A DNA stretch of 64,000 nucleotides, from the NCBI GenBank assembly GCA_947444925.1, contig CANFBW010000003.1:1-64000 (forward strand), written 5' to 3'. The notes below the pieces were generated by a model. The model ran no database searches. It saw only the letters and a list, made by a program, of their open reading frames with translations, and was not told the DNA's origin. This stretch comes from Flavobacteriales bacterium. GTDB lineage: Bacteria > Bacteroidota > Bacteroidia > Flavobacteriales_C > GCA-002722245. The position numbers were made by a program, and so were the translations under genes. Positions within the stretch are counted from its first letter, which is position 1, and every line of letters begins with the position of its first letter. Positions 1 to 64,000 of this stretch are shown here, piece after piece.

Positions 1-492
1 AACAGCGGACAATACATGGAGGAAGATTTAAAAAACCCGATGCCAACAAATTTTTGCATCGGCGTTGCAGGATATCCTGAAAAGCATTTTGAGAGCGCCA
101 ATCCAACGATGGATTTGCAGTATTTGAAACAAAAAGTGGATGCCGGGGCTGAATATATAGTGACGCAGTTGTTTTATGACAACAAAAAATATTTCGATTT
201 CGTGAAGAGATGCAGAGACAATGGCATCAATGTACCCATCATTCCGGGCATGAAACCGATCACTACTTTGAACCATATCAAAATGCTGCCGCGTACTTTC
301 TTTATTGATTTTCCGGATGCATTGATGAATGAGTTGAACAAATGCAGTACTGACGATCAGGTGAAGGAAGTGGGCATTGAATGGTCAATTCTGCAGTGCA
401 AAGAGCTGAAGAATCAGGCTGTTCCAGCGTTGCATTTTTACACGATGGGGAAATCAGAGGCGACAAAGCGCATTGTGAAGGAAATATTTTAA
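1..492 (+). CDS. metF: methylenetetrahydrofolate reductase, C-terminal part (cut by window edge)
   Basis: The reading frame is open from base 1, so the gene begins outside the window; 163 residues are visible. MetF reduces 5,10-methylene-THF to 5-methyl-THF using FAD and NAD(P)H, supplying methyl groups for methionine synthesis in the cytoplasm. The visible part has the family's TIM-barrel features: 'GVAGYPEKH', then 'KVDAGAEYIVTQLFYD', then 'PIIPGMKPI', and a C-terminal 'ALHFYTMGKSEAT'. These are characteristic of bacterial MetF. The end of the protein matches the usual MetF end, so only the N-terminal half is missing. Identification is firm. Confidence 0.95.
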   Translation, partial: NSGQYMEEDLKNPMPTNFCIGVAGYPEKHFESANPTMDLQYLKQKVDAGAEYIVTQLFYDNKKYFDFVKRCRDNGINVPIIPGMKPITTLNHIKMLPRTFFIDFPDALMNELNKCSTDDQVKEVGIEWSILQCKELKNQAVPALHFYTMGKSEATKRIVKEIF

Positions 493-519
493 TGAGCGCG
501 CACTGACGAGGGGATGTGT

Positions 520-1302
520 ATGAATTCCATTTTTTTCAAAAACACTAAGATTAGTTACAAAACAGAAGGCTCGGGCAAAACCAATGTGGTGTTGTTGCAT
601 GGCTTTTTGGAGTCAATCGACATTTGGAAGGCTTACAGCAAAGAGTTGTCGAAAAATAATAGAGTGGTTTCTATAGACTTGCTGGGCCATGGGCAAAGCG
701 CTTGTTTGGCTTATGTGCATACGATGGAGGAAATGGCAGAAGCGGTCAATGAAGTGTTGAGATTTCTGGACATTCGCAAAGCGATTTTTGTGGGGCATTC
801 ATTAGGTGGTTATGTGTCACTGGCATTTGCAGAATTGTATCCCAATAAAATTAAGGGTTTGTGCATGTTTAATTCAACGGCCGCTGCTGATGCCGAGGGT
901 AAAAAGCTTGACAGATTGAGGGCTATAGAATTAGTGAAGAGCAATCACGAGCTGTTTGTTAAAATGTCGATTCCCAATTTGTTCTCCAATCCAAAAAAGT
1001 ACATGAAGGCCATTGAGCGCACGTTGAAGTTTGCTTTAAAAACGCCTAGGCAAGGAATCATTGCTGCACTCAACGGAATGATGCAGCGCCAAAATCGTGA
1101 AGTGATTTTAAAGTTTTCATTTTACCCCGTTTTTTACGTGATAGGAAAATTTGACACTGTAGTTCCTTTTGAAATTGCTATTCAGCAGTGCGCATTAGCA
1201 AAAAACCATTCCTACTACCTTTCTGAAACAGGCAGCCACATGTGTTTTTATGAGGACGCAGAAGCCTTGGTGCAATTGATGAATTTCATTAAAAAGTGCT
1301 GA
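520..1302 (+). CDS. alpha/beta-fold hydrolase
   Basis: A single-domain alpha/beta hydrolase of about 260 residues with no signal peptide. Visible features, counted from an ATG at 514, are the oxyanion-loop 'HGFLES', the nucleophile elbow 'GHSLGG' (Ser96), a probable acid in 'GKFDTVVP' (Asp214) and the catalytic His in 'GSHMC' (His242). The triad is complete, so it should be an active esterase, lipase or related enzyme; the substrate cannot be read from sequence. There are in-frame ATGs at 514 and 520. The purine-rich GAGGGG at 508-513 touches the first but sits 6 bases before the second, so 520 is preferred. It lies 27 bases after metF and ends 1 base from the convergent thiL. Confidence 0.85.
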   Translation: MNSIFFKNTKISYKTEGSGKTNVVLLHGFLESIDIWKAYSKELSKNNRVVSIDLLGHGQSACLAYVHTMEEMAEAVNEVLRFLDIRKAIFVGHSLGGYVSLAFAELYPNKIKGLCMFNSTAAADAEGKKLDRLRAIELVKSNHELFVKMSIPNLFSNPKKYMKAIERTLKFALKTPRQGIIAALNGMMQRQNREVILKFSFYPVFYVIGKFDTVVPFEIAIQQCALAKNHSYYLSETGSHMCFYEDAEALVQLMNFIKKC

Positions 1303-1303
1303 T

Positions 1304-2353
1304 CTACTTTTTGCCAGAAAAGGCATTCCAGCCTTGCGCTTTCAATTCATGCGCAGATCCGTCTTTAGCGATAAGATTGCAAGCGCTTCCTTTGCCCGTG
1401 AAATGGCCAATGACAGTCACTAGTGGATTGTTTTTTACTTTGTCGTAGTCGGCTAAATCAACAGCAAATAGGAGTTCGTAGTCTTCGCCACCATTCAAAG
1501 CAGCGACAGTGGGGTCAATGCCAAATTCCATAGCGCGGTCAATTGTTTGCGGGTCCAAGGGGATTTTGTCCTCGTAGATTTCAATACCTACTTCAGATTG
1601 TTTGCATAGATGCAGTATTTCAGAGGCTAAGCCATCGGAAACATCAATCATTGCTGTCGGTACCAAATTCATGTCTTTGAACATTCTGAAGATATCGGCT
1701 CGCGGCTCTGGCTTGAGCTGACGCTCTAGTATATAGTCGTTGCCTTCAAGATCGGGCTGAGCTTTTGGACTTTCAATGAAAACCGCTTTTTCTCTTTCAA
1801 GTACTTGCAGTCCCATGTATGCGCCGCCAAGATCACCGCTCACAACGAGCAATTGGTGTTCCTTAGCAGTATTTCTATACACGATGTTCTTTTCTTCGGC
1901 ATAACCAATAGCAGTAATGCTGATGACCAATCCACTTGTTGACGATGAGGTGTCGCCGCCTACCAAATCAACATTGTAGTTTTTGCAAGCGAGCAATATT
2001 CCAGAATACAATTCTTCAACAGCTTCCAGTGAAAAACGATTGGAAAGTGCAACAGAAACAGTGATTTGTTTAGGCTCAGCATTCATTGCATAAATGTCGC
2101 TGAGGTTTACCGATACTGCTTTGTAGCCAAGATGACGCAAAGGAACGTAGGATAAATCAAAATGAACGCCTTCCACTAGCATGTCGGTGGAAACTACAAT
2201 TTTTTTGCCTTCTGCATCGAGCACAGCGGCGTCGTCCCCAATGCCTTTTATCGTCGACTTGTGTTCAATGATGACACTTTGTTTAATGTGATCGATCAAT
2301 CCAAATTCTCCCAATTCGGAAAGTTCAGTACGGTTTTCTTTGTTTTCAAACAT
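1304..2353 (-). CDS. thiL: thiamine-monophosphate kinase
   Basis: ThiL phosphorylates thiamine monophosphate to the active cofactor thiamine diphosphate with ATP. The protein has the AIRS/PurM-type kinase fold. Near the N-terminus are 'ELGEFGLIDHI', the metal-binding 'GIGDDAAVL' and 'STDMLVEGVHFD'. Further on are 'NLSDIYAMNAEPKQ', 'VGGDTSSS' and 'MIDVSDGLASEI', then 'GGEDYELLF' in the C-terminal half. These are the standard ThiL landmarks in the usual order. At 349 residues it is a little longer than many ThiL proteins. No other thiamine gene is adjacent. It is convergent with the hydrolase. Confidence 0.95.
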   Translation of the reverse strand: MFENKENRTELSELGEFGLIDHIKQSVIIEHKSTIKGIGDDAAVLDAEGKKIVVSTDMLVEGVHFDLSYVPLRHLGYKAVSVNLSDIYAMNAEPKQITVSVALSNRFSLEAVEELYSGILLACKNYNVDLVGGDTSSSTSGLVISITAIGYAEEKNIVYRNTAKEHQLLVVSGDLGGAYMGLQVLEREKAVFIESPKAQPDLEGNDYILERQLKPEPRADIFRMFKDMNLVPTAMIDVSDGLASEILHLCKQSEVGIEIYEDKIPLDPQTIDRAMEFGIDPTVAALNGGEDYELLFAVDLADYDKVKNNPLVTVIGHFTGKGSACNLIAKDGSAHELKAQGWNAFSGKK

Positions 2354-2418
2354 AATGCGAAAATACGGATGTTCTTTGAAAATAGCATCAATTCAATCTT
2401 TAGAATACTGGATTGAAT

Positions 2419-3291
2419 TTAATAAAGTGAATACAGAATTTGTGAAATGTTTCTCCAGCGATATTTAATGAGGGTAGGGAACAGTAGTTTTACTATTATG
2501 TGCTCCTGCTTTTGCAGGCCAAGAGATGTGCAAATTGAAAGTACCTTGTTGATTTTTTTCTTTTTCAATAAAAGATAGTTGAGCACATCAAGATTGTCCT
2601 TTTTGTTGTACTGTCTGTAGATATTTTGCATCTCGAGTATTCTTTTATTGGCTCCAGTAAGAGATTTGTGAGCTTCATGCAAGCGATATCCAGAAAGGTA
2701 CTTATTGGTGAATATTGTTTTTATACCCAATTGATTTGCACGAATGAACCAATCCCAATCCAGGCAGTAGTGCAGTTCGGGGTTCAATGTCCCTGTTTTT
2801 TCCCAGGCTTTTTTGGTCCAAAATGTGCTTGGTTGAATGTAAAAGTCAAAGTCGGTAATATCATATGTGGCTTGGGCGGCAATTAAATTGGATCCGTAAG
2901 AGTGGGCATCATTTTCTTTAAAATGAAAACAATTTCCCGCAATGATTTTCTCTTCATTGCAATTGAGCATTTGTGCAACAAAATTTAAGGTGCCCGGCAT
3001 AAAAAAGTCATCAGAGTTCAGCCAACAAAGAATGTCACCTGTTGCTTTTTTGAAACCTTTGTTAATGGCGTCGCCTTGTCCCTCGTCGGGAGCGCTCTGC
3101 CAAAAAGAAATGTGTTGTTCGTATTTTTTTATTATTTCAATAGTGTTGTCGGTGCTTCCCCCATCTAAAATTATGTATTCAAGATTAGGATAGCCTTGCA
3201 TGATCACTGATAATATCGTATCTTCAATAAATTGTCCTTGGTTGTAACTTGGGGTAACAACTGTTATTTTAGGATAGCTTAGCATTGCCAT
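2419..3291 (-). CDS. glycosyltransferase family 2
   Basis: A 290-residue cytoplasmic GT-A glycosyltransferase. The N-terminus 'ITVVTPSYNQGQFIEDTI' is the nucleotide-binding start of the GT2 fold. It is followed by 'YIILDGGSTDNT', 'SAPDEGQGDAINKGF' and the metal-binding acidic motif in 'CWLNSDDFF'. Later 'HYCLDWDWFIRANQLG' fits the acceptor and catalytic-base region. Proteins with this 'DEGQGDAINKG' stretch are common in O-antigen and capsule clusters. Sugar specificity is unknown. ATG codons 6 bases apart leave the exact start open. It is the minus-strand outer edge of the polysaccharide locus, next to another transferase-like gene. Confidence 0.88.
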   Translation of the reverse strand: MAMLSYPKITVVTPSYNQGQFIEDTILSVIMQGYPNLEYIILDGGSTDNTIEIIKKYEQHISFWQSAPDEGQGDAINKGFKKATGDILCWLNSDDFFMPGTLNFVAQMLNCNEEKIIAGNCFHFKENDAHSYGSNLIAAQATYDITDFDFYIQPSTFWTKKAWEKTGTLNPELHYCLDWDWFIRANQLGIKTIFTNKYLSGYRLHEAHKSLTGANKRILEMQNIYRQYNKKDNLDVLNYLLLKKKKINKVLSICTSLGLQKQEHIIVKLLFPTLIKYRWRNISQILYSLY

Positions 3292-3307
3292 AGGTTGCGT
3301 TCTTAAA

Positions 3308-3339
3308 ATTTGCCAATGAGATAAACAGATTTGGCAAAT
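3308..3339. repeat. 9-bp inverted repeat between two transferase genes
   Basis: ATTTGCCAA at 3308-3316 is matched by its exact reverse complement at 3331-3339, with a 14-base spacer. On the minus strand the hairpin is followed by a short run of T. It could act as a weak terminator or processing site between the two minus-strand genes, or be chance in AT-rich DNA. Confidence 0.35.
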
Positions 3340-3383
3340 ATTTTGTATGTAATTATAGCTGTTTTTTCAGAGAAGAAATACAT

Positions 3384-4319
3384 TTATTTTGTTTTCCAGA
3401 TTCTTGGACTGATTTCTTCAAAAGAATAATTGTTCAATCCCCAGTTGTCGGGATTTTTGTAAGGAATGTTGCTGCCAGCACTAATTTCATTAATTCTGCT
3501 TTGGTCACCGTGCGTGGCATTTGCGCCATTGCTCACTGATTCAGGATGGTCGAGGTGGTAATGGTTTCCTATAGCCATCGTGCGCAAAGACTGATGAAGT
3601 AGTTGTTTTAAACCATTAGTGTCGACGCCATTTCTAACATCACTTAAGGTCTCGTCATACCCCGTCATTTTTAACCAATTTTTTTTGTGGGTCATAATCA
3701 AATTACCTACCACGCTTTCTAGTTTACTGTTGGCAGGAAAAAATCGGAGAATGTTTTTTTTGTCTTCCAGGTATTCCTTTTGGATGGGTTTGTTGTTCCA
3801 TTGAATATTGTTGTAGTGAGTGCCATACACTGTGTCACTATTAACTTTATCCTGAATGAAGTCAGGACCGATTAGAACATCTGCATTTACCAATATGATC
3901 CAGTCGCCGCTTGCTTTTCTAATGCCGACATTTTTTGCGAAATATTCAAGAATAGGAAAGTTTTTTGTAGTGATTAGTGTTTTATGAATCTCATTTGGAA
4001 CGATGAAGCATTTTGCATTTGGGTATGCCTCGGTGATCCAATGGCAGTCACTTTCATTTTCTTTGATAGGATTCCACTCGACATAAATTAGTTCTGCATT
4101 TGGAAACAGACTCAGATTCCAATCAAAAGTAGTTTTTAAACGCAGCGAAAAATCACCGCCGTAATTGTCATTTCTGCCAACAACAACAATAGACAATGAA
4201 TTGATGCCTTCTTTGTCAGAAAAGCCGAGTTTTTTTTTCAGGCTCCATTGCAGCTTTATTGCATTGTGCTTGAGTACTCGCCATCTCCAATTGTAGGCAG
4301 AACTAATTCTTTGAAGCAT
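3384..4319 (-). CDS. probable glycosyltransferase (GT-A-like), polysaccharide locus
   Basis: A 311-residue soluble protein without signal peptide. After a basic N-terminal segment of about 40 residues, 'LSIVVVGRNDNYGGDF' looks like the first strand and loop of a GT-A nucleotide-sugar-binding fold. 'IRKASGDWIILVNADVLIG' is a typical region around the DxD-like metal site (here NAD followed by V). 'GYDETLSDVRNGVDTNGL' resembles the acceptor-side region of GT2-type enzymes. The family is not one I can name, so glycosyl transfer is inferred from these motifs and from position beside a GT2 gene and the legionaminic acid cluster. It is divergent from legI across a 117-base gap. Confidence 0.65.
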   Translation of the reverse strand: MLQRISSAYNWRWRVLKHNAIKLQWSLKKKLGFSDKEGINSLSIVVVGRNDNYGGDFSLRLKTTFDWNLSLFPNAELIYVEWNPIKENESDCHWITEAYPNAKCFIVPNEIHKTLITTKNFPILEYFAKNVGIRKASGDWIILVNADVLIGPDFIQDKVNSDTVYGTHYNNIQWNNKPIQKEYLEDKKNILRFFPANSKLESVVGNLIMTHKKNWLKMTGYDETLSDVRNGVDTNGLKQLLHQSLRTMAIGNHYHLDHPESVSNGANATHGDQSRINEISAGSNIPYKNPDNWGLNNYSFEEISPRIWKTK

Positions 4320-4436
4320 AGTTGTTTATTCTGTATTTGGTGCAAGAATAGATATTTTTTTATTGTTGTACAATAGTGTAAGTCCTCGTCTCGGTGATTT
4401 ATGAGAAAATCACTACTTTAGCATCTTGTAAATTGA

Positions 4437-5459
4437 ATGAATTTGAGAACAATTATTATTGCAGAAGCTGGTGTGAACCACAATGGCAACATTGATTTGG
4501 CTAAAAGGTTGATTGATGCTGCGGCTGATGCTGGGGTTGATTATGTTAAGTTTCAGACTTTTAAGTCAGAAAATCTAGTCAGCAAAGTTGCATTGAAGGC
4601 CGACTATCAATTGTCAAATTTGTCCTCACAATCAGGAACTCAATTCGAAATGCTTAAAAAATTAGAGTTGAGTATTGACGATCACCGTGTTTTAATTGAC
4701 TATTGTGCTCATAAAAAGATTCGGTTTTTATCGACAGCTTTTGACTTAGAAAGTGCTGATTTATTGCTCTCTTTGGGAATTGATTATTTTAAAATTCCTT
4801 CAGGTGAAATTACCAATCTGCCTTTTCTTAAGAAGTTGGCGGGTTTTGGTAAAAAGATCATTATTTCGACAGGCATGTGCACATACGAGGAGATTGAAAG
4901 TGCTTTGAATGTGGTTATTGGCAATGGAACGCCAATAGAAAACATAACTGTTTTGCATTGCAATACGGAATATCCGACTCCTTTTGAAGACGTTAATTTA
5001 CGGGCAATGCAAACTATGAAGAATAGATTTGGAGTGAAAATCGGTTATTCTGATCATACCTTGGGGATTGAAGTGCCCGTTGCCGCAGTGGCACTGGGAG
5101 CCTGTATGATTGAAAAACATTTTACTTTGGACCGCACGATGGAGGGACCTGATCACAAAGCTTCCTTGGAACCTAGTGAGCTGGAGCACATGACTACAAG
5201 TATTCGCAATATTGAAAAAGCGCTAGGCAGCGAAGATAAATTTCCTTCAGCGTCAGAAATAAAAAACAAAATTATTGCAAGGAAAAGTGTTCATTTGAAT
5301 AAATTTTTACCTCAAAATGCTTTTATCACTGAGGCGGATTTAACGATGCTGCGTCCAGGTGATGGTATTTCGCCCATGGAAATGGATAAGGTAGTTGGAA
5401 AACAGGTGCTGGTTGATTTGGAAGAGAATCATAAATTAACATGGGAGGATTTATTGTAA
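4437..5459 (+). CDS. legI: nonulosonic acid synthase, probably legionaminic acid synthase
   Basis: A NeuB-family enzyme that condenses phosphoenolpyruvate with a 6-carbon 2,4-diamino or N-acetylamino sugar to make a 9-carbon nonulosonic acid. The TIM-barrel domain starts with 'IIAEAGVNHNGNIDLAK' and contains 'DYVKFQTFKSENLVS', 'FKIPSGEITNLPFLK', 'LHCNTEYPTPFEDVN', 'GYSDHTLGIEVPVAAVALGA' and 'IEKHFTLDRTMEGPDHKAS'. The last 60 residues form the antifreeze-like SAF domain ('ARKSVHLNKFLPQN...LRPGDGISP'). Family membership is clear. The choice of LegI over NeuB or PseI rests on the neighbours, which supply the legionaminic acid precursor route. It is first in a seven-gene run and overlaps the next start by one base. 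Confidence 0.9.
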   Translation: MNLRTIIIAEAGVNHNGNIDLAKRLIDAAADAGVDYVKFQTFKSENLVSKVALKADYQLSNLSSQSGTQFEMLKKLELSIDDHRVLIDYCAHKKIRFLSTAFDLESADLLLSLGIDYFKIPSGEITNLPFLKKLAGFGKKIIISTGMCTYEEIESALNVVIGNGTPIENITVLHCNTEYPTPFEDVNLRAMQTMKNRFGVKIGYSDHTLGIEVPVAAVALGACMIEKHFTLDRTMEGPDHKASLEPSELEHMTTSIRNIEKALGSEDKFPSASEIKNKIIARKSVHLNKFLPQNAFITEADLTMLRPGDGISPMEMDKVVGKQVLVDLEENHKLTWEDLL

Positions 5460-6073
5460 TGAGAAAAATTGGACTCATAGGATATTCAGGTCACGCTTTA
5501 GTGCTTGAAGATGCGTTAAATTCGAAGGGAAGGAAGGTGTTTGGCTATTTTGAACGGGAGAAAAAAAATTATTCACTTCTTACTTATTTGGGTGATGAAC
5601 AGTTGGAGGCGAATATGGAATGGTTGCGTAACAATGATTTTGTGGTAGCTATTGGCGATAATGAACAGAGGTCAAAAATGTGTGCGATGTTGTTTGAGAA
5701 ATGTGGACATCACGCACTTTCAGTCGCTCACCAAACCAGTTATATATCGTCTTCCGCGCATATTGGAAATTCGGTTCAGGTTTTGACCAACGCTGTGATT
5801 CATCCATTGTCCAAGATTGGTAATGGAGTTATTTGTAACACAAGTTCAGTAGTGGAGCATGAATGCACTGTGGGTGATTTTTGCCACATTTCTGTTGGGA
5901 CTGTACTTTGTGGAAATGTTCAAGTAGGTGATTTCTCCTTCATAGGAGCAAATGCAGTGATTAAGCAGGGGGTGAAGATCGGTCGAAATGTTATAGTGGG
6001 CGCAGGAAGTGTAGTGCTTAGAGACGTGCCGGATAATTCAAAAGTAGTAGGTAATCCAATACGGTTCATATGA
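5459..6073 (+). CDS. legH: NeuD/PglD-type sugar O/N-acetyltransferase (probable LegH)
   Basis: A 204-residue acetyltransferase. The N-terminal part 'KIGLIGYSGHALVLEDAL' is the small nucleotide-sugar-binding Rossmann domain typical of PglD/NeuD proteins. The second half is a left-handed beta helix of hexapeptide repeats ('IGNSVQVLTNAVIHPLSKIG', 'VGDFCHISVGTVLCG', 'IGRNVIVGAGSVVLRDVPDN'). In the legionaminic acid route this enzyme N-acetylates the C4 amino group of the GDP-linked diamino sugar; a role as sialic acid O-acetylase is the alternative. The ATG at 5459 overlaps the legI stop and is preceded by GGAGG about 10 bases upstream, favouring it over an ATG at 5441. Confidence 0.85.
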   Translation: MRKIGLIGYSGHALVLEDALNSKGRKVFGYFEREKKNYSLLTYLGDEQLEANMEWLRNNDFVVAIGDNEQRSKMCAMLFEKCGHHALSVAHQTSYISSSAHIGNSVQVLTNAVIHPLSKIGNGVICNTSSVVEHECTVGDFCHISVGTVLCGNVQVGDFSFIGANAVIKQGVKIGRNVIVGAGSVVLRDVPDNSKVVGNPIRFI

Positions 6074-7125
6074 TTCAACTTGAAAAACATAAAATAAAAA
6101 AAGACAGTTATTTAACAGACGCACTAAAACAGTTGAATGATTTGACTTACATACCCAATGCTCCATTGGTATTGCTGGTAATTGAAGAGAATGGTGTGTT
6201 GGTAGGAACGGTAACAGACGGTGATATTCGCCGAGCTTTGATGGGTGGCTCCAAAATAGATTCGGCAATTGCGGATTGTATGCGAAAGGATTTTAGTTTT
6301 TTGAAGCAAGGACATTATGGAACGCGTGAAGTGAACGAATTGAAAAACAAACAAATCTGGTCTGTACCAGTTGTTGATCAAGATGGACGTGTGGTTGATT
6401 TGTTTAATTTGAAGTTTAAAAAAAGTCTGCTTCCAGTTGATGTTGTGATGATGGCTGGAGGTAAAGGACAGCGTTTGTATCCACTTACAAAAAATATTCC
6501 CAAACCAATGTTGCAAGTGGGTGGAAAACCAATACTGGAGATCAATATTGACCGACTGATAAAATTTGGAGTGCAAAATATTAATGTAAGTGTGAATTAT
6601 TTATCGGAAGTCATTACAACGTACTTTGAAAGTCAACCAAAAGAGTGTAAACTCACTTTTGTGAAAGAAGTTGAGCCTTTAGGAACATTAGGTTCTATTA
6701 CTTTGGTGGAGCATTTTGAACACGATTATGTTTTACTAATGAATTCTGATTTGTTGACGGATATTGATTACGAAGACATGCTTTCAGATATGATTAGTAA
6801 CAATGCTGATATGGTTGTTGCTTCTATTCCATATCGAGTTGCAATTCCTTATGCTGTTTTTGAAACAAAAGGAAGAACAATAAAAAGATTGTCAGAAAAA
6901 CCGACCTATACTTACCATTCCAATGCGGGCATTTATTTGTTTAAAAAAGAATTTTTGAGATTCATTCCTTCTCAATCGTTTTATAATGCTACTGATTTAT
7001 TGGAGATGATGATAGAGGCGGAACACAACGTGATGTATTACGATATCATTGGTTATTGGTTGGATATCGGAAGTCCGGAAGACTTTGAAAAAGCGCAAAC
7101 AGATATTGCACATTTGAAACTTTAA
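6070..7125 (+). CDS. ptmE: CBS-domain sugar-1-phosphate guanylyl/nucleotidyltransferase (PtmE-like)
   Basis: Residues about 5-115 form a CBS-domain pair ('VLVGTVTDGDIRRALMGG' and 'IWSVPVVDQDGRVVDLFN'). From about residue 122 a nucleotidyltransferase begins with 'VVMMAGGKGQRLYPLTKNIP', followed by 'KPMLQVGGKPILE', and continues to 'LLMNSDLLTDIDYEDM' and 'YWLDIGSPEDFEKAQ'. This architecture matches Campylobacter PtmE, which activates glucosamine-1-phosphate with GTP, the entry to the GDP-linked legionaminic acid pathway. That link is established for Campylobacter and inferred here. CBS pairs often bind adenine nucleotides, so regulation is possible. ATGA overlap with legH shows translational coupling. 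Confidence 0.87.
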   Translation: MIQLEKHKIKKDSYLTDALKQLNDLTYIPNAPLVLLVIEENGVLVGTVTDGDIRRALMGGSKIDSAIADCMRKDFSFLKQGHYGTREVNELKNKQIWSVPVVDQDGRVVDLFNLKFKKSLLPVDVVMMAGGKGQRLYPLTKNIPKPMLQVGGKPILEINIDRLIKFGVQNINVSVNYLSEVITTYFESQPKECKLTFVKEVEPLGTLGSITLVEHFEHDYVLLMNSDLLTDIDYEDMLSDMISNNADMVVASIPYRVAIPYAVFETKGRTIKRLSEKPTYTYHSNAGIYLFKKEFLRFIPSQSFYNATDLLEMMIEAEHNVMYYDIIGYWLDIGSPEDFEKAQTDIAHLKL

Positions 7126-7172
7126 CAAGATTAGCTGCAAATTATTTTAGACAATAGAGGAATCTTGAAACT

Positions 7173-8279
7173 ATGAAAATTGGGGTTATAACAACATCGC
7201 GGGCCGATTTCGGAATATATCTTCCCCTACTTAATAAAATTAAGGAGAGTGAGCATCATCTGATGCTGTTCGCCGGAGGAATGCACACTGCCTCTCATTT
7301 TGGAAATAGTCACCAATTGATTGAGGAAGCGGGATTCATCATTGGTGAAATGGTTGATGGGATATCAACTGATGATTCACCGTTCGGCTTGTGTGAATCG
7401 ATGGCCCTAACTTTAGCAGGTTTTTCAGCAGTTTGGAAAAAATACGCTGATGAGCTAGATGTTGTGTTTGTATTGGGCGATCGATTTGAAATGTACGCGG
7501 CTGCTTCTTCAATAATTCCATACAATATTATAATTGCACATCTTCACGGAGGAGAAACAACGTTGGGCGCTATAGACAATAAATTCCGAAATGCGATCAG
7601 CATGTTAAGTGATTACCATTTTGTATCGCACGAAAAACACGCGGAAAAACTTGTGCAAATGACAGGGGATTCTGCGCGGATTTTTAATGTTGGCGCACTG
7701 GGAGTTGAGAATTTACTCGGACAAAGTTTAATGAGTACTGATGCGTTTTTTGAAAAATTCAAGTTCGATATTTCGAAGGATTATATTCTAACAACGATTC
7801 ATCCAGAAACGGTTTCGGCAGGGAAAAATGTACATTTCATAGATGAGTATATTGCTGCAGTGAAAGAAATTGATATTCCGGTACTATGCACTTTGCCAAA
7901 TGCAGATACAGAAGGCAGTGTTTTGAGAGCAGCATTATTAGATTTTGAAAAGCAATTTCCTCAAAAATTGAAATGCTTTGAAAATCTGGGAATCGTTGGC
8001 TATTTTACTGCGATGAAAAATTGTTTGATAATGTTAGGGAATACGTCAAGTGGTATCATTGAAGCTGCGAGTTATCAGAAATGGGTGATAGATTTAGGTG
8101 ACCGACAAAAAGGAAGATTTGCCCCTTCTAATGTAGTGCATGTTCCTTTTGATAGAAAGGAGATTGTTCGCAATGTTCAATCGTTAAGAACTACGGATGT
8201 TAATGTAAGTCAAAATCCATATGGGAAAGGAAATACGGCAGAACAAATTTTAGGAATTCTAGAAACAGTTTTTATATAA
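7173..8279 (+). CDS. legG: hydrolysing NDP-sugar 2-epimerase (LegG/NeuC family)
   Basis: The N-terminus 'KIGVITTSRADFGIYLPLL' is the signature of NeuC/LegG-type hydrolysing 2-epimerases with a GT-B-like fold. Other landmarks are 'VLGDRFEMYAAASS', 'IAHLHGGETTLGAIDNKFR', 'ILTTIHPETVSA' and 'IMLGNTSSGIIEAASY'. The enzyme removes the nucleotide and inverts C2, releasing the 2,4-diacetamido-trideoxymannose that LegI condenses with PEP. Alone, the sequence could be a NeuC acting on UDP-GlcNAc. The dehydratase and aminotransferase next door favour LegG. There is an AGAGGAA stretch shortly upstream of the ATG. It is separated from ptmE by 47 bases. Confidence 0.9.
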   Translation: MKIGVITTSRADFGIYLPLLNKIKESEHHLMLFAGGMHTASHFGNSHQLIEEAGFIIGEMVDGISTDDSPFGLCESMALTLAGFSAVWKKYADELDVVFVLGDRFEMYAAASSIIPYNIIIAHLHGGETTLGAIDNKFRNAISMLSDYHFVSHEKHAEKLVQMTGDSARIFNVGALGVENLLGQSLMSTDAFFEKFKFDISKDYILTTIHPETVSAGKNVHFIDEYIAAVKEIDIPVLCTLPNADTEGSVLRAALLDFEKQFPQKLKCFENLGIVGYFTAMKNCLIMLGNTSSGIIEAASYQKWVIDLGDRQKGRFAPSNVVHVPFDRKEIVRNVQSLRTTDVNVSQNPYGKGNTAEQILGILETVFI

Positions 8280-8283
8280 AAAT

Positions 8284-9273
8284 ATGAAGGGAAAAATTTT
8301 AGTTACCGGCGCCGATGGTTTTATCGGAAGTCATTTGGTAGAACATCTTATAAAAAATGGTTATCCGGTTAAGGCTTTCGTGTACTATAATTCTTTTAAC
8401 TCCTATGGTTGGTTGGATACGATTGACAAATCGGTGTTGAAGGATGTTGAGTTTTTTGCTGGCGATGTGCGCGATCCCAACGGAGTGCGTGTGGCCATGG
8501 AAGGATGCGAATCAGTAATGCATTTGGCGGCGCTCATTGCAATTCCTTACAGTTACCATTCTCCCGATAGTTATGTGGATACGAACATCAAAGGAACTTT
8601 AAACATATTGCAGGCTGCAAAACAATTGAAAACAAAAAGGGTTTTAGTAACTTCTACTTCTGAAGTATATGGTACTGCACAGTATGTTCCTATTGATGAA
8701 AAACATCCTTTTCAGGGACAATCACCCTATAGCGCTTCCAAGATAGGTGCTGATAGGATGTCGGAATCTTTTTTCAAAAGCTTTGAATTGCCGGTAACGA
8801 TTGTGCGTCCTTTCAATACTTTTGGTCCACGCCAAAGTGCGCGAGCGGTGATTCCAACGATCATTACTCAGTTGTTGAATAACGTAACAGAAATCAAGTT
8901 GGGAGATCTTACACCAACGCGTGATTTGTTGTATGTAAAAGACACGATAGATGGATTTTTAAAAATTGCAGAATCACCAAAAACAATTGGTGAGGAAGTA
9001 AACATCGCTACACAAAGTGAAATAACAGTAGGTGCTCTTGCTCAAAAACTAATTGATTTGATTAATCCTCAAGCGCGAATAGTACAAGAAGAACAACGCC
9101 TTCGTCCTTCAAAAAGTGAGGTTTTCCGACTGTATGGATCCAATGAAAAAATAATGAAATTGACCGATTGGAAGCAGCAGTATTCTTTCGATCAAGCGAT
9201 AAAAGAAACAGTAGGGTGGTTTTCTAATTCAGAAAATTTAAAACAGTACAAACACGACATTTACAATATTTAA
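8284..9273 (+). CDS. legB: NAD-dependent NDP-sugar 4,6-dehydratase
   Basis: An extended SDR enzyme of 329 residues. The NAD-binding start is 'ILVTGADGFIGSHLVEHL', the catalytic centre includes 'TSTSEVYGTA' and the Tyr-Lys pair in 'SPYSASKIGADRM', and 'VRPFNTFGPRQSARAVIPT' follows. This combination matches LegB/PglF-like short dehydratases that form 4-keto-6-deoxy sugars. In the pathway it converts GDP-GlcNAc to the 4-keto-6-deoxy intermediate used by the aminotransferase that follows 3 bases downstream. The nucleotide preference (GDP or UDP) is inferred from the neighbouring PtmE-like gene. Confidence 0.9.
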   Translation: MKGKILVTGADGFIGSHLVEHLIKNGYPVKAFVYYNSFNSYGWLDTIDKSVLKDVEFFAGDVRDPNGVRVAMEGCESVMHLAALIAIPYSYHSPDSYVDTNIKGTLNILQAAKQLKTKRVLVTSTSEVYGTAQYVPIDEKHPFQGQSPYSASKIGADRMSESFFKSFELPVTIVRPFNTFGPRQSARAVIPTIITQLLNNVTEIKLGDLTPTRDLLYVKDTIDGFLKIAESPKTIGEEVNIATQSEITVGALAQKLIDLINPQARIVQEEQRLRPSKSEVFRLYGSNEKIMKLTDWKQQYSFDQAIKETVGWFSNSENLKQYKHDIYNI

Positions 9274-9276
9274 AAA

Positions 9277-10437
9277 GTGGAAAAATCATTTATTCCTTTA
9301 TCTGTTCCTAATATTTCAGGAAATGAATTAAAATATGTCAGCGAAACTATTGAGACCGGATGGGTGTCTTCTGTTGGATCGTACGTTGATACTTTTGAAA
9401 AAAAATTTGCAGAATACGTTGGGGTGAAACATGCTGTTGCTGTTGTGAATGGTACAGCTGCATTGCACGTTTCTTTGATTGTTGCAGGGGTTGAGCAAGG
9501 TGATGAAGTATTGCTTCCAAATCTCACTTTTATTGCGCCTGTGAATGCGGTGATGTACTGTAAGGCTATTCCAGTTTTTATTGATTCAGAATGGTCAACG
9601 CTTGGCATGAATCCTTCCGTTATTTGTTCTTTTATTGAGGAGCAAACAGATTTTATTGATGGCTGGACTGTCAATAAAAGAACGGGAAGAAAAATAAAGG
9701 CTATAGTCCCAATGCATACGCTTGGTTTTCCTGTTGCTTTAAGAGCATTTGCTAAATTGTGTAAAGCAAGAAACATAGTCGTTATAGAAGATGCGTCAGA
9801 AAGTTTAGGAAGTAGTTATTATGATATAAAGACTGGTGCGCTGGGTGATTTTGGATGTTTTAGTTTCAATGGAAATAAAATAATTACCACCGGAGGTGGA
9901 GGAATGATTACAACGAATAATGATGCGTTTGCAAAAAGGGCAAAGCATATAAGTACCACTGCAAAAACAGATGGGGTTTACTTTGATCATGATGAAGTAG
10001 GATACAATTATAGAATGGTTAATGTGCTTGCCGCTTTGGGTGTGGCGCAATTGGAAAGGGCAGATGAGTTTATAGAAATTAAAAGAAAAAATTTTAAAAC
10101 ATATCAAAAATTGCTGGGTGATCATCCGTATTTCTTTTTGCATGAGGAACCACTTAATTGTACTTCGAATTATTGGATGTACGCTTTAGTTTTAAAAAAA
10201 GAATGTCCTTTGACTATTGATGAATTGATTCAGCTTTTTACTGTCGAAAATATTCAGGTTCGCCCCATCTGGAAACTCATGTCAAAGCTTGAAATGTTTA
10301 AGCAGTATGAGCTAGTTGGCAATGGCGAGGCTTTTGATATTTGCAATAGAGTGCTAAATATACCATGTTCCACGGGGATGTCAGATGATCAGATTCAAAG
10401 GGTAGTAGAAGTATTGTGTAAAACCATCAAAGCATGA
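9277..10437 (+). CDS. legC: PLP-dependent sugar aminotransferase (LegC family)
   Basis: A DegT/DnrJ/EryC1-family aminotransferase of 386 residues. The start is a GTG giving 'EKSFIPLSVPNISGNELKYV'. Typical features are 'TGWVSSVGSYVDTFEKKFAE', 'AVVNGTAALHVSL', 'EDASESLGSSY', the internal-aldimine lysine in 'FSFNGNKIITTGGGGM', and 'VGYNYRMVNVLAALGVAQLE'. It should place an amino group on C4 of the 4-keto sugar made by LegB, using glutamate. The long insertion before 'KAIVPMHTLGFPVAL' is typical of LegC-type members. It overlaps legF by four bases (ATGA). Confidence 0.9.
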   Translation: MEKSFIPLSVPNISGNELKYVSETIETGWVSSVGSYVDTFEKKFAEYVGVKHAVAVVNGTAALHVSLIVAGVEQGDEVLLPNLTFIAPVNAVMYCKAIPVFIDSEWSTLGMNPSVICSFIEEQTDFIDGWTVNKRTGRKIKAIVPMHTLGFPVALRAFAKLCKARNIVVIEDASESLGSSYYDIKTGALGDFGCFSFNGNKIITTGGGGMITTNNDAFAKRAKHISTTAKTDGVYFDHDEVGYNYRMVNVLAALGVAQLERADEFIEIKRKNFKTYQKLLGDHPYFFLHEEPLNCTSNYWMYALVLKKECPLTIDELIQLFTVENIQVRPIWKLMSKLEMFKQYELVGNGEAFDICNRVLNIPCSTGMSDDQIQRVVEVLCKTIKA

Positions 10438-11120
10438 AAACATTATTCATTATTACCGCCCGAGGAGGTTCGAAAGGAATTCCCAAAAAGAACATTAGGT
10501 ATTTGTGTGGAAAACCTTTGATAGGTTATTCTATTGATATTGCGAAACAATTTGCTGCTAACGATTCTATTTGTGTATCGACAGACAGCGAAGAAATAAA
10601 AAAAGTAGTGGAAGAGTATGGATTGAAGGTGCCTTTTTTGCGTCCTACAGAATTGGCGCAAGATGGTTCCGGTAGTTTTGAAGTGTTGCAACATGCGATT
10701 TCTTATTACGAAGGTAAAGGGATGCACTACGACGCGGTGGTATTGTTGCAACCTACTTCGCCATTGAGAGAAACACATCATATTCAGGAAGCTGTGGATG
10801 TGTTTGTTAAATCAGGGGGTGATGGTGTGTGTTCTGTTAAAATTGCAGAAGCAACACCATCGTACAAATTGTATTACGAAGTGAATGATCGATTGGTAAA
10901 GTGTGAAAATGTTGATGTGATACAAAGGCAAATGGCTTCGCTGGTTTATCAGGTTAATGGATCGGTGTACGTGTTTAATCCAAGGATTTTCAAGCAGTAT
11001 AAATCTTTTGGAGAAGTATCTATGACAAAATATTTAATGACAAAAGAATATTCGTTTGACATTGATGATGAAATAGATTGGAAGATATGTGAGCTTTTGC
11101 TCAATGACAAAAATAAATAA
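10434..11120 (+). CDS. legF: CMP-nonulosonate cytidylyltransferase (LegF/NeuA family)
   Basis: A 228-residue cytidylyltransferase that activates the 9-carbon sugar with CTP for transfer. The N-terminus 'LFIITARGGSKGIPKKNIR' is the CTP-binding motif of NeuA/LegF/PseF proteins. 'VSTDSEEIKKV', 'VVLLQPTSPLRETHHI' and 'FDIDDEIDWKICE' are the other family landmarks. It closes the pathway operon. Its product, presumably CMP-legionaminic acid, would be the donor for the transferase candidates at 11177 and 16985. Whether the sugar is legionaminic or sialic acid is decided by the gene set, not by this protein. Confidence 0.92.
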   Translation: MKTLFIITARGGSKGIPKKNIRYLCGKPLIGYSIDIAKQFAANDSICVSTDSEEIKKVVEEYGLKVPFLRPTELAQDGSGSFEVLQHAISYYEGKGMHYDAVVLLQPTSPLRETHHIQEAVDVFVKSGGDGVCSVKIAEATPSYKLYYEVNDRLVKCENVDVIQRQMASLVYQVNGSVYVFNPRIFKQYKSFGEVSMTKYLMTKEYSFDIDDEIDWKICELLLNDKNK

Positions 11121-11176
11121 TGCGATTGTTGACTATAATACTTTCGGCGTTTGAAAATTAGTGAGTGATTAACAAG

Positions 11177-12697
11177 ATGATTAAAGAAAATTTTAACGAA
11201 CTTATTTCATTTCAAGAAAAGTGTAAGTCTTTTACCTTTCGATGCAAAGAGTTGGAGTTATTTCCTTTTTTACGAATAATAATTGGGTACAATGACGACT
11301 TGCAGTGCGGAAAACTAGAGGGTGATGAAATTGGACGTTTCACTAAAAAAAAGTTTAAGCAAAAAATAGGGGCTTTTCTTTACTATTTAAAAAAATCAAA
11401 GAGTTGGTCAATAGGCCCGTCGGTGAAATTTCCTCGCCAGTATTCAAAGAATAAAATCATTGTTTTTTCTTCTGACGCTCACCAGTTAGCAACTAACGGT
11501 GCGCATGCCTATTTTAATACGTGGATGTCGCCTCTTGAACTATGTTTTGACAAAATCGGATACTCTTACAAGCATTATAAATTAACCAATAATGAACTTT
11601 ATTGTGGGGGCGAATATGTGACTTCATTTACACGTTTTTCATGGTTGGTGGAAATTAAATTGGCATGGACTAATTTGGTTAATGCTTTTGGAGGCAATGC
11701 TTCAACTGTTGAAAATATTGAGGGAATTAGGGAGTTGTGGCAGCTCTTGAATCATTCAAAAATGGGTGTCACAGTGACGCTTGGAGCGCTTTCGGAAAGA
11801 GTTGAAATGTTAAATTTGAAAGTTAATTATTATCAGCGATTTTTTAAAGAAAGTAAGCCAGAGATAGTGTTTGTTTATGCCTATTATGCTGATTACTTTT
11901 TGCCAATTGTTTACGCTGCAAAATCTTTGGGAATAAAGGTGGTGGATGTTCAGCATGGTGTAATTGGCAGGGAACATTTTGCTTATACACATTGGAATGG
12001 AATAGAAAAAAAACAAATGAATTTTATTCCTGATTATTTCTTGACTTGGGATAGAAAAGTGACTCAATATATAAATGATTTTTCATCAGAGATATGCACT
12101 GCAGTAACTGTTGCTAATTTGTACACTGCATACAAAATTGCACTGCAAAAAAAACAAGTAAACCTTGAATGTATGTTGGGTCATGGTGTTGCAATGAAAC
12201 ATCATATTTTAGTTACTTCTGGTTCAAGAAAAATACCTTCGCCACTGCTGCAAATAATCAATAATGTCAAGGATGTTTTTTGGCACATAAAACTGCATCC
12301 GAGATATACCGATGACGAAAAATTATTATTTTATCATGAGACAATAAATAATATAAATGCAAAAATATATTCGAAGAACGAGGTTGATTTGTATCAATTG
12401 TTAGAGCTTTGTCAGTTACATCTTACAGAGGAATCTGCAGTTGCTATTGAGGCGGATCAATTAGGGTTGAACACAATAGTTTTTTCGGAATCTGGTAAAG
12501 ATTGTTTTTCTAATTATATAGAAGAAGGTCGTTTCATCTATTGCAATTGTGCGAATACTGAAGCGTTCATAGCGCTTCTGCAAGATGAACATTTATTTCA
12601 AAAGAGACAAATAGGCGCAATTCCAACTGTGGAAGAAAGCGCTGAAAAAATTGAAGATTTTCTTATCTACAGTTTGAAATCTAGTAGGACGATTTAA
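11177..12697 (+). CDS. QHG/HP-motif protein, candidate nonulosonic acid transferase (copy A)
   Basis: An approximately 506-residue soluble protein of a family I cannot name. It is paralogous to the protein at 16985 along its length. Shared landmarks are the N-terminal 'ELELFPFLRI', 'VVDVQHGVIG' (QHG near residue 258), 'PDYFLTWDRK', 'IKLHPRYTDD' (HP near 372) and 'HLTEESAVAIEAD' (near 418). The QHG-HP and HP-Ser spacings are nearly equal in both copies. An HP motif followed about 45 residues later by serine is a feature of several GT-B bacterial sialyltransferase families that use CMP donors. A role in transferring the CMP-nonulosonate made upstream is therefore inferred. A GTG at 11165 is an alternative start; the ATG at 11177 aligns with the paralogue. 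Confidence 0.6.
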   Translation: MIKENFNELISFQEKCKSFTFRCKELELFPFLRIIIGYNDDLQCGKLEGDEIGRFTKKKFKQKIGAFLYYLKKSKSWSIGPSVKFPRQYSKNKIIVFSSDAHQLATNGAHAYFNTWMSPLELCFDKIGYSYKHYKLTNNELYCGGEYVTSFTRFSWLVEIKLAWTNLVNAFGGNASTVENIEGIRELWQLLNHSKMGVTVTLGALSERVEMLNLKVNYYQRFFKESKPEIVFVYAYYADYFLPIVYAAKSLGIKVVDVQHGVIGREHFAYTHWNGIEKKQMNFIPDYFLTWDRKVTQYINDFSSEICTAVTVANLYTAYKIALQKKQVNLECMLGHGVAMKHHILVTSGSRKIPSPLLQIINNVKDVFWHIKLHPRYTDDEKLLFYHETINNINAKIYSKNEVDLYQLLELCQLHLTEESAVAIEADQLGLNTIVFSESGKDCFSNYIEEGRFIYCNCANTEAFIALLQDEHLFQKRQIGAIPTVEESAEKIEDFLIYSLKSSRTI

Positions 12698-12708
12698 GGC
12701 GGTCGCAG

Positions 12709-13902
12709 TTAATCCTTTGTTCCCTTCCCATCGATGCGATGTTTTTGTTTCCACTCACCATTGATTTTTTCCCACAAATGAGGAGATCTCCATGAATCTA
12801 TTACCACGTGAAATTCTTCCTCAGTAAGATCAATGTATTTTAAAAACACGTCAAAGTATTTTTTGGGGAATTCGCCATCGAATTTGGAAATCAATGCGAT
12901 TCCTTCGTTGCGAGTAAGGTGTCCATCTCTGATTTCGTGTGCAGTGTCTGATGTTGCTCTTCCTAAGCAAAACTTAATGTAGGCTAGGTAGTAGTGAAAG
13001 CCATCTATTTGATCATCTAAACCAGCGTATTTTTGATAGGTGCCTTCAATTCTTTCCGGATTTGCTTTGAATCCTGTGTTTTCAACGCAGTAGTAATAGT
13101 TTTCTTGCGGAATCCATTTTTTATAGTACCCATAAAAATGGATTTCTGTTCCAATTTTCTCAAGATCTTCAATCTCGGGTGATAAATAAGGAACAATATT
13201 TTTTTTGTCAATACCGTATTTAGTCAAGTCTTCGGGTGCGATACCTGAAAAATAATGTTTGACGTGATCGCTTTTGTAATTTCGTTGCGGATTAAATGCG
13301 TTTTTCATATCGCCACCATATTCCACTTCTCCATTTTCACCATACATAATCAATGGAATGCCAAAGTTTTTGGCGATTTGCATAGGATAGTTGGTTTGTC
13401 CGTAGATAAAGGGTTGAAATGGATCTCCTAAAATTTCAAAAGACAATTTCGTCATTTTTCGGTGCGTTTCTCCAGGAGCTGAACCACAGATGTTGTAGAG
13501 ATCTCCTATTCTAATCATGTTTTGCAAATTCTGAAAACCAATTTCTGTATATATGTGAGGAGCCCAAGTAACAGTAAGTGGATTCATGTTGTATTTGTGT
13601 TTCAGCTCGTGGGCAATATACGCACTGTCTTTCCCACCGCTGCAAGGCACAATTACATCAAATGAACCATCTTTTTTTCTGAATCTATTGCACAGATCCA
13701 TGAGTTCCTTTTCGCGTTCACTCCAATTGATTTTGTTTTTTTTGAACTCAGCAAAATTACATGCTGAGCAAACGCCATTTTCATCTAAACTTATTCGTGG
13801 TCGTTGGTTCGAAATTGTACAAGTCACACAGTATTTAACTTCTAGAGGAAGATTGTATAATGAAGTGAGGTTTTTTTGTTCAATCTTGGTAATAAGACTC
13901 AT
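12709..13902 (-). CDS. wbuX: N-acetyl sugar amidotransferase, WbuX/PseA/WbpG type (copy 1)
   Basis: An ATP-dependent amidotransferase that uses ammonia to turn an N-acetyl group of a sugar into an acetamidino group. It has an N-terminal zinc-finger-like cysteine set ('CVTCTISNQRPR' and 'GVCSACNFAEF') and the PP-loop 'VPCSGGKDSAYIAHEL' near residue 85. Also visible are 'PLTVTWAPHIYTEIGFQN' and the 'NPQRNYKSDHV' region. Together these match the WbuX family. It is 255 bases downstream of wbuY on the same strand, so wbuZ-wbuY-wbuX may be one unit supplying ammonia through WbuY. A second copy lies at 15754. The 255-base gap is AT-rich and shows no gene. Confidence 0.9.
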   Translation of the reverse strand: MSLITKIEQKNLTSLYNLPLEVKYCVTCTISNQRPRISLDENGVCSACNFAEFKKNKINWSEREKELMDLCNRFRKKDGSFDVIVPCSGGKDSAYIAHELKHKYNMNPLTVTWAPHIYTEIGFQNLQNMIRIGDLYNICGSAPGETHRKMTKLSFEILGDPFQPFIYGQTNYPMQIAKNFGIPLIMYGENGEVEYGGDMKNAFNPQRNYKSDHVKHYFSGIAPEDLTKYGIDKKNIVPYLSPEIEDLEKIGTEIHFYGYYKKWIPQENYYYCVENTGFKANPERIEGTYQKYAGLDDQIDGFHYYLAYIKFCLGRATSDTAHEIRDGHLTRNEGIALISKFDGEFPKKYFDVFLKYIDLTEEEFHVVIDSWRSPHLWEKINGEWKQKHRIDGKGTKD

Positions 13903-14157
13903 TTTACTCGACTTTTAGTTTTTACGATGGTAAATATATGATTATTTAGGTCTGCCATTTGTTTTACTTAAAATGTGTTAGTCAATAATAGTTAAAATTA
14001 CATCTTATTTGTCGAGACTGGTTAAATTGGTTGCTTTTCTAACATTATTTTGTTTTTGTGTTAGCACAGAAACCTATTTTAAATACTGTTTGATGCAGGG
14101 TATATTAAATTCTAAATACGGCATTAATCGTCATTTTCAAAAAGCATTCAATAAGAA

Positions 14158-14799
14158 TCACCTTTTGTAAATGAGTTCTTTGTAGTTTTCAAATATTTTT
14201 AATCCTTGAATACCGCTTTTTTCAGGATGAAATTGGATGCCGATCAAATTGTCTTGTACAATAGCAGAACTGTATTTGAAATTGCTATAATCGGTGCTGC
14301 ACAAGATGTTTTGTGTGCTTTTTGTTTTCACATAATTAGAGTGCACAAAATAAAAGTATTCGTTATTTGGAATGTTCTTAAATAACGGGTGGTTGGGCTG
14401 TTCGATGGACACATTGTTCCATGCAATTTGTGGAATAAATCGAGGTTGAGTATTTGTTGTTGATTCTGGGAAACGGAGAACCTCTCCTTCAATCAAGCCA
14501 AGGCCTTGGTGTACTCCAAACTCATTGCTTTGGTCCATAAACAATTGCATTCCAAGGCAAATACCAAAAATATACTTACCGGTGTTGGCGAAATCTTTTA
14601 TTGGTTCAGTCAGATTTTGTATGTACAGTTGTTCAATTGCTAGTGGATAAGCACCAACACCAGGTAAAATCAATGCATCTGCATTTTTTATTTTTTCAGG
14701 ATTGTTAGTGATTTCAACTTCGAGTCCCACTTTTTCACAAGCATGAGCAATGCTGAATAAGTTCCCCATTTTATAGTCGATTAGTGCAACCTTCATCAT
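14158..14799 (-). CDS. wbuY: glutamine amidotransferase, HisH-like, of the sugar amidation system
   Basis: A class I glutaminase of 213 residues. 'KVALIDYKMGNLFSIAHA' is the HisH-type start, 'GICLGMQLF' holds the nucleophilic cysteine, and 'GIQFHPEKSG' the catalytic His and Glu. It hydrolyses glutamine and passes ammonia through the HisF-like partner. In histidine synthesis HisH serves HisF, but here no other his gene is present and the genes sit between two WbuX-type amidotransferases. Ammonia supply for sugar acetamidino formation is therefore the better reading. It starts 1 base after the wbuZ stop, so the two are coupled. Confidence 0.9.
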   Translation of the reverse strand: MMKVALIDYKMGNLFSIAHACEKVGLEVEITNNPEKIKNADALILPGVGAYPLAIEQLYIQNLTEPIKDFANTGKYIFGICLGMQLFMDQSNEFGVHQGLGLIEGEVLRFPESTTNTQPRFIPQIAWNNVSIEQPNHPLFKNIPNNEYFYFVHSNYVKTKSTQNILCSTDYSNFKYSSAIVQDNLIGIQFHPEKSGIQGLKIFENYKELIYKR

Positions 14800-14800
14800 A

Positions 14801-15652
14801 TTAATTCGGTCTTATGTTGATGGATTTCTCAATTAATTTTGCTTTTAAAGCAGGAATGGTGGTCGTTTGAAACATTTTTGTATTCCCTATTTTATTGATA
14901 TACTCAATGTTTCCTTCGCGATAATCATCCGCAGGATCAAATAGTTCTTTGGCAATTTCGTAGTGTAAAATAGATGCAATTGCTGCTCCAGAAACAGATG
15001 TGTTGGTGAGTAGTTTTTCAACATCGTCTGGGCTCCCTGCGCCGCCACTTGCTGTAATATTCATGGTTGCAATTTCACTTACCAGCTTGATAAGCTGGTA
15101 ATCATAACCCTGTCCAGTACCTTCTTGGTCGACAGAGGTGATGATTATTTCTCCAACACCTAAGTTATTCAGTTGCCTGGTCCAGTCCGAGACTTCAAGT
15201 CCTGTGTGCTCTCTTCCATTGTCAGTGAATGCGAGGTATTTCCCATCATTTTGTTTAATAGCTTCTATTGTGACAATGATGGTGGAGGAGCCAAATGTTC
15301 TTACGGCTTCCTCAATAAATTTCGGGTTTTGGATCGCCGCTGTGTTGATGCTCACTCTATCGGCACCAACTCTTAAAGCCTCAGTAATGTCTTTTATTGT
15401 TCTGATGCCACCTGCGACAACCAATGGAATGTGAATTTGTTTTGCGACTCTCTTTATAATGTCATGCAGTGAATTGCGCTCGTACAAAGAAGCTACAGCA
15501 TCTACAAACATCAGCTCATCAGCACCTTGTGCGTAATAATATTCGGCGAATTTCTCTGGTTTCCCCACTATTCTCAGACCTTCCAAATGTATTCCTTTAA
15601 CTAGGTTTGGGCCTTTTATGTCTAATCGGGGAATAATTCGTTTACACTCCAT
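14801..15652 (-). CDS. wbuZ: HisF-like cyclase-fold partner of the sugar amidation system
   Basis: A (beta/alpha)8 HisF homologue of 283 residues, longer than the usual 250 or so because of a C-terminal extension. 'RIIPRLDIKGPNLVKGI' carries the first conserved Asp, 'ELMFVDAVAS' and 'PLVVAGGIRTIKD' follow, and 'GADRVSINTAA' and 'ASGGAGSPDDVEKLL' form phosphate sites. In the strand that carries the second catalytic Asp in biosynthetic HisF (Asp130 in Thermotoga), this protein reads 'VTIEAIKQ', a Glu. That fits a protein kept as an ammonia channel rather than an imidazole-glycerol-phosphate cyclase. It is first in the minus-strand wbuZ-wbuY unit and divergent from the second wbuX. Confidence 0.88.
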   Translation of the reverse strand: MECKRIIPRLDIKGPNLVKGIHLEGLRIVGKPEKFAEYYYAQGADELMFVDAVASLYERNSLHDIIKRVAKQIHIPLVVAGGIRTIKDITEALRVGADRVSINTAAIQNPKFIEEAVRTFGSSTIIVTIEAIKQNDGKYLAFTDNGREHTGLEVSDWTRQLNNLGVGEIIITSVDQEGTGQGYDYQLIKLVSEIATMNITASGGAGSPDDVEKLLTNTSVSGAAIASILHYEIAKELFDPADDYREGNIEYINKIGNTKMFQTTTIPALKAKLIEKSINIRPN

Positions 15653-15753
15653 TTTTTTTTTTGTAAAGGTAATTTATTGTGCAGCAATAATGGAAATTCA
15701 GCATGAATTTAATTAGCTTTACATTTCGCTTTTACTGCAGATAAATTAAGAAA

Positions 15754-16980
15754 ATGACAAATACCCGAGAAAGATATTACGGACTTCCATCAGAGGTCAA
15801 GTTTTGTAAAAAATGTGTGATGTCCAATCAAAGACCTTCCTCTGTTCCTGAATTCAAAAATGTAATTTCAGCAAAAAAACCAACGTTACACATTGCTGAT
15901 GATGGAATTTGTGATGCCTGCAAAATGGCTGAAACTAAAGTTGTGATCGATTGGAAAAAAAGGGAGGAAGAGTTAATTCAATTGCTCGATAAGCACAGAA
16001 GCAAAGATGGTTCATACGATTGTTTGGTGCCTGGGAGTGGAGGGAAAGACAGTGCTATGCAAGCTCATATATTAAAATACAAGTACGGAATGAATCCCTT
16101 GACTTGCACTTGGCCACCTATTTTGTATACTGATTATGGGTACAAAAATTGGAAAAACTGGATTGATAGTGGATTTGATAACATTGCCTATACGCCAAAT
16201 GGAAAGGTAATGAAGTTGCTGACTAAACTGTCTATTGAGAATTTATTACATCCTTTTCAAACCTTCATTTTAGGGCAAAAAAATCTAGCTCCTAAGATTG
16301 CCTCTCGTTACGGAATCAATCTAGTTTTTTATGGAGAAAACGAGGCTGAGTATGGTAATCCGATAGCTGATAATAAAACTTCTCTGCGAGACAAGTCTTT
16401 TTTTAGTTATAAAAATCTTGATGAGATGTATTTAGGAGGAGTCTCTATTGCCGAGTTGAAAGAGAAGTATGGATTGACTTATGGAGATGTGAGCTCATTT
16501 TTGCCGGCGACAGAAGCTGAGATTATGGGCTCCAACATTGACGTTCGATATTTGGGATACTATATGAAATGGAATCCTCAGGAAGTATACTATTATGCCG
16601 TTGAGAATACAGGGTTTAAAGCCCGTCCATTCAGAACGCAAGGAACGTACAGTAAGTATAGCGGAATCGATGATAAAATTGATGATCTTCATTTTTACAC
16701 AACATACGTAAAATTCGGTTTGGGAAGAGCCTCGTATGATGCGTCGCAGGAGATTAGAAACAATCACATTACAAGGGAGGAAGCTGTTGCGCTTGTGGAG
16801 CGTTTTGACGGTGAGTTTCCTGATCGGTATGTCAATGAGATTATGGATTATTTAGATATTCAGCCTGATCATTTTCATACTTTGTGTGATAAATTTCGAT
16901 CGCCTCATTTATGGGGTAAAACGGCTGATGGCAAATCGAAGTTATATCATACTGTTGGAGGCAAGGGACTTGAAGATTAA
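15754..16980 (+). CDS. wbuX: N-acetyl sugar amidotransferase, WbuX/PseA/WbpG type (copy 2)
   Basis: A second amidotransferase of 408 residues, clearly related to the copy at 12709. It has the cysteine set 'CKKCVMSNQRPS' and 'GICDACKMAET', the PP-loop 'VPGSGGKDSAMQAHIL', 'PLTCTWPPILYTDYGYKN', and a C-terminal 'DKFRSPHLWGK'. An insertion of about 12 residues between the two cysteine pairs is absent in copy 1. The two are divergent enough to act on different sugars or positions. It lacks its own glutaminase gene and presumably takes ammonia from the divergent wbuZ-wbuY pair. It is followed after 4 bases by the QHG/HP paralogue, so each wbuX lies next to one such gene. Confidence 0.9.
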   Translation: MTNTRERYYGLPSEVKFCKKCVMSNQRPSSVPEFKNVISAKKPTLHIADDGICDACKMAETKVVIDWKKREEELIQLLDKHRSKDGSYDCLVPGSGGKDSAMQAHILKYKYGMNPLTCTWPPILYTDYGYKNWKNWIDSGFDNIAYTPNGKVMKLLTKLSIENLLHPFQTFILGQKNLAPKIASRYGINLVFYGENEAEYGNPIADNKTSLRDKSFFSYKNLDEMYLGGVSIAELKEKYGLTYGDVSSFLPATEAEIMGSNIDVRYLGYYMKWNPQEVYYYAVENTGFKARPFRTQGTYSKYSGIDDKIDDLHFYTTYVKFGLGRASYDASQEIRNNHITREEAVALVERFDGEFPDRYVNEIMDYLDIQPDHFHTLCDKFRSPHLWGKTADGKSKLYHTVGGKGLED

Positions 16981-16984
16981 CTGA

Positions 16985-18544
16985 ATGGTAAGGTACAATA
17001 ATCTTATTGAAGAATTGGAGTTGAAATGCAAGGTCGATTCCATTAAATACCAAACAATACAATTATGGCCGTTAATAAGAATCATGTTGTTTTATCATGG
17101 TTATATTGAGAGCGGAAATTCAGAGAACAATCGAGTCATTATTAGTCGTAAAAGTTTTAAGTCGCGAATTGGTGATGTGATTTGGGCACTTAATAATTAT
17201 ACCGACCATGTGAAATTATTCTATGCTTTGCGTCGCAAAGAAAATCAAATATCGTTGAAGGATTCCAACGGAAATGATTCAGATAAATCAGCCCATTTTC
17301 TTTTTTTTTACTTGCAGTCCCACCGACGTCAAGTGATCGATGGTCAATTTTCAAATATTTTTCTTGATCCACTTAAAGAGTTAATTCAGAAGAAGAGAAG
17401 CGTAATTTCTTTGGAATTAGGAGCTGATTTGGATCACTTTAATTTCCCCAGGTATGGAAGAAGTTGTTTGGTGGGAAGTGTGTTTCAGAAAGCGGAAATA
17501 CGTATCGCAAGAAAACGAGTGTGGCATAATTTCAGCTCTGTTTTTGGGCTGCAAAAAAAAAGTGAAGTAGAGGGCTTCAACGATTTCAAAGAGTCGCTTC
17601 CCGAAAGTTTGCAAAATGATCTTTTTTTTGATTCAAGTATCCTAGTAAAAGAAGCGGAGATAGTTTTCGAATACCAAAAAGTGTTTGAACGCCTACTCAA
17701 GCGATACAAAACAAAGGTTGCGGTTCAAGCCTGTTTTTATCATCAATATGGAATAGCTTTAAATTTGGCCTGTGCAAAATTGAATATCAACAGTGTAGAT
17801 GTTCAGCATGGTGTATTGGAACCATTGGCCTATGGCGGGTATTGCGAAAATGGAGGGCGGAAGTTTAAAATGTTGCCCAAATATTTTTGGCTATGGGAAA
17901 AAGATTCTTGCGAGCTAATATATAAGTCGACTGGGGATGAAAACAGGGCCGTGCTGGGAGGGAATTTGTGGATGAATCGAAATTTGAAACACCACGATTT
18001 CTATTTGCCGGAAGCACAGGAATTGATCACACTGAAATCAAAGTATACTAAAGCTGTGTTGTATTCTCTGCAAACGGCGCCTGCTTCGGTAATTCCTGAT
18101 TTTATTTACGATGCAGTAGGAAAAGACAAAAGGGTTTTATGGTTGTTTAGGCTGCATCCAAGATCCTCTAATCAAGATATAGATCGAATTAAATTTTTGT
18201 TTTTGAGTCGAGGTTTTGAAAATATTGACATACACTTTGCTACACGATTATCATTACCTTTTCTGTTAGAGCAAATAGATGTTCATGTGACTCGCTTTTC
18301 TGCCATTGTTTTTGATGCGGCTACAATCAATAAACCAACAATTTTCGTTGATTCTTATGCATTTGAATTATATTCAACAGCTTATACCACATTGTGGAAT
18401 TCAGGTATAGTTAGTTTAGCCTTAAATGACAGATCATTAATAGATGCCCTGCAGAAGTACTTTTTGAACTCTGCAAATTATGATTTGAAAGGATATTTTG
18501 GCAATCACAATTTTGAGGAAAGCATCGGGCGACTTGAAAGCTAA
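16985..18544 (+). CDS. QHG/HP-motif protein, candidate nonulosonic acid transferase (copy B)
   Basis: A 519-residue soluble protein paralogous to the one at 11177. Common features are 'QLWPLIRI' near residue 26, 'NSVDVQHGVLE' (QHG near 272), 'PKYFWLWEKD', 'FRLHPRSSNQ' (HP near 389) and 'HVTRFSAIVFDAAT' (near 436). Outside these blocks the copies have drifted far, suggesting different acceptors or donors. The HP motif and a serine about 47 residues later recall GT-B CMP-sialyltransferases, but the family is not one I recognise with certainty. Coupling to wbuX copy 2 (4-base gap) supports a role in adding the amidinated sugar. No membrane segment is visible. Confidence 0.6.
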   Translation: MVRYNNLIEELELKCKVDSIKYQTIQLWPLIRIMLFYHGYIESGNSENNRVIISRKSFKSRIGDVIWALNNYTDHVKLFYALRRKENQISLKDSNGNDSDKSAHFLFFYLQSHRRQVIDGQFSNIFLDPLKELIQKKRSVISLELGADLDHFNFPRYGRSCLVGSVFQKAEIRIARKRVWHNFSSVFGLQKKSEVEGFNDFKESLPESLQNDLFFDSSILVKEAEIVFEYQKVFERLLKRYKTKVAVQACFYHQYGIALNLACAKLNINSVDVQHGVLEPLAYGGYCENGGRKFKMLPKYFWLWEKDSCELIYKSTGDENRAVLGGNLWMNRNLKHHDFYLPEAQELITLKSKYTKAVLYSLQTAPASVIPDFIYDAVGKDKRVLWLFRLHPRSSNQDIDRIKFLFLSRGFENIDIHFATRLSLPFLLEQIDVHVTRFSAIVFDAATINKPTIFVDSYAFELYSTAYTTLWNSGIVSLALNDRSLIDALQKYFLNSANYDLKGYFGNHNFEESIGRLES

Positions 18545-18545
18545 C

Positions 18546-18710
18546 TTAATTTGGCATATCCTCGCTTTTTGACTTGACAATATTTGTTTTAATTTTATTG
18601 TAATTGATGTGTGCTCTTGTCAACGGTCAAAATAAAATGTCTTTGTATTGCAGCGATTTAACATCGAATTTTTTTTCAAGTTCTTCGGAAATATCGTTGT
18701 AAAAGTGCAT
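18546..18710 (-). pseudogene. remnant of a third QHG/HP-family gene
   Basis: On the minus strand an ATG at 18710 opens a frame reading 'MHFYNDISEELEKKF', 'DVKSLQYKDILF', stop, 'PLTRAH'. Aligned without gaps to the N-terminus of copy B ('MVRYNNLIEELELKC...QLWPLIR'), 12 of the first 27 residues are identical. The in-frame TGA (18627-18629) falls exactly where copy B has a Trp codon, and the P-L-x-R after it is conserved. The frame stops again at 18546. This is the decayed start of a third family member, 50 bases downstream of wzt on the same strand, with the rest deleted. Confidence 0.75.
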
Positions 18711-18760
18711 AGCTAGCTTCAATAAATTAGATGAAAATGGACAACATTAAGTGTGTCACA

Positions 18761-20041
18761 CTACTTCAGTTCCCAAATAATTGCAGGAGCAACGATTGCC
18801 TCGCTTCTGTAAAGTTGCTTAACACTTCTAACAGTAATAGAGTCAATGATTTCAAAACTTAAAATATTGTTGTGTTCCTGAATTAGCGGATTGAATCTAT
18901 TACACATATATACATCTATGCGGTATTTCCCTGGTTTAAATAGATGAGAAGGGAAATCGAAATTAAATCCGTGATCACCCACACCCAAAGTACCGCTCAT
19001 ATAGCCTTCAGAAAAATCTTCGTCGGTGGTTACAAACAAGGTTATTTCGTCATGATTGACAACGCGGAAATTGATGTAATAGTTGGGTTGTTGTTTTGTG
19101 ATGCGCATTTTTAATTCAACATGAATTTTTTCTGTTGATTCAAAATAGGTGGCTATTTCGCGATTGCTGTTTTTAATCGACAATTCCAGCAATTGGAAAG
19201 GAAGTTCGTTTTTTGGCGCCAGTTGAATGTGCCCCAAATCACCTTCTCTTGCCTCGTTGTTGTTTTTATAAACTTCGATGATTTCGTCCACTGTGCCGTC
19301 GGCAATTTTTTCTCCTTTTTTAAGTAAAATAGCGCGGTTGCACAACTGTTTGATTGCAGCCATATTGTGGCTCACAAATAAAATGGTTTTTCCGCCTTGG
19401 GCAACATCCTGCATTTTTCCTATACATTTGTTTTGGAATTCATAGTCACCAACAGCCAAGACTTCATCAATAATCAAAATTTCTGGGTCGAGATGCGCCG
19501 CTACAGAAAACGCAAGGCGCACTCTCATTCCGCTGGAATAACGCTTGACAGGAGTGTCAATGAATTTTCGTACACCAGAAAACTCAATGATTTCCTCCAT
19601 CTTTTGGTTGATCTCTTTTCGAGTCATTCCTAAGATGGTACCATTCAAAAAAATGTTTTCTCTACCAGTTAAATCCGGATGAAATCCAGTTCCAACTTCT
19701 AATAAACTAGCGACTCTTCCGTTGATTGTAACCTCGCCATTTGTTGGTTCCGTGATTCTTGACAGAACTTTGAGTAAAGTGCTTTTTCCAGCTCCGTTCA
19801 TTCCAATGATGCCGAGCGCCTCTCCTTTTTTTACTTCAAAATCAATGTCTTTCAGTGCCCAAAACACATCGTCACCTTCGTCATTAAAGGAACTCAAGTT
19901 TTTTAGTTTCTTAAAGCTTTTAAATGGCGATTTTAAAAAGGCTGCCAATGAAGAGGCGAGACTGTCGTGCATCTCTTCTTTTAAGCCGATGCGGTAACGC
20001 TTCGATAAACCCTCTACTTTTATGACTGTTTCGTTTTTCAT
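18761..20041 (-). CDS. wzt: polysaccharide ABC exporter, ATP-binding protein with C-terminal domain
   Basis: The ATPase of an O-antigen or capsule ABC exporter. 'VIKVEGLSKRYRIGL' begins the nucleotide-binding domain. Walker A is 'GMNGAGKSTLLK' near residue 80, the signature is 'KRYSSGMRVRLAFSVA', Walker B 'EILIIDEVLAVGD', and the switch His is in 'FVSHNMAAI'. From about residue 265 there is a beta-rich extra domain of about 160 residues, as in Wzt proteins that recognise the finished, end-modified glycan. It starts 1 base downstream of the wzm stop. The presence of this pair, with no flippase or polymerase seen, points to ABC-dependent export. Confidence 0.93.
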   Translation of the reverse strand: MKNETVIKVEGLSKRYRIGLKEEMHDSLASSLAAFLKSPFKSFKKLKNLSSFNDEGDDVFWALKDIDFEVKKGEALGIIGMNGAGKSTLLKVLSRITEPTNGEVTINGRVASLLEVGTGFHPDLTGRENIFLNGTILGMTRKEINQKMEEIIEFSGVRKFIDTPVKRYSSGMRVRLAFSVAAHLDPEILIIDEVLAVGDYEFQNKCIGKMQDVAQGGKTILFVSHNMAAIKQLCNRAILLKKGEKIADGTVDEIIEVYKNNNEAREGDLGHIQLAPKNELPFQLLELSIKNSNREIATYFESTEKIHVELKMRITKQQPNYYINFRVVNHDEITLFVTTDEDFSEGYMSGTLGVGDHGFNFDFPSHLFKPGKYRIDVYMCNRFNPLIQEHNNILSFEIIDSITVRSVKQLYRSEAIVAPAIIWELK

Positions 20042-20042
20042 T

Positions 20043-20951
20043 TTAGGCTACATCAGCAAATATACTTTCCTTACTTCTGAAAAAATAAATACCTGAAACA
20101 AGTATAAGCAAAGACATAATTGTTCCGTTCAAGATAAGGTCCCATGGCATATTTGGGTAAGCTTTACCACCGATTAATGCAGTCCTGAAACCTTCAATGA
20201 CTCCAACCAAAGGAAAAAAGCTGTATATTTTCTCGAAGTAATTGGCAATGCCGTCAATGCCGCTCCACGATTCAATTCCCTGAGTGATGCCCTTTAATCT
20301 AGAGAAAGGCCAAACGATAGGCGCCATGTACATCATGAATTGGGCTAGAAAAGTAACAATTTGATTTAAATCTCTATACTGAATGGCTAATGCTGAAAAC
20401 CAAAGAGAAATACCAAATGAAAACATAATAAGAATCAATATCAGTAAGGGAAGGAAAAGTATATTTCCATTGATTTCAACGCTTCCGGGTTGTGTTTGGT
20501 AGTAGTAAAACAACATAAAACCCAAAACCACCATTGCAATTCCAAAATCTACCAACTTTGCAATAATGGGCACAAGAGGAATGATCAATCTAGGGAAGTA
20601 TACCTTGGTAATGAATGATTCATTACTGATTAAGCTAGAAGTAGAGGCTGTCAGTGCAGAAGAAAAGTAAGTGAATGGAACTAGCGCCACAAAGTTAAAG
20701 ACCATGTACGGCACAGAATCATCGTCCATTTGTACCTTAGCAATATAGGTGAACAAAAACGTGAAAATGATCATTTGTACCATAGGTTTGATTACCGCCC
20801 AACCAAAGCCAATTACACTTTGTTTGTAAACAACCTGTACATCTCTTTTAATTAATGTGAAAAGCAAATCTCTGAATTTGAATAATTCTAAGAAATCTTG
20901 CTTGCTAAAAAGTTGCCAGGAAAGTCGTTTTTTTATTTTTAGTTCACTCAT
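20043..20951 (-). CDS. wzm: polysaccharide ABC exporter, permease
   Basis: A 302-residue ABC-2 type inner-membrane permease with about six hydrophobic segments. The amphipathic start 'LELFKFRDLLFTLIKRDVQ' and 'YKQSVIGFGWAVIKPMVQM' are typical of Wzm/TagG proteins. 'GISLWFSALAIQYRDLNQI' and 'YMAPIVWPFSRL' follow in the usual places. It forms the membrane channel for the polysaccharide with Wzt, whose gene follows directly. It is preceded 11 bases upstream by fcl on the same strand, so gmd-fcl-wzm-wzt look like one transcription unit. Confidence 0.93.
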   Translation of the reverse strand: MSELKIKKRLSWQLFSKQDFLELFKFRDLLFTLIKRDVQVVYKQSVIGFGWAVIKPMVQMIIFTFLFTYIAKVQMDDDSVPYMVFNFVALVPFTYFSSALTASTSSLISNESFITKVYFPRLIIPLVPIIAKLVDFGIAMVVLGFMLFYYYQTQPGSVEINGNILFLPLLILILIMFSFGISLWFSALAIQYRDLNQIVTFLAQFMMYMAPIVWPFSRLKGITQGIESWSGIDGIANYFEKIYSFFPLVGVIEGFRTALIGGKAYPNMPWDLILNGTIMSLLILVSGIYFFRSKESIFADVA

Positions 20952-20962
20952 TTTGGCTGCAA

Positions 20963-21910
20963 CTATCGTAACGTAATGGCTTCTGTTTTATCAACAAACA
21001 CGGTTTTATATACCGACTCTATCCCCGTTGCAAGAGTTGTTTTTGGAGACCAGCCCATGCTGTTTAAATAACTGCTGTCCATTAACTTTTTCATCGTTCC
21101 ATCTGGTTTTGAGGTATTGAAAACAATTTCTCCTTGATAGCCAGAGGTCTTTTTAACCATTTCGGCCAGTTCTCCAATGCTAACGTCTGAGCCAAATCCA
21201 ACGTTGACAATTTGTAAATCGCTGTAATTTTGCATCAAAAACAAACAGGCGTCCGCCAAGTCATCCACATGCAGGAATTCTCGACGAGGCTGACCAGTGC
21301 CCCACACTTCAACTTGTGGGATTTGTTTTTCTTTTGCTTCGTAAAATTTTCTAAGAATAGCAGGAAGAACGTGGGAATTGTTGAGGTCGTAGTTGTCGTT
21401 GGGACCGTATAAATTTGTAGGCATTGCAGAAATGAAATTGCAGCCGTATTGTCTTTTGTAATTTTCACACATTTTCAAACCAGCAATCTTAGCAATCGCA
21501 TAAGGTTCATTGGTTTCTTCTAAAACACTTGTCAGTAGGTAATCTTCTTTAATAGGTTGCGGTGCGTTTTTGGGGTAAATGCAAGAGGAGCCTAAAAACA
21601 ATAGTTTTTTGACACTGTTCAAATGTGATTGGTGAATCACATTGCATTCCATCATCAGGTTTTGATAGATGAAATCAGCTCTGAACACGTTGTTTGCATG
21701 TATTCCACCAACTTTTGCTGCAGCCAAAAATACGTATTCAGGTTTTTCAGTACTGAAAAAATCTGCGACTGCTTGTTGATTCGTCAAATCAAGTTCAGAA
21801 GAAGTACGTGTAATAATATTGTTGAATCCTTCGCTATTGAGCTTTCTCACTAACGCTGATCCAACCATTCCGCGATGGCCGGCCACATATATTTTACTGT
21901 TCTTGTCCAT
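20963..21910 (-). CDS. fcl: GDP-L-fucose synthase
   Basis: An extended SDR enzyme of 315 residues that epimerises and reduces GDP-4-keto-6-deoxymannose to GDP-L-fucose with NADPH. 'KIYVAGHRGMVGSALVRKL' is the dinucleotide-binding start, 'FLGSSCIYPKNAPQP' and the catalytic 'YAIAKIAGLKM' carry the active-site Ser/Cys and Tyr-Lys, and 'MPTNLYGPNDNYD' and 'EFLHVDDLADACLFLM' are Fcl landmarks. The ATG at 21910 has GGAG in the end of gmd about 8 bases upstream and is preferred to a TTG at 21925. It works on the product of the gmd gene just upstream. Confidence 0.95.
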   Translation of the reverse strand: MDKNSKIYVAGHRGMVGSALVRKLNSEGFNNIITRTSSELDLTNQQAVADFFSTEKPEYVFLAAAKVGGIHANNVFRADFIYQNLMMECNVIHQSHLNSVKKLLFLGSSCIYPKNAPQPIKEDYLLTSVLEETNEPYAIAKIAGLKMCENYKRQYGCNFISAMPTNLYGPNDNYDLNNSHVLPAILRKFYEAKEKQIPQVEVWGTGQPRREFLHVDDLADACLFLMQNYSDLQIVNVGFGSDVSIGELAEMVKKTSGYQGEIVFNTSKPDGTMKKLMDSSYLNSMGWSPKTTLATGIESVYKTVFVDKTEAITLR

Positions 21911-21912
21911 GA

Positions 21913-23025
21913 TTATTCGCTCCAATTTTTGATCGTATGTCCAGCGTCTTTCAATACTTTATCTCTTGCAAACAAAGCGATGTCAGAAGCTACCATTTCC
22001 TTAACCAATTGGGCGAGATTTCTTTTGGGAGACCAACCTAGTTTTTTCTTTGCTTTTGAAGGGTCTCCAATCAAAAGTTCTACTTCAGTAGGGCGGAAAT
22101 ATCTTGGGTCGATGCTAATTACTTCTTGACCCACTTGAATCGCAGGATAGTCAATGCTGGCAGATACGACTACTCCTTTTTCATCAATGCCGCTGCCCGT
22201 AAATTCAAGTTCAATGCCGATTTCACCAAAAGCCATTCTAATAAAGTCGCGAATGGTAGTTGTAACGCCAGTTGCAATAACGAAATCCTCAGCGGTTTCT
22301 TGCTGCAACATTAGCCACATTGCCTCAATATAGTCTTGCGCGTGTCCCCAATCTCTTTTTGCATCAATGTTGCCAAGAAACATTTTTTGTTGCAAACCAA
22401 AAGCAATTCGAGCCACTGCACGTGTGATTTTTCTAGTCACAAAAGTTTCTCCTCTAAGGGGAGATTCATGGTTAAATAGGATGCCATTGCAAGCATACAT
22501 ATTGTAGGCTTCTCTATAGTTCACTGTGATCCAGTAGCCATATAATTTTGCGACTGCATATGGAGATCGAGGGTAAAAAGGTGTTGTTTCTTTTTGCGGC
22601 ACTTCTTGCACTAAGCCATACAATTCAGATGTTGATGCTTGGTAAAACTTGGTTTTTTTCTCCAAGCCTAGAATTCTGATGGCTTCCAAAATCCGCATTG
22701 TTCCCAATCCATCTACATTTGCTGAATATTCAGGCTCTTCAAAACTTACATGCACATGAGACATCGCGCCTAAGTTGTATATTTCATCAGGTTGCACCAA
22801 CTGTATAATACGAATAATGTTGGTTGAGTCCGTTAGATCACCGTAATGGTTGATGAGTTGAACGTTTTTCTCATGCAAATCTTTATACAGGTGATCGATG
22901 CGCTGGGTATTGAACAGCGATGACCGGCGCTTAATACCGTGCACCTCATAGCCTTTATTTAATAAAAACTCAGCCAAATAGGCTCCGTCTTGACCCGTGA
23001 TTCCTGTAATTAAAGCTTTTTTCAT
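21913..23025 (-). CDS. gmd: GDP-mannose 4,6-dehydratase
   Basis: A 370-residue extended SDR enzyme that makes GDP-4-keto-6-deoxy-D-mannose, the first committed step to GDP-L-fucose. Landmarks are '[19 protein letters not shown]', '[19 protein letters not shown]', '[16 protein letters not shown]', the catalytic '[12 protein letters not shown]', '[16 protein letters not shown]' and '[16 protein letters not shown]'. All are diagnostic of Gmd. It is first in the minus-strand gmd-fcl-wzm-wzt run, placing fucose (or another GDP-6-deoxy sugar) in the exported glycan. Confidence 0.97.
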
Positions 23026-23150
23026 TGGCGCTGTAGAATTTGTTGCGAAGTTAGTTTTTTTATTAATATTCTCAATGATTTATTGTGCTAAAAGTCGTGT
23101 GACAATCCGCAAAAGTTTTAGTGACTAAGTACTTGTTGAGTTTAATTGGT

Positions 23151-23190
23151 AAAAACAAAAAACCCCTCGATAAATTCGAAGGGTTTTTTT
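23151..23190 (-). terminator. rho-independent terminator after rplS
   Basis: AACCCCTCGA (23161-23170) and TCGAAGGGTT (23176-23185) form a 10-bp stem with one imperfect pair and a 5-base loop. On the minus strand the imperfect pair is a G-U wobble, and the stem is followed by six T, G and five T. It lies 17 bases beyond the rplS stop. Confidence 0.85.
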
Positions 23191-23206
23191 TAATAGTTGC
23201 ATTATA

Positions 23207-23572
23207 TTATGCGCCTGCGGTAACAGGAGCTCTTCTTTCTTTGATTCTTGCTTTTTTACCAGTAAGGTCTCTTAAGTAGAACAATCTTGCTCTTCTTACT
23301 TTACCGCGTTTGTTCATTTCTATTTTTTCAATAGAAGGTGAGTAAACCGGGAAAATTCTTTCTACACCAATACCTCCAGAAACTTTTCTGATGGTAAATG
23401 TTTCAGTGATTCCTGATCCTCTTCTTTGAATAACAACGCCTTGAAAAAATTGCGTTCTTGTTTTATTGCCTTCTATAATTTTGTAGTACACAGTTATAGA
23501 ATCACCAGCAGAAAAATCAGACCATTTAGTCTCCGGCGTAAATTCTTTTGTAATCTCTTTTATGATGTCCAT
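23207..23572 (-). CDS. rplS: 50S ribosomal protein L19
   Basis: L19 sits at the 30S-50S interface and contributes to an intersubunit bridge. The 121-residue protein has the standard elements: '[20 protein letters not shown]', '[20 protein letters not shown]', '[20 protein letters not shown]' and '[20 protein letters not shown]'. The ATG at 23572 gives the usual N-terminus '[11 protein letters not shown]'; the frame is open further upstream but that extension is not L19-like. It is followed by a good terminator and is divergent from the large coiled-coil gene. Confidence 0.97.
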
Positions 23573-23831
23573 CGTTATAAAATTTATGTCCCTAAAAAAT
23601 AGGGAGTGCAATATTAAGCAAAAAAAATTAAAACACAAGAAGGAATATTTTGATTTTCACTATTGAAAGTGAATAAAATAGTTTTTTTATTACCCAAAAG
23701 CACTAAAATATGGGTTATTTATGCATATGAAGCAAAGGTATAACCAAATTTAAAGCCCTTCGTAAAACGGCTACTTAGCGAAATAAGGCTAATATTAATA
23801 TGGAGGTCAAAAAGTCAAAATTACTACGTGA

Positions 23832-26800
23832 TTGAAGGTAGAATGTTTTAAATATAAGGCATTAATTTTTTTGCTGGGCTTGTTTTTAGCTATGCCTTTG
23901 GCAACGCGTGCGCAAACGAGTGATAGTAAATTGACTGCTTCACAATTGAAGCAGAAGTACAAGGATGAAGCAAAAGCCAAGCAAAAGCAAAGGGAGAAAG
24001 ACAATAAAGATTATGAAAAGCAGCTCCGGGAAAGAAAAAAATTGACTGAAGCACGGCAAAAACAACTGAAGTTAGAGGCGAAATTAGCAGAAGAAACAAG
24101 TAGGAAAGAACGGGAGCAAGCTTTAAAAAAGTTGCAGGAGCAAACCAAATCTGATCGTGCAGAGGAATTGCGCAAGGCAAAATTGTCAACTGAACAAGAA
24201 AAGCGCAAGGCAGAAGATGTTCGATTGGATCTACTTCAGCAGCAGAAGCATGCTAAATTGCTGGAGGTCGAAAACCTAAAACAACAAAAGATTAAGGAGC
24301 TTCAGCAGCAAAATGCGCAACGTGAGCAATTAAAACAAGAAAGAGCCAACAATGATAAGCGCAAACTTCAGTTGGAAGAAGAGAAATTAAAGAAAAGACA
24401 GCAGGAAATGGAGGCGGCTGCGTCTAGAGAAGCTGAGAAAAACAAGAAGTTTAGTGATAGTAAAAAGTCCCATCAACAAGCTATCGACGAGGCTATAAAG
24501 GCAAAATCCGTTGAAGAAGCGAAGGCAATGGCAGAGCAGAAGGCAGAGACAGACAAAAAGAAGATACATTCTAGTTTGGCCAAAGAGCAAGAAAAAGCCA
24601 AAATTAGAATGGAGCAAACTGAAGTAAATCAGAAAATTCTGGAATACAAGGAAAAGGAAAGAAAGGCGCAGGAGGATATTTTAAAGTTTAAATTGGAAGC
24701 AAAGCAACGCAGAGAGAAAGAGGAATCAGAATATAAGGCAAAGCAAGCTGAAATGGAGGCAGAGCTTGCTCGAAAACGGGAGATCGAAGTATTTAAGGCG
24801 AAAAATAAAATCAAAGAAAGTGAGTTATCGAAAAAATTTGATGAACAAAAGAATGTCATTGCAGAGCAAGAAACGATAGAACAACTCAAAAGGGCAAAGG
24901 AGCAAAGAGATAAAGACGAACTTGCTCAAGCTGAAAAAGCGGCTTTCGAAAAAAAATTGGCCGAAGTGAAAGAAAGCGGAAATATGGAGTTGCAGAAAGC
25001 GATGGAGGCATCATCTCGCGCAGAATCTAAGCTAAAAGCCGAGCGTGATAGAGACGAAGCCCTTGTCAGAAAAATTGAAGACAAGCGCAAGGAGTCAATG
25101 CTCAAGGTAGACGAAGCTAAAAGGCGCAAAACTGAAAAGACCTTGGAGCGAGAAGGTGCAGGTGAAGAGAAAGAAGAGAAAAAATTGGAACAAGAAGAAA
25201 TTAGAGACAAGAAAAAGGCGGATTTTGAAAAAAGAAAATTAGAAATTCAGGCTGAACGCAACAAAGAATTGGAAGATAGAAAAAAGGCTAAAGAGGCCGA
25301 TAAAGTGCAGAAGGCATTGGCTTCCGCAGAGAGGGCCGAACAAATTAAAAAGGAAACTGCCGATTTGTTGAAGTTGGAAGAAGAGGCCAAAAGTTTAAAA
25401 ATACAGGCAGAGCAGACGCGCAAAGAGGAATTAAAGAAAAGAAAACTGTTGCAGCAAAAAGCAGCAGAAGACGCTGCCCAAAAGAAGATTGATGAAAAGG
25501 AGCAAATGATTAAAGATGACATCACGTCGGGTAAAAAGACAGCGGAGCAATCTTTTAAATCGCGGAAGGATGAGGAAAAAAAGAATGCAGCAAGCGAAAA
25601 GCAGAAGGATGGTTTAAAAGAAAGTCAAGAAGATTTGAAGTTGCGTCGACAAATCGAAAAACGAATGGACGATGAAAAAAAGGCTCAAGCAAAGCAGAAA
25701 GAAAAAGAGATGATGGAGGCCAAATATGCTGAGAAGAAAAAGAAGCTGAGAGAAAACATAGAAAAAATTAAGGTTGACAATGACAAGGAGTCTAAAATAG
25801 AGGGTGGGAGAACAAAGAAAGAGGAAGAACGACTGACCAAAGCGCAAAATATTCAGGCGGCTAAAGACAAAGAACTTAGGGATCGAAAAGCAATACTGGA
25901 TCAAAAGAAACTGGAGAAACAAATTGTTTTGCAAAAAATGAAGGATGAAGCTGCAAGGCTAGCAGAAGTGAAAAATGTAGCAAAGCAAGAGCGTTTGCTT
26001 CTGCAAGCAAAAGCGCGAGAAGTAAAAGCTTTACAGGAAAAAGGAAAGGCACAGCAATTTGAAAATCAAGAAAAGGCAAAAACTGAAAAGTTGGAGGCGG
26101 ATATAGCCAAGAAGGGTGAAAAGGCCATGACGCCGCAAGAACAAATCATTAAGGACAAAATCAATGCCCAAGCAAAAGAAAATGTTGCAAAAGCGAGCAA
26201 AGAAGAGTTGCGCCAAAAGAAAATTGCTGCAAAACTTGAGGCTTTAAAATTAAAGGAGCAACAATCTACCGATAAAGTGAAAAAGAAAATTGATTTGGAT
26301 GCAGCGGCTCTCGCAAATACAAAAACACTGAATTTTGAGGAGCAGGTGGTGAAAGATTACTACGATGGCAAGAAAATAGGTTTTTGGAGAAAGGCTGAAA
26401 AGGAAAAAATATTGGCTGACTATAGAAAGAAAATGGACAAAGAAATTCAGCACCAAAAAGATTCAATTGCACAAAGTTTAGAAAAACTCAAGAAAGATCA
26501 AGGTAAAGTGCAACAGGAGTCGATGAGTTCAGCGAAGGAATTGAAGAACATAGCCTCGAAACTCAAGGAATTGGAAGAACAACTTTTGGTTGAAAGGGAG
26601 GCGAAATCATTGTTGGATAAAAATTTGACAAAACTCAAAGAGTCGGTTTTAAGCGGATCGAATATCACTTTAGAGCAAAATATTTTGCAGAAACAGGCTG
26701 AAGAAAAACAGCGGGAAATTGAACGTATCGAGGATGAGCTGATTAGGCTAAGAGCGAAAGTGGTTGTGGTTAAGCGGAAGAATAAGGAACAAAGCAAGGA

Positions 26801-29615
26801 GCTGAAGGGCAAGAAGGATGAGTTGCTCAAGAAGAGTAAAAGTGAACTACAGGCTTTAGAAGAAAAAGCCGCAATGAACAAGATTGAACTTCCGTCGGAA
26901 AGAAAACTTCGACTTAAAAAAGAGAAATTGGAGCAGCAACGGTTGCGCAATACTTACAAAGCTCAGTTAACGGCGCAAAAACAAAAGTTGAAACAGGAAT
27001 CGGATGAAGCAGCTAAGGAAGTCGTTTTAGATCAGTTGAAAGACAATAAGTCCGACAAACTGAAAAAGGCGGAGGAAGAGTTGCGTAAAACAAAAGCAGA
27101 GGTCGAGCGCGATAGTTTGGCTAGATTGAAGTTTAAAACAGATTTGCTGCGTGATAGTTTGTTGTTTTCTAGTAAGATAGAGCAGCAGTTGGTGGAGAGT
27201 GAGAAAAAAGTTGAACGTGAGCGTAAAATAGCGGAATTGCGCCAGCAGCAGTTGGCGTTTGCAAAGGAAGTAGAAGAAAAGAAGTTGAAATTGCGCAGAG
27301 AGAAAGAGTTGCTTAAGGCCGAAAAGGAATCTGGTCCCAAGGAAGTGGTCAAAAGAGACACGGTTTCAGTAGCGAAGAAAGATTCTGACGACGCAGAGTT
27401 GCAAAAGCGCCAAAAAACCTTTGAAGCACTGAAGGCAAAAGAATTAGAACACATCAAAGCGCAGGAATCTCAGCTGGCTTTGCTCCAGCAAGCAAAAGGA
27501 AAAAACAAGGAAAGTCAATTGACAAAGAAAGAATTGCGCACCAAGGAATTGAAGGATCGCATTCTACTGATGGAGCAAAAATTGAAAATGTCTTATGTGG
27601 AGAAGGAAGATTTTGAAAAAAAATCCGACGAACTTAAAGAGAAAGGAAATGTAGATGACGCAATTGAAGCATCAAAGGTGAAGCGGAAGATCGCAGAAAA
27701 GATTATTGAGATAGATCAACTTTCTATTCAACTAACGGAGTTGCGCGATGAATTGTCGAAGGAGGAGAAAGTGCCGGTTGCAGATGCTGCTAAGAAAGGA
27801 CAAAACAAGGACTTGCTTTTTGATGCTCAAAGCCAGGAGGAATTAAAGCAGGCGTTGTTTAATGCCAAAGCAAAAAAGGTAGCTGAAAAACAAAAGGCAG
27901 CTGCAGATGAGAAAGTGAGATTCGACAAGTTGCGCAGCGCTAAGGAACGAGCTAATCAAGATGTTGTAGATCAACAAAAGGCACTTGCGGCGAAAGCAAT
28001 TGAAATTGATGTAGAGCTTGCAAAGGAGAAGAAACAAATGGAGGAAGAGCGGAAAGAATTATTAATAAAGGAAGAAAAAGAAGTGGCGCTGAAATTGGAA
28101 CAAGACAAGTTGCGTGCATTAGAGGCAAAAACTGAGCAAGAAAAAGCCTTGTTATTGGCTAAAGCCATGAAAGTGATTGATTTTAAAGAGTCGAAAAAGA
28201 AAGCGGAAATAGACGAAATGAAGCAGGTTGCGAGGGCGAAGGAAAAGGAGGTCGCAGCTCAGAAATACCGCCAAGAATTGGAAATTATGATGGCAGAAAA
28301 AGAACGTGCACTGCGCGATTCAATTCGTAATGCCTATCAGTTGGCCGATAAAACGCATGCTAAAAACAAACTGGCCTATGACACCTTAGCTCAAAAGAAA
28401 TTTCAAGAAAACAAGCTATTGCAAGATGAGTACACTCGATTGAAAGTGCAGAAGCAGCAGCAGCAGCAGTTGGCCTTGCGCAAGGCTCAAATCGACAAGC
28501 AAAAAGCTGCGCAAGGAACAAAACAGGTTGTTCGTCAAGTAACATCAGATGAAGCTAAAAAAGGACTTGAAGCCAAACTTAAGTATGAGGCGGAGGCAAG
28601 AAATAACAAGAAGTTGGCTGCGCGTACAGCTGAGCTGCGCGACGCGGCTAGGAGAAAAGATGCAATGGAACAACAAAAAATGAAAATATTTGAGAAAGAG
28701 AAAATAATGATGGCCAAGCAAAAGTCTCGTGAAGATTCCATACGCATTGCTAAAATTGCGATCGAAGACAAGCAAAAACCATTGAGTGATCAAATCGCAA
28801 AAAAGAGTTTACAACGCACCAATTTAGAGGAAGAGGTGTCACGTTTAAAAGAGCGCGAAATGATAATTTTACAGGGATATGTTCGCGAAAATGCGCTGGC
28901 TAAGCAGTTGAGCTATGAAACGAATAAAACGGTTGGAATTGAGAAAATAAAAAAATCAGCGCAAGTTTTACTGCAGGAGAAAAAAGCGATGGAGACAAAG
29001 TTGCAAGCAAAAGGAAATTATTTGCGCAGATTGGGCAAGCAAGAAGAGTTGAATAAAATTCGACAAGAGCTGAATATATTGCAGTTCCATCTTGAAAATA
29101 TGAATGCGAAGGTAGACAGTGTCGCTTTGAATGGCACACTGGTGGTGCAATATCAAAATATTTCCGTGTCTATTGAAAAAATTAAGGCGGAGATGGTGCA
29201 GTTAGAAGATGATATTCGCCACAAGGAAGTTGATTACAATAGTGAGTTGCAGTTGGCGAAGCAAGAAGAAGAAAAGCGGAAAAAAGCGGATGCCTTAAAG
29301 AAAAATCCTTCTTATTCAATGAAGGATTTAAATTTGAAGTTAGAAAATTATCGTAAGTTGATGAAGGATGCAACTACTGCTCAAGATAAAGAGAAGTATA
29401 AAAAGCAAATTGCAGATTTGGAGCAAACTTATCCGCAAGGAGTATATGAGGAGTTGATCACCGAATCCAATAGAACGATCAAAAAAGTAGTGGTGAGTAA
29501 AAACGGAAAAGTTGTAATTTATAAGATGATTATTTATGGTTGGGGAGGGGCGTTTTACTTTAAAGATGAAGTAAATATTACCAAACAAGTATTCGATAAT
29601 GAAACCTCGTATTAA
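23832..29615 (+). CDS. giant secreted coiled-coil protein (1927 residues)
   Basis: One open frame of 1927 codons. An in-frame TGA directly precedes a TTG at 23832, which is the only start that gives a full Sec signal peptide: a short basic segment, the hydrophobic 'ALIFLLGLFLAMPLA', and a likely cut at 'TRA-QT'. From about residue 35 to 1830 the protein is almost entirely Lys, Glu, Gln, Ala, Leu and Arg with almost no Cys, Pro or aromatic residues, as in a very long alpha-helical coiled coil. The last 95 or so residues differ: 'IKKVVVSKNGKVVIYKMIIY' and 'GWGGAFYFKDEVNITK' look like a small beta domain. No T9SS sorting signal or membrane anchor is seen. The role is unknown; a periplasmic or surface spacer or scaffold is a guess. 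The cinA start follows its stop immediately. Confidence 0.85.
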   Translation: MKVECFKYKALIFLLGLFLAMPLATRAQTSDSKLTASQLKQKYKDEAKAKQKQREKDNKDYEKQLRERKKLTEARQKQLKLEAKLAEETSRKEREQALKKLQEQTKSDRAEELRKAKLSTEQEKRKAEDVRLDLLQQQKHAKLLEVENLKQQKIKELQQQNAQREQLKQERANNDKRKLQLEEEKLKKRQQEMEAAASREAEKNKKFSDSKKSHQQAIDEAIKAKSVEEAKAMAEQKAETDKKKIHSSLAKEQEKAKIRMEQTEVNQKILEYKEKERKAQEDILKFKLEAKQRREKEESEYKAKQAEMEAELARKREIEVFKAKNKIKESELSKKFDEQKNVIAEQETIEQLKRAKEQRDKDELAQAEKAAFEKKLAEVKESGNMELQKAMEASSRAESKLKAERDRDEALVRKIEDKRKESMLKVDEAKRRKTEKTLEREGAGEEKEEKKLEQEEIRDKKKADFEKRKLEIQAERNKELEDRKKAKEADKVQKALASAERAEQIKKETADLLKLEEEAKSLKIQAEQTRKEELKKRKLLQQKAAEDAAQKKIDEKEQMIKDDITSGKKTAEQSFKSRKDEEKKNAASEKQKDGLKESQEDLKLRRQIEKRMDDEKKAQAKQKEKEMMEAKYAEKKKKLRENIEKIKVDNDKESKIEGGRTKKEEERLTKAQNIQAAKDKELRDRKAILDQKKLEKQIVLQKMKDEAARLAEVKNVAKQERLLLQAKAREVKALQEKGKAQQFENQEKAKTEKLEADIAKKGEKAMTPQEQIIKDKINAQAKENVAKASKEELRQKKIAAKLEALKLKEQQSTDKVKKKIDLDAAALANTKTLNFEEQVVKDYYDGKKIGFWRKAEKEKILADYRKKMDKEIQHQKDSIAQSLEKLKKDQGKVQQESMSSAKELKNIASKLKELEEQLLVEREAKSLLDKNLTKLKESVLSGSNITLEQNILQKQAEEKQREIERIEDELIRLRAKVVVVKRKNKEQSKELKGKKDELLKKSKSELQALEEKAAMNKIELPSERKLRLKKEKLEQQRLRNTYKAQLTAQKQKLKQESDEAAKEVVLDQLKDNKSDKLKKAEEELRKTKAEVERDSLARLKFKTDLLRDSLLFSSKIEQQLVESEKKVERERKIAELRQQQLAFAKEVEEKKLKLRREKELLKAEKESGPKEVVKRDTVSVAKKDSDDAELQKRQKTFEALKAKELEHIKAQESQLALLQQAKGKNKESQLTKKELRTKELKDRILLMEQKLKMSYVEKEDFEKKSDELKEKGNVDDAIEASKVKRKIAEKIIEIDQLSIQLTELRDELSKEEKVPVADAAKKGQNKDLLFDAQSQEELKQALFNAKAKKVAEKQKAAADEKVRFDKLRSAKERANQDVVDQQKALAAKAIEIDVELAKEKKQMEEERKELLIKEEKEVALKLEQDKLRALEAKTEQEKALLLAKAMKVIDFKESKKKAEIDEMKQVARAKEKEVAAQKYRQELEIMMAEKERALRDSIRNAYQLADKTHAKNKLAYDTLAQKKFQENKLLQDEYTRLKVQKQQQQQLALRKAQIDKQKAAQGTKQVVRQVTSDEAKKGLEAKLKYEAEARNNKKLAARTAELRDAARRKDAMEQQKMKIFEKEKIMMAKQKSREDSIRIAKIAIEDKQKPLSDQIAKKSLQRTNLEEEVSRLKEREMIILQGYVRENALAKQLSYETNKTVGIEKIKKSAQVLLQEKKAMETKLQAKGNYLRRLGKQEELNKIRQELNILQFHLENMNAKVDSVALNGTLVVQYQNISVSIEKIKAEMVQLEDDIRHKEVDYNSELQLAKQEEEKRKKADALKKNPSYSMKDLNLKLENYRKLMKDATTAQDKEKYKKQIADLEQTYPQGVYEELITESNRTIKKVVVSKNGKVVIYKMIIYGWGGAFYFKDEVNITKQVFDNETSY

Positions 29616-30851
29616 ATGAAAGCAGCAATACTAACCATTGGTGATGAATTGTTAATTGGGCAAGTTTTAGATACCAATTCATCATGGATCGCCCAGCAAT
29701 TGAATGTTTTGGGCATAAAAGTAGAAGAGAAAATAAGTATTGGCGATGACGCATCGGCAATCAAAGAAGTGTTAACTCGATTGTTAGCACGAATAGATTT
29801 CGTTTTTATCACGGGAGGTCTGGGGCCAACCAAAGATGATTTGACAAAACATACACTGACGGACTATTTCAATGATCACCTTGTTTTACATGAAGCGTCG
29901 CTTGAAAACGTGAAACGAATTTTTAAAGCATTTGGGCGCGAGATCAATGAAGTCAATCGGCAACAAGCATTTCAGCCTTTGGAAGCGCAAGTCTTTGTCA
30001 ATCGCAATGGAACCGCTTCTGGAATGGGCTTTGAAAAGGGCGGTAAGTGGGTGTTTTCTATGCCGGGCGTCCCTTTTGAAATGAAGCCTATGTTGCTCGA
30101 GCAAATGTTGCCTTTTTTATCGCAAAGGTTTTCATTTCCTCAAATAATTCATAGAACAATATGTACACAAGGTATTGGTGAATCTTTTGTGGCTGAAAAA
30201 ATCGCGGATATTGAAACAGCGCTGCCCTCCTATATCAAGCTTGCGTATTTGCCTTCTGTTGGTCAATTGAAATTGCGACTTTCAGGATATGGGCAGGCTT
30301 CTGAATTTGAAATTGAGAATTTTGTCAATTTGATTGTTGCGCGAATTCCCGAGTATGTCTTTGCTCTTGAAGATCGAACGCTGTTGGAAGTTCTCGCAGA
30401 CTTGCTCCGTGCGCGTGGGAAAACTGTCGCTACGGCAGAAAGCTGCACAGGCGGTTATATTGCGCATTTACTCACTTCTTTGCCTGGAAGTTCAGGCTAT
30501 TATTTGGGCGGCCTTGTGGCGTATTCTAATATCATGAAAATAAAGAGCTTGGGAGTTCAGCAAAAAGATTTGGATGCATTTGGAGCGGTAAGTCAACAGG
30601 TGGTGGAGCAAATGGCACGTGGAATTTTGCTTTCTACTGGAGCGGATTATGGTATTGCAAGCTCTGGTATTGCTGGTCCTGACGGAGGATCGGTTGTGAA
30701 ACCTGTGGGAACTGTTTGGATTGCAGTTGTAGGAAAAGAGGGAATATTCTCAAAAGAGTTTAAATTTGGCGATAATCGAGAGCGAAATATCGTGCGCGCT
30801 GCGCTCACGGCCTTGAGTATTTTGAGGAGAAAATTTTTATTAAACCATTAA
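29616..30851 (+). CDS. cinA: CinA family nicotinamide-nucleotide amidohydrolase/pyrophosphatase-like protein
   Basis: A 411-residue two-domain CinA. The N-terminal MoCF-like domain contains 'ILTIGDELLIGQVLDTNSSW', 'FITGGLGPTKDDLTKH' and 'FSMPGVPFEMKPML'. The C-terminal deamidase domain (from about residue 255) has 'TVATAESCTGGYIAHLLTS' with the catalytic Ser, then 'GIASSGIAGPDGGS' and 'PVGTVWIAVVG'. In several bacteria this domain deamidates nicotinamide mononucleotide for NAD recycling. Both domains are complete. Its ATG directly follows the stop of the giant coiled-coil gene, so it may be translated from the same mRNA. Confidence 0.95.
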   Translation: MKAAILTIGDELLIGQVLDTNSSWIAQQLNVLGIKVEEKISIGDDASAIKEVLTRLLARIDFVFITGGLGPTKDDLTKHTLTDYFNDHLVLHEASLENVKRIFKAFGREINEVNRQQAFQPLEAQVFVNRNGTASGMGFEKGGKWVFSMPGVPFEMKPMLLEQMLPFLSQRFSFPQIIHRTICTQGIGESFVAEKIADIETALPSYIKLAYLPSVGQLKLRLSGYGQASEFEIENFVNLIVARIPEYVFALEDRTLLEVLADLLRARGKTVATAESCTGGYIAHLLTSLPGSSGYYLGGLVAYSNIMKIKSLGVQQKDLDAFGAVSQQVVEQMARGILLSTGADYGIASSGIAGPDGGSVVKPVGTVWIAVVGKEGIFSKEFKFGDNRERNIVRAALTALSILRRKFLLNH

Positions 30852-30861
30852 AAATAGCAAA

Positions 30862-31563
30862 ATGTTAGAGATTGTAATAGGTGTTTTAACACTGACGTTC
30901 ATGGAGATTGTTTTGGGAATTGATAACATTATTTTCATTGCGATTGTAGCAGATAAATTGCCAAAAAAAGAACAGCCGAAGGCACGCAGAATAGGTTTGT
31001 TGTTTGCATTATTTGCCCGTATTATTTTGCTGCTCAGCATTACAAAAATAATGGAGCTGAAAGAACCTCTGTTTTCAATTCCACTTCCTTCGCACACTAT
31101 CGATATGAGTTGGAAAGATCTGATTTTGTTGGCAGGTGGTATCTTTTTGCTGGCAAAAAGTACTCTTGAAATTCACGAAAAGACTGCGGGGAAAGAGGCG
31201 CAAATGAAGGCGAAAGAGGGGAATACTTTAACGAAAATAATTATTCAAATTGTACTAATCGACATTGTATTTTCATTTGACTCTATTCTTACTGCGGTTG
31301 CTTTAGTAAATAGCGTATGGATCATGATTGCAGCTGTGGTGATCTCTATGGCAATCATGATGTTTTTTTCTGGGCCAGTGGCCGACTTCATTAATAAGCA
31401 ACCTACCTTGCAAATACTGGCTTTGTCTTTCTTAATCCTCATTGGTTTTATGTTGACTATTGAAGCATTTCACTATGAGGTGCCCAAGTCGTATCTTTAT
31501 TGTGCTGTTGCGTTTTCATTGATTGTTGAAATGATCAATATGCGGGTCAGAAAAAATACTTAA
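30862..31563 (+). CDS. TerC family integral membrane protein
   Basis: A 233-residue inner-membrane protein with about seven hydrophobic helices. The paired acidic motifs of the TerC family are visible: 'EIVLGIDNIIFIAIVADKL' in the first helix and 'DIVFSFDSILTAVAL' in the second half. TerC proteins are now mostly linked to metal-ion (especially manganese) handling and metalation of exported proteins; tellurite resistance is only one context. No other ter genes are near, so a general metal-export role is more likely. It lies 10 bases after cinA and ends facing a convergent Usp gene. Confidence 0.9.
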   Translation: MLEIVIGVLTLTFMEIVLGIDNIIFIAIVADKLPKKEQPKARRIGLLFALFARIILLLSITKIMELKEPLFSIPLPSHTIDMSWKDLILLAGGIFLLAKSTLEIHEKTAGKEAQMKAKEGNTLTKIIIQIVLIDIVFSFDSILTAVALVNSVWIMIAAVVISMAIMMFFSGPVADFINKQPTLQILALSFLILIGFMLTIEAFHYEVPKSYLYCAVAFSLIVEMINMRVRKNT

Positions 31564-31566
31564 AAA

Positions 31567-32403
31567 TTATTCTTTAGCGCCAAATACCAACAGCGGTATT
31601 TCTGAGTGGTAAATCATTTTTTTTGTGATGCTAGGGATAAGTATTTGCATGAAAAATGACCTGCTTTCTCTGCTTAAAGCCAATAGTGTTGCTTTTGATT
31701 TTATGCAATATTTTTCAATTTCTGTTGCTATTTTATCTCCTTTAAGAATGTGGTAGGAAAGTGCTGCAGTATTTTGTTTTCTTTCAATTTTCTCTTTTAG
31801 TGCGTTCATGCTTTCTTTCTCGTATTCGCATGAAAAGTCCTCATTGGCAATGTGAATAACTTCGATTTTTGCTTTTGTTTTTTCTGCCAGATCAATTAGC
31901 ATTGATATTGCCTTGATGTCGTTTTCATGGTAATCCGTTGCGAATACAATGCGCTTTATTTTTCCAACTTGCGCTTTTTCAGGTACTACTAAAACTGATT
32001 TATGGCTGTCGTTTATAACACTCAAACTAATGCTTCCAAAAATACTTTTTTCCAATGCGCTATTACCTGTGGTGCCCATTACTACTATTTGTGGTGCTGA
32101 TTTCTTTATTGCAGTCAATATGCTCTGTTTTGTCATTCCTTCTACAAAAACAGAGGTGATTGGACTTTTTAATCGCCTAGTGATTCTTTTTTTTTCTTGC
32201 TCCAGTTTTTTGAGCTCATGGTTTTTTAACTCGGAAATTTCACTTGTGTCAATATAGGTGAGCATCGCTGGATCATAGATTAGTGGAGCATAAGCATGCA
32301 TTAGCACTATTTTTGAATCGTACAATTCAGCCAAAGCAACCGCATAATCAGTTGCTTTTTTGCTTGCAATCGAGAAATCAGTCGGCACTAAAATTTTTTT
32401 CAT
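31567..32403 (-). CDS. universal stress protein, tandem UspA domains (copy 1)
   Basis: A 278-residue cytoplasmic protein with two UspA domains. The first starts 'KKILVPTDFSIASKKATDYA' and contains an ATP-binding-type loop 'MGTTGNSALEKSIFGSIS'. The second starts near residue 150 with 'IKRIVFATDYHENDIKA' and lacks a clear ATP loop. Tandem Usp proteins of this length are common in Bacteroidota. The role is probably a general stress or energy-status response; no partner can be read from the context. It is divergent from rpmB and convergent with the TerC-family gene. Confidence 0.92.
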   Translation of the reverse strand: MKKILVPTDFSIASKKATDYAVALAELYDSKIVLMHAYAPLIYDPAMLTYIDTSEISELKNHELKKLEQEKKRITRRLKSPITSVFVEGMTKQSILTAIKKSAPQIVVMGTTGNSALEKSIFGSISLSVINDSHKSVLVVPEKAQVGKIKRIVFATDYHENDIKAISMLIDLAEKTKAKIEVIHIANEDFSCEYEKESMNALKEKIERKQNTAALSYHILKGDKIATEIEKYCIKSKATLLALSRESRSFFMQILIPSITKKMIYHSEIPLLVFGAKE

Positions 32404-32506
32404 CTATGGAATTTTTGTTAAAGGACGAAATATCAATGTTAGCGGCTGTTGAGGGAAGTCAGATTGGACTATGATATTGGTCAAAATGGATAAATTTTGC
32501 AGATGG

Positions 32507-32538
32507 TTTTGAACTTTGAAAAAAATAGATGATCTTTG
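32507..32538 (+). promoter_or_regulatory. candidate Bacteroidota-type promoter of rpmB
   Basis: TTTTG at 32507-32511, a 19-base spacer, then GATCTTTG at 32531-32538. The known Bacteroidota sigma-A pattern is TTTG, about 19 bases, TAnnTTTG; here one base of the -7 element differs. A transcript would start near 32545, giving a short leader to rpmB at 32560. Confidence 0.5.
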
Positions 32539-32559
32539 ACCTCCTTAAAAAAATGAGTT

Positions 32560-32799
32560 ATGTCTAGAGTTTGTCAGATAACAGGTAAAAGAGCGATATC
32601 AGGAAACAATGTTTCTCACGCCCACAATAAAACAAAAAGAAGATTTTATCCGAATCTTTTCGAAAAGAAATTCTTTGTAGAAGGTGAGCAAAAATGGGTG
32701 AAACTTAAAGTTTCTTCAGCTGGTTTGAAATTGATCAACAAAAAAGGCGTTGATGCTGTTTTGAAAGAAGCAGTTGCAAAAGGATTTCTTACTAAGTAA
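32560..32799 (+). CDS. rpmB: 50S ribosomal protein L28
   Basis: A 79-residue ribosomal protein. '[20 protein letters not shown]' followed by '[19 protein letters not shown]' is the unmistakable L28 start, and '[20 protein letters not shown]' the C-terminal part. A zinc-ribbon cysteine set is not present (only Cys5), so it is the zinc-independent form. It is often followed by rpmG in Bacteroidota, but here it stands alone between a promoter candidate and a strong terminator. Confidence 0.97.
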
Positions 32800-32818
32800 T
32801 CGTTTTATAAATTATTGT

Positions 32819-32855
32819 GCATTGTCCCGCTGAATAGGTGGGACAATGCTTTTTT
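32819..32855 (+). terminator. rho-independent terminator after rpmB
   Basis: GCATTGTCCC (32819-32828) and GGGACAATGC (32840-32849) form a perfect 10-bp stem with an 11-base loop, followed by six T (32850-32855). It lies 19 bases after the rpmB stop. The ATG at 32846, the first start of the next gene, is inside its right arm. Confidence 0.9.
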
Positions 32856-34519
32856 ATTCCCTTCAATTGCGAACGATACTTTTCACCTTCGTTTTTCTTT
32901 TTTTTGCGCACTTCCATTCTTATACGCAATTCACTCATAGCGATACTTTACGTGGTTTTTTGTCTGCTGAACGCAGTTGTTTTGATGTGCATTATTATCA
33001 TTTGCGCATAAAAGTTGATACGGTTGCACGCTCAATTTCGGGCAGCAACGAAATTTTATTTAGCACGGTGTCGCAAACTGAACGAATTCAACTGGATTTG
33101 TTCGCTAATATGACCATTGATTCAATTTTTTTTCATAGGCTTCACTTGTCTTTTCAGCGCGACGGAAATACTGTTTTTGTTGACTTTCCGGGTTATTTGA
33201 TGGAAAACACACAGCAGACTATTACCGTGTTTTACCATGGTGTGCCGACAACGGCTAAAAACGCGCCTTGGGACGGCGGTTTTGTTTGGAAGAAAGATCT
33301 CAATGGAAAGCCATGGATTGGGGTGGCGTGCGAAGGTGTTGGCGCCAGTTTGTGGTGGCCTAACAAAGATCATTTGTCAGATGAGCCTGACAGCATGCGT
33401 ATTAGTTGCGAGGTTCCAAAGGGCTTGATCTGCGTAGCAAATGGAAATTTGGAACGTGAAGAAAAAGCTGCCGCGTCTTCTGTCTTTCATTGGATGGTGC
33501 ATTATCCTATCAATAACTATAACGTTACTTTGAACATAGCGGATTATGCTCATTTTTCTGAATATTATTTTTCGGGCAAAGACAGTATGGCCTGCGACTA
33601 CTATGTTTTGCCTCAACATCTTGAAAAAGCCAAAGAACATTTTAAACAAGTTAAGCCCATGTTGGCTATTTATGAGCAGCTGTTCGGGCCTTATCCTTTT
33701 TGGAAAGATGGTTATGCTTTGGTAGAAACGCCATATTTGGGAATGGAACACCAAGGAGCCATATCTTATGGTAATAAATACATGAGAGGATATTTGGGGC
33801 AACAAATGGCGGATATTGATTTTGACTACATCATCGTGCACGAATCGGGGCACGAATACTGGGGCAATAGCGTTAGTGTTAAGGACTACGCGGATCTTTG
33901 GATACATGAGGGTTTTTGCACTTATACAGAAGCACTATATGTGGAGCAACGCTATGGATATGCAACGGCGCTGCGTTATTTACAAGGGCAATTGTTGGGA
34001 ATTGATAATGACAAGGCGATTATTGGGCCTTACAATGTCAATGCGGAGGGCAGTGGTGATCGTTACAATAAGGGGGCGTGGATGCTGCATACTATAAGAA
34101 ATTTAGTCAACAACGACTCGCTGTGGTTTGCAACTTTAAAAGGTGTCTGCCTCGATTTTAAATTTAAAACAGTTGATTCCAAACAAATTGAAAACTACCT
34201 GTCGCAGCATTTGGGGGTAGATTTGAGTGCGGTTTTCAATCAGTACCTGCGTGAAAAAGATTTGCCGATATTGAGCGTTGTTGTAGATGAAAAATGCCGA
34301 AAAGTTTTGTTGACAGCTCGGTTGGAAAGTGCTGTTGCTGGTTTGTTTTTGCCAATAAAATACTCCGTTGACGGTGGAAAAAATTGGCTTTTGCTCTTTG
34401 ATGGAACAGCAAACAAAAATATAACGCTCACTAAGAAGGAGTACCTATTATTGCGTTTTTCAACGCATTTACTTTTGTTTAAAGTAGAAACAGAAAAGGC
34501 GGCGAAGACCTTAAAATAA
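32846..34519 (+). CDS. secreted M1-family zinc aminopeptidase
   Basis: A 557-residue gluzincin peptidase that would remove N-terminal residues from peptides outside the cytoplasm. A signal peptide 'ILFTFVFLFFAHFHSYTQF' precedes the M1 N-terminal beta domain. The exopeptidase region reads 'LGMEHQGAISY' (GAMEN-like) and the zinc site is 'HESGHEYWGN' with the third ligand in 'LWIHEGFCTYTEALY'. The catalytic Tyr is probably in 'GDRYNKGAWML'. The long C-terminal helical domain of PepN is absent, giving the short M1 form common in Bacteroidota. The ATG at 32846 lies within the rpmB terminator; a TTG at 32864 giving 'MRTILFTFVFLF' is an attractive alternative start. Confidence 0.92.
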   Translation: MLFYSLQLRTILFTFVFLFFAHFHSYTQFTHSDTLRGFLSAERSCFDVHYYHLRIKVDTVARSISGSNEILFSTVSQTERIQLDLFANMTIDSIFFHRLHLSFQRDGNTVFVDFPGYLMENTQQTITVFYHGVPTTAKNAPWDGGFVWKKDLNGKPWIGVACEGVGASLWWPNKDHLSDEPDSMRISCEVPKGLICVANGNLEREEKAAASSVFHWMVHYPINNYNVTLNIADYAHFSEYYFSGKDSMACDYYVLPQHLEKAKEHFKQVKPMLAIYEQLFGPYPFWKDGYALVETPYLGMEHQGAISYGNKYMRGYLGQQMADIDFDYIIVHESGHEYWGNSVSVKDYADLWIHEGFCTYTEALYVEQRYGYATALRYLQGQLLGIDNDKAIIGPYNVNAEGSGDRYNKGAWMLHTIRNLVNNDSLWFATLKGVCLDFKFKTVDSKQIENYLSQHLGVDLSAVFNQYLREKDLPILSVVVDEKCRKVLLTARLESAVAGLFLPIKYSVDGGKNWLLLFDGTANKNITLTKKEYLLLRFSTHLLLFKVETEKAAKTLK

Positions 34520-34545
34520 TATGAAAATTATTGAATTCTTTCCCC

Positions 34546-34553
34546 TATTTTTG
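34546..34553 (+). promoter_or_regulatory. candidate -7 element upstream of the epimerase gene
   Basis: TATTTTTG matches the Bacteroidota -7 consensus TAnnTTTG exactly and would give a leader of about 15 bases before 34575. No TTG lies at the usual 19-base distance, the nearest being 12 bases away, so this is weak. Confidence 0.3.
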
Positions 34554-34574
34554 ACAATAGTATAATATACAAAA

Positions 34575-35372
34575 ATGACAAAAATGCGCAATCTGGTTTT
34601 AGGTGGTTCAGGAATGATAGGATCGCACTTATGTCAGTATTTGCTGAGTACAGGAGAGGAAGTAGTTAGCTTGGATTTGACCACAGGGTTTGATTTGCGC
34701 AAAGATGACTTGACGCCCTACAGAAACGTTGACTTTGTTTGGTTTTTAGCGTGGGAAGTTGGCGGATCTAAATTTTTAACAGACCAGAATAATTTCATTT
34801 CTATCATTAAAAATAACACCCAGATTTGCGCCAATGTTTTTCAGTTTTTAGAAGACACGAAGATTCCTTTTTTATTCGCGAGCACTCAGCTTGCTGCGCC
34901 AGACAATGTATACGGAGTAACGAAGTTGTTAGGTGAAAATTGGACGAAGGCATTGGGTGGTAAAATTGTACGTTTTTGGAATGTTTACGGATGGGAAGAT
35001 CCCGGCGAACGTTCGCATGTCATTACTGATATGGTGTTGAACGCACTGTCGAAAAAGCACATCCAATTGCTTACTACTGGTGAGGAAGAAAGGCAGTTTA
35101 TCTTTGCTGAAGATTGCGTGCGCAACTTATATACTATAAAATCATTGACTGAAAACGAATTTGATTTGTCTGATGGGGCTTGGATTTCAATCAAAGCATT
35201 GGGCACATTAATCGCCAATAAGTTGGATGCTACTATTTCAGTTGGTTCAGTTAAGGGCTACAACAACCGCATGGATCCGAAACACAATGTGGATGCATTT
35301 CAATTTCAATACAACATTGACCTCGGTATCGATCAGGTCATTGCTGAAGGCAGAAAATACCTTTCTAAATAG
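34575..35372 (+). CDS. NAD-dependent sugar epimerase/dehydratase (extended SDR)
   Basis: A 265-residue SDR-fold protein. 'NLVLGGSGMIGSHLCQYLL' is the dinucleotide-binding glycine motif, and 'ASTQLAAPDNVYGVTKLLGE' supplies the catalytic Ser/Thr and the Tyr-Lys pair. 'VRFWNVYGWEDPGERSHVI' and 'RQFIFAEDCVRNLYTI' are typical of nucleotide-sugar epimerases. It is shorter than GalE-like enzymes (about 330 residues). The substrate is unknown. It stands apart from the polysaccharide locus, between an M1 peptidase and a small lipoprotein gene, so its role in surface sugar synthesis is only a possibility. Confidence 0.85.
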   Translation: MTKMRNLVLGGSGMIGSHLCQYLLSTGEEVVSLDLTTGFDLRKDDLTPYRNVDFVWFLAWEVGGSKFLTDQNNFISIIKNNTQICANVFQFLEDTKIPFLFASTQLAAPDNVYGVTKLLGENWTKALGGKIVRFWNVYGWEDPGERSHVITDMVLNALSKKHIQLLTTGEEERQFIFAEDCVRNLYTIKSLTENEFDLSDGAWISIKALGTLIANKLDATISVGSVKGYNNRMDPKHNVDAFQFQYNIDLGIDQVIAEGRKYLSK

Positions 35373-35401
35373 TGATTTTACTTGCTCAAAGGATAATATT
35401 T

Positions 35402-35782
35402 ATGGGAAAGAAAATATTGGTTTTGTTAAGCGCTGTGGTTTTTTTGTTTTCTTGTCAGCAAACAACTTCGTATCAAGTTGTTTTGTACAATAATGCCAGC
35501 AAAGAATTGAAAGTAAAAGTGTATGCTCCTTCAAGCCTGCAAAAGGATTCATTTGTTTTGGCAGCATTTGGACAAGTTGAGGTTTTGTATAAAAAGGAAA
35601 ATGGATTGAATTCTACCTATGATTGCGCCTCCGCGCTCGATTCTGTATTTACTTACGGTGACAGTCATAAGATGAAAGTGAAGTTGAATAGTTCGCATTG
35701 GAAATACGATAATAATTCGGCATACTTGCAAGAAGAACACCGCTGTACTTTGTGGATAGGCAGCGGCGATACAATACAATAA
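35402..35782 (+). CDS. small predicted lipoprotein, function unknown
   Basis: A 126-residue protein. The ATG at 35402 gives a compact lipoprotein signal, 'MGKKILVLLSAVVFLFSC', with the lipidated Cys at 18; the frame is open slightly upstream but that part is not signal-like. The mature part is short, rich in Ser, Asn and beta-forming residues, and has one further Cys pair candidate ('YDCASAL', 'EEHRCTLW'). I do not recognise a family. It lies 29 bases after the epimerase gene and 17 bases before the permease gene, so it may be in one operon with them. Confidence 0.7.
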   Translation: MGKKILVLLSAVVFLFSCQQTTSYQVVLYNNASKELKVKVYAPSSLQKDSFVLAAFGQVEVLYKKENGLNSTYDCASALDSVFTYGDSHKMKVKLNSSHWKYDNNSAYLQEEHRCTLWIGSGDTIQ

Positions 35783-35799
35783 TTTCAAAAAACACAACA

Positions 35800-37314
35800 A
35801 TGGGTCATTCTATTTTCAAAAGAAAATCACTAGATAAATTAATTGCTGAAGCAGACGATAGCGAAAAGGGTTTCAAAAGAACACTAAGTGCCGCAGGTTT
35901 AATTGCCTTAGGTATAGGCGCGGTGATTGGTGCCGGGCTGTTTGTGCGAACTGCAGCAGCTATTGCCAATAACGCAGGACCATCGGTGACTATTGGTTTT
36001 ATTATCGCTGGAATTGGTTGTGCTTTGGCTGGTTTGTGTTATGCTGAATTTGCCTCAATGATTCCTATTTCTGGCAGCGCATATACTTACAGTTATGCCA
36101 CGATGGGTGAATTGGTGGCTTGGATTATCGGGTGGGATTTGATTTTAGAATATGCTATTGGAGCTGCAACTGTTAGTATTGCTTGGAGTGAATATCTCAA
36201 TACATTATTGGGCTATTTCACCGTGGGAGGCAAGCCACTGCACATACCTTATGCTTGGAGTCATTCGCCCTTTGAAGTACTCACCAACAGTGCTGGTGTG
36301 GAGATAGCGCATGGCATCATGAACTTACCAGCCCTTTTCATAGTGTTTGTTATTACACTTTTGCTGATTCGCGGGATGAAAGAATCGGCTTTTGTCAACG
36401 GGCTTATTGTGATTACGAAGGTAACTATTGTAATTATGGTGATTATTTTGGGATGGTCATTTATCAATCCAGCCAATCATACTCCTTACATTCCTGAACC
36501 TTCTGTTTTCAGTGACGCGCAAGGCGTATCACATAATTTTGGTGGCATCATGGGTATTTTAGGAGCAGCAGGTGTGGTGTTTTTTGCCTTTGTGGGCTTT
36601 GATGCCGTATCGACAGCTGCACAAGAAGCGAAGAATCCAAAGCGCGATATGCCGATTGGAATACTGGGTTCTTTGGCGATCTGTACGGTTTTGTATATAT
36701 TATTTGCACATGTTTTGTCGGGATTGGCTTCTGTTGAAGATTTTAGAACAAGTGGCAAGGAGGCTTCGGTGGCTTTTGCCATACAAACCTACATGACAGG
36801 CTACGGTTGGCTGGGCAAATTAATTACAGTGGCTATTTTGGCGGGATTTTCTTCAGTAATTTTGGTGCTTTTAATGGGCCAGTCTAGAGTTTTCTATTCG
36901 ATGAGTCGCGACGGCTTGGTTCCCAAAGTGTTTTCAGAAATACATCCTAAATTCAGAACACCGCACAAATCCAATTTGATCTTTTTTGTTTTTGTAGGAT
37001 TGTTTGCAGCTTTTGTTCCCGGAGATGTTGTTGGTGATATGACGAGTATAGGGACGTTATTTGCATTTATTTTGGTGTGTGCTGGTGTTTGGATCATGCG
37101 TGTAAAGCGTCCTGACATTAAACGACAGTTCAAAACACCTTTGGTTCCATTGGTTCCTATTTTAGGGATGGTGGTTTGTGGTGCGATGATATTTGGATTG
37201 GGTTGGACCAATTGGATTCGCCTTTTGATATGGATGGCCATTGGTATTGTGGTGTATTTTGCATACAGCAAAAAGCACAGTAAACTCAATGACGATTCTG
37301 CTGAGGAGAAATAG
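35800..37314 (+). CDS. APC-superfamily amino acid permease (cationic amino acid transporter type)
   Basis: A 504-residue inner-membrane transporter with about 12 to 14 hydrophobic helices. The first, 'LIALGIGAVIGAGLFVRTAA', carries the conserved APC substrate-binding glycines. 'FASMIPISGSAYTYSYATMGE' and 'FFAFVGFDAVSTAAQEAKNP' are the second and sixth helix motifs typical of the CAT subfamily, and 'QSRVFYSMSRDGLVP' follows. It probably takes up an amino acid by proton symport; which one cannot be told. The ATG at 35800 is chosen because the conserved start 'MGHSIFKRKSLDKLI' begins there. Confidence 0.92.
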   Translation: MGHSIFKRKSLDKLIAEADDSEKGFKRTLSAAGLIALGIGAVIGAGLFVRTAAAIANNAGPSVTIGFIIAGIGCALAGLCYAEFASMIPISGSAYTYSYATMGELVAWIIGWDLILEYAIGAATVSIAWSEYLNTLLGYFTVGGKPLHIPYAWSHSPFEVLTNSAGVEIAHGIMNLPALFIVFVITLLLIRGMKESAFVNGLIVITKVTIVIMVIILGWSFINPANHTPYIPEPSVFSDAQGVSHNFGGIMGILGAAGVVFFAFVGFDAVSTAAQEAKNPKRDMPIGILGSLAICTVLYILFAHVLSGLASVEDFRTSGKEASVAFAIQTYMTGYGWLGKLITVAILAGFSSVILVLLMGQSRVFYSMSRDGLVPKVFSEIHPKFRTPHKSNLIFFVFVGLFAAFVPGDVVGDMTSIGTLFAFILVCAGVWIMRVKRPDIKRQFKTPLVPLVPILGMVVCGAMIFGLGWTNWIRLLIWMAIGIVVYFAYSKKHSKLNDDSAEEK

Positions 37315-37390
37315 GGCTTGCTTGCAAGTTCAATTATTTTTGTTATTTTGGTAAAATATTAATCAATTAAATGGTTAAAAAATTATCAAT

Positions 37391-38188
37391 ATGAATTTCT
37401 TCTCTTCCAATCTCAAAGTATTGCGCAAGCGCAAAAAGCATTCGCAAGAAGACATGGCTGAACAAATCGGCATCACCCGATCTAGTCAAAGTGCCTATGA
37501 AATAGGCAATGCGGAACCAAATTTTGATACTTTATTGAAGATGTCGAAGTTCTTCAATTTTCCTATTGATATTTTACTAAAAGAAGATTTATCAACCTAT
37601 TCGGAATTGCGTTTACTGAACATTGAAAACGGCTACGAAATTGATATTACTGGCCGGCAGTTGCGTGTGTTAACTTCTACTGTTGATGCAAACAATGAAG
37701 AAAATATTGAGTTGGTTTCGGTGAGCGCAAAGGCGGGTTATACTGTGGGTTATTCTGATCCTGAGTACATAAAAGTATTGCCAACTTTTCAATTGCCTTT
37801 TCTTTCCAAACAAAAAAAGTACAGAACTTTTCCTATTAACGGTGATTCTATGCCTCCCGTGTCGCATGGGTCATACGTCACAGGAGAATTTATTCAAAAC
37901 TGGGAGTTTATTCAATCTGGATACCCTTATGTTATCATTACAAAAGACGATGGCATAGTTTTTAAAGTAGCATACAATCACATCAAGGATAAAAAAACTT
38001 TGCTGCTTTGTTCAACCAATCCTGACTACCAGCCGTATGAGATATCAATAGCTGAAGTATTAGAAGTATGGAAGTTTACAAACTACATCAGTTCGCAATT
38101 ACCAGAGCCGAATTTGTCGAGAGACAAACTCGCCGAAACGGTGCTGCAACTTCAAAAAGATATGGCTTATTTGAAAACCAAAGCGTGA
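37391..38188 (+). CDS. XRE-type repressor with LexA/S24-like C-terminal domain
   Basis: A 265-residue regulator. Residues 1-65 are a Cro/C1-type helix-turn-helix ('LKVLRKRKKHSQEDMAEQIG', then 'ITRSSQSAYEIGNAEPNFDT'). Residues about 115-230 are an S24 peptidase-like domain: 'FPINGDSMPP' puts the nucleophile at Ser153 and 'IVFKVAYN' the Lys at 192. An Ala-Gly pair in 'SAKAGYTVGY' (114-115) lies 38 residues before the Ser, close to the spacing of the LexA self-cleavage site. It may therefore be a self-cleaving repressor. The upstream gap is very AT-rich and could hold its own operator. Targets are unknown; the TonB receptor gene starts 28 bases downstream. Confidence 0.88.
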   Translation: MNFFSSNLKVLRKRKKHSQEDMAEQIGITRSSQSAYEIGNAEPNFDTLLKMSKFFNFPIDILLKEDLSTYSELRLLNIENGYEIDITGRQLRVLTSTVDANNEENIELVSVSAKAGYTVGYSDPEYIKVLPTFQLPFLSKQKKYRTFPINGDSMPPVSHGSYVTGEFIQNWEFIQSGYPYVIITKDDGIVFKVAYNHIKDKKTLLLCSTNPDYQPYEISIAEVLEVWKFTNYISSQLPEPNLSRDKLAETVLQLQKDMAYLKTKA

Positions 38189-38216
38189 TCACTATGCACG
38201 CGTTAAGTCGTGCGGT

Positions 38217-40496
38217 TTGAAATTCCCAATCTCCATATTGTTTTTCATAATAGTGGGCTATTGCAGTGCCCAAAAGCACACCATTAGTGGATATGTTTAC
38301 GATATGCGAACTAGGGAAAGCATTATCGGCGTTTCGGTTGCCGAAGTGCACAGCGGAAGTAATCTAATAACCAATGCCTATGGTTTTTATTCACTAACGC
38401 TGAGCGGCGATAGCGCAATGCTGTTATACAGTTTTTCTGGTTTTGAAACAATGGTACTGCCTTTGCGCCTAATAAAAGATACGGTGCTTTCGGTTTTTAT
38501 TTCGCCTTCTGTTGTCAAGTTGGAACAAATAAAAATCACTGGCTCAAAAAGAAATGAAGCAGAAAAGGCGACAGCTGCCACCACGAGTGAAATTAAAATT
38601 GATCCAAAGAACTTAACGTCAATTCCCTCTTTCGCCGGGGAAGCCGATCCGCTCAAAGTATTGCAGTTAATGCCAGGTGTGCAGCGCGGCCAAGAAGGTA
38701 CAAATGGCATGTTTATTCGAGGTGGAACAATTGATCAAAATTTAATATTATTAGACGATGCGCCAGTATACAATGCTGGGCATCTACTTGGTTTTTTTTC
38801 AGTGTTTAATAACGATGCGTTGAAAGATGTGAAATTGATTAAAGGTGGATTTGATGCTGAATATGGAGGTCGCTTATCTTCTGTAGTCGATATAAGAATG
38901 GACGATGGAAATATGAAAAATCATCAAGTGGAGGGAAGCTTGGGAATGTTGTCAACCCGTTTAACCGTTCAGGGACCTATAAAAAAAGACACGATTTCGT
39001 ACATGTTTGGCGCGCGACGCTCCTACATTGATCAATTGTCAAAATGGCTGGGTTTTCCTGTTCCTTATTACTTCTATGACTTGAATGGTAAAATCAATTG
39101 GAAAGTAAATGCAAAAACAAGAATATATTTGAGCGCTTATTTTGGCAATGACATCCTCAACATAGATAAAAGTTTGCGGCAGCAATATGGAGATGTTTCC
39201 GGCTTTGGTTTTAATTTGCTTAACTCTACAGCTACTTTACGAATTAATCGCGAACACAACTCAAAATTATTCGCTAATTATTCACTATTTCATACTCAAT
39301 TTGGGTATGATGTGAATGGATCATTTTTAGGTAATTCTATTTTGGTGCGCTCGACCATTAGTGATTGGGCCATTAAAGCCGACTATTCGTATTACCATAG
39401 TTCTGCTCATTTGTTCAAGTTTGGATTCACAGCAGTGCAACATTTATTTATTCCCAATTTCATTAGCACTGCTGGTGAAATTACAGAGTTTATTAAGAGT
39501 CGAAATCCACCTCCCATTTTCATGACGGAGTACGCATTGTACGTTTCAGATCAATACAAAGTCAATGCTAAATTGATGCTGAATTTTGGTGCGCGTTTGT
39601 CGGGTGCTCTTGTGCAAAACACATCTTATGTAGGTTTGGAGCCGAGATTTTCGGCCTCGTACGCTTTGAAGAAAAATTTATATTGGAAAAGCAGTTATTC
39701 ACGTATGCGACAATACATGCATTTGGTGTCGAGCTCCACCGTTAGTTTGCCAACTGACTTGTGGTACCCAGTCACCAATGTAGTGAAGCCTTTGGTTTCT
39801 GATCAATTTGCGAGTGGCTTTGAATTGGCATTACCAAAAATAAGAAGCAAAGTGACTGTTGAGGGGTATTTTAAGGAAATGCGCAACCTAATCGAATTTA
39901 AAGAGGGCGCACAAATACTGTTGAATGATAATTTTGAAAAGGAGTTGTTGGTGGGGACGGGGCAAGCCTATGGAATGGAAATTCTTTTTCAGCGTTTTGC
40001 TGGAAAATGGTCGGGCTGGTTGGCTTATACGTTATCGTGGTCAACAAGACAGTTTGATGGATTGAATGGCAATAAAAGCTATTATGCTAAATTTGACCGA
40101 CGTCACGATTTGTCAATTGTACTGAACTACAATGCAACGAAAAACTGGCAATTCTCAGCTGTGTGGGTATATATGACTGGTGCGCGTTTTACGCCACAGG
40201 TTGGCCAGTATTTGATGCCCAACGCCTCGCTAACGAGTGTTGATGTGTTGCCCATATATACGTCGCGAAATGCAGTGACCATGTCACCAACTCACCGGCT
40301 TGATCTATGCGCTACTTGGTCTTCTGCTCTCGGTAAAAAACTTCATTTCGACTTTGTTTTTGGTGTATATAACGTGTACAACAGAGCGAGTCCATTTTTA
40401 GTGGAAATAGCACGATCCACAAATGGCTCAATGGTATACCAGCAGCCTGGGTTATTTGGAACGGTGCCCTATTTTTCTTTTAATTTTAAATTATGA
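38217..40496 (+). CDS. TonB-dependent outer-membrane receptor (copy 1)
   Basis: A 759-residue outer-membrane receptor. A TTG start gives the signal peptide 'ISILFFIIVGYCSA'. Residues about 20-105 are a carboxypeptidase-D-like beta domain ('ISGYVYDMRTRESIIGVSVA', 'NAYGFYSLTLSGDSAML'). The plug follows with 'LMPGVQRGQEGTNGMFIRGG' and 'ALKDVKLIKGGFDAEYGGRL', and the 22-strand barrel fills the rest, ending with the aromatic 'PYFSFNFKL'. At under 800 residues it is of the FecA-like size class, not a SusC. It overlaps the DUF4249 gene by ATGA. The imported ligand is unknown. It is paralogous to the receptor at 45583. Confidence 0.92.
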   Translation: MKFPISILFFIIVGYCSAQKHTISGYVYDMRTRESIIGVSVAEVHSGSNLITNAYGFYSLTLSGDSAMLLYSFSGFETMVLPLRLIKDTVLSVFISPSVVKLEQIKITGSKRNEAEKATAATTSEIKIDPKNLTSIPSFAGEADPLKVLQLMPGVQRGQEGTNGMFIRGGTIDQNLILLDDAPVYNAGHLLGFFSVFNNDALKDVKLIKGGFDAEYGGRLSSVVDIRMDDGNMKNHQVEGSLGMLSTRLTVQGPIKKDTISYMFGARRSYIDQLSKWLGFPVPYYFYDLNGKINWKVNAKTRIYLSAYFGNDILNIDKSLRQQYGDVSGFGFNLLNSTATLRINREHNSKLFANYSLFHTQFGYDVNGSFLGNSILVRSTISDWAIKADYSYYHSSAHLFKFGFTAVQHLFIPNFISTAGEITEFIKSRNPPPIFMTEYALYVSDQYKVNAKLMLNFGARLSGALVQNTSYVGLEPRFSASYALKKNLYWKSSYSRMRQYMHLVSSSTVSLPTDLWYPVTNVVKPLVSDQFASGFELALPKIRSKVTVEGYFKEMRNLIEFKEGAQILLNDNFEKELLVGTGQAYGMEILFQRFAGKWSGWLAYTLSWSTRQFDGLNGNKSYYAKFDRRHDLSIVLNYNATKNWQFSAVWVYMTGARFTPQVGQYLMPNASLTSVDVLPIYTSRNAVTMSPTHRLDLCATWSSALGKKLHFDFVFGVYNVYNRASPFLVEIARSTNGSMVYQQPGLFGTVPYFSFNFKL

Positions 40497-41380
40497 AACA
40501 GCGCATCGCTTTATTTCATTTTTTGCTAATTATTTTGGCGTTAGATTCTTGTCGCCCTGCTCCGCTTGATATTGACATACAGCCGAATCCTCCTGGCCTT
40601 GTGGTCGCTTCGCAAATCATTCCTTCTACTGCGATGGCAGTACTTTTAACGCGAAGTTTTTCTGCTTTGGAGAATGGTACTTTTGTTAAAGGCACGGGGG
40701 AAGTTGCTCCTGGTTTTTTAGAAAAATTAATCGTGAAAGGCGCGTTTGTTACCGTAAGTTATGTTGGTGTTACCGATACTTTGTTTCCGGTAGATACCAT
40801 TCCAGGTTTATATGTGAGCGTTAATACCTTGCAAATCCCATATCAAACATACACTCTTAAGGCATATGATCCACAATCAAATGAAAGTGTTGAGGCGCAA
40901 ACACAAATGTTGCCTGCTGTGAAATTTGACAGTATTTATCCTACCGCGAAAAGTGATACAAGTGTTTCGTTGAAATTGAGGTTTTACGACCCGCCGGGAC
41001 ACAACTGGTACCTGATGAATGTGTATCGCGCCAAAACTAAAATAGGGGCGGCAAATTTAGACATCAATTCGGTGCCTTTCACTGTTGGGAAAAATCAATT
41101 GTTAAAGTCGCAGTTGATTACCGATTATGTTTACAACACGGCTTTAATTGAAATCACTGCAATCATTAAGGGAATATTGCCAACTGATACAATTGGCGTC
41201 ACATTTTCAAACATTACTGAAGGTCACTTTTTGTTTTTGAGTGCACAGAATAGTAGCGGGGATTTGTTTGGACAATTTTTTCATGAACCCGTAAATATCC
41301 CCACCAATGTTAAAAATGGATATGGTTATTTTAGTGCATCGGATCCTGATGTGAAAGTGATTGACCTTAACCAATATTAG
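40493..41380 (+). CDS. DUF4249-family outer-membrane lipoprotein (copy 1)
   Basis: A 295-residue lipoprotein with the signal 'IALFHFLLIILALDSC' (Cys21) and the DUF4249 pattern: an early 'GLVVASQI' strand, 'VKGAFVTVSYVGVTDTLFP' and the 'YTLKAYDPQSNESVEAQT' beta region, then a second beta sandwich. DUF4249 proteins are regularly encoded directly after a TonB receptor in Bacteroidota and are thought to act as the surface or periplasmic partner of the receptor. Translational coupling here fits that. The mature domain resembles the second copy at 44719 in layout but is well diverged. Confidence 0.85.
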   Translation: MKQRIALFHFLLIILALDSCRPAPLDIDIQPNPPGLVVASQIIPSTAMAVLLTRSFSALENGTFVKGTGEVAPGFLEKLIVKGAFVTVSYVGVTDTLFPVDTIPGLYVSVNTLQIPYQTYTLKAYDPQSNESVEAQTQMLPAVKFDSIYPTAKSDTSVSLKLRFYDPPGHNWYLMNVYRAKTKIGAANLDINSVPFTVGKNQLLKSQLITDYVYNTALIEITAIIKGILPTDTIGVTFSNITEGHFLFLSAQNSSGDLFGQFFHEPVNIPTNVKNGYGYFSASDPDVKVIDLNQY

Positions 41381-41410
41381 TTTTTCGCGGGGCTTGTGTG
41401 ATCTTTTGAA

Positions 41411-42375
41411 TTAACCCCAGCCTGGACAAGCCATTCTTTTGGGTTTTTTGTTTTGAATGCGACATTGAAAGGTGTAGCCAATAGCAATTTCATGAGAACC
41501 AACCGATGCAACGCTCAAATTGGATAGTGTTGCGTCGTAGCTATAGCCTACTCTGAAGTGTTTGGTTTGAATCGCTATGCTGGCAATGATAGCGTCACGT
41601 GTTCTGTACCAGAGCCCTCCTGTTAGCGCACCTTTCTTTACGAAAACGCCCAAGTTCAATTCGTTAAAATCTCGTTGTTGCTGGTAAATGATTTGTGGGG
41701 AGATGTATGAATTCAAATGTCTGGCCCCACGTCCACGTTCCAATGGTATATTTACGCCCATATGAGCAGTGTATTTTCTCGGCAAAAGAGCGCTTTTGCC
41801 TATGAGTGACTGCTCTGGCTCAAATAAATGGTGCGCTGAAAATCCTGCTTGCAAGTACTTTCCGTATAAAATTGCTCCTGTAGAGAAATCAGCATAACTT
41901 TTGGTTGTTGTGGCAACTGCTTCTCCAACGTTGTTACTGATGCCTTTTACAGGATCAATCCTATCTCAAAAATAAAATTCTGACCATTTACTGTTTTTTG
42001 TTCGACGTCGGCTTGCATAGCAAAACTGAACGAATAATCTCTATTGAGGTCTTTTATGTACGAATAAATTACACCTACCCGATTGGTAATGATAGTGCCT
42101 TGTCCTGCATTATCAGAACTGATGAGTATTCCCATTCCTCCGTTTAACGCTGAGGAATGCTGATCGTATGACGCACTGGTTGTCACAAATTGTCCGCTTA
42201 ATTGTGGCCATTGGTCTCTAAAATTGAGATTTATTCTACCGCAGCCATTTGTGCCAGCAAATGCGGGATTTAGATAAAGCGGATTGGCATAGAATTGACT
42301 AAATTGAGGATCCTGTGCCTGGGTGGAGATGGCAGTCAATGCTAGCGCAAGCCACAGTAATAGCAGTTTTTCCAT
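41411..42375 (-). pseudogene. porP: PorP/SprF-family T9SS-associated protein, frameshifted
   Basis: From the ATG at 42375 the frame reads a signal peptide ('LLLLWLALALTAISTQAQ'), then 'DPQFSQFYANPLYLNPAFAG' and 'YDQHSSALNGGMGILISSDN', the classic PorP/SprF N-terminal half. It stops after 'NFIFEIGLIL'. One base shift near 41965-41968 restores the family: 'NFIF', then 'DRIDPVKGISNNV', 'EAVATTTKSYADFSTGAILY', 'LQAGFSAHHLFEPEQSLIG', running to 41411. Restoring one G (GG for G) gives 'NFIFGDRIDP', parallel to 'LSAGDAFDP' in the neighbouring fusion protein. The repaired product is about 321 residues. It is either a recent null mutation, a phase switch, or a sequencing error. Confidence 0.88.
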
Positions 42376-42419
42376 GGTGGTGAAAATTTAAGTTTAATGA
42401 GGCCTATAGGAAGCTCGCC

Positions 42420-44041
<1,622 letters not shown>

Positions 44042-44045
<4 letters not shown>

Positions 44046-44533
44046 ATTAAATTACTTATGTCCTTAATCTGATCTTTCATTTTTTGTCTCGCCCTAAATA
44101 AATACACTTTTACCTGTGATTCATTGAGTTTAAGCATTTCACCAATTTCCTCGTAACTATAGCCCTCCATATCGCGCAAGAGTAAAATTGAGCCTTGTAT
44201 TTCAGGAAGTGTTTTAAGGCACCTGTCAATTACCTCTTTAAGTTCAAAGTTGGTGCTGTTGCTATTTTCGGAAGGTTCTAAATAACTTGATCCTTCTATC
44301 GATTGCATTCTACTGTGCTTCTTAACAAAGTTAATCAGCGCGTTGTGTGCAGTAGTGAACAGCCATGACTTTGCTTTTTCAACTTCAACATTTTCCCGGT
44401 GTTGCCATAATTTCATGAACGCATCTTGCACAATGTCATTCGCATCATCTTCATCGCGAAGTGATTTGAATACATATCCGTAAAGCCTATGGCTTAAGGA
44501 TAGCACAGCTTTATTATATTCCTGTGTTGTCAA
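44042..44533 (-). CDS. ECF-type RNA polymerase sigma factor (with fused anti-sigma/PorP partner)
   Basis: A 163-residue sigma-70 family factor with only regions 2 and 4. Region 2 is visible in 'DEDDANDIVQDAFMKLWQHR' and 'AKSWLFTTAHNALINFVKKH'; region 4 in 'GYSYEEIGEMLKLNESQVK' and 'VYLFRARQKMKDQI'. It directs core polymerase to a special promoter set when released by an anti-sigma factor. The next gene overlaps it by four bases and begins with an anti-sigma-like domain, so the pair is almost certainly functional. Because that partner carries a PorP/SprF domain, the signal may concern the outer membrane or the T9SS. Confidence 0.93.
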
Positions 44534-44664
44534 TGCTTTCCGTTATTACCCTTAGATTTTACAGCTTGAGGCTAGAACAATCTGTCAGGTATTATGTTAC
44601 AATGTCTTTGAAAATAAACTATTTCCCTAGTAAAGTACGCTCAAATTAATGAATAAACAGAAAA

Positions 44665-44701
44665 CGTCAAAGCACAAAGTGAAGTGCTTTGTGCTTTGAC
44701 G
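44665..44701 (-). terminator. strong hairpin, probable terminator after the TonB receptor/DUF4249 unit
   Basis: CGTCAAAGCACAAAG (44665-44679) is exactly complementary to 44687-44701, a 15-bp perfect stem with a 7-base loop. It begins 17 bases after the DUF4249 stop on the minus strand and is followed by TTTTCTG. The T run is short, but the stem is long. It separates the receptor unit from the sigma factor unit. Confidence 0.7.
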
Positions 44702-44718
44702 ATCAAAATATTTTGTTT

Positions 44719-45579
44719 TTACTGAGCGACTGCAGACTTGCGAGACAGCGCGGAGGTACAGAACCAGCCGATTGGACTAATGCCGTCGCCGCTGATTTTA
44801 CTGATGTTGGTGCTAACGTTGGCTGGTGGTGTAGCAAACAATCCTCCATTGGTCATTTGCGTTTGCGCCTCCCCAAAAAACTGCCAGGTATCAGCGGTGA
44901 TCGACAAAACTTCTACTTTAACAGTTTGTCCAAGGAGGTAAGGGTTTGATCTTTTGTTGATGCCCGCTCTAACCGGAACTATGAACTGAAATCCATCGGC
45001 GCCAGGTGCAAATATGGCTCCATTTATTGAAACGAGCAGTGAGGAAGGGTCGGAGAATAAAGTGTCGTTTCTATAATATTTGACCCAGTAATAGTCGTCT
45101 TGTTTCTTAAAATCTGTTGCGAAAAACTGAGCGACATACCCATTTTGTTTTCCAGATACATCTATGTTGGGCGTAAAGGTCAAACTATCTACAGGTGGTA
45201 CAGGGTTCACTTTAGACGACGAAGTATAATTGGATCCCAAATAAGAGATATTTAAAGTGTAGCTCAAGCCTGTTTTGCAAAGCGTGTCAGTAGGGTTTCC
45301 TGGCCACGTATAAGCGCCAATATTGTTATTGTCTACAAAGGAAAAAGTATCGCCTTGTGATGAAATAACTTTAAGCACAGCGCCAATGGCGGGTGGAGGG
45401 GTGGTGTTGTCGAAGTAGGGCTGTGTCACTGAAAGATGAATGGTTTGAGGGCCCGCTTCGTTGGTGAGGAAGCCGTCAACAACCAATTGTTTTTTTCCTT
45501 CAGAGAGATCAACAGAAATTACTTTTTCACAAGAAGTAAAAAAAAGTAGGATTGCGGAAATGTATAGTGCTATTTTCAT
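44719..45579 (-). CDS. DUF4249-family outer-membrane lipoprotein (copy 2)
   Basis: A 286-residue lipoprotein. The signal 'ALYISAILLFFTSC' ends at lipidated Cys17. 'LSEGKKQLVVDGFLTNEAGP' and 'IHLSVTQPYFDNTTPPP' are the typical DUF4249 opening, followed by an Ig-like beta region ('VLKVISSQGDTFSFVDN') and a second domain around 'YYWVKYYRNDTLFSDPSS'. It starts 3 bases after the stop of the TonB receptor at 45583 and should be its partner. The usual length is about 280 to 400, so this is a short but complete member. Confidence 0.88.
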   Translation of the reverse strand: MKIALYISAILLFFTSCEKVISVDLSEGKKQLVVDGFLTNEAGPQTIHLSVTQPYFDNTTPPPAIGAVLKVISSQGDTFSFVDNNNIGAYTWPGNPTDTLCKTGLSYTLNISYLGSNYTSSSKVNPVPPVDSLTFTPNIDVSGKQNGYVAQFFATDFKKQDDYYWVKYYRNDTLFSDPSSLLVSINGAIFAPGADGFQFIVPVRAGINKRSNPYLLGQTVKVEVLSITADTWQFFGEAQTQMTNGGLFATPPANVSTNISKISGDGISPIGWFCTSALSRKSAVAQ

Positions 45580-45582
45580 AAA

Positions 45583-47931
45583 CTAAAAATTGAAGTTGTA
45601 AGACACTGATGGTATAGCTGTGCCAATAATGGTATATCGGATTGCTTGTGTTTTTGTGGCGTCGTTAGGATCGGCTTGAAAGTAAATGGTAAAAGCATTT
45701 TCACGCGCATAAACATTGTATACAGAGAACACCCATTCCCCATAAAACTTTCTGTTTTCTTTCACTTTTGGTTTTAAAGTAACCGAAAGGTCGAGGCGGT
45801 GATAAGGAGTTACTCTGAAGTTATTTCGGGCGTCATTTTCAGTGTTTGGAATGATGTAGCCCTGCACAACGTATCTGCTGTTGGGAAAGGTTGATGGCAC
45901 TCCTGTTGAATAAACAAAGTTGGCAGCCACGTCGATTCTTTTTGTTAATGCGTAAGCTAAGATCAAGTTGAAATTGTGTGTTTTATCATAGCGGGTGGGG
46001 TACCAGTTGCTTTGGTTGATGCTTGCCACTTTTCTTTCAGAGCGCGACAGGGTATAGCTGGCCCAGCCGGTGAAGCGTCCTTCACTTTTTTTAGCGTACA
46101 ATTCTAAACCATAGGATCGGCCATTGCCACCAAGTAAATCGCCTTCAAATTTTTCATTGAGTAGCAAAGAGGCATTTTTGATGTAATCCAATTGATTTTG
46201 CATCCATTTGTAATACACTTCAGCGGACACTTCAATTACATGTTTTTCGCCGAAATTTCTAAAATAGCCCATTGCGGCTTGGTCGGCAAGTTGCGGTTTA
46301 ATGTTGTTGGTGCTGATGGTCCACATGTCGAGTGGTGTTGATGCAGCTGTGTTTGAAAGCAAATGAATGTACTGTGCCATTCTATTGTAACTAGCTTTGA
46401 TAGAGCTTTTGTCATTGATGTCATATTTTACTGACAAGCGTGGTTCAGGGTTAAAATACGAAGTGATGAGGTCACCATTTTTATGGTCGGTAGTGCCTTC
46501 CAATGGCTTGGCGATTCCGGCTGTAGTGTCGCCATAGTTGTAGCTTTTGCCTGGGCCCAAAAATAAGTACCCTGAATAGCGTAAGCCATAATTGACAATC
46601 AATTTTGTGCCGATTTTTTGCTCGTTCTCTAAGTATAAGCCAGACTCTAACGCATATTTGTCAGCAAGAGTAATAGTGCTGCTTTGTCCCGAAGATGAAA
46701 AAGTTGCTGTTCCCGGTTTAATGTTGTGCAGTGTACTTTGTAAGCCGAATTTTAAAGTGTTTTTCGTGTTGAGATAGTAGGTTACTTCAGGTTTTACAGC
46801 GTAGTTGATGATGTTGGAGTTCCAGTGAAAGCCATTAGCGTCAGTGGCTCCGGCGTCTAATCGGTAGTCGTAATTGCTGTAATAGGTGGTCATGTTCATG
46901 AACATTTTTTCATTGAACAAGTGATTCCATCTCAATGTTGTCGTTGCATTTCCCCAATTGAATCCAAAGGCAGAAGTTCCAAATACATCGCGGCCCATGT
47001 AGGCTGATAGGTATATTTTGTTTTTCTCGTTGATTTCCCAATTTGCTTTTGCGGTGAGGTCGTAAAAATAAAATTTAGCGTCTTTTAAACTTGTCGGTAA
47101 AAATGGTTTTGCCAAAACATCAATGTAGGATCGGCGCGCCGCTACAATAAAAGAAGCTTTGTTTTTAATGATAGGTCCTTCTATAGCGAGGCGACTAAAA
47201 ATTAGTCCGAGTCCGCCCGAAGCTTGAAATTTTTTCTTGTTTCCGTCTTTCATTCTCACGTCAAGTAGTGAAGAAAGTCGACCTCCATACTGCGAGGAAA
47301 TTCCTCCTTTAACCAGTTTAACACTTTTAACGGCATCAGGATTGAACACGGAAAAGAAGCCAAAAAGATGCGAGGAATTGAACACAGGAGCTTCATCCAA
47401 GAGAATTAAGTTTTGATCTATATTTCCTCCGCGCACATTAAAACCTGTAGCGCCTTCGCCAACGGTAGATACTCCTGGCAGTGTTTGTATGCTTCTGATA
47501 ACATCAGGTTCTCCTAATAAAGCGGGCATTTTTTGTATGGCTTTAATGTCCAGCTGGATGGTGCTCATGTCAATTTTCTTGACATTGTCGGTTTTTCTTT
47601 TGACGGTTATTTTAATTTCTTCAACCTTGGTTGCTTTGCGCTGCATGTCAACTTTTAGCTTAATATCCTGCATGAGTTCCACTTTTTGTTCTGCATCGGC
47701 AAAACCACTGATGGAGAATATAAGAGTGTAGCTTCCTTTGGGCAAGCTGATGGAGAAAAATCCGTAATCATTAGTAGTGATGGAAGCGCCTGTTTCTTGA
47801 ACCTGAATACTTGCACCAATTATTTCTTCACCATCTTCAGGGCTTCGGACATATCCGCTAACAGTGAATTTTTCTTGGGCGAAAGAAAATAGTGTAGACA
47901 GGAGGAAGAAGGAGAGTAGTGTTTTTCGCAT
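45583..47931 (-). CDS. TonB-dependent outer-membrane receptor (copy 2)
   Basis: A 782-residue receptor paralogous to the one at 38217. The ATG at 47931 gives the signal 'MRKTLLSFFLLSTLFSFAQ'; the frame is open upstream to 47985 but that part would lie in the promoter. The carboxypeptidase-D-like domain ('VSGYVRSPEDGEEIIGASIQ', 'NDYGFFSISLPKGSYTLIF') is followed by the plug ('TLPGVSTVGEGATGFNVRGG', 'AVKSVKLVKGGISSQYGGRL') and the barrel ending 'PSVSYNFNF'. The ligand is unknown. A near-consensus promoter with an abutting palindrome lies directly upstream, suggesting regulation by a repressor or activator. Confidence 0.93.
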   Translation of the reverse strand: MRKTLLSFFLLSTLFSFAQEKFTVSGYVRSPEDGEEIIGASIQVQETGASITTNDYGFFSISLPKGSYTLIFSISGFADAEQKVELMQDIKLKVDMQRKATKVEEIKITVKRKTDNVKKIDMSTIQLDIKAIQKMPALLGEPDVIRSIQTLPGVSTVGEGATGFNVRGGNIDQNLILLDEAPVFNSSHLFGFFSVFNPDAVKSVKLVKGGISSQYGGRLSSLLDVRMKDGNKKKFQASGGLGLIFSRLAIEGPIIKNKASFIVAARRSYIDVLAKPFLPTSLKDAKFYFYDLTAKANWEINEKNKIYLSAYMGRDVFGTSAFGFNWGNATTTLRWNHLFNEKMFMNMTTYYSNYDYRLDAGATDANGFHWNSNIINYAVKPEVTYYLNTKNTLKFGLQSTLHNIKPGTATFSSSGQSSTITLADKYALESGLYLENEQKIGTKLIVNYGLRYSGYLFLGPGKSYNYGDTTAGIAKPLEGTTDHKNGDLITSYFNPEPRLSVKYDINDKSSIKASYNRMAQYIHLLSNTAASTPLDMWTISTNNIKPQLADQAAMGYFRNFGEKHVIEVSAEVYYKWMQNQLDYIKNASLLLNEKFEGDLLGGNGRSYGLELYAKKSEGRFTGWASYTLSRSERKVASINQSNWYPTRYDKTHNFNLILAYALTKRIDVAANFVYSTGVPSTFPNSRYVVQGYIIPNTENDARNNFRVTPYHRLDLSVTLKPKVKENRKFYGEWVFSVYNVYARENAFTIYFQADPNDATKTQAIRYTIIGTAIPSVSYNFNF

Positions 47932-47955
47932 TTCTAGTAGGATTGATTCTGGAAA

Positions 47956-47985
47956 CAAAGATATAACTCGATCGTTTATATGCAA
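47956..47985 (-). promoter_or_regulatory. Bacteroidota-type promoter of the second TonB receptor
   Basis: On the minus strand TTG (47985-47983), exactly 19 bases, then TATCTTTG (47963-47956), a full match to the TAnnTTTG -7 consensus. Transcription would start near 47949, leaving a leader of about 18 bases before the ATG at 47931. Confidence 0.7.
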
Positions 47986-47997
47986 CCTAAATTAGGT
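47985..47997. promoter_or_regulatory. 13-bp palindrome abutting the receptor promoter
   Basis: ACCTAAATTAGGT is a perfect palindrome around its central base. It touches the TTG (-33) element of the receptor promoter, a position suited to an operator. It also lies in the gap before the divergent gene at 48127. Confidence 0.45.
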
Positions 47998-48126
47998 CAG
48001 CGAACAGCGAGCATCGGTCAATGGTATTTCAATGTCGTTTAATAACTTGTGCAAAAAAATATACGATTAAGAAGATAGACCCGTTGTATTTGTTTTATTT
48101 TTAAACCCAATCTAAAAAAACCTAAC

Positions 48127-49041
48127 ATGGAACAGAAAGAAGAATCAACAAAAAAGAAAGCTATACCAATAATAGGACTATTGCTGCTTTTGTCAATCGC
48201 GGGAAACGTCTTTTTGTTTTTCAATAAGCAAGTTGTTGTTGCCGAAAAAGAAGATAAATTGGAGGAGGTAATTGCCGTTCGCGATTCTGTGCAAAAAATA
48301 TACAACGATGCTTCTGAGGAGAGTGCGCGACTGAAAGGAGATAATACTAAATTAAATACGGTTTTGTCGGAGAGAGATTTAGAAGTGGAAGCGAGTAAAA
48401 AACGCATCGACGAATTTGTGCGTACCATCAAAGACAAAGATGAATTGATCAGAAGAATTAAAGCGGAGAAAAATTCGATGAAAAAGAAAACTTCAGAATA
48501 TGAAGAACGCATTGATCAGTTGTTGTTAGAGAACAAAGAACTAACAAAGAAAAAACAAGAATTGGAAGAGGAGTTGAATGATGTTTCATCCGAGAGAGAC
48601 CACTTTAAAACACAAGCCAACATTGGTGCTAAATTGAAGGCTGAATACTTGCAAACAAAAGCATACAGATCTCGATTGTTTGGCGATGGCGAAAAGGTGA
48701 CTAGCATGGCGAAGAGAACCAAAAAAATCGATGTTTGTTTTAGTGTTTTGAAAAATGAAATAGCTGCCAATGGAGCTAAAACTGTTTATTTGCGAATCAT
48801 TGCTCCAAGTGGAGATGTGATGGGTAATGCTGGTATTGCATCTGGGCAATTTACCAGTCCTGAAAGTAAAAAAGAGTTGAAATATTCTTCTAAAAGAGAA
48901 TTCACTTATACTGGTGGCCAGCAAGATATTTGTCTTTCTTACGAAGAAGAAAAAGACAAGATGTTTATGGTGGGTGAATACAGCATAGAAGTATATGTTG
49001 ACAAAATGCTGAGTTCGAAAACAAAATTTTCGCTGAAATAG
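48127..49041 (+). CDS. membrane-anchored coiled-coil protein, function unknown
   Basis: A 304-residue protein. One membrane helix near the N-terminus ('IPIIGLLLLLSIAGNVFLFF', residues 13-33) follows a short charged tail, so the bulk should lie in the periplasm. Residues about 40-170 are a coiled coil rich in Glu, Lys and Arg ('EEVIAVRDSVQKIYND', 'EERIDQLLLENKELTKKKQE'). The last 110 residues are a beta domain with 'VYLRIIAPSGDVMGNAGI' and 'YTGGQQDICLSYEEEKDKM', ending 'YSIEVYVDKMLSSKTKFSLK'. I recognise this layout as recurrent in Bacteroidota but know no function. A strong terminator follows at once. Confidence 0.82.
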   Translation: MEQKEESTKKKAIPIIGLLLLLSIAGNVFLFFNKQVVVAEKEDKLEEVIAVRDSVQKIYNDASEESARLKGDNTKLNTVLSERDLEVEASKKRIDEFVRTIKDKDELIRRIKAEKNSMKKKTSEYEERIDQLLLENKELTKKKQELEEELNDVSSERDHFKTQANIGAKLKAEYLQTKAYRSRLFGDGEKVTSMAKRTKKIDVCFSVLKNEIAANGAKTVYLRIIAPSGDVMGNAGIASGQFTSPESKKELKYSSKREFTYTGGQQDICLSYEEEKDKMFMVGEYSIEVYVDKMLSSKTKFSLK

Positions 49042-49060
49042 TCGCGAAGCAAAAAAACAA

Positions 49061-49086
49061 AAGGCCCCTCAAATGGGGCCTTTTTT
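49061..49086 (+). terminator. rho-independent terminator touching the next start codon
   Basis: AAGGCCCC (49061-49068) pairs with GGGGCCTT (49075-49082) across a 6-base loop, and the T run is 49081-49086. The ATG of the following ABC ATPase is at 49087, with no room between. Confidence 0.92.
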
Positions 49087-49818
49087 ATGATGTTAAAAGT
49101 AAAAAAAATATCATTTAGCTACCAAGGAAAAGCCATACTAAAAAACATTTCATTTGAAGTGCAAAAGGGGCATGTATTGGGTTTGCTTGGCCGAACAGGC
49201 GTGGGGAAAACCACGTTGTTAAAGGTGATAAAAGGACTGATAGATGCCGACAGCGGTGAAGTGTTTTACAAAGGAGAAAAAATATTGGGGCCTAAAGATG
49301 TATTGGTGGCTGGTCATGGTGAAATACAAATTGTGAATCAGGATTTTCAACTTTTTGAAAAGCTCTCCATTTTTGACAACATCAAACATTTACTCATACA
49401 ATTTGAAGTGGATTACCAGCACAAAAGAACCACGCAAATATTGAAGTTGTGCAACCTTTTTAAATTTAAAGATCGTTTTCCTAGGGAGTTGTCAGGTGGT
49501 CAGCAGCAATTGATTGCTATAGCACGCGCTTTGGCTAAGGAGCCCGAATTGATACTGCTGGATGAACCTTTTAGTCACTTGGATAATATTTCTAAAAAAG
49601 AAGTGAAGGCCGTCTTGCAGCGCATCAAAGAAGCGTATCAAACAACTTTTGTGTTTGTGACGCATGACCACAATGAAGCACTGGCTTTAAGCGATGAGCT
49701 AATGGTACTCGATAAAGGTAAAATTGTTCAAAAGGGTAAGCCGTCTTTCGTATTTGAAAATCCTAAAAACAAAGTAGTGGCAGGTTTGCTAGGCAAGGAA
49801 TATTTGCCCAAGACATAA
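49087..49818 (+). CDS. ABC transporter ATP-binding protein without adjacent permease
   Basis: A 243-residue nucleotide-binding domain. Walker A is 'GLLGRTGVGKTTLLK', the Q-loop lies in 'IQIVNQDFQLFEKLSIFDNI', the signature 'RELSGGQQQLIAIARALA', Walker B 'LILLDEPFSHLD' and the H-loop 'FVFVTHDHNEALALSDEL'. All catalytic elements are present. The C-terminal 'VFENPKNKVVAGLLGKEYLP' resembles import ATPases of the iron, thiamine or phosphonate type. No permease or binding protein is adjacent, so the transported solute is unknown. Its start (49087 or 49090) directly follows the T run of a terminator, leaving no room for a usual ribosome-binding site. Confidence 0.88.
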   Translation: MMLKVKKISFSYQGKAILKNISFEVQKGHVLGLLGRTGVGKTTLLKVIKGLIDADSGEVFYKGEKILGPKDVLVAGHGEIQIVNQDFQLFEKLSIFDNIKHLLIQFEVDYQHKRTTQILKLCNLFKFKDRFPRELSGGQQQLIAIARALAKEPELILLDEPFSHLDNISKKEVKAVLQRIKEAYQTTFVFVTHDHNEALALSDELMVLDKGKIVQKGKPSFVFENPKNKVVAGLLGKEYLPKT

Positions 49819-49994
49819 GGCATTTACTTGGGTACTGTAAATGAATTGTACTTCAATTGATGGGCGGCTGGCACAAATATTTGTTGTATCGTTCAAAATT
49901 CAAGTCTTGAATTTAAATGCGTAATCTTATATGAAGATATTTTATATTTACACTTCCAATTGTCTTTTGTGAACCAAAATTTTGCAACCATAAA

Positions 49995-51188
49995 ATGATT
50001 AAAGCATTTGCATATAGTATTGTTGTTATGATGCTTTTTGTATTGCTTGAATTGGCGGTGAGTAGAGCGTTGAAAAAGAAAGTTTTTGAATTCTTTGACA
50101 CATTGTGCAATTTGGCTTGCGGGATTTTGGAACGTACCTTTTTTTTACTTTTCGCTGTATTGTATTACACCTCCTTTAAATTCATGTACGATCATTTTGG
50201 GCTCTTTTCAATCGCCATTAATTGGTGGAGTGTGCTATTGCTATTTGTTGCAGTTGATTTTTTGTGGTATTGGTACCATCGTGCTGGACATGAGATCAAT
50301 ATTTTGTGGGCCGCTCATATCACACATCACCAAAGTGAAGAGTATAATTTGTCGCTTTCATTTCGTGTGTCGGCAATTCAATTGATAATAAGAATGTTTT
50401 TTTGGTTGTGGCTGCCTATTATTGGCTTTGATCCTGCTTTAACCACCTTGATCATTGGCATCAATGCTGCATATCAATTTTTCATTCATACCCGCTTGAT
50501 TGGTAAACTTGGGTTCTTAGAAAATATACTCGTTACTCCTTCGCACCATCGTGTACACCATGGAAAAAATGAACAATACATCGATAAGAATTATGGTGGA
50601 ATTTTTATTATTTGGGATAAATTGTTTGGCACATTTACTTCTGAAAAAGAAGAGGTGGCTTATGGGATAACAAAGCCAATGAGCAGTAAAAATCCTATGA
50701 AGGCATGGTTTCATTACTATTTTGATTTGATAGGCGCGGCGAAACAAGTGGTAGGATGGAAAAATAAACTACGGATAATGCTTGCGGGTCCTGAAGTTAT
50801 GGCATCGTATTACGATAGTTTAGCAAAGGAAAGTACTATAAATACTCAAAGTAGTGGAGCTTTGAAATACTATTTACTGTTGCAGTTTTCATTGTTGTTT
50901 GTCGCTTTCTTTTTTGTTTACTATTACCACGATGTGATGTCTAAAAACAGTACTATAATCAGCGCTTCGTTTGTGATTTATTCGGCCTTGAGCTTGGGCT
51001 TTATTTTAGATAGAAATCGTTTTTCATTTTGGATGGAAGCAATGAGGCTATTGTGTATGTCAATATGTGTTTTTATTGTATTGCAAGGACTTCATGTGCA
51101 ATATTATATGGTTGTGGCCATTGTCCCGCTTTTGCTTTTTTTGCCTTGGATAGGAAAGAGAAAAGCATTGTTTAACAAAATCTCTTGA
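49995..51188 (+). CDS. sterol desaturase/fatty acid hydroxylase family membrane protein
   Basis: A 397-residue integral membrane oxidase. The eight-His di-iron motif is visible: 'WYHRAGHEINILWAAHITHH' and 'PSHHRVHHGKNEQYID', with helices before, between and after. The family inserts oxygen or double bonds into lipid chains using a di-iron centre. The C-terminal third adds about four more hydrophobic segments, as in bacterial members similar to alkylglycerol monooxygenase. The substrate could be a fatty acid, sphingolipid, carotenoid or sterol-like lipid; the context does not decide. It stands alone, 176 bases after the ABC ATPase. Confidence 0.88.
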   Translation: MIKAFAYSIVVMMLFVLLELAVSRALKKKVFEFFDTLCNLACGILERTFFLLFAVLYYTSFKFMYDHFGLFSIAINWWSVLLLFVAVDFLWYWYHRAGHEINILWAAHITHHQSEEYNLSLSFRVSAIQLIIRMFFWLWLPIIGFDPALTTLIIGINAAYQFFIHTRLIGKLGFLENILVTPSHHRVHHGKNEQYIDKNYGGIFIIWDKLFGTFTSEKEEVAYGITKPMSSKNPMKAWFHYYFDLIGAAKQVVGWKNKLRIMLAGPEVMASYYDSLAKESTINTQSSGALKYYLLLQFSLLFVAFFFVYYYHDVMSKNSTIISASFVIYSALSLGFILDRNRFSFWMEAMRLLCMSICVFIVLQGLHVQYYMVVAIVPLLLFLPWIGKRKALFNKIS

Positions 51189-51300
51189 GCCAATCGCTGA
51201 ATTTTTGTGTGCATTAAAAGTCTTTTGATGCAATCTCATCAAGATATTATGTGCGCTAGAAATTGTGTGAGATGAATTCTCTTTTTTATTATCTTGATTG

Positions 51301-52827
51301 TCATTCGTCTTCAACAACAATCCTCAGCATATTGCGGAGTTTTCTGTTGTAGGTTTCGAGCAGCCAATTGAAGTAATTGGTGCTTGATTTTGTAAGGCAA
51401 GAAGTATATAATTTGATTCTGTTTTTGATGCTGTCTTGCAACAATGTTTGCATCTCTTTTGCCTCCTCAAAATTTTTCGCATTTAAGCGAATGATGTCGG
51501 CGTGATTTTGAATACAATCATCAATGATTCTATTGGGTTTGATGCCGGTGCTGACGTATTCTTCGTACAAATCAACTACGGGGAAAGAAAGTAGGTCAAC
51601 CGAATTTGAAAATCTGCTTCTTATTTCATCGGGCATGTAGTAGGTGAGTTCCCGTTGGCGTTCAATTTCGTCGAAATATTCTTGTTCTAAATATTTATCG
51701 GGGTGGGCAAAAACGTCAACCCAGTCAATTTCCATTTCCCACAAACCAAATCGGTGTACGTTATTTCCCAAATCGAGAATGGTGAAATTCTTTTTAGTTG
51801 GAGTTACTCTTGATCCTCTACCTATCATTTGGTGGTAAAGAGTAAGTGATCTCGTTGCTCTGTTCACTACAATCACTTCAACAGAAGGCTCGTCAAAACC
51901 AGTAGTTAAAATACCAACTGATGTTAGCACTGCACCTGGTGTGGTTCTAAACCAAGTCAATACTTCTCTTCTTTCTTTTTCGCCAAATGTACTGTCGAGG
52001 TGCTTTACATTGGTGATTCCAGCTTCCTTAAAGAAGTCGTAGACCAACCATGATACTTGAATACCCGGATTAAATATCAATGTTTTTTTTCCTAAGGCTT
52101 TTTCTTTGTAGGCACTGATCAACTTGAATTGCATGTCGTAGCCGGAATACAATTTTTCAGAAGAACTCACGGTATAGTCGCCGTTGATACCCACTTTTAA
52201 AGATCCTAAGTTTACATCATAGGTGTAGGTTGATGGCTCACAGAGGTACCCATCAGCAATCAATGAGTTGATGGAGTCGCCTGTAATGAGTTCGCTGTAA
52301 TTGTCTTTCAGCGGCAAGCTTTTGTTTGAACTTAAAGGAGTTGCGGTAACACCTAGTAAAATACTGTTTCTGAAATATTGAAATATTTTCCTAAAAGAGT
52401 TGTTGTGGGCTTCATCAATAATCACCAATCCGATGTTGCCGATGAAATTGTCGTCTTCCATCAAGCGGTTGTTGAGTGTTTCCACCATGGCTACAAAACA
52501 GTTGTAATCATTTTGGTTTTCAATTTTACGAATATCGCTATTGATGATGAAGTTTTTGACATTGATGTCTTTGAGTCGTGCCGACGTTTGTTCTAGCAAC
52601 TCCACACGGTGGGTCAAAATGAGCACCCGTTTGTTTTTAACGTTGTTGAAGTACCTTGCTATCTCTGAAAAGATAATAGTTTTGCCACCACCCGTGGGCA
52701 ATTGGTACAATAGCTTAAAGTCGTCGGGACGCTGATTTAGCTTCTCTACAATTTGATTGATGGCTTTTTCCTGATAGGGATAAAGTTTTCTTTCTTCTGT
52801 CTTTTGTGGAATCTCCGAGTTGATCAT
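51301..52827 (-). CDS. DEAD/DEAH-box superfamily 2 helicase
   Basis: A 508-residue SF2 ATPase with both RecA domains. Motif I is 'LLYQLPTGGGKTIIFSEIA', motif II 'LVIIDEAHNNSF' (DEAH), motif III 'GVTATPLSSN', and motif VI 'YHQMIGRGSRVTP'. 'ILTTGFDEPSVEVIVVNRAT' is a typical motif V region. The layout is like the helicase part of type III restriction enzymes and of YejH/RadD proteins, with a short helical C-terminus of about 130 residues and no nuclease motif. It stands alone, so a repair or RNA role is possible but not shown. No methylase is nearby. Confidence 0.9.
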   Translation of the reverse strand: MINSEIPQKTEERKLYPYQEKAINQIVEKLNQRPDDFKLLYQLPTGGGKTIIFSEIARYFNNVKNKRVLILTHRVELLEQTSARLKDINVKNFIINSDIRKIENQNDYNCFVAMVETLNNRLMEDDNFIGNIGLVIIDEAHNNSFRKIFQYFRNSILLGVTATPLSSNKSLPLKDNYSELITGDSINSLIADGYLCEPSTYTYDVNLGSLKVGINGDYTVSSSEKLYSGYDMQFKLISAYKEKALGKKTLIFNPGIQVSWLVYDFFKEAGITNVKHLDSTFGEKERREVLTWFRTTPGAVLTSVGILTTGFDEPSVEVIVVNRATRSLTLYHQMIGRGSRVTPTKKNFTILDLGNNVHRFGLWEMEIDWVDVFAHPDKYLEQEYFDEIERQRELTYYMPDEIRSRFSNSVDLLSFPVVDLYEEYVSTGIKPNRIIDDCIQNHADIIRLNAKNFEEAKEMQTLLQDSIKNRIKLYTSCLTKSSTNYFNWLLETYNRKLRNMLRIVVEDE

Positions 52828-52887
52828 TAATAACCGTTAATTTGCAAAAGTAGCAGGTTAATTACAGTAATCCCAACAAAGCGGAAA

Positions 52888-53367
52888 TTAAAATTGCAAA
52901 GGAATGTCGCCACTAAGTTTTATTTTGTTGAAGGTTGGTGTAAACTGCACTGAATCAATGAGTGTGGTGTCATTGACAAAAACCATCATCACGTATTTTT
53001 TGTTGTTGCTGAAATCAAATTTGGTGCTGTCGCTAAATTGTGCCTCAATTAGGTAAGGCAACTTACGGTCTTTTTGCAAATGCGTGGCGAACCACACTTT
53101 TATTTTTCCTGAATTTTCAGAAAGCGTGGCTTGGTATGGCGCGTAAGTGCTGTCGGTGATATGAATGCTTTGTGTGCTACCTGTCGCAGCATATTGGTCG
53201 GAATTATAGGTGATGGTCGCGTCAAATTTGGCGGGTACCTCAAGCAGGTACCAAACTTTATAGATATTGCTGCCCTGGTCTTTTTCGCAAGATGACAACA
53301 AAGACAATAGCAATAACATCATTGATGCTGCGCACAATCTGATATTCCTTTTCTTGTTGCTTGTCAT
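52888..53367 (-). CDS. small predicted lipoprotein, function unknown
   Basis: A 159-residue lipoprotein. 'LCAASMMLLLLSLLSSC' is a good lipoprotein signal with Cys27, followed by 'EKDQ'. The mature domain is rich in Thr, Ser, Asp and Lys with alternating hydrophobics, suggesting a beta sandwich ('ATLSENSGKIKVWFATHLQK'). No family is recognised. It begins 6 bases after the smpB stop on the same strand and may be co-transcribed with tgt, lptG and smpB. Confidence 0.75.
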   Translation of the reverse strand: MTSNKKRNIRLCAASMMLLLLSLLSSCEKDQGSNIYKVWYLLEVPAKFDATITYNSDQYAATGSTQSIHITDSTYAPYQATLSENSGKIKVWFATHLQKDRKLPYLIEAQFSDSTKFDFSNNKKYVMMVFVNDTTLIDSVQFTPTFNKIKLSGDIPLQF

Positions 53368-53373
53368 TGTCGT

Positions 53374-53826
53374 TTAACGTTTTTTCATTCGTTCTATTTC
53401 CCTAGTCGCATCTTTCTTCTTAAGATCTTCTCTTTTGTCGTATGTTTTTTTTCCTTGTGCCAATGCTATTTCCAGCTTGGCCCATTTGTTTTTGGCGATA
53501 AATATTTTGAGAGGGATGATGGTTAAGCCCTTTTCTTTTACCTTTTTATGGAGTTTGTCGAGTTCTCTTCTTTCGAGCAATAATTTGCGGTCTCTTTTTT
53601 CTTCGTGGTTGAATTGTCCCGCATTTTTATAAATTCCAATATGCAGTCCAATCACATACAATTCATCGCCTACAAATGTGCAGTAAGCTTCAGTGAGTCC
53701 AGCTTTGCCATCTCTAATTGATTTGATTTCTGTGCCCAACAGTTGCATGCCTGCCACGAATTTATCGAGCACCTCATATTCAAATGTAGCGCGTTTGTTT
53801 TTTATGTTGATGGGCTGTTCCGACAT
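53374..53826 (-). CDS. smpB: SsrA-binding protein
   Basis: SmpB binds tmRNA and brings it to stalled ribosomes for trans-translation. The 150-residue sequence shows 'NKRATFEYEVLDKFVAGMQL', 'GTEIKSIRDGKAGLTEAYC', 'HEEKRDRKLLLERRELDKL' and 'GLTIIPLKIF', then the basic C-terminal tail 'QGKKTYDKREDLKKKDATRE' that enters the decoding centre. All are hallmark SmpB features. The tmRNA gene itself is not adjacent. It is in the run tgt-lptG-smpB-lipoprotein. Confidence 0.97.
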   Translation of the reverse strand: MSEQPINIKNKRATFEYEVLDKFVAGMQLLGTEIKSIRDGKAGLTEAYCTFVGDELYVIGLHIGIYKNAGQFNHEEKRDRKLLLERRELDKLHKKVKEKGLTIIPLKIFIAKNKWAKLEIALAQGKKTYDKREDLKKKDATREIERMKKR

Positions 53827-53841
53827 GCTGGAAAGTTACAA

Positions 53842-54921
53842 TTATTTTGGCGCAAATCTATAGATGAAATAGGCTACCACGCTAAAGAATAAGTTGGGCA
53901 ACCAAACGGCAAACACAGATGGTAAACTAGTGTTGGTCGCAAAAACCTCGCCCACGCGTGATAGGAAAACGTAAATTAAACCGAGGCTAATTCCATAAAC
54001 CAGATGCATGCCCAGTCCGCCTTTTATTTTGCGCGCCGATATGCAAACGCCTATGATGGTGAGGATGAGTATGGAAAAAGGAATGGCTGTTCGTTTGTGC
54101 AGCTCTAACTCGTATCGCTTTACAAAGCCTGATCCTTTTTGTTTTTCTTCTTCGATGAATTTGGTCATCTCGAAATAGTTCATTGTTGCGATAAGATTGG
54201 GCTTGTCGCTGAAGTCGGCCGGATGAAAACTCAAAACAGTGTCTTTGCTATTGCCGTATTCAAAGGTTTCGTTGAGGCCGTCGATGGTTCTAATGCGCCA
54301 GTTTTTTGCCGACCATTTTCCGCTTGTCGTGTCCCACACCAAACGTTCTGCCTTAAACTGACTGATCAATTGACCGTTCTTCAATTGGTCTAAGCCGAAA
54401 TTGTATCCTGTTTTGCTAATCACGCCATAGTTGCTGATGTACAGGAATAAGTCGGGTTTCAATTTGCGGTGTATGTTAACGCCTGGATCAATATGACCTG
54501 TATCGTGGTAGTATTTGTTTTCAAAATCGAGTTTGCGCAAGTTGGTAATCGGAATCAAAAAATGATTGATGAAAATCGACAGTATCAGCAACATCACAGC
54601 TGAAATAAGGTAGGGGCGTAGCAGTCGATTGAAGCTAATGCCTGAACTGAGTATGGCAACAATTTCGTTGTTGCTGGCAAGTTTTGAGGTGAAGAAGATG
54701 ACAGCTAAAAATACAATGAGAGCGTTCAGCATACTGTAAAGCCACGGAATAAAAGTACAGTAGTAATCGAAAACGATCGCTTTTAAAGGTGCTTCTCGGT
54801 CGAGAAAGTCATCTATTTTTTCGGAAATATCAAAGACGATGGTGATCAAGATGAAAATCGCGATAATGAAAAAGAAAGTTCCAAGAAATTTCTTAATGAT
54901 GTATACGTCGAGTTTCTTCAT
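53842..54921 (-). CDS. lptG: LptF/LptG-family permease of the lipopolysaccharide transport complex
   Basis: A 359-residue inner-membrane protein of the YjgP/YjgQ family that, with LptB and LptC, pulls LPS from the inner membrane towards the outer membrane. 'KKLDVYIIKKFLGTFFFIIA' is the conserved amphipathic start, 'SILILTIIGVCISARKIKGG' begins the last helices, and a periplasmic beta domain of about 150 residues lies between helices 3 and 4. Six helices in total are visible. Whether it plays the LptF or the LptG part cannot be decided. It starts 3 bases after the tgt stop. Confidence 0.9.
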   Translation of the reverse strand: MKKLDVYIIKKFLGTFFFIIAIFILITIVFDISEKIDDFLDREAPLKAIVFDYYCTFIPWLYSMLNALIVFLAVIFFTSKLASNNEIVAILSSGISFNRLLRPYLISAVMLLILSIFINHFLIPITNLRKLDFENKYYHDTGHIDPGVNIHRKLKPDLFLYISNYGVISKTGYNFGLDQLKNGQLISQFKAERLVWDTTSGKWSAKNWRIRTIDGLNETFEYGNSKDTVLSFHPADFSDKPNLIATMNYFEMTKFIEEEKQKGSGFVKRYELELHKRTAIPFSILILTIIGVCISARKIKGGLGMHLVYGISLGLIYVFLSRVGEVFATNTSLPSVFAVWLPNLFFSVVAYFIYRFAPK

Positions 54922-54924
54922 CGT

Positions 54925-56055
54925 TTACAAGCGTACTACCAATTGTTTAACCATTTTTTCTTTCCATGGGTGAAAGGTACCGGCAATAATTTGCCGGCGC
55001 GCTTCTTTGACCAGCCACAAGTAAAATGCTAAATTGTGGATGCTGCCAATTTGCTTGCCCAAAATTTCATCACTTGCAAATAAATGTCGCACATAGGCTT
55101 TGCTGTATTCTTTGTCTACAAAAGAAGTTCCGAATTCGTCCAGAGGACTAAAGTCGTTTTCCCATTTTTTGTTTTTGATATTGATGATGCCCTGACTTGT
55201 AAAAAGAGTGCCATTGCGTCCATTGCGTGTAGGCATAACGCAATCAAACATGTCTATGCCCAAGGCGATGTTTTCTAAAATATTACTCGGTGTGCCAACG
55301 CCCATTAGGTAGCGTGGTTTGCTTTCGGGAAGAATATTGCAAACCACTTCTGTCATGGCATACATGTCTTCATGTGGTTCTCCAACCGAAAGACCGCCAA
55401 TGGCGTTCCCTGGAAGATCGAAAGCTGCAATTGCTTCAGCTGATTTGATGCGTAAATCTTTGTAAACACTTCCTTGTACAATAGGAAAAAGTGATTGGCT
55501 ATAGCCATATAAGGGATCGGTAGAGTTGAATCGGTCAACACAGCGTTTCAGCCAGCGGTGTGTCATTTCAATACTTCTGGCGGCATAGCCGTAATCGCAA
55601 GGATATGGAGTGCATTCGTCAAAAGCCATAATAATGTCGGCGCCAATCGTGCGTTGAATGTCCATCACATTTTCTGGAGTAAAGAAATGCGACGAGCCAT
55701 TTATATGGGATCGAAATTTCACCCCTTCTTCTGTTATTTTACGGTTGTCGGCAAGAGAGTATACTTGATAACCGCCACTATCGGTAAGCATCGGTCGATC
55801 CCAGCCGTTGAACTTGTGCAATCCGCCGGCTTGTTGAATAATTTCTGTGCCCGGACGCAAATACAAATGGTAGGTGTTGCCCAGCACGATTTGTGCTTCA
55901 ATGTCGTCTCTCAACTCTCGTTGATGAACGGTTTTAACGGTTGCGGCAGTACCAACAGCCATGAAGATGGGTGTTTCAATAACACCGTGATCTGTTTCAA
56001 TGGTTCCGGCTCGTGCTTTTGACTGCGGATCTTTATGTAGTAAATTGAATTTCAT
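54925..56055 (-). CDS. tgt: queuine/preQ1 tRNA-guanine transglycosylase, without zinc cysteines
   Basis: Tgt exchanges guanine-34 of certain tRNAs for the queuosine precursor preQ1. The 376-residue TIM barrel shows 'GTIETDHGVIETPIFMAVGT', 'DSGGYQVYSLA' (catalytic Asp), 'VQGSVYKDLRIKSAEAIAAF', 'GGLSVGEPHEDMY' and the nucleophile region 'DCVMPTRNGRNGTLF'. The CxCxxC zinc site that normally precedes 'YSRAYLRHL' is missing: here the stretch is 'LDEFGTSFVDKEYSKAYVRH'. The fourth ligand, His in 'SIHNLAFYLW', remains. I recall that many Bacteroidota Tgt proteins share this loss, so it is probably lineage-typical. First gene of the minus-strand tgt-lptG-smpB run. Confidence 0.94.
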   Translation of the reverse strand: MKFNLLHKDPQSKARAGTIETDHGVIETPIFMAVGTAATVKTVHQRELRDDIEAQIVLGNTYHLYLRPGTEIIQQAGGLHKFNGWDRPMLTDSGGYQVYSLADNRKITEEGVKFRSHINGSSHFFTPENVMDIQRTIGADIIMAFDECTPYPCDYGYAARSIEMTHRWLKRCVDRFNSTDPLYGYSQSLFPIVQGSVYKDLRIKSAEAIAAFDLPGNAIGGLSVGEPHEDMYAMTEVVCNILPESKPRYLMGVGTPSNILENIALGIDMFDCVMPTRNGRNGTLFTSQGIINIKNKKWENDFSPLDEFGTSFVDKEYSKAYVRHLFASDEILGKQIGSIHNLAFYLWLVKEARRQIIAGTFHPWKEKMVKQLVVRL

Positions 56056-56261
56056 GAGGGGGCAAAAATAAGCAAATATTATCTTATTAGTGCTAGGCTT
56101 TTTGGATGCGTTGAAAGGGCTGGTTTTCGCGGTGCAGATGACGAATGCCTTGATACAGTTGTGTTTTGTACGCTGTGATAAGGAAATTGAATGCTTGCAT
56201 AAGGTTTGAGAATAAAGATTGTTGTATTATAGCTAAATGTAATTGTTGTAAAATTCTAGCT

Positions 56262-58058
56262 ATGAAATCGACTTTTGTTTTTCAGGTTTTATTGATGCTC
56301 TTGTGTTCGGTGAGTGCTATTGCCCAGTGTAAAGTGTTGGTGTGGTCAGACGAATTTGATCAAGATGGTTTGCTCAATACGGCAAAGTGGCAATATCAAA
56401 CAGGTGGTGGTGGCTGGGGTAACAATGAGCTGCAATACTACACTTCGGCGCGGAGTGAAAATGCCCGCGTTGAAAATGGACATCTCACCATTGAGGCTCG
56501 AAAAGAGGCCTTCCAAGGCAGTCAGTATACATCGGCACGCATCAACTCGAAATTTTCTATCACTTATGGTCGCGTTGAAATGAAGGCGAAATTGCCGCAT
56601 GGTCGCGGTACTTGGGCCGCCATGTGGATGTATCCAACGGGTTCAGGCTACGGAAATGGAGGATGGCCCGACAACGGTGAAATTGATATTATGGAATACG
56701 TTGGCCATGACTCCAATGTAGTGCACGCTTCTGCGCACAGCCACACATTCAATTGGAAAAACAACAATGTGAAAACCAATTGGCAAAAGGTTTCTGGTTT
56801 GGAACACGATTTTCACATTTACGCTTTGGAGTGGGACAGCACTAAAATGGATTATTATGTGGATGACATCAAATATCTATCTGTTACCAACGATGGATCA
56901 GGTTGGCAAGGTTGGCCTTACAATAAGGACTATCACTTGATTTTAAATTTGGCAATTGGTGGTTCGTGGGGCGGGGAAAAAGGTGTGGATGCCAGTGTTT
57001 TTCCAACACAATACCAAATTGATTATGTTCGAATGTACAGCAGTCCGGGAACCTATGCACCGTTGACCGGACCAGCCAAGGTATTTACTGATTCGGTGTA
57101 CCGCTATGAAGTGAGTCAAAATGCAAATGATGTGTATACTTGGCAAGTGCCTAGTGACGCCGCCGTGCAGGGTAAAAACGACAGCAATGTTGTGTTTGTC
57201 AAATGGGGAGCGACTGATGGGAAGGTGATTTCAAGAGTTACGAAGAACTGCGGATACTGGTCGGATTCATTGTCGGTATTCGTGTACGACACCATACAGC
57301 AGCGCCCTTTTGGCGGCAGAGCGTGGCCGATTCCGGGTAGAATTGAAGCGGAGAATTTTGATGTTGGCGGCAAAGGACGGGCGTACCAAGATTTTTCGCA
57401 GGGAAATGCAGGAACATCAACCTATCGCGATGGCGAAGATGTTGACATGGAAAAATGTGCCGACAGCGATAGTACACAAAACGTAGGTTGGATCGCAGAC
57501 GGAGAATGGTTGGAATATACTGTGAATGTTGACTCGGCGGCGAACTATAATTTAAAATTCAGGATTGCCAGTATTTCCGTTGGCGCGGTATTGCATGTTG
57601 AAATGAATGGTGTTGACGTCAGTGGAAGTATTGTGCTGCCCTCTACTTCGGGGTGGCAAGCATGGCAAACGTACAAGGTGTTTTACAAGGCATTGGTTAA
57701 AGGAAAGCAGTTTATGCGTATTATAGTGGATCGCGGTGGATTCAATTTTAATTATCTTGATGTTAGTGTCGGCACTTTAAACGATTTGAACACAGTGGCG
57801 CTTGAAGGTTCGGTGTTTTCGTTGCGCCCAAATCCAACAAAAGACCTTGTTTATTTAACTTTGTCGCCCCTGCGCAATGAAGATGCTCATGTGCGCGTAC
57901 TCAATGTTTTGGGGCAGCAGGTGTTGCAGCAGCACATTTTTTCTTCTGACGTTAATGTACCTGCAGGTATTGATTTGTCTGTGTTTTCGCCTGGCTTTTA
58001 TTTTGTTACAGTGACGCAGGGGGAGCATGTCTTGAGTGCTAAAGTCTGCAGGGATTAA
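56262..58058 (+). CDS. secreted GH16 beta-glucanase with CBM6 and T9SS sorting domain
   Basis: A 598-residue exported enzyme cleaving beta-1,3 or mixed-linkage glucans such as laminarin. The ATG at 56262 gives the signal 'STFVFQVLLMLLCSVSAIAQ'. Residues 23-260 are GH16, with catalytic Glu140 and Glu145 in 'NGEIDIMEYVG'. Residues about 265-345 look like a PKD-type spacer. Residues 358-500 are a CBM6 ('GRIEAENFDVGGKGRAYQD', 'GWIADGEWLEYTVNV'). The last 85 or so residues ('FSLRPNPTKDLVYLTL', 'SVFSPGFYFVTVTQGEHVLS') are a type A T9SS C-terminal domain. The enzyme should be exported by T9SS and anchored or released at the surface. Family calls are firm; exact glucan preference is not. Confidence 0.94.
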   Translation: MKSTFVFQVLLMLLCSVSAIAQCKVLVWSDEFDQDGLLNTAKWQYQTGGGGWGNNELQYYTSARSENARVENGHLTIEARKEAFQGSQYTSARINSKFSITYGRVEMKAKLPHGRGTWAAMWMYPTGSGYGNGGWPDNGEIDIMEYVGHDSNVVHASAHSHTFNWKNNNVKTNWQKVSGLEHDFHIYALEWDSTKMDYYVDDIKYLSVTNDGSGWQGWPYNKDYHLILNLAIGGSWGGEKGVDASVFPTQYQIDYVRMYSSPGTYAPLTGPAKVFTDSVYRYEVSQNANDVYTWQVPSDAAVQGKNDSNVVFVKWGATDGKVISRVTKNCGYWSDSLSVFVYDTIQQRPFGGRAWPIPGRIEAENFDVGGKGRAYQDFSQGNAGTSTYRDGEDVDMEKCADSDSTQNVGWIADGEWLEYTVNVDSAANYNLKFRIASISVGAVLHVEMNGVDVSGSIVLPSTSGWQAWQTYKVFYKALVKGKQFMRIIVDRGGFNFNYLDVSVGTLNDLNTVALEGSVFSLRPNPTKDLVYLTLSPLRNEDAHVRVLNVLGQQVLQQHIFSSDVNVPAGIDLSVFSPGFYFVTVTQGEHVLSAKVCRD

Positions 58059-58109
58059 TATTCTTTTGTCCGGCAATTTCTGTAATTCGTTGATTTTCCT
58101 AAATTTACC

Positions 58110-59228
58110 ATGATTTTGGAATTGATCGGCAACATATTTTTTTATGCCTTTTGCGCTTGTTTCGCATTGTTTGTGTATTTCCTGTTGATGTACGTAAGGC
58201 GTTTGGCGTTTTACAAAGCGCCCGCAATTGAACATAATTTCAGCGAAGGAGTTTCTGTAGTGATATGCGCCCGCAACGAGGCGTTGAATTTGCGCAAGCA
58301 TTTGCCTTTTGTGTTGAATCAAAAATATCCAAATTTCGAAGTTGTAGTTGTTGACGATGGTTCAAGTGACGCTACCGAAAAAGTACTGGCACATTATGCT
58401 GGCGAATTTTCCAATTTGCGCATTGTCAGGATTGATCCAAAGGACAAGGAGGGAAAGGGAAAAAAATATCCATTGTCAGTGGGGATAAAAAATGCAAAGT
58501 ACGAGTATTTGTTAATGACGGATGCTGATTGCTATCCGCGCAGCGAAAGGTGGATACAGCAAATGGCAAATGGTTTCGCGCAGGGAAAAGAAATCGTTTT
58601 GGGCTATGGCAAATACGAAAGAAGAGCAGGTTTTTTAAATCAATTGGTGCAGTGGGATACTTTTTTTGTAGCACTTCAGTATTTTTCATTTGCCTTGGCG
58701 GGCAAGCCATATATGGGGGTGGGTAGAAATTTGGCGTATACCAAATCTCTGTTTGAGAAAGTAAAGGGCTTTGAAAGTCACCGTCATATTATGTCGGGTG
58801 ACGACGATCTTTTTGTAATGGAAGCTGCTACAAAAAATAATGTAGCCATTGTTGTGGAACATGATGCGCATACCGTTTCCCGAAACAAAGAGAATTTTAA
58901 GGAGTGGTATCGGCAAAAGTGTAGACACCTCACCACAGGAAGTGCTTATAAGAAAGGCGTACTTTTTCGTTTGTCTATGATTAATTTTATTTTTCTGCTG
59001 TGGCCCTTATTGTTGCTGGGCAATGTCATTTTGCACAAGTGCTTGTTAGTAGTTTTTGTGATGTGGTTAACAAAAATTAGCATTCAGTATAGTATCTTTA
59101 AATTTACGTTAAGTAAGCTAACAACTAGAGCCAATTTGATATTGTCTGTTATATTTGGAAATGTTTTGATGTTTCTAAGTGTGGCGATTGTTTTTACAAA
59201 CTTGATAACTAAAAAAGATAAATGGTAG
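58110..59228 (+). CDS. membrane-bound glycosyltransferase family 2
   Basis: A 372-residue processive-type or lipid-linked GT2. One N-terminal helix ('FYAFCACFALFVYFLLMYV') precedes the catalytic domain with 'VSVVICARNEALNLRKHLPF', 'VVVVDDGSSDATEKVL', the metal site 'LMTDADCYPRS', the acceptor/base region 'IMSGDDDLFVMEAA' and a 'YRQKCRHL' in the place of the QxxRW-like motif. Three C-terminal helices follow. It probably works at the cytoplasmic face of the inner membrane. The substrate is unknown. It overlaps the sigma factor gene by 7 bases. Confidence 0.88.
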   Translation: MILELIGNIFFYAFCACFALFVYFLLMYVRRLAFYKAPAIEHNFSEGVSVVICARNEALNLRKHLPFVLNQKYPNFEVVVVDDGSSDATEKVLAHYAGEFSNLRIVRIDPKDKEGKGKKYPLSVGIKNAKYEYLLMTDADCYPRSERWIQQMANGFAQGKEIVLGYGKYERRAGFLNQLVQWDTFFVALQYFSFALAGKPYMGVGRNLAYTKSLFEKVKGFESHRHIMSGDDDLFVMEAATKNNVAIVVEHDAHTVSRNKENFKEWYRQKCRHLTTGSAYKKGVLFRLSMINFIFLLWPLLLLGNVILHKCLLVVFVMWLTKISIQYSIFKFTLSKLTTRANLILSVIFGNVLMFLSVAIVFTNLITKKDKW

Positions 59229-59833
59229 TACCAGGACCGAATCTTTCTGAAAAGGCGATGTATGACTACAGCCTTGTGCAGGATGCGATTAAGAATAAAT
59301 CTGAACGAGCATACGTTGAGTTGATGGATCGCTATCGCGATTCTATATATTTCATGTTGTTGAAGATGGTTAACAGTAAGGACGATGCTGACGATTTAAC
59401 GATTGAAGCTTTCGGTAAAGCATTTCGTAAGTTGCACCAATACACGCCCAATTATGCATTTAGTACGTGGCTGTTTAAAATAGCATCGAACAATTGCATT
59501 GATTTCATTAGAAAGAAGAAGAAAAATACATTTTCTCTCAATCGATCGATGGATGATGGAGAAGGTAGTGAGATGGAAATGGACATCAAGGCCGATATTT
59601 TAAATCCGGAAGAAAACTACATCAGAGACCAAAAAATACGATTGATGCAAGATGTGGTTAAGAAACTTAAACCACGTTACCGAACTTTGGTAGAACTGCG
59701 TTACTTTAAAGAATATTCCTACGAGGAAATCGCTGAAGAATTGGATTTGCCTTTAGGAACGGTTAAGGCACAGCTTTTTAGGGCGAGAGAATTCCTTTTT
59801 CAGCTCTTGAAGAACACAGAAGGAAGTATATAA
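59222..59833 (+). CDS. ECF-type RNA polymerase sigma factor
   Basis: A sigma-70 family factor with region 2 ('DRYRDSIYFMLLKMVN', 'DADDLTIEAFGKAFRKLH', 'FSTWLFKIASNNCIDFIRKK') and region 4 ('YFKEYSYEEIAEELDLPLG', 'TVKAQLFRAREFLFQLL'). It has a longer acidic linker between the regions than the one at 44042. No anti-sigma gene is adjacent, so it may be controlled by its own synthesis, as for several constitutive Bacteroidota ECF factors. The ATG at 59222 overlaps the glycosyltransferase end; an ATG at 59258 ('MYDYSLVQDAI') is an equally good start. Confidence 0.93.
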   Translation: MVVPGPNLSEKAMYDYSLVQDAIKNKSERAYVELMDRYRDSIYFMLLKMVNSKDDADDLTIEAFGKAFRKLHQYTPNYAFSTWLFKIASNNCIDFIRKKKKNTFSLNRSMDDGEGSEMEMDIKADILNPEENYIRDQKIRLMQDVVKKLKPRYRTLVELRYFKEYSYEEIAEELDLPLGTVKAQLFRAREFLFQLLKNTEGSI

Positions 59834-59843
59834 TTTTTTCTAC

Positions 59844-59872
59844 AAAGAGCATCTTTTATAGGGATGCTCTTT
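59844..59872 (+). terminator. hairpin terminator after the sigma factor gene
   Basis: AAAGAGCATC (59844-59853) and GATGCTCTTT (59863-59872) form a perfect 10-bp stem with a 9-base loop. The T run is short (TTT within the stem end, then CATTTC). It lies 10 bases after the stop and 20 before rsmG. Confidence 0.75.
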
Positions 59873-59892
59873 TCATTTCACATCTAGAGACA

Positions 59893-60516
59893 TTGAAAAC
59901 ACTTTTGAAATATTTTCCAGATCTAAGCGCCAAACAAATTGATCAGTTTGAGCGCTGTGGACCATTGTATGCGCATTGGAATGAGCAAATCAATCTGATC
60001 TCTCGAAAAGATATTGAGCATTTGTACGAACACCATATATTGCATTCTTTGGCAATTGCCAAAGTGGTGCCTTTTAAGAGCCGAACGAAAGTGTTGGATG
60101 TAGGCACGGGTGGTGGTTTCCCCGGTATTCCATTGGCTATTCTATTTCCCGACGTTGATTTTATGCTAGTGGATTCTATTGGAAAAAAGATCAAGGTAGT
60201 GCAAGAAGTGGTGGATGCATTGGGTTTAGCCAACGTGCGCGCAAAGCAAATACGCGCTGAAGAAATTGAAGAAAAATTTGATTTTATAGTGTGCAGAGCT
60301 GTGACCACATTGCCTGAATTTATGGGGTGGATCCGCAATAAATATTCGGTAAAAAGTTTCAATTACATCAACAATGGTTTGCTTTATCTCAAAGGTGGCG
60401 ATATCAAAGATGAGGTTGCCGCAGTGAAGGGAAAAGCTAAATTGTACAATATAAGCGACTTTTTTTCTGAAGAATTTTTTGAAACGAAGAAAGTCGTTTA
60501 CATCAAGAGATTTTAA
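59893..60516 (+). CDS. rsmG: 16S rRNA (guanine527-N7)-methyltransferase
   Basis: RsmG (GidB) methylates G527 of 16S rRNA using S-adenosylmethionine. The 207-residue protein begins at a TTG with 'KTLLKYFPDLSAKQIDQFER', then 'HWNEQINLISRKDIEHLYEH' and the SAM-binding motif 'KVLDVGTGGGFPGIPLAI'. 'MLVDSIGKKIKVVQEVVDAL' and 'DFIVCRAVTTLPEFMGWI' complete the family pattern. No ATG precedes the conserved region, which makes the TTG start credible. It is followed by a small lipoprotein gene after 17 bases. Confidence 0.95.
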   Translation: MKTLLKYFPDLSAKQIDQFERCGPLYAHWNEQINLISRKDIEHLYEHHILHSLAIAKVVPFKSRTKVLDVGTGGGFPGIPLAILFPDVDFMLVDSIGKKIKVVQEVVDALGLANVRAKQIRAEEIEEKFDFIVCRAVTTLPEFMGWIRNKYSVKSFNYINNGLLYLKGGDIKDEVAAVKGKAKLYNISDFFSEEFFETKKVVYIKRF

Positions 60517-60533
60517 ATTTAAATGCAATTAAA

Positions 60534-60959
60534 ATGAAGATTTCAAACTTGGCTAAATTTCCAATTCTATTATCGCTGTTTGCGTTTGCTGCGACGTCTT
60601 GCACAAAAACCATTGGAGAATGCGATACGGCAGTCAATTGTACTGCTGATTTCACTTATATTGATTTGGAATTGAAGGACACTTTGGGTAAGCCCTATAT
60701 TTTAGACAGCTATACCGTAACTCCTGCAAGTGGTGGAGCTGCTGTTATTTCAAAAACAATTAATGCCGCAACCGATAGTACTGGACATTACATAGTGATG
60801 TCGGACACTGAAAAAAGCAAAGTCACAAAAGATGGAGTCTATTTTGATTTCGTTGGAAAGAAGGGCGATTCAATTGTTGTTAGTCAACCCTACAGAATTG
60901 CACACGACTGCTGTCATGTGGTGATTAAATCAGGATTGTCAATAGTGGTGATTAAGTAA
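60534..60959 (+). CDS. small predicted lipoprotein, function unknown
   Basis: A 141-residue lipoprotein with signal 'FPILLSLFAFAATSC' (Cys23). The mature part has four further cysteines ('GECDTAVNC', 'HDCCHVVI') and alternating hydrophobics, as in a small beta sandwich. 'ADFTYIDLELKDTLGKPYIL' suggests an Ig-like fold. No family is recognised. It is the last plus-strand gene before a convergent Usp gene 4 bases away. Confidence 0.75.
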   Translation: MKISNLAKFPILLSLFAFAATSCTKTIGECDTAVNCTADFTYIDLELKDTLGKPYILDSYTVTPASGGAAVISKTINAATDSTGHYIVMSDTEKSKVTKDGVYFDFVGKKGDSIVVSQPYRIAHDCCHVVIKSGLSIVVIK

Positions 60960-60963
60960 GTCG

Positions 60964-61857
60964 CTATTTGCGTTTCGCTGCTTTTTTTTCAATTCTCTTT
61001 AAGCAACTTTCATTGAAACCCAGCACGGGGATTCGAATTTTTGAGAGTGTACTTTTGACAGTGCTCTTTTTAAATACGCGGTCAATAAAGGTATTGGTAT
61101 GCGAGGTGATACACAGCAAGTCGATTTTATTGTTGTCTATATATTCGTTGATTCCACCAGAAACACTCAAGTTGGGTTCTATTTCCGCTATGATATTGGC
61201 ATAATGAAAATTCAAAACCTTCCTTTTGAAATTTACCAAGTCTTTGGCGTTGATCACGTGGCGACCATCGTCAATGTGTAATAATGTCAATTGTGCATCA
61301 AACATTTCGGCAAAGCCAGCAAGATAGTGTTCAACAGCCTTGTCTTTATTGCTTATTTCAGTGGGATATAAGATGTCGCTCACGCCCACAGTGTCGTATT
61401 TGTGAGGCACGATAAGCACAGGACATGCAGAGCTGCGAAGTATTTTTAGTGCATTTGATCCGAAAATTCGGTCTTCAATTGAGTTGATGCCTTGCGAAGC
61501 CATTACCACCAAATCAATGTTTTGCTGCTCAATAAAATCAAAAACAATGTCCTGAAATGAGCCCTCAACGATGTGTTCGTGTAAGGCACTTTTCATTTTC
61601 ATGCGAATATCAGCGGTATACCTGCGCAACAAGAAAGCGGCAGCGTGTTTGAAGTCGGTGATTTCTCCGTAAATCACTTGATCTTTGTCTAGTTCAGCGA
61701 TTTTTTCGGCAATTAACTCTTCGTATTTAGGCTTGTAGCAATATAAAAGATGCAGGTCTGCTCCCGTTTTGTTTGCGAAAAACACAGCGAAGTCCGTAGC
61801 GTTTACAGCGGCTTGGGACAAATCGGTTGTTAAAAGTATTTTTCTGATGACAGACAT
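60964..61857 (-). CDS. universal stress protein, tandem UspA domains (copy 2)
   Basis: A 297-residue tandem Usp protein, distinct from the one at 31567. The first domain begins 'IRKILLTTDLSQAAVNATDF' and has a loop 'MASQGINSIEDRIFGSNALK' where the first Gly of the ATP motif is Ala. The second begins near residue 155 ('VSDILYPTEISNKDKAVEHY') and ends 'STLSKIRIPVLGFNE'. The C-terminus is strongly basic. A general stress role is inferred from the family only. Confidence 0.9.
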   Translation of the reverse strand: MSVIRKILLTTDLSQAAVNATDFAVFFANKTGADLHLLYCYKPKYEELIAEKIAELDKDQVIYGEITDFKHAAAFLLRRYTADIRMKMKSALHEHIVEGSFQDIVFDFIEQQNIDLVVMASQGINSIEDRIFGSNALKILRSSACPVLIVPHKYDTVGVSDILYPTEISNKDKAVEHYLAGFAEMFDAQLTLLHIDDGRHVINAKDLVNFKRKVLNFHYANIIAEIEPNLSVSGGINEYIDNNKIDLLCITSHTNTFIDRVFKKSTVKSTLSKIRIPVLGFNESCLKRIEKKAAKRK

Positions 61858-62236
61858 TCCGTGCTTAAATTTTGCTCAAAAATACAGCAATTTGTGGCTT
61901 ACTCAATAAAAAAAATAATAAATATTGCTGGTGCATTTTGGTAAACTGTATTTACGGGTCATACAGGAGCTTAGGCTATGGAAAATGTGCTCCAATCAAT
62001 GGATTGATCTAAGTTTGGCGATGCGCACTTGACTAAGGTTTCCAGATTCAAGTAAATATTTTTTTCGGTGAGGCAACCGTCCTTTGTTACTTGCGTCTTG
62101 CTATTGAAGATATTTTTTATTCTTGACACAATAGATTATATTTGATAACGTTACGTCAACAAACACTTAAAAAAAACCATAGCCTATAGAAGCATTTCTA
62201 CTCCTGTTTACATGTTGAATTAAAAACAAAGAGAGT
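61858..62236. other. 379-base gene-free region upstream of a sigma factor gene
   Basis: No frame with coding character was found. It is AT-rich. It holds TATATTTG at 62137-62144, a match to the Bacteroidota -7 consensus with a T-rich stretch (62113-62118) at the -33 distance but no TTG. It also holds a 10-base inverted repeat, TAGGCTATGG at 61972-61981 and CCATAGCCTA at 62177-62186. The likely transcript start near 62151 would give a leader of about 85 bases. Confidence 0.4.
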
Positions 62237-62836
62237 ATGCTTATATCTAATTTGAGTGACCACGAACTCGTGCAGTCCTACATCAAAGGCAATGAAGAAA
62301 GCCTGAAAATCCTTATTAAAAGACACAAATCAAAGGTGTATTCCTACATCCGATTTACGATGAAGGATAAGGATTTGGCCGATGATTTTTTTCAAGACAC
62401 CTTCATTAAAGTTATTAATACCTTGAGATTGGGGCGTTATGATGAAAAAGGAAAGTTTCTTCCTTGGGTGATGCGCATTGCACACAACCTGATGATTGAT
62501 CATTTTCGCAAGCAAAAGAACATGCAGAAGGTCAATGTGCGTTCGAAGGACAATGAAGAATTGGATATTTTCGATCGTATTGACTCCAAAGAAATGAATG
62601 TTGAGCAGCAAATGGTTGATAGTCAAATTAAGTTGGACGTGCTGAAACTCATTGATTACCTTCCAGCAGAACAAAAGGAAGTGGTGCTTTTGCGACATTT
62701 TGAAGACATGAGTTTTAAAGAGATCGCCGAGCAAAAAAACATCAGCATCAATACCGCTTTGGGTCGCATGCGCTATGCGTTGATCAACTTAAGGAAATTG
62801 GTAAAAGACAACAATATGGTATTGTCGATGGATTAA
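62237..62836 (+). CDS. ECF-type RNA polymerase sigma factor
   Basis: A 199-residue sigma-70 family factor. Region 2 is in 'HKSKVYSYIRFTMKDKDLAD', 'DFFQDTFIKVINTLRLG' and 'FLPWVMRIAHNLMIDHFRKQ'; region 4 in 'RHFEDMSFKEIAEQKNISIN' and 'TALGRMRYALINLRKLV'. The start is 'MLISNLSDHELVQSYIKGNE'. It resembles the group of Bacteroidota sigma factors that lack a neighbouring membrane anti-sigma and are followed by a short soluble protein, as here. It has the longest leader region in the window, which may carry control. Confidence 0.94.
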   Translation: MLISNLSDHELVQSYIKGNEESLKILIKRHKSKVYSYIRFTMKDKDLADDFFQDTFIKVINTLRLGRYDEKGKFLPWVMRIAHNLMIDHFRKQKNMQKVNVRSKDNEELDIFDRIDSKEMNVEQQMVDSQIKLDVLKLIDYLPAEQKEVVLLRHFEDMSFKEIAEQKNISINTALGRMRYALINLRKLVKDNNMVLSMD

Positions 62837-62904
62837 ATTTTTCGCGTATAGCAATAGTGTTGTGTAATGGTCGTTATCCAAGCATAACCAACTCAATATT
62901 GCGT

Positions 62905-63120
62905 ATGGACGAAATGTTTACTCAAAAAAATGCAATTGAAAAATTTGATGCCGATCTTTACACACTTCTTGAACTTGCCGCGATGCCAAAGGGCTCTGCT
63001 GAAATCAAAGAAGTTGAAGAACCCGGTGATGATTTATTGAACAACATCATTAATTATTCAAAAGCGTTAAGCGTTCGAAAATCCAAAATGATGGACAAGA
63101 TGAGCTTTGTTTTGAATTAA
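62905..63120 (+). CDS. short soluble protein downstream of a sigma factor, function unknown
   Basis: From the ATG at 62905 the product is 71 residues ('MDEMFTQKNAIEKFDADLYT', then 'LLELAAMPKGSAEIKEVEEP'), ending 'SVRKSKMMDKMSFVLN'. A GTG at 62857 would add 16 residues but they are not conserved-looking. It is charged, helical and has no membrane segment or signal. The gene lies 68 bases after the sigma factor and before a strong terminator, so it is likely on the same mRNA. A small regulator of that sigma factor is a guess. Confidence 0.65.
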   Translation: MDEMFTQKNAIEKFDADLYTLLELAAMPKGSAEIKEVEEPGDDLLNNIINYSKALSVRKSKMMDKMSFVLN

Positions 63121-63140
63121 AAAATGGTTGATGTCGTTTA

Positions 63141-63183
63141 AAAGGTGTTCTGAATAAGGGTTTTCAGAACACCTTTCTTTATT
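63141..63183 (+). terminator. strong rho-independent terminator
   Basis: AAAGGTGTTCTGA (63141-63153) and its exact complement at 63164-63176 form a 13-bp stem with a 10-base loop, followed by CTTTATTTT. It closes the sigma factor unit just before nth. Confidence 0.88.
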
Positions 63184-63191
63184 TTAGCGCC

Positions 63192-63827
63192 ATGACGAAA
63201 AAAGAGAAGGCAGCGGCGATTTGTAAAATACTAGAAAAACTTTACCCCAATCCGCCTATTCCTCTGGATCACAAAGACAACTATACTTTACTGATAGCGG
63301 TTTTACTTTCAGCTCAATGTACTGATATTAGGGTAAACCAAATCACTCCAAAACTCTTTAAAAAAGCCGATAATCCATACGACATGGTCAAACTTACGAT
63401 CGAAGAAATTCGAGAAATAATAAAACCATGCGGACTGTCGCCTGCAAAATCAAAAGCGATTTTCAATTTATCTCAAATTTTAATCGATACGCACAAAGGA
63501 ATAGTTCCAAATACGTTTGAAGAGCTGGAGGCTCTGCCCGGTGTGGGACACAAAACAGCTTCGGTGGTAATGATTCAAGCCTTTGGGGTGCCGGCATTTC
63601 CTGTTGATACTCACATTCATCGTTTAGCTCACCGATGGGGTTTGTCGGATGGCAGTTCTGTAGCGCAAACAGAAAAGGATTGCAAAAAACTTTTTCCGAT
63701 TGAAAAATGGATTAAACTTCATTTACAAATCATTTATTTTGGGAGAGAATATTGTCCGGCACGCGGGCACGATGCGGAGCGCTGCCCAGTTTGCTCTAAA
63801 TATGGCGTGAAGCTTAAAAAGAATTAG
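63192..63827 (+). CDS. nth: endonuclease III, with incomplete Fe-S cysteine set
   Basis: A 211-residue DNA glycosylase/AP-lyase that removes oxidised pyrimidines. The helix-hairpin-helix 'LEALPGVGHKTASVVMI' carries the catalytic Lys, and 'FPVDTHIHRLAHRWGLS' the catalytic Asp. 'LLSAQCTDIRVNQITPKLF' is the usual substrate-pocket region. The C-terminal iron-sulphur loop is normally C-x6-C-x2-C-x5-C; here it reads 'YCPARGHDAERCPVCSKYG', giving C-x9-C-x2-C with no fourth Cys. A [4Fe-4S] cluster is therefore doubtful. Similar endings occur, as far as I recall, in other Bacteroidota. Confidence 0.95.
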   Translation: MTKKEKAAAICKILEKLYPNPPIPLDHKDNYTLLIAVLLSAQCTDIRVNQITPKLFKKADNPYDMVKLTIEEIREIIKPCGLSPAKSKAIFNLSQILIDTHKGIVPNTFEELEALPGVGHKTASVVMIQAFGVPAFPVDTHIHRLAHRWGLSDGSSVAQTEKDCKKLFPIEKWIKLHLQIIYFGREYCPARGHDAERCPVCSKYGVKLKKN

Positions 63828-63854
63828 GATATTTAGCCTTCCAAAAGATACATT

Positions 63855-64000
63855 TTGAAAATTTTACTCATAACACCTCCATTTACCCAGCTCAATACGC
63901 CTTATCCAGCGACTGCGTATTTGAAAGGTTTTTTGAATACAAAGGGCATTGCAGCAGCGCAATGCGATTTGGGCATTGAGGTCATATTGACCTTGTTTTC
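63855..64000 (+). CDS. start of a probable B12-binding-domain radical SAM protein (cut by window edge)
   Basis: From a TTG at 63855 the frame is open to the end of the window (48 codons): 'KILLITPPFTQLNTPYPATA', 'YLKGFLNTKG', then 'AAAQCDLGIEVILTLF'. This opening matches the N-terminal cobalamin-binding-type Rossmann domain of radical SAM proteins, where 'TPPFxxLNTPYPA' is typical. The radical SAM CxxxCxxC motif would lie beyond the window, so the call rests on the N-terminus alone. It follows nth by 27 bases. Confidence 0.65.
   Translation, partial: MKILLITPPFTQLNTPYPATAYLKGFLNTKGIAAAQCDLGIEVILTLF

Follow-up and report, generated by a model that had tools for sequence, protein, structure and literature searches.

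The window, a stretch of 64,000 nucleotides from a Flavobacteriales bacterium, contains a complete pathway for CMP-legionaminic acid with acetamidino genes beside it, in line with the initial annotation, which had described the locus as one that makes a CMP-nonulosonate (CMP-NulO). On the plus strand lie genes for a NulO synthase (NeuB/LegI; 4437-5459; TIGR03569, 473 bits against a cut-off of 400), a NeuD/LegH-type acetyltransferase (5441-6073; TIGR03570 over cut-off), a CBS and nucleotidyltransferase protein that we take to be PtmE-like (6070-7125; PF00483, PF00571), a NeuC/LegG-type 2-epimerase (7173-8279; TIGR03568 over cut-off), the 4,6-dehydratase LegB (8284-9273; TIGR04180 over cut-off), the aminotransferase LegC (9277-10437; TIGR04181 over cut-off) and a CMP-NulO synthetase (10434-11120; PF02348, 80 bits; PseF model, 145 bits, below cut-off). 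The last of these precedes P1 in the same direction. The acetamidino genes comprise two N-acetyl sugar amidotransferases, WbuXa (12709-13902, minus strand; TIGR03573, 342 bits) and WbuXb (15754-16980, plus strand; 329 bits against the same cut-off of 203), together with a HisH/WbuY-type glutaminase (14158-14799, minus strand; TIGR01855 over cut-off) and a HisF/WbuZ-type cyclase partner (14801-15652, minus strand), for which TIGR03572 was the best match at 249 bits, below its cut-off of 300. Next to P2 lies a Wzt/Wzm-type polysaccharide ABC exporter (18761-20951, minus strand; Wzt_C match below cut-off), and GMD and GDP-fucose synthase genes occupy positions 20963-23025.

Embedded in this locus are P1 (11177-12697) and P2 (16985-18544), both on the plus strand and both present where they had originally been placed. 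P1 is a predicted GT-B glycosyltransferase of a family that we call QHG/HP, and P2 is a second, deeply diverged member. P1 has two possible starts, a GTG (11165-12697), from which its residues are numbered here, and an ATG four codons downstream (11177-12697); the N-termini of relatives favour the ATG. The claim that each gene lies beside one wbuX copy holds for adjacency, but P1 and WbuXa converge tail to tail and do not form one operon, whereas P2 begins 4 bp past the end of WbuXb, which is directly upstream. The three shared blocks reported earlier were all recovered, namely DVQHG (H264 in P1, H275 in P2), LHPR (H378 and H391) and H-[LV]-T-x2-S (S424 and S439), within which QHG, (K/R)xHP and H-x-T-x2-S are invariant. 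In P1 the motifs comprise QHG at 263-265, KxHP at 376-379, S424 and E429; in P2 they comprise QHG at 274-276, RxHP at 389-392, S439 and D444. The QHG histidine is separated from the HP histidine by 114 residues in P1 and 116 in P2, and the latter from the serine by 46 and 48, so that the near-constant spacing first reported (114/117 and 46/47) was off by at most one residue. Since BLASTP aligned the two proteins over 468 amino acids (23% identity, E value of 2e-22), their likeness is neither due to chance nor limited to the motifs. Their low identity (20%) and separate placements in the tree rule out a recent local tandem duplication: in a tree whose deep forks are weakly supported, P1 clusters with genes from three same-genus sequences (support 100/100), and nothing groups closely with P2.

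No named family reached its curated cut-off for P1 or P2 among Pfam-A and the curated NCBIfam and TIGR profiles, and in Pfam-A no family matched above its gathering score. At E <= 1, neither protein was matched by GT38 (PF07388), PF05159 or the UDP-GlcNAc 2-epimerases (PF02350), although the folds of the latter are alike, and neither GT52 (PF07922) nor GT80, the Pfam models that we take to stand for these CAZy families, was listed for them. The CDP-glycerol transferase profile PF04464 gave 18.2 bits with P2 (E value of 0.0013), below its gathering score of 22.1, and had no match to P1 at E <= 1. Among the profile searches suggested by the initial annotation, those against GT38, GT52, GT80 and the CDP-glycerol transferases thus placed P1 and P2 in none of these families. 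NF046086, the BFO_1060 family, matched P1 at 51.3 bits (E value of 9e-14), below its cut-off of 200, and did not match P2 at E <= 1. A match of P2 to ribosomal protein LX (E value of 0.0067) was discarded as a short chance match, and neither P1 nor P2 nor the family profile gave a meaningful hit in sequence searches of the PDB. The absence of a known sialyltransferase from the locus was confirmed for GT38 across the whole genome (PF07388 at 0.01). A GT52 profile search of the genome also returned no match, but as its control matched nowhere either, this search does not show that GT52 is absent.

The predicted structures agree with the expectation of a GT-B fold. The AlphaFold models reached pTM values of 0.79 (P1) and 0.81 (P2), and structural comparison returned GT-B proteins with Z scores of 15 to 19 over approximately 300 to 330 residues. 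The top matches of both models were UDP-GlcNAc 2-epimerases (Z scores of 19.1 and 18.9) rather than sialyltransferases, and structures of GT52 or GT80 enzymes were absent from the 50 matches listed. Beyond the structurally matched region, both proteins carry a conserved N-terminal part of approximately 95 residues.

The family comprises 19 members from four phyla, in all of which QHG, HP, the serine, P34, Y274 and A430 are invariant. The combination of (K/R)xHP, a serine at +45 to +50 and a Glu or Asp at +5 is likewise present in 19/19 members. A Ser-x4-Glu element occurs also in GT-B enzymes that use other donors. The family signature corresponds to His227, Ser271 and Glu276 of KrkA, which contact CMP, the serine binding phosphate and the glutamate ribose; the H227A variant is inactive, and (K/R)xHP itself has been described as common to sialyltransferases and Kdo transferases (PMC12887879). 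At the level of sequence, these data support the proposal that P1 and P2 carry a signature of the CMP-binding type.

The genomic neighborhoods connect the family to NulO synthesis. A gene for a NulO synthase and/or CTP-transferase was found within approximately 27 kb of a family gene in 16 of 18 genomes; of the two exceptions, one gene sits on a short contig of 9.8 kb and the other at a distance of 2.3 kb from the end of its contig. In the 295 genomes of the class, NeuB is present in 165, compared with 14 of the 15 genomes with a P1 match and 11 of the 12 with a P2 match. Moreover, NeuB is no more than 25 kb away from 11 of the 16 P1/P2-type matches that could be placed, versus 9 of 84 matches to GT11, a control polysaccharide transferase family (P value of 3e-6); matches lacking a listed NeuB position (1 P1/P2, 13 NF046086 and 14 GT11) are left out of the linkage counts. 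The ties to NulO pathways extend over at least three phyla (Bacteroidota, Pseudomonadota and Peregrinibacteria), most family loci carry cytidylyltransferase genes, and in a Legionella sp. (L060) the full legionaminic acid pathway is followed by a family member. Within the genus, donor genes and transferase vary together in one locus, and a member without NeuB also lacks the QHG/HP family. One genome (G157) counts against a role in NulO metabolism, as its two P1-type genes lie beside oxidoreductase and cytidylyltransferase genes on a contig without NeuB. For NF046086, all 47 genomes with a match contain NeuB; this figure is weaker than it appears because 6 of the 20 loci listed (L073-L075 and L078-L080) hold proteins without (K/R)xHP, possibly neighboring transferases of the same glycan, and the case therefore rests on the P1/P2 family.

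Collectively, these data point to P1 and P2 as cytoplasmic GT-B enzymes that transfer a CMP-activated NulO of the legionaminic acid type to a surface glycan, a reading to which we assign a probability of roughly 0.73. An unlikely alternative is that they are ordinary GT-B surface-polysaccharide transferases with a non-CMP donor such as GDP-fucose that merely share the NulO locus. Enzymes with a GT-B fold accept a wide range of donors, UDP-sugars being those of the closest solved folds, and GDP-fucose genes occur in this locus, GMD / GDP-fucose synthase genes lying near a family member in three of the four same-genus genomes that have the family (the window, L039 and L045). In the shared flank, however, the GMD genes are 89-94% alike while the transferases differ widely, and the frequent cytidylyltransferase genes, the uniform (K/R)xHP signature and the much looser association of the GT11 control with NeuB all speak against a non-CMP donor.

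A role as polyol-phosphate transferases of the TagB/TagF/TarL kind, with CDP-glycerol or CDP-ribitol as the donor, is considerably less probable. The sub-threshold match of P2 to PF04464 would fit such a role, as would TarL with CDP-ribitol in the structural matches listed for both models (Z score of 15.9) and an N-domain His before Gly that may match the His mutated in the TarL H300N entry. In scans of 13 and of 10 members, PF04464 was nevertheless found at 0.05 in just one each, no CDP-glycerol synthesis gene was found among the proteins of the window locus that were scanned, and the consistent neighbors are NulO genes. Least probable of all is that the proteins are sugar-nucleotide 2-epimerase-like enzymes that help to make the NulO instead of transferring it; their top fold matches would suit this, but the window already encodes a NeuC/LegG over cut-off, PF02350 failed to match, and the conserved N-terminal part (P34 in 19/19) lies outside the matched region.

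As NulO transferases, P1 and P2 would take the CMP-activated legionaminic-acid-type sugar and place it onto a surface glycan; the probable acceptor is the polysaccharide that the neighboring Wzm/Wzt pair exports. The invariant QHG histidine, which terminates an N-domain strand, is the best candidate for the residue that activates the acceptor. No conserved Asp occupies the QxxxD position of the retaining Kdo/Pse transferases in the 19 members, the Gln being present in most but absent from P1; since the Asp nucleophile of the Kdo transferases is not conserved, an inverting, single-displacement reaction appears likelier than their double displacement, and we consider retention of the Kdo type improbable. 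P1 probably uses CMP-legionaminic acid from its own operon, and P2, following WbuXb, may use the acetamidino form. The specificity for amidinated legionaminic acids that had been proposed for the family was not supported, because most relatives lack WbuX nearby: no family loci other than those of the window, G122, G146 and a Peregrinibacteria contig had WbuX in the stretches examined. WbuX pairing was also rejected as a rule because WbuXb orthologues elsewhere (72-75%) pair with GT38-type genes; in the orthologous acetamidino cassettes of G240 and G020, the slot held here by P2 is taken by a GT38 polysialyltransferase-family protein, above cut-off. A broader scheme is possible but doubtful as a whole, in which an uncatalogued, multi-phylum CMP-nonulosonate transferase family would be exchanged between strains with the donor pathway, its QHG His would act as the acceptor base in place of an acidic D/E-D/E-G motif (none occurs in conserved columns of the family alignment), P1 and P2 would each have a differently modified legionaminic acid as substrate, that of P2 being the acetamidino form produced with WbuXb, and one of the two enzymes would cap the chain for Wzt export.

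Few enzymes are available that transfer legionaminic and pseudaminic acids. A family recognizable by sequence and tied to NulO pathways would allow the annotation of many orphan NulO loci, would supply tools for making legionaminic acid-containing glycans and may help to fill a gap in the bacterial use of sialic acid-like sugars.

Several known systems resemble P1 and P2 in part. The CDP-glycerol/ribitol transferases (PF04464) are also cytidine-nucleotide GT-B enzymes, with TarL among the structural matches listed for both proteins, but differ in the sub-gathering score and in that no supporting donor genes were seen at the locus. SpsB of Bacillus subtilis, a TagB-like protein with HP motifs inside a legionaminic acid operon, is dispensable for legionaminic acid transfer (PMC7439481) and serves as a warning on claims based on neighborhood. 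The retaining Kdo/Pse transferases GT99, GT107, GT118 and GT140 likewise have (K/R)xHP, a Ser and a Glu at the CMP site (PMC12887879), and the KpsC structure 6mgd was weakly matched by the QHG-group profile (E value of 0.27), but the conserved Asp of QxxxD sets them apart. The GT38 polysialyltransferases are GT-B enzymes with (K/R)xHP, and one of them, 5wc6, is among the structural matches listed for P2 (Z score of 15.9, root mean square deviation of 3.8 over 304 residues), although their profile does not match. Profile comparisons suggest that the QHG/HP family is remotely connected to the BFO_1060 family through an intermediate QHG/HP group: the P1 family matched the QHG group at 99.6% and the latter the BFO_1060 type at 98.8%, whereas direct hhalign comparison gave 59.5%, in the C-terminal part only; 8 of 13 members of alignment A1 matched NF046086 at 0.01. 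A literature search for BFO_1060 found no paper. The gene order in G247 (PseB-PseC-PseF-x-PseH-like-PseI-BFO_1060) suggests that it is the gtfS orthologue and that the NulO transferases of Tannerella probably belong to its family. Knockouts of Tannerella forsythia GtfS (Tanf_01245) and TFUB4_00887 lose Pse5Am7Gra or a legionaminic acid derivative (PMC6388019, PMC6120980). Like P1 and P2, these are HP-motif GT-B proteins beside NulO genes; unlike them, two of three BFO_1060-type proteins have T/A-E-G near the QHG place, where the alignment is uncertain by a few residues, and P1 and P2 exceed them in length and carry an additional N-terminal part. The initial suggestion of a new or poorly described family is thus qualified in its first term by this remote relation to proteins for which NulO transfer was shown by knockout, and there is good support for regarding the QHG/HP proteins as a poorly described family of NulO transferases.

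The window carries a full CMP-legionaminic acid (Leg) pathway at 4437-11120, in the order NeuB, NeuD, CBS/nucleotidyltransferase, NeuC, LegB, LegC and cytidylyltransferase. It is directly followed, in the same direction, by the gene of P1 (11177-12697, or from a GTG start at 11165), one of two QHG/HP-motif proteins considered here as candidate nonulosonate (NulO) transferases. The gene of the other, P2 (16985-18544), follows WbuXb, an N-acetyl sugar amidotransferase gene, on the plus strand at a distance of 4 bp, and between P1 and WbuXb the minus strand holds the second amidotransferase gene, WbuXa, together with HisH and HisF. Wzt and Wzm are found downstream of P2, and the open reading frames beyond them are read from their sequence as a putative GDP-fucose synthase and GMD. 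Of the locus genes that were scanned, only one more encodes a recognised glycosyltransferase, a GT2 at 2419-3291. A 311-aa protein (3384-4319) gave no Pfam match at E ≤ 0.001 and no NCBIfam match at E ≤ 1e-5; two other genomes of the genus (L036 and L039) have it at this locus with 77-80% conservation. Positions 23832-29615 encode a 1927-aa, extremely Lys/Glu/Gln-rich protein that is probably coiled-coil.

The initial annotation had linked P1 and P2 through shared motif blocks; their homology in fact reaches past the motifs (BLASTP 2e-22, 23% over 468 aa). The family comprises 19 members: the two window genes, 11 from 295 genomes of the same class and six from an 84,980-species collection, where two of the eight loci were contigs of class genomes G122 and G183 and were not counted a second time. 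The alignment omits a twentieth member, which is truncated (G277, L049). Besides class genomes, members occur in Syntrophomonadaceae, a gammaproteobacterium, Chryseobacterium, Legionella sp., Peregrinibacteria and Jejuia. P34, QHG, Y274, HP, S424 and A430 are invariant, and all 19 carry a K/R two residues ahead of the HP His and a Glu/Asp five residues past the Ser; a Gln found in most members is absent from P1 and its three genus relatives.

A GT-B fold, also anticipated, was borne out by AlphaFold2 models built from an input alignment of 10 sequences (pLDDT 73.8 and pTM 0.79 for P1; 77.3 and 0.81 for P2). The best structural matches were UDP-GlcNAc 2-epimerases, 1f6d for P1 (Z 19.1, rmsd 3.7 over 321) and 6vlc for P2 (Z 18.9, rmsd 3.9 over 328). 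TarL with CDP-ribitol (8va1) matched both models at Z 15.9, and the bacterial polysialyltransferase 5wc6 matched that of P2 (Z 15.9, rmsd 3.8 over 304). The predicted folds thus point to GT-B enzymes and do not by themselves decide the donor.

NeuB is present in 165 of the 295 class genomes. P1-type matches were found in 15, 14 of them with NeuB (three of the 15, G007, G103 and G108, contain distant relatives only), and P2-type matches in 12, 11 with NeuB; the sole exception for both is G183, which is 56% complete. In the GT11 control, 60 of 82 genomes had NeuB. Among matches placeable against NeuB, 11/16 of the P1/P2 type lay within 25 kb of it versus 9/84 for GT11 (p = 3e-6), and 7/16 versus 7/84 within 10 kb (p = 0.001). 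In 16 of the 18 genomes that hold true family members, the contig with the family gene also has a NulO synthase and/or CTP-transferase gene within ~27 kb (the window's genome, G157, G093, G077, G122, G146, G030, G011, G111, G090, G277, L056, L059, L060, L062 and L061). These include G157 with a CTP-transferase-like gene only, G277 with a CTP-transferase only, L062 at ~11 kb on a contig of confirmed identity, and L061 at ~26 kb on a contig whose match is putative. In the two misses, the gene is 2.3 kb from the contig end (G183) or on a 9.8-kb contig (L055). We consider it likely, with a probability of nearly three in four, that P1 and P2 represent a poorly described family of NulO transferases; no earlier description was found in the accessible text of open-licence PMC papers.

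Within the window's genus, G157, G093 and G011 share flanking genes of the locus, which there holds different NulO or CMP-sugar genes and, along with them, different family members; neither NeuB nor the family is present in G126. At 9660-19900 of L036 (G157:C27:5000-24900), a module of P1-type transferase, GFO/IDH/MocA oxidoreductase and cytidylyltransferase-like gene occurs twice. NeuB is absent from this contig, suggesting a CMP-sugar other than the usual NulO, or synthase genes located elsewhere.

The proposed specificity for amidinated Leg found no support at the family level, and for P2 it is possible. Close WbuXb orthologues (72-75% identity) occur in G020, G024, G122 and G240. The order is LegC-LegH-NeuB-LegG-PtmE-like-CMP synthase-HisF-HisH-WbuXb in G240, followed by a 346-aa protein, and HisF-HisH-WbuXb in G020, followed by a 373-aa protein that ends at the contig edge, with NeuB on a separate contig. 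Both proteins (L102:10695-11735 and L104:3-1121), directly 3' of WbuX in these acetamidino cassettes, match the GT38 profile PF07388 (32.0 and 34.2 bits, cut-off 23.3) and are candidate legionaminyl transferases of GT38 type. In G122, a pair of oxidoreductase genes separates WbuX from a downstream P2-type gene; in G024, the WbuXb neighbour is of none of these kinds, and a match to the profile of the QHG group (intermediate QHG/HP proteins) lies ~6 kb off. Of the four close orthologues besides the window, two show replacement in this slot, which is therefore not a rule. In G150, a protein encoded upstream of the Leg genes matches PF07388 below threshold. G270 (L106; WbuX 48%) has a NeuB-WbuX-HisF-HisH operon and, at 11129-12682, a gene that overlaps the stop codon of the CMP-synthase gene; its product, a 517-aa member of the wider superfamily with (K/R)xHP but no QHG (NF046086, 54.7 bits, under cut-off), is a compact candidate for biochemistry. 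In a Legionella sp. MAG (L060), an asparagine-synthase-like amidotransferase (PF00733; 8039-9958) between the CMP synthase and P2-type genes could provide an alternative route to NulO amidation; within that genus, only 3 of the 45 genomes have a P2-type gene.

According to the available part of PMC12887879, sialyltransferase families 29, 38, 42, 52 and 80 share (K/R)xHP with Kdo families 99 and 107, the basic residue of the motif as a rule contacting cytosine, and in KrkA the phosphate is held by His227 and Ser271/272 and the ribose by Glu276. The spacing in that KrkA description (His to Ser +44, Ser to Glu +5) resembles that of P1 (+46, +5) and P2 (+48, +5). The Asp of the QxxxD of retaining enzymes is not conserved in the family, which argues for a different mechanism. 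Counted against the NulO-transferase reading is B. subtilis SpsB, a TagB-like HP-motif protein of a Leg operon that is not needed for Leg transfer (PMC7439481); the missing Gln in P1 and its three genus relatives also counts against it. P1 matched NF046086 (BFO_1060 family) at 9e-14 and 51 bits (cut-off 200). Profile comparison gave 59.5% for our family and BFO_1060-type proteins directly, 99.6% for the family and the QHG group, and 98.8% for the latter and the BFO_1060 type, so that the QHG group, whose proteins were picked up with NF046086, bridges the two. The sole protein above the NF046086 cut-off in the 295 genomes, in G247, comes after PseI (PseB-PseC-PseF-x-PseH-like-PseI). As T. forsythia gtfS likewise comes after pseI in the accessible text of PMC6120980, BFO_1060 is probably gtfS; knock-outs of GtfS and TFUB4_00887 in that species are described, in the part of PMC6388019 available, as losing the pseudaminic acid and Leg derivative.
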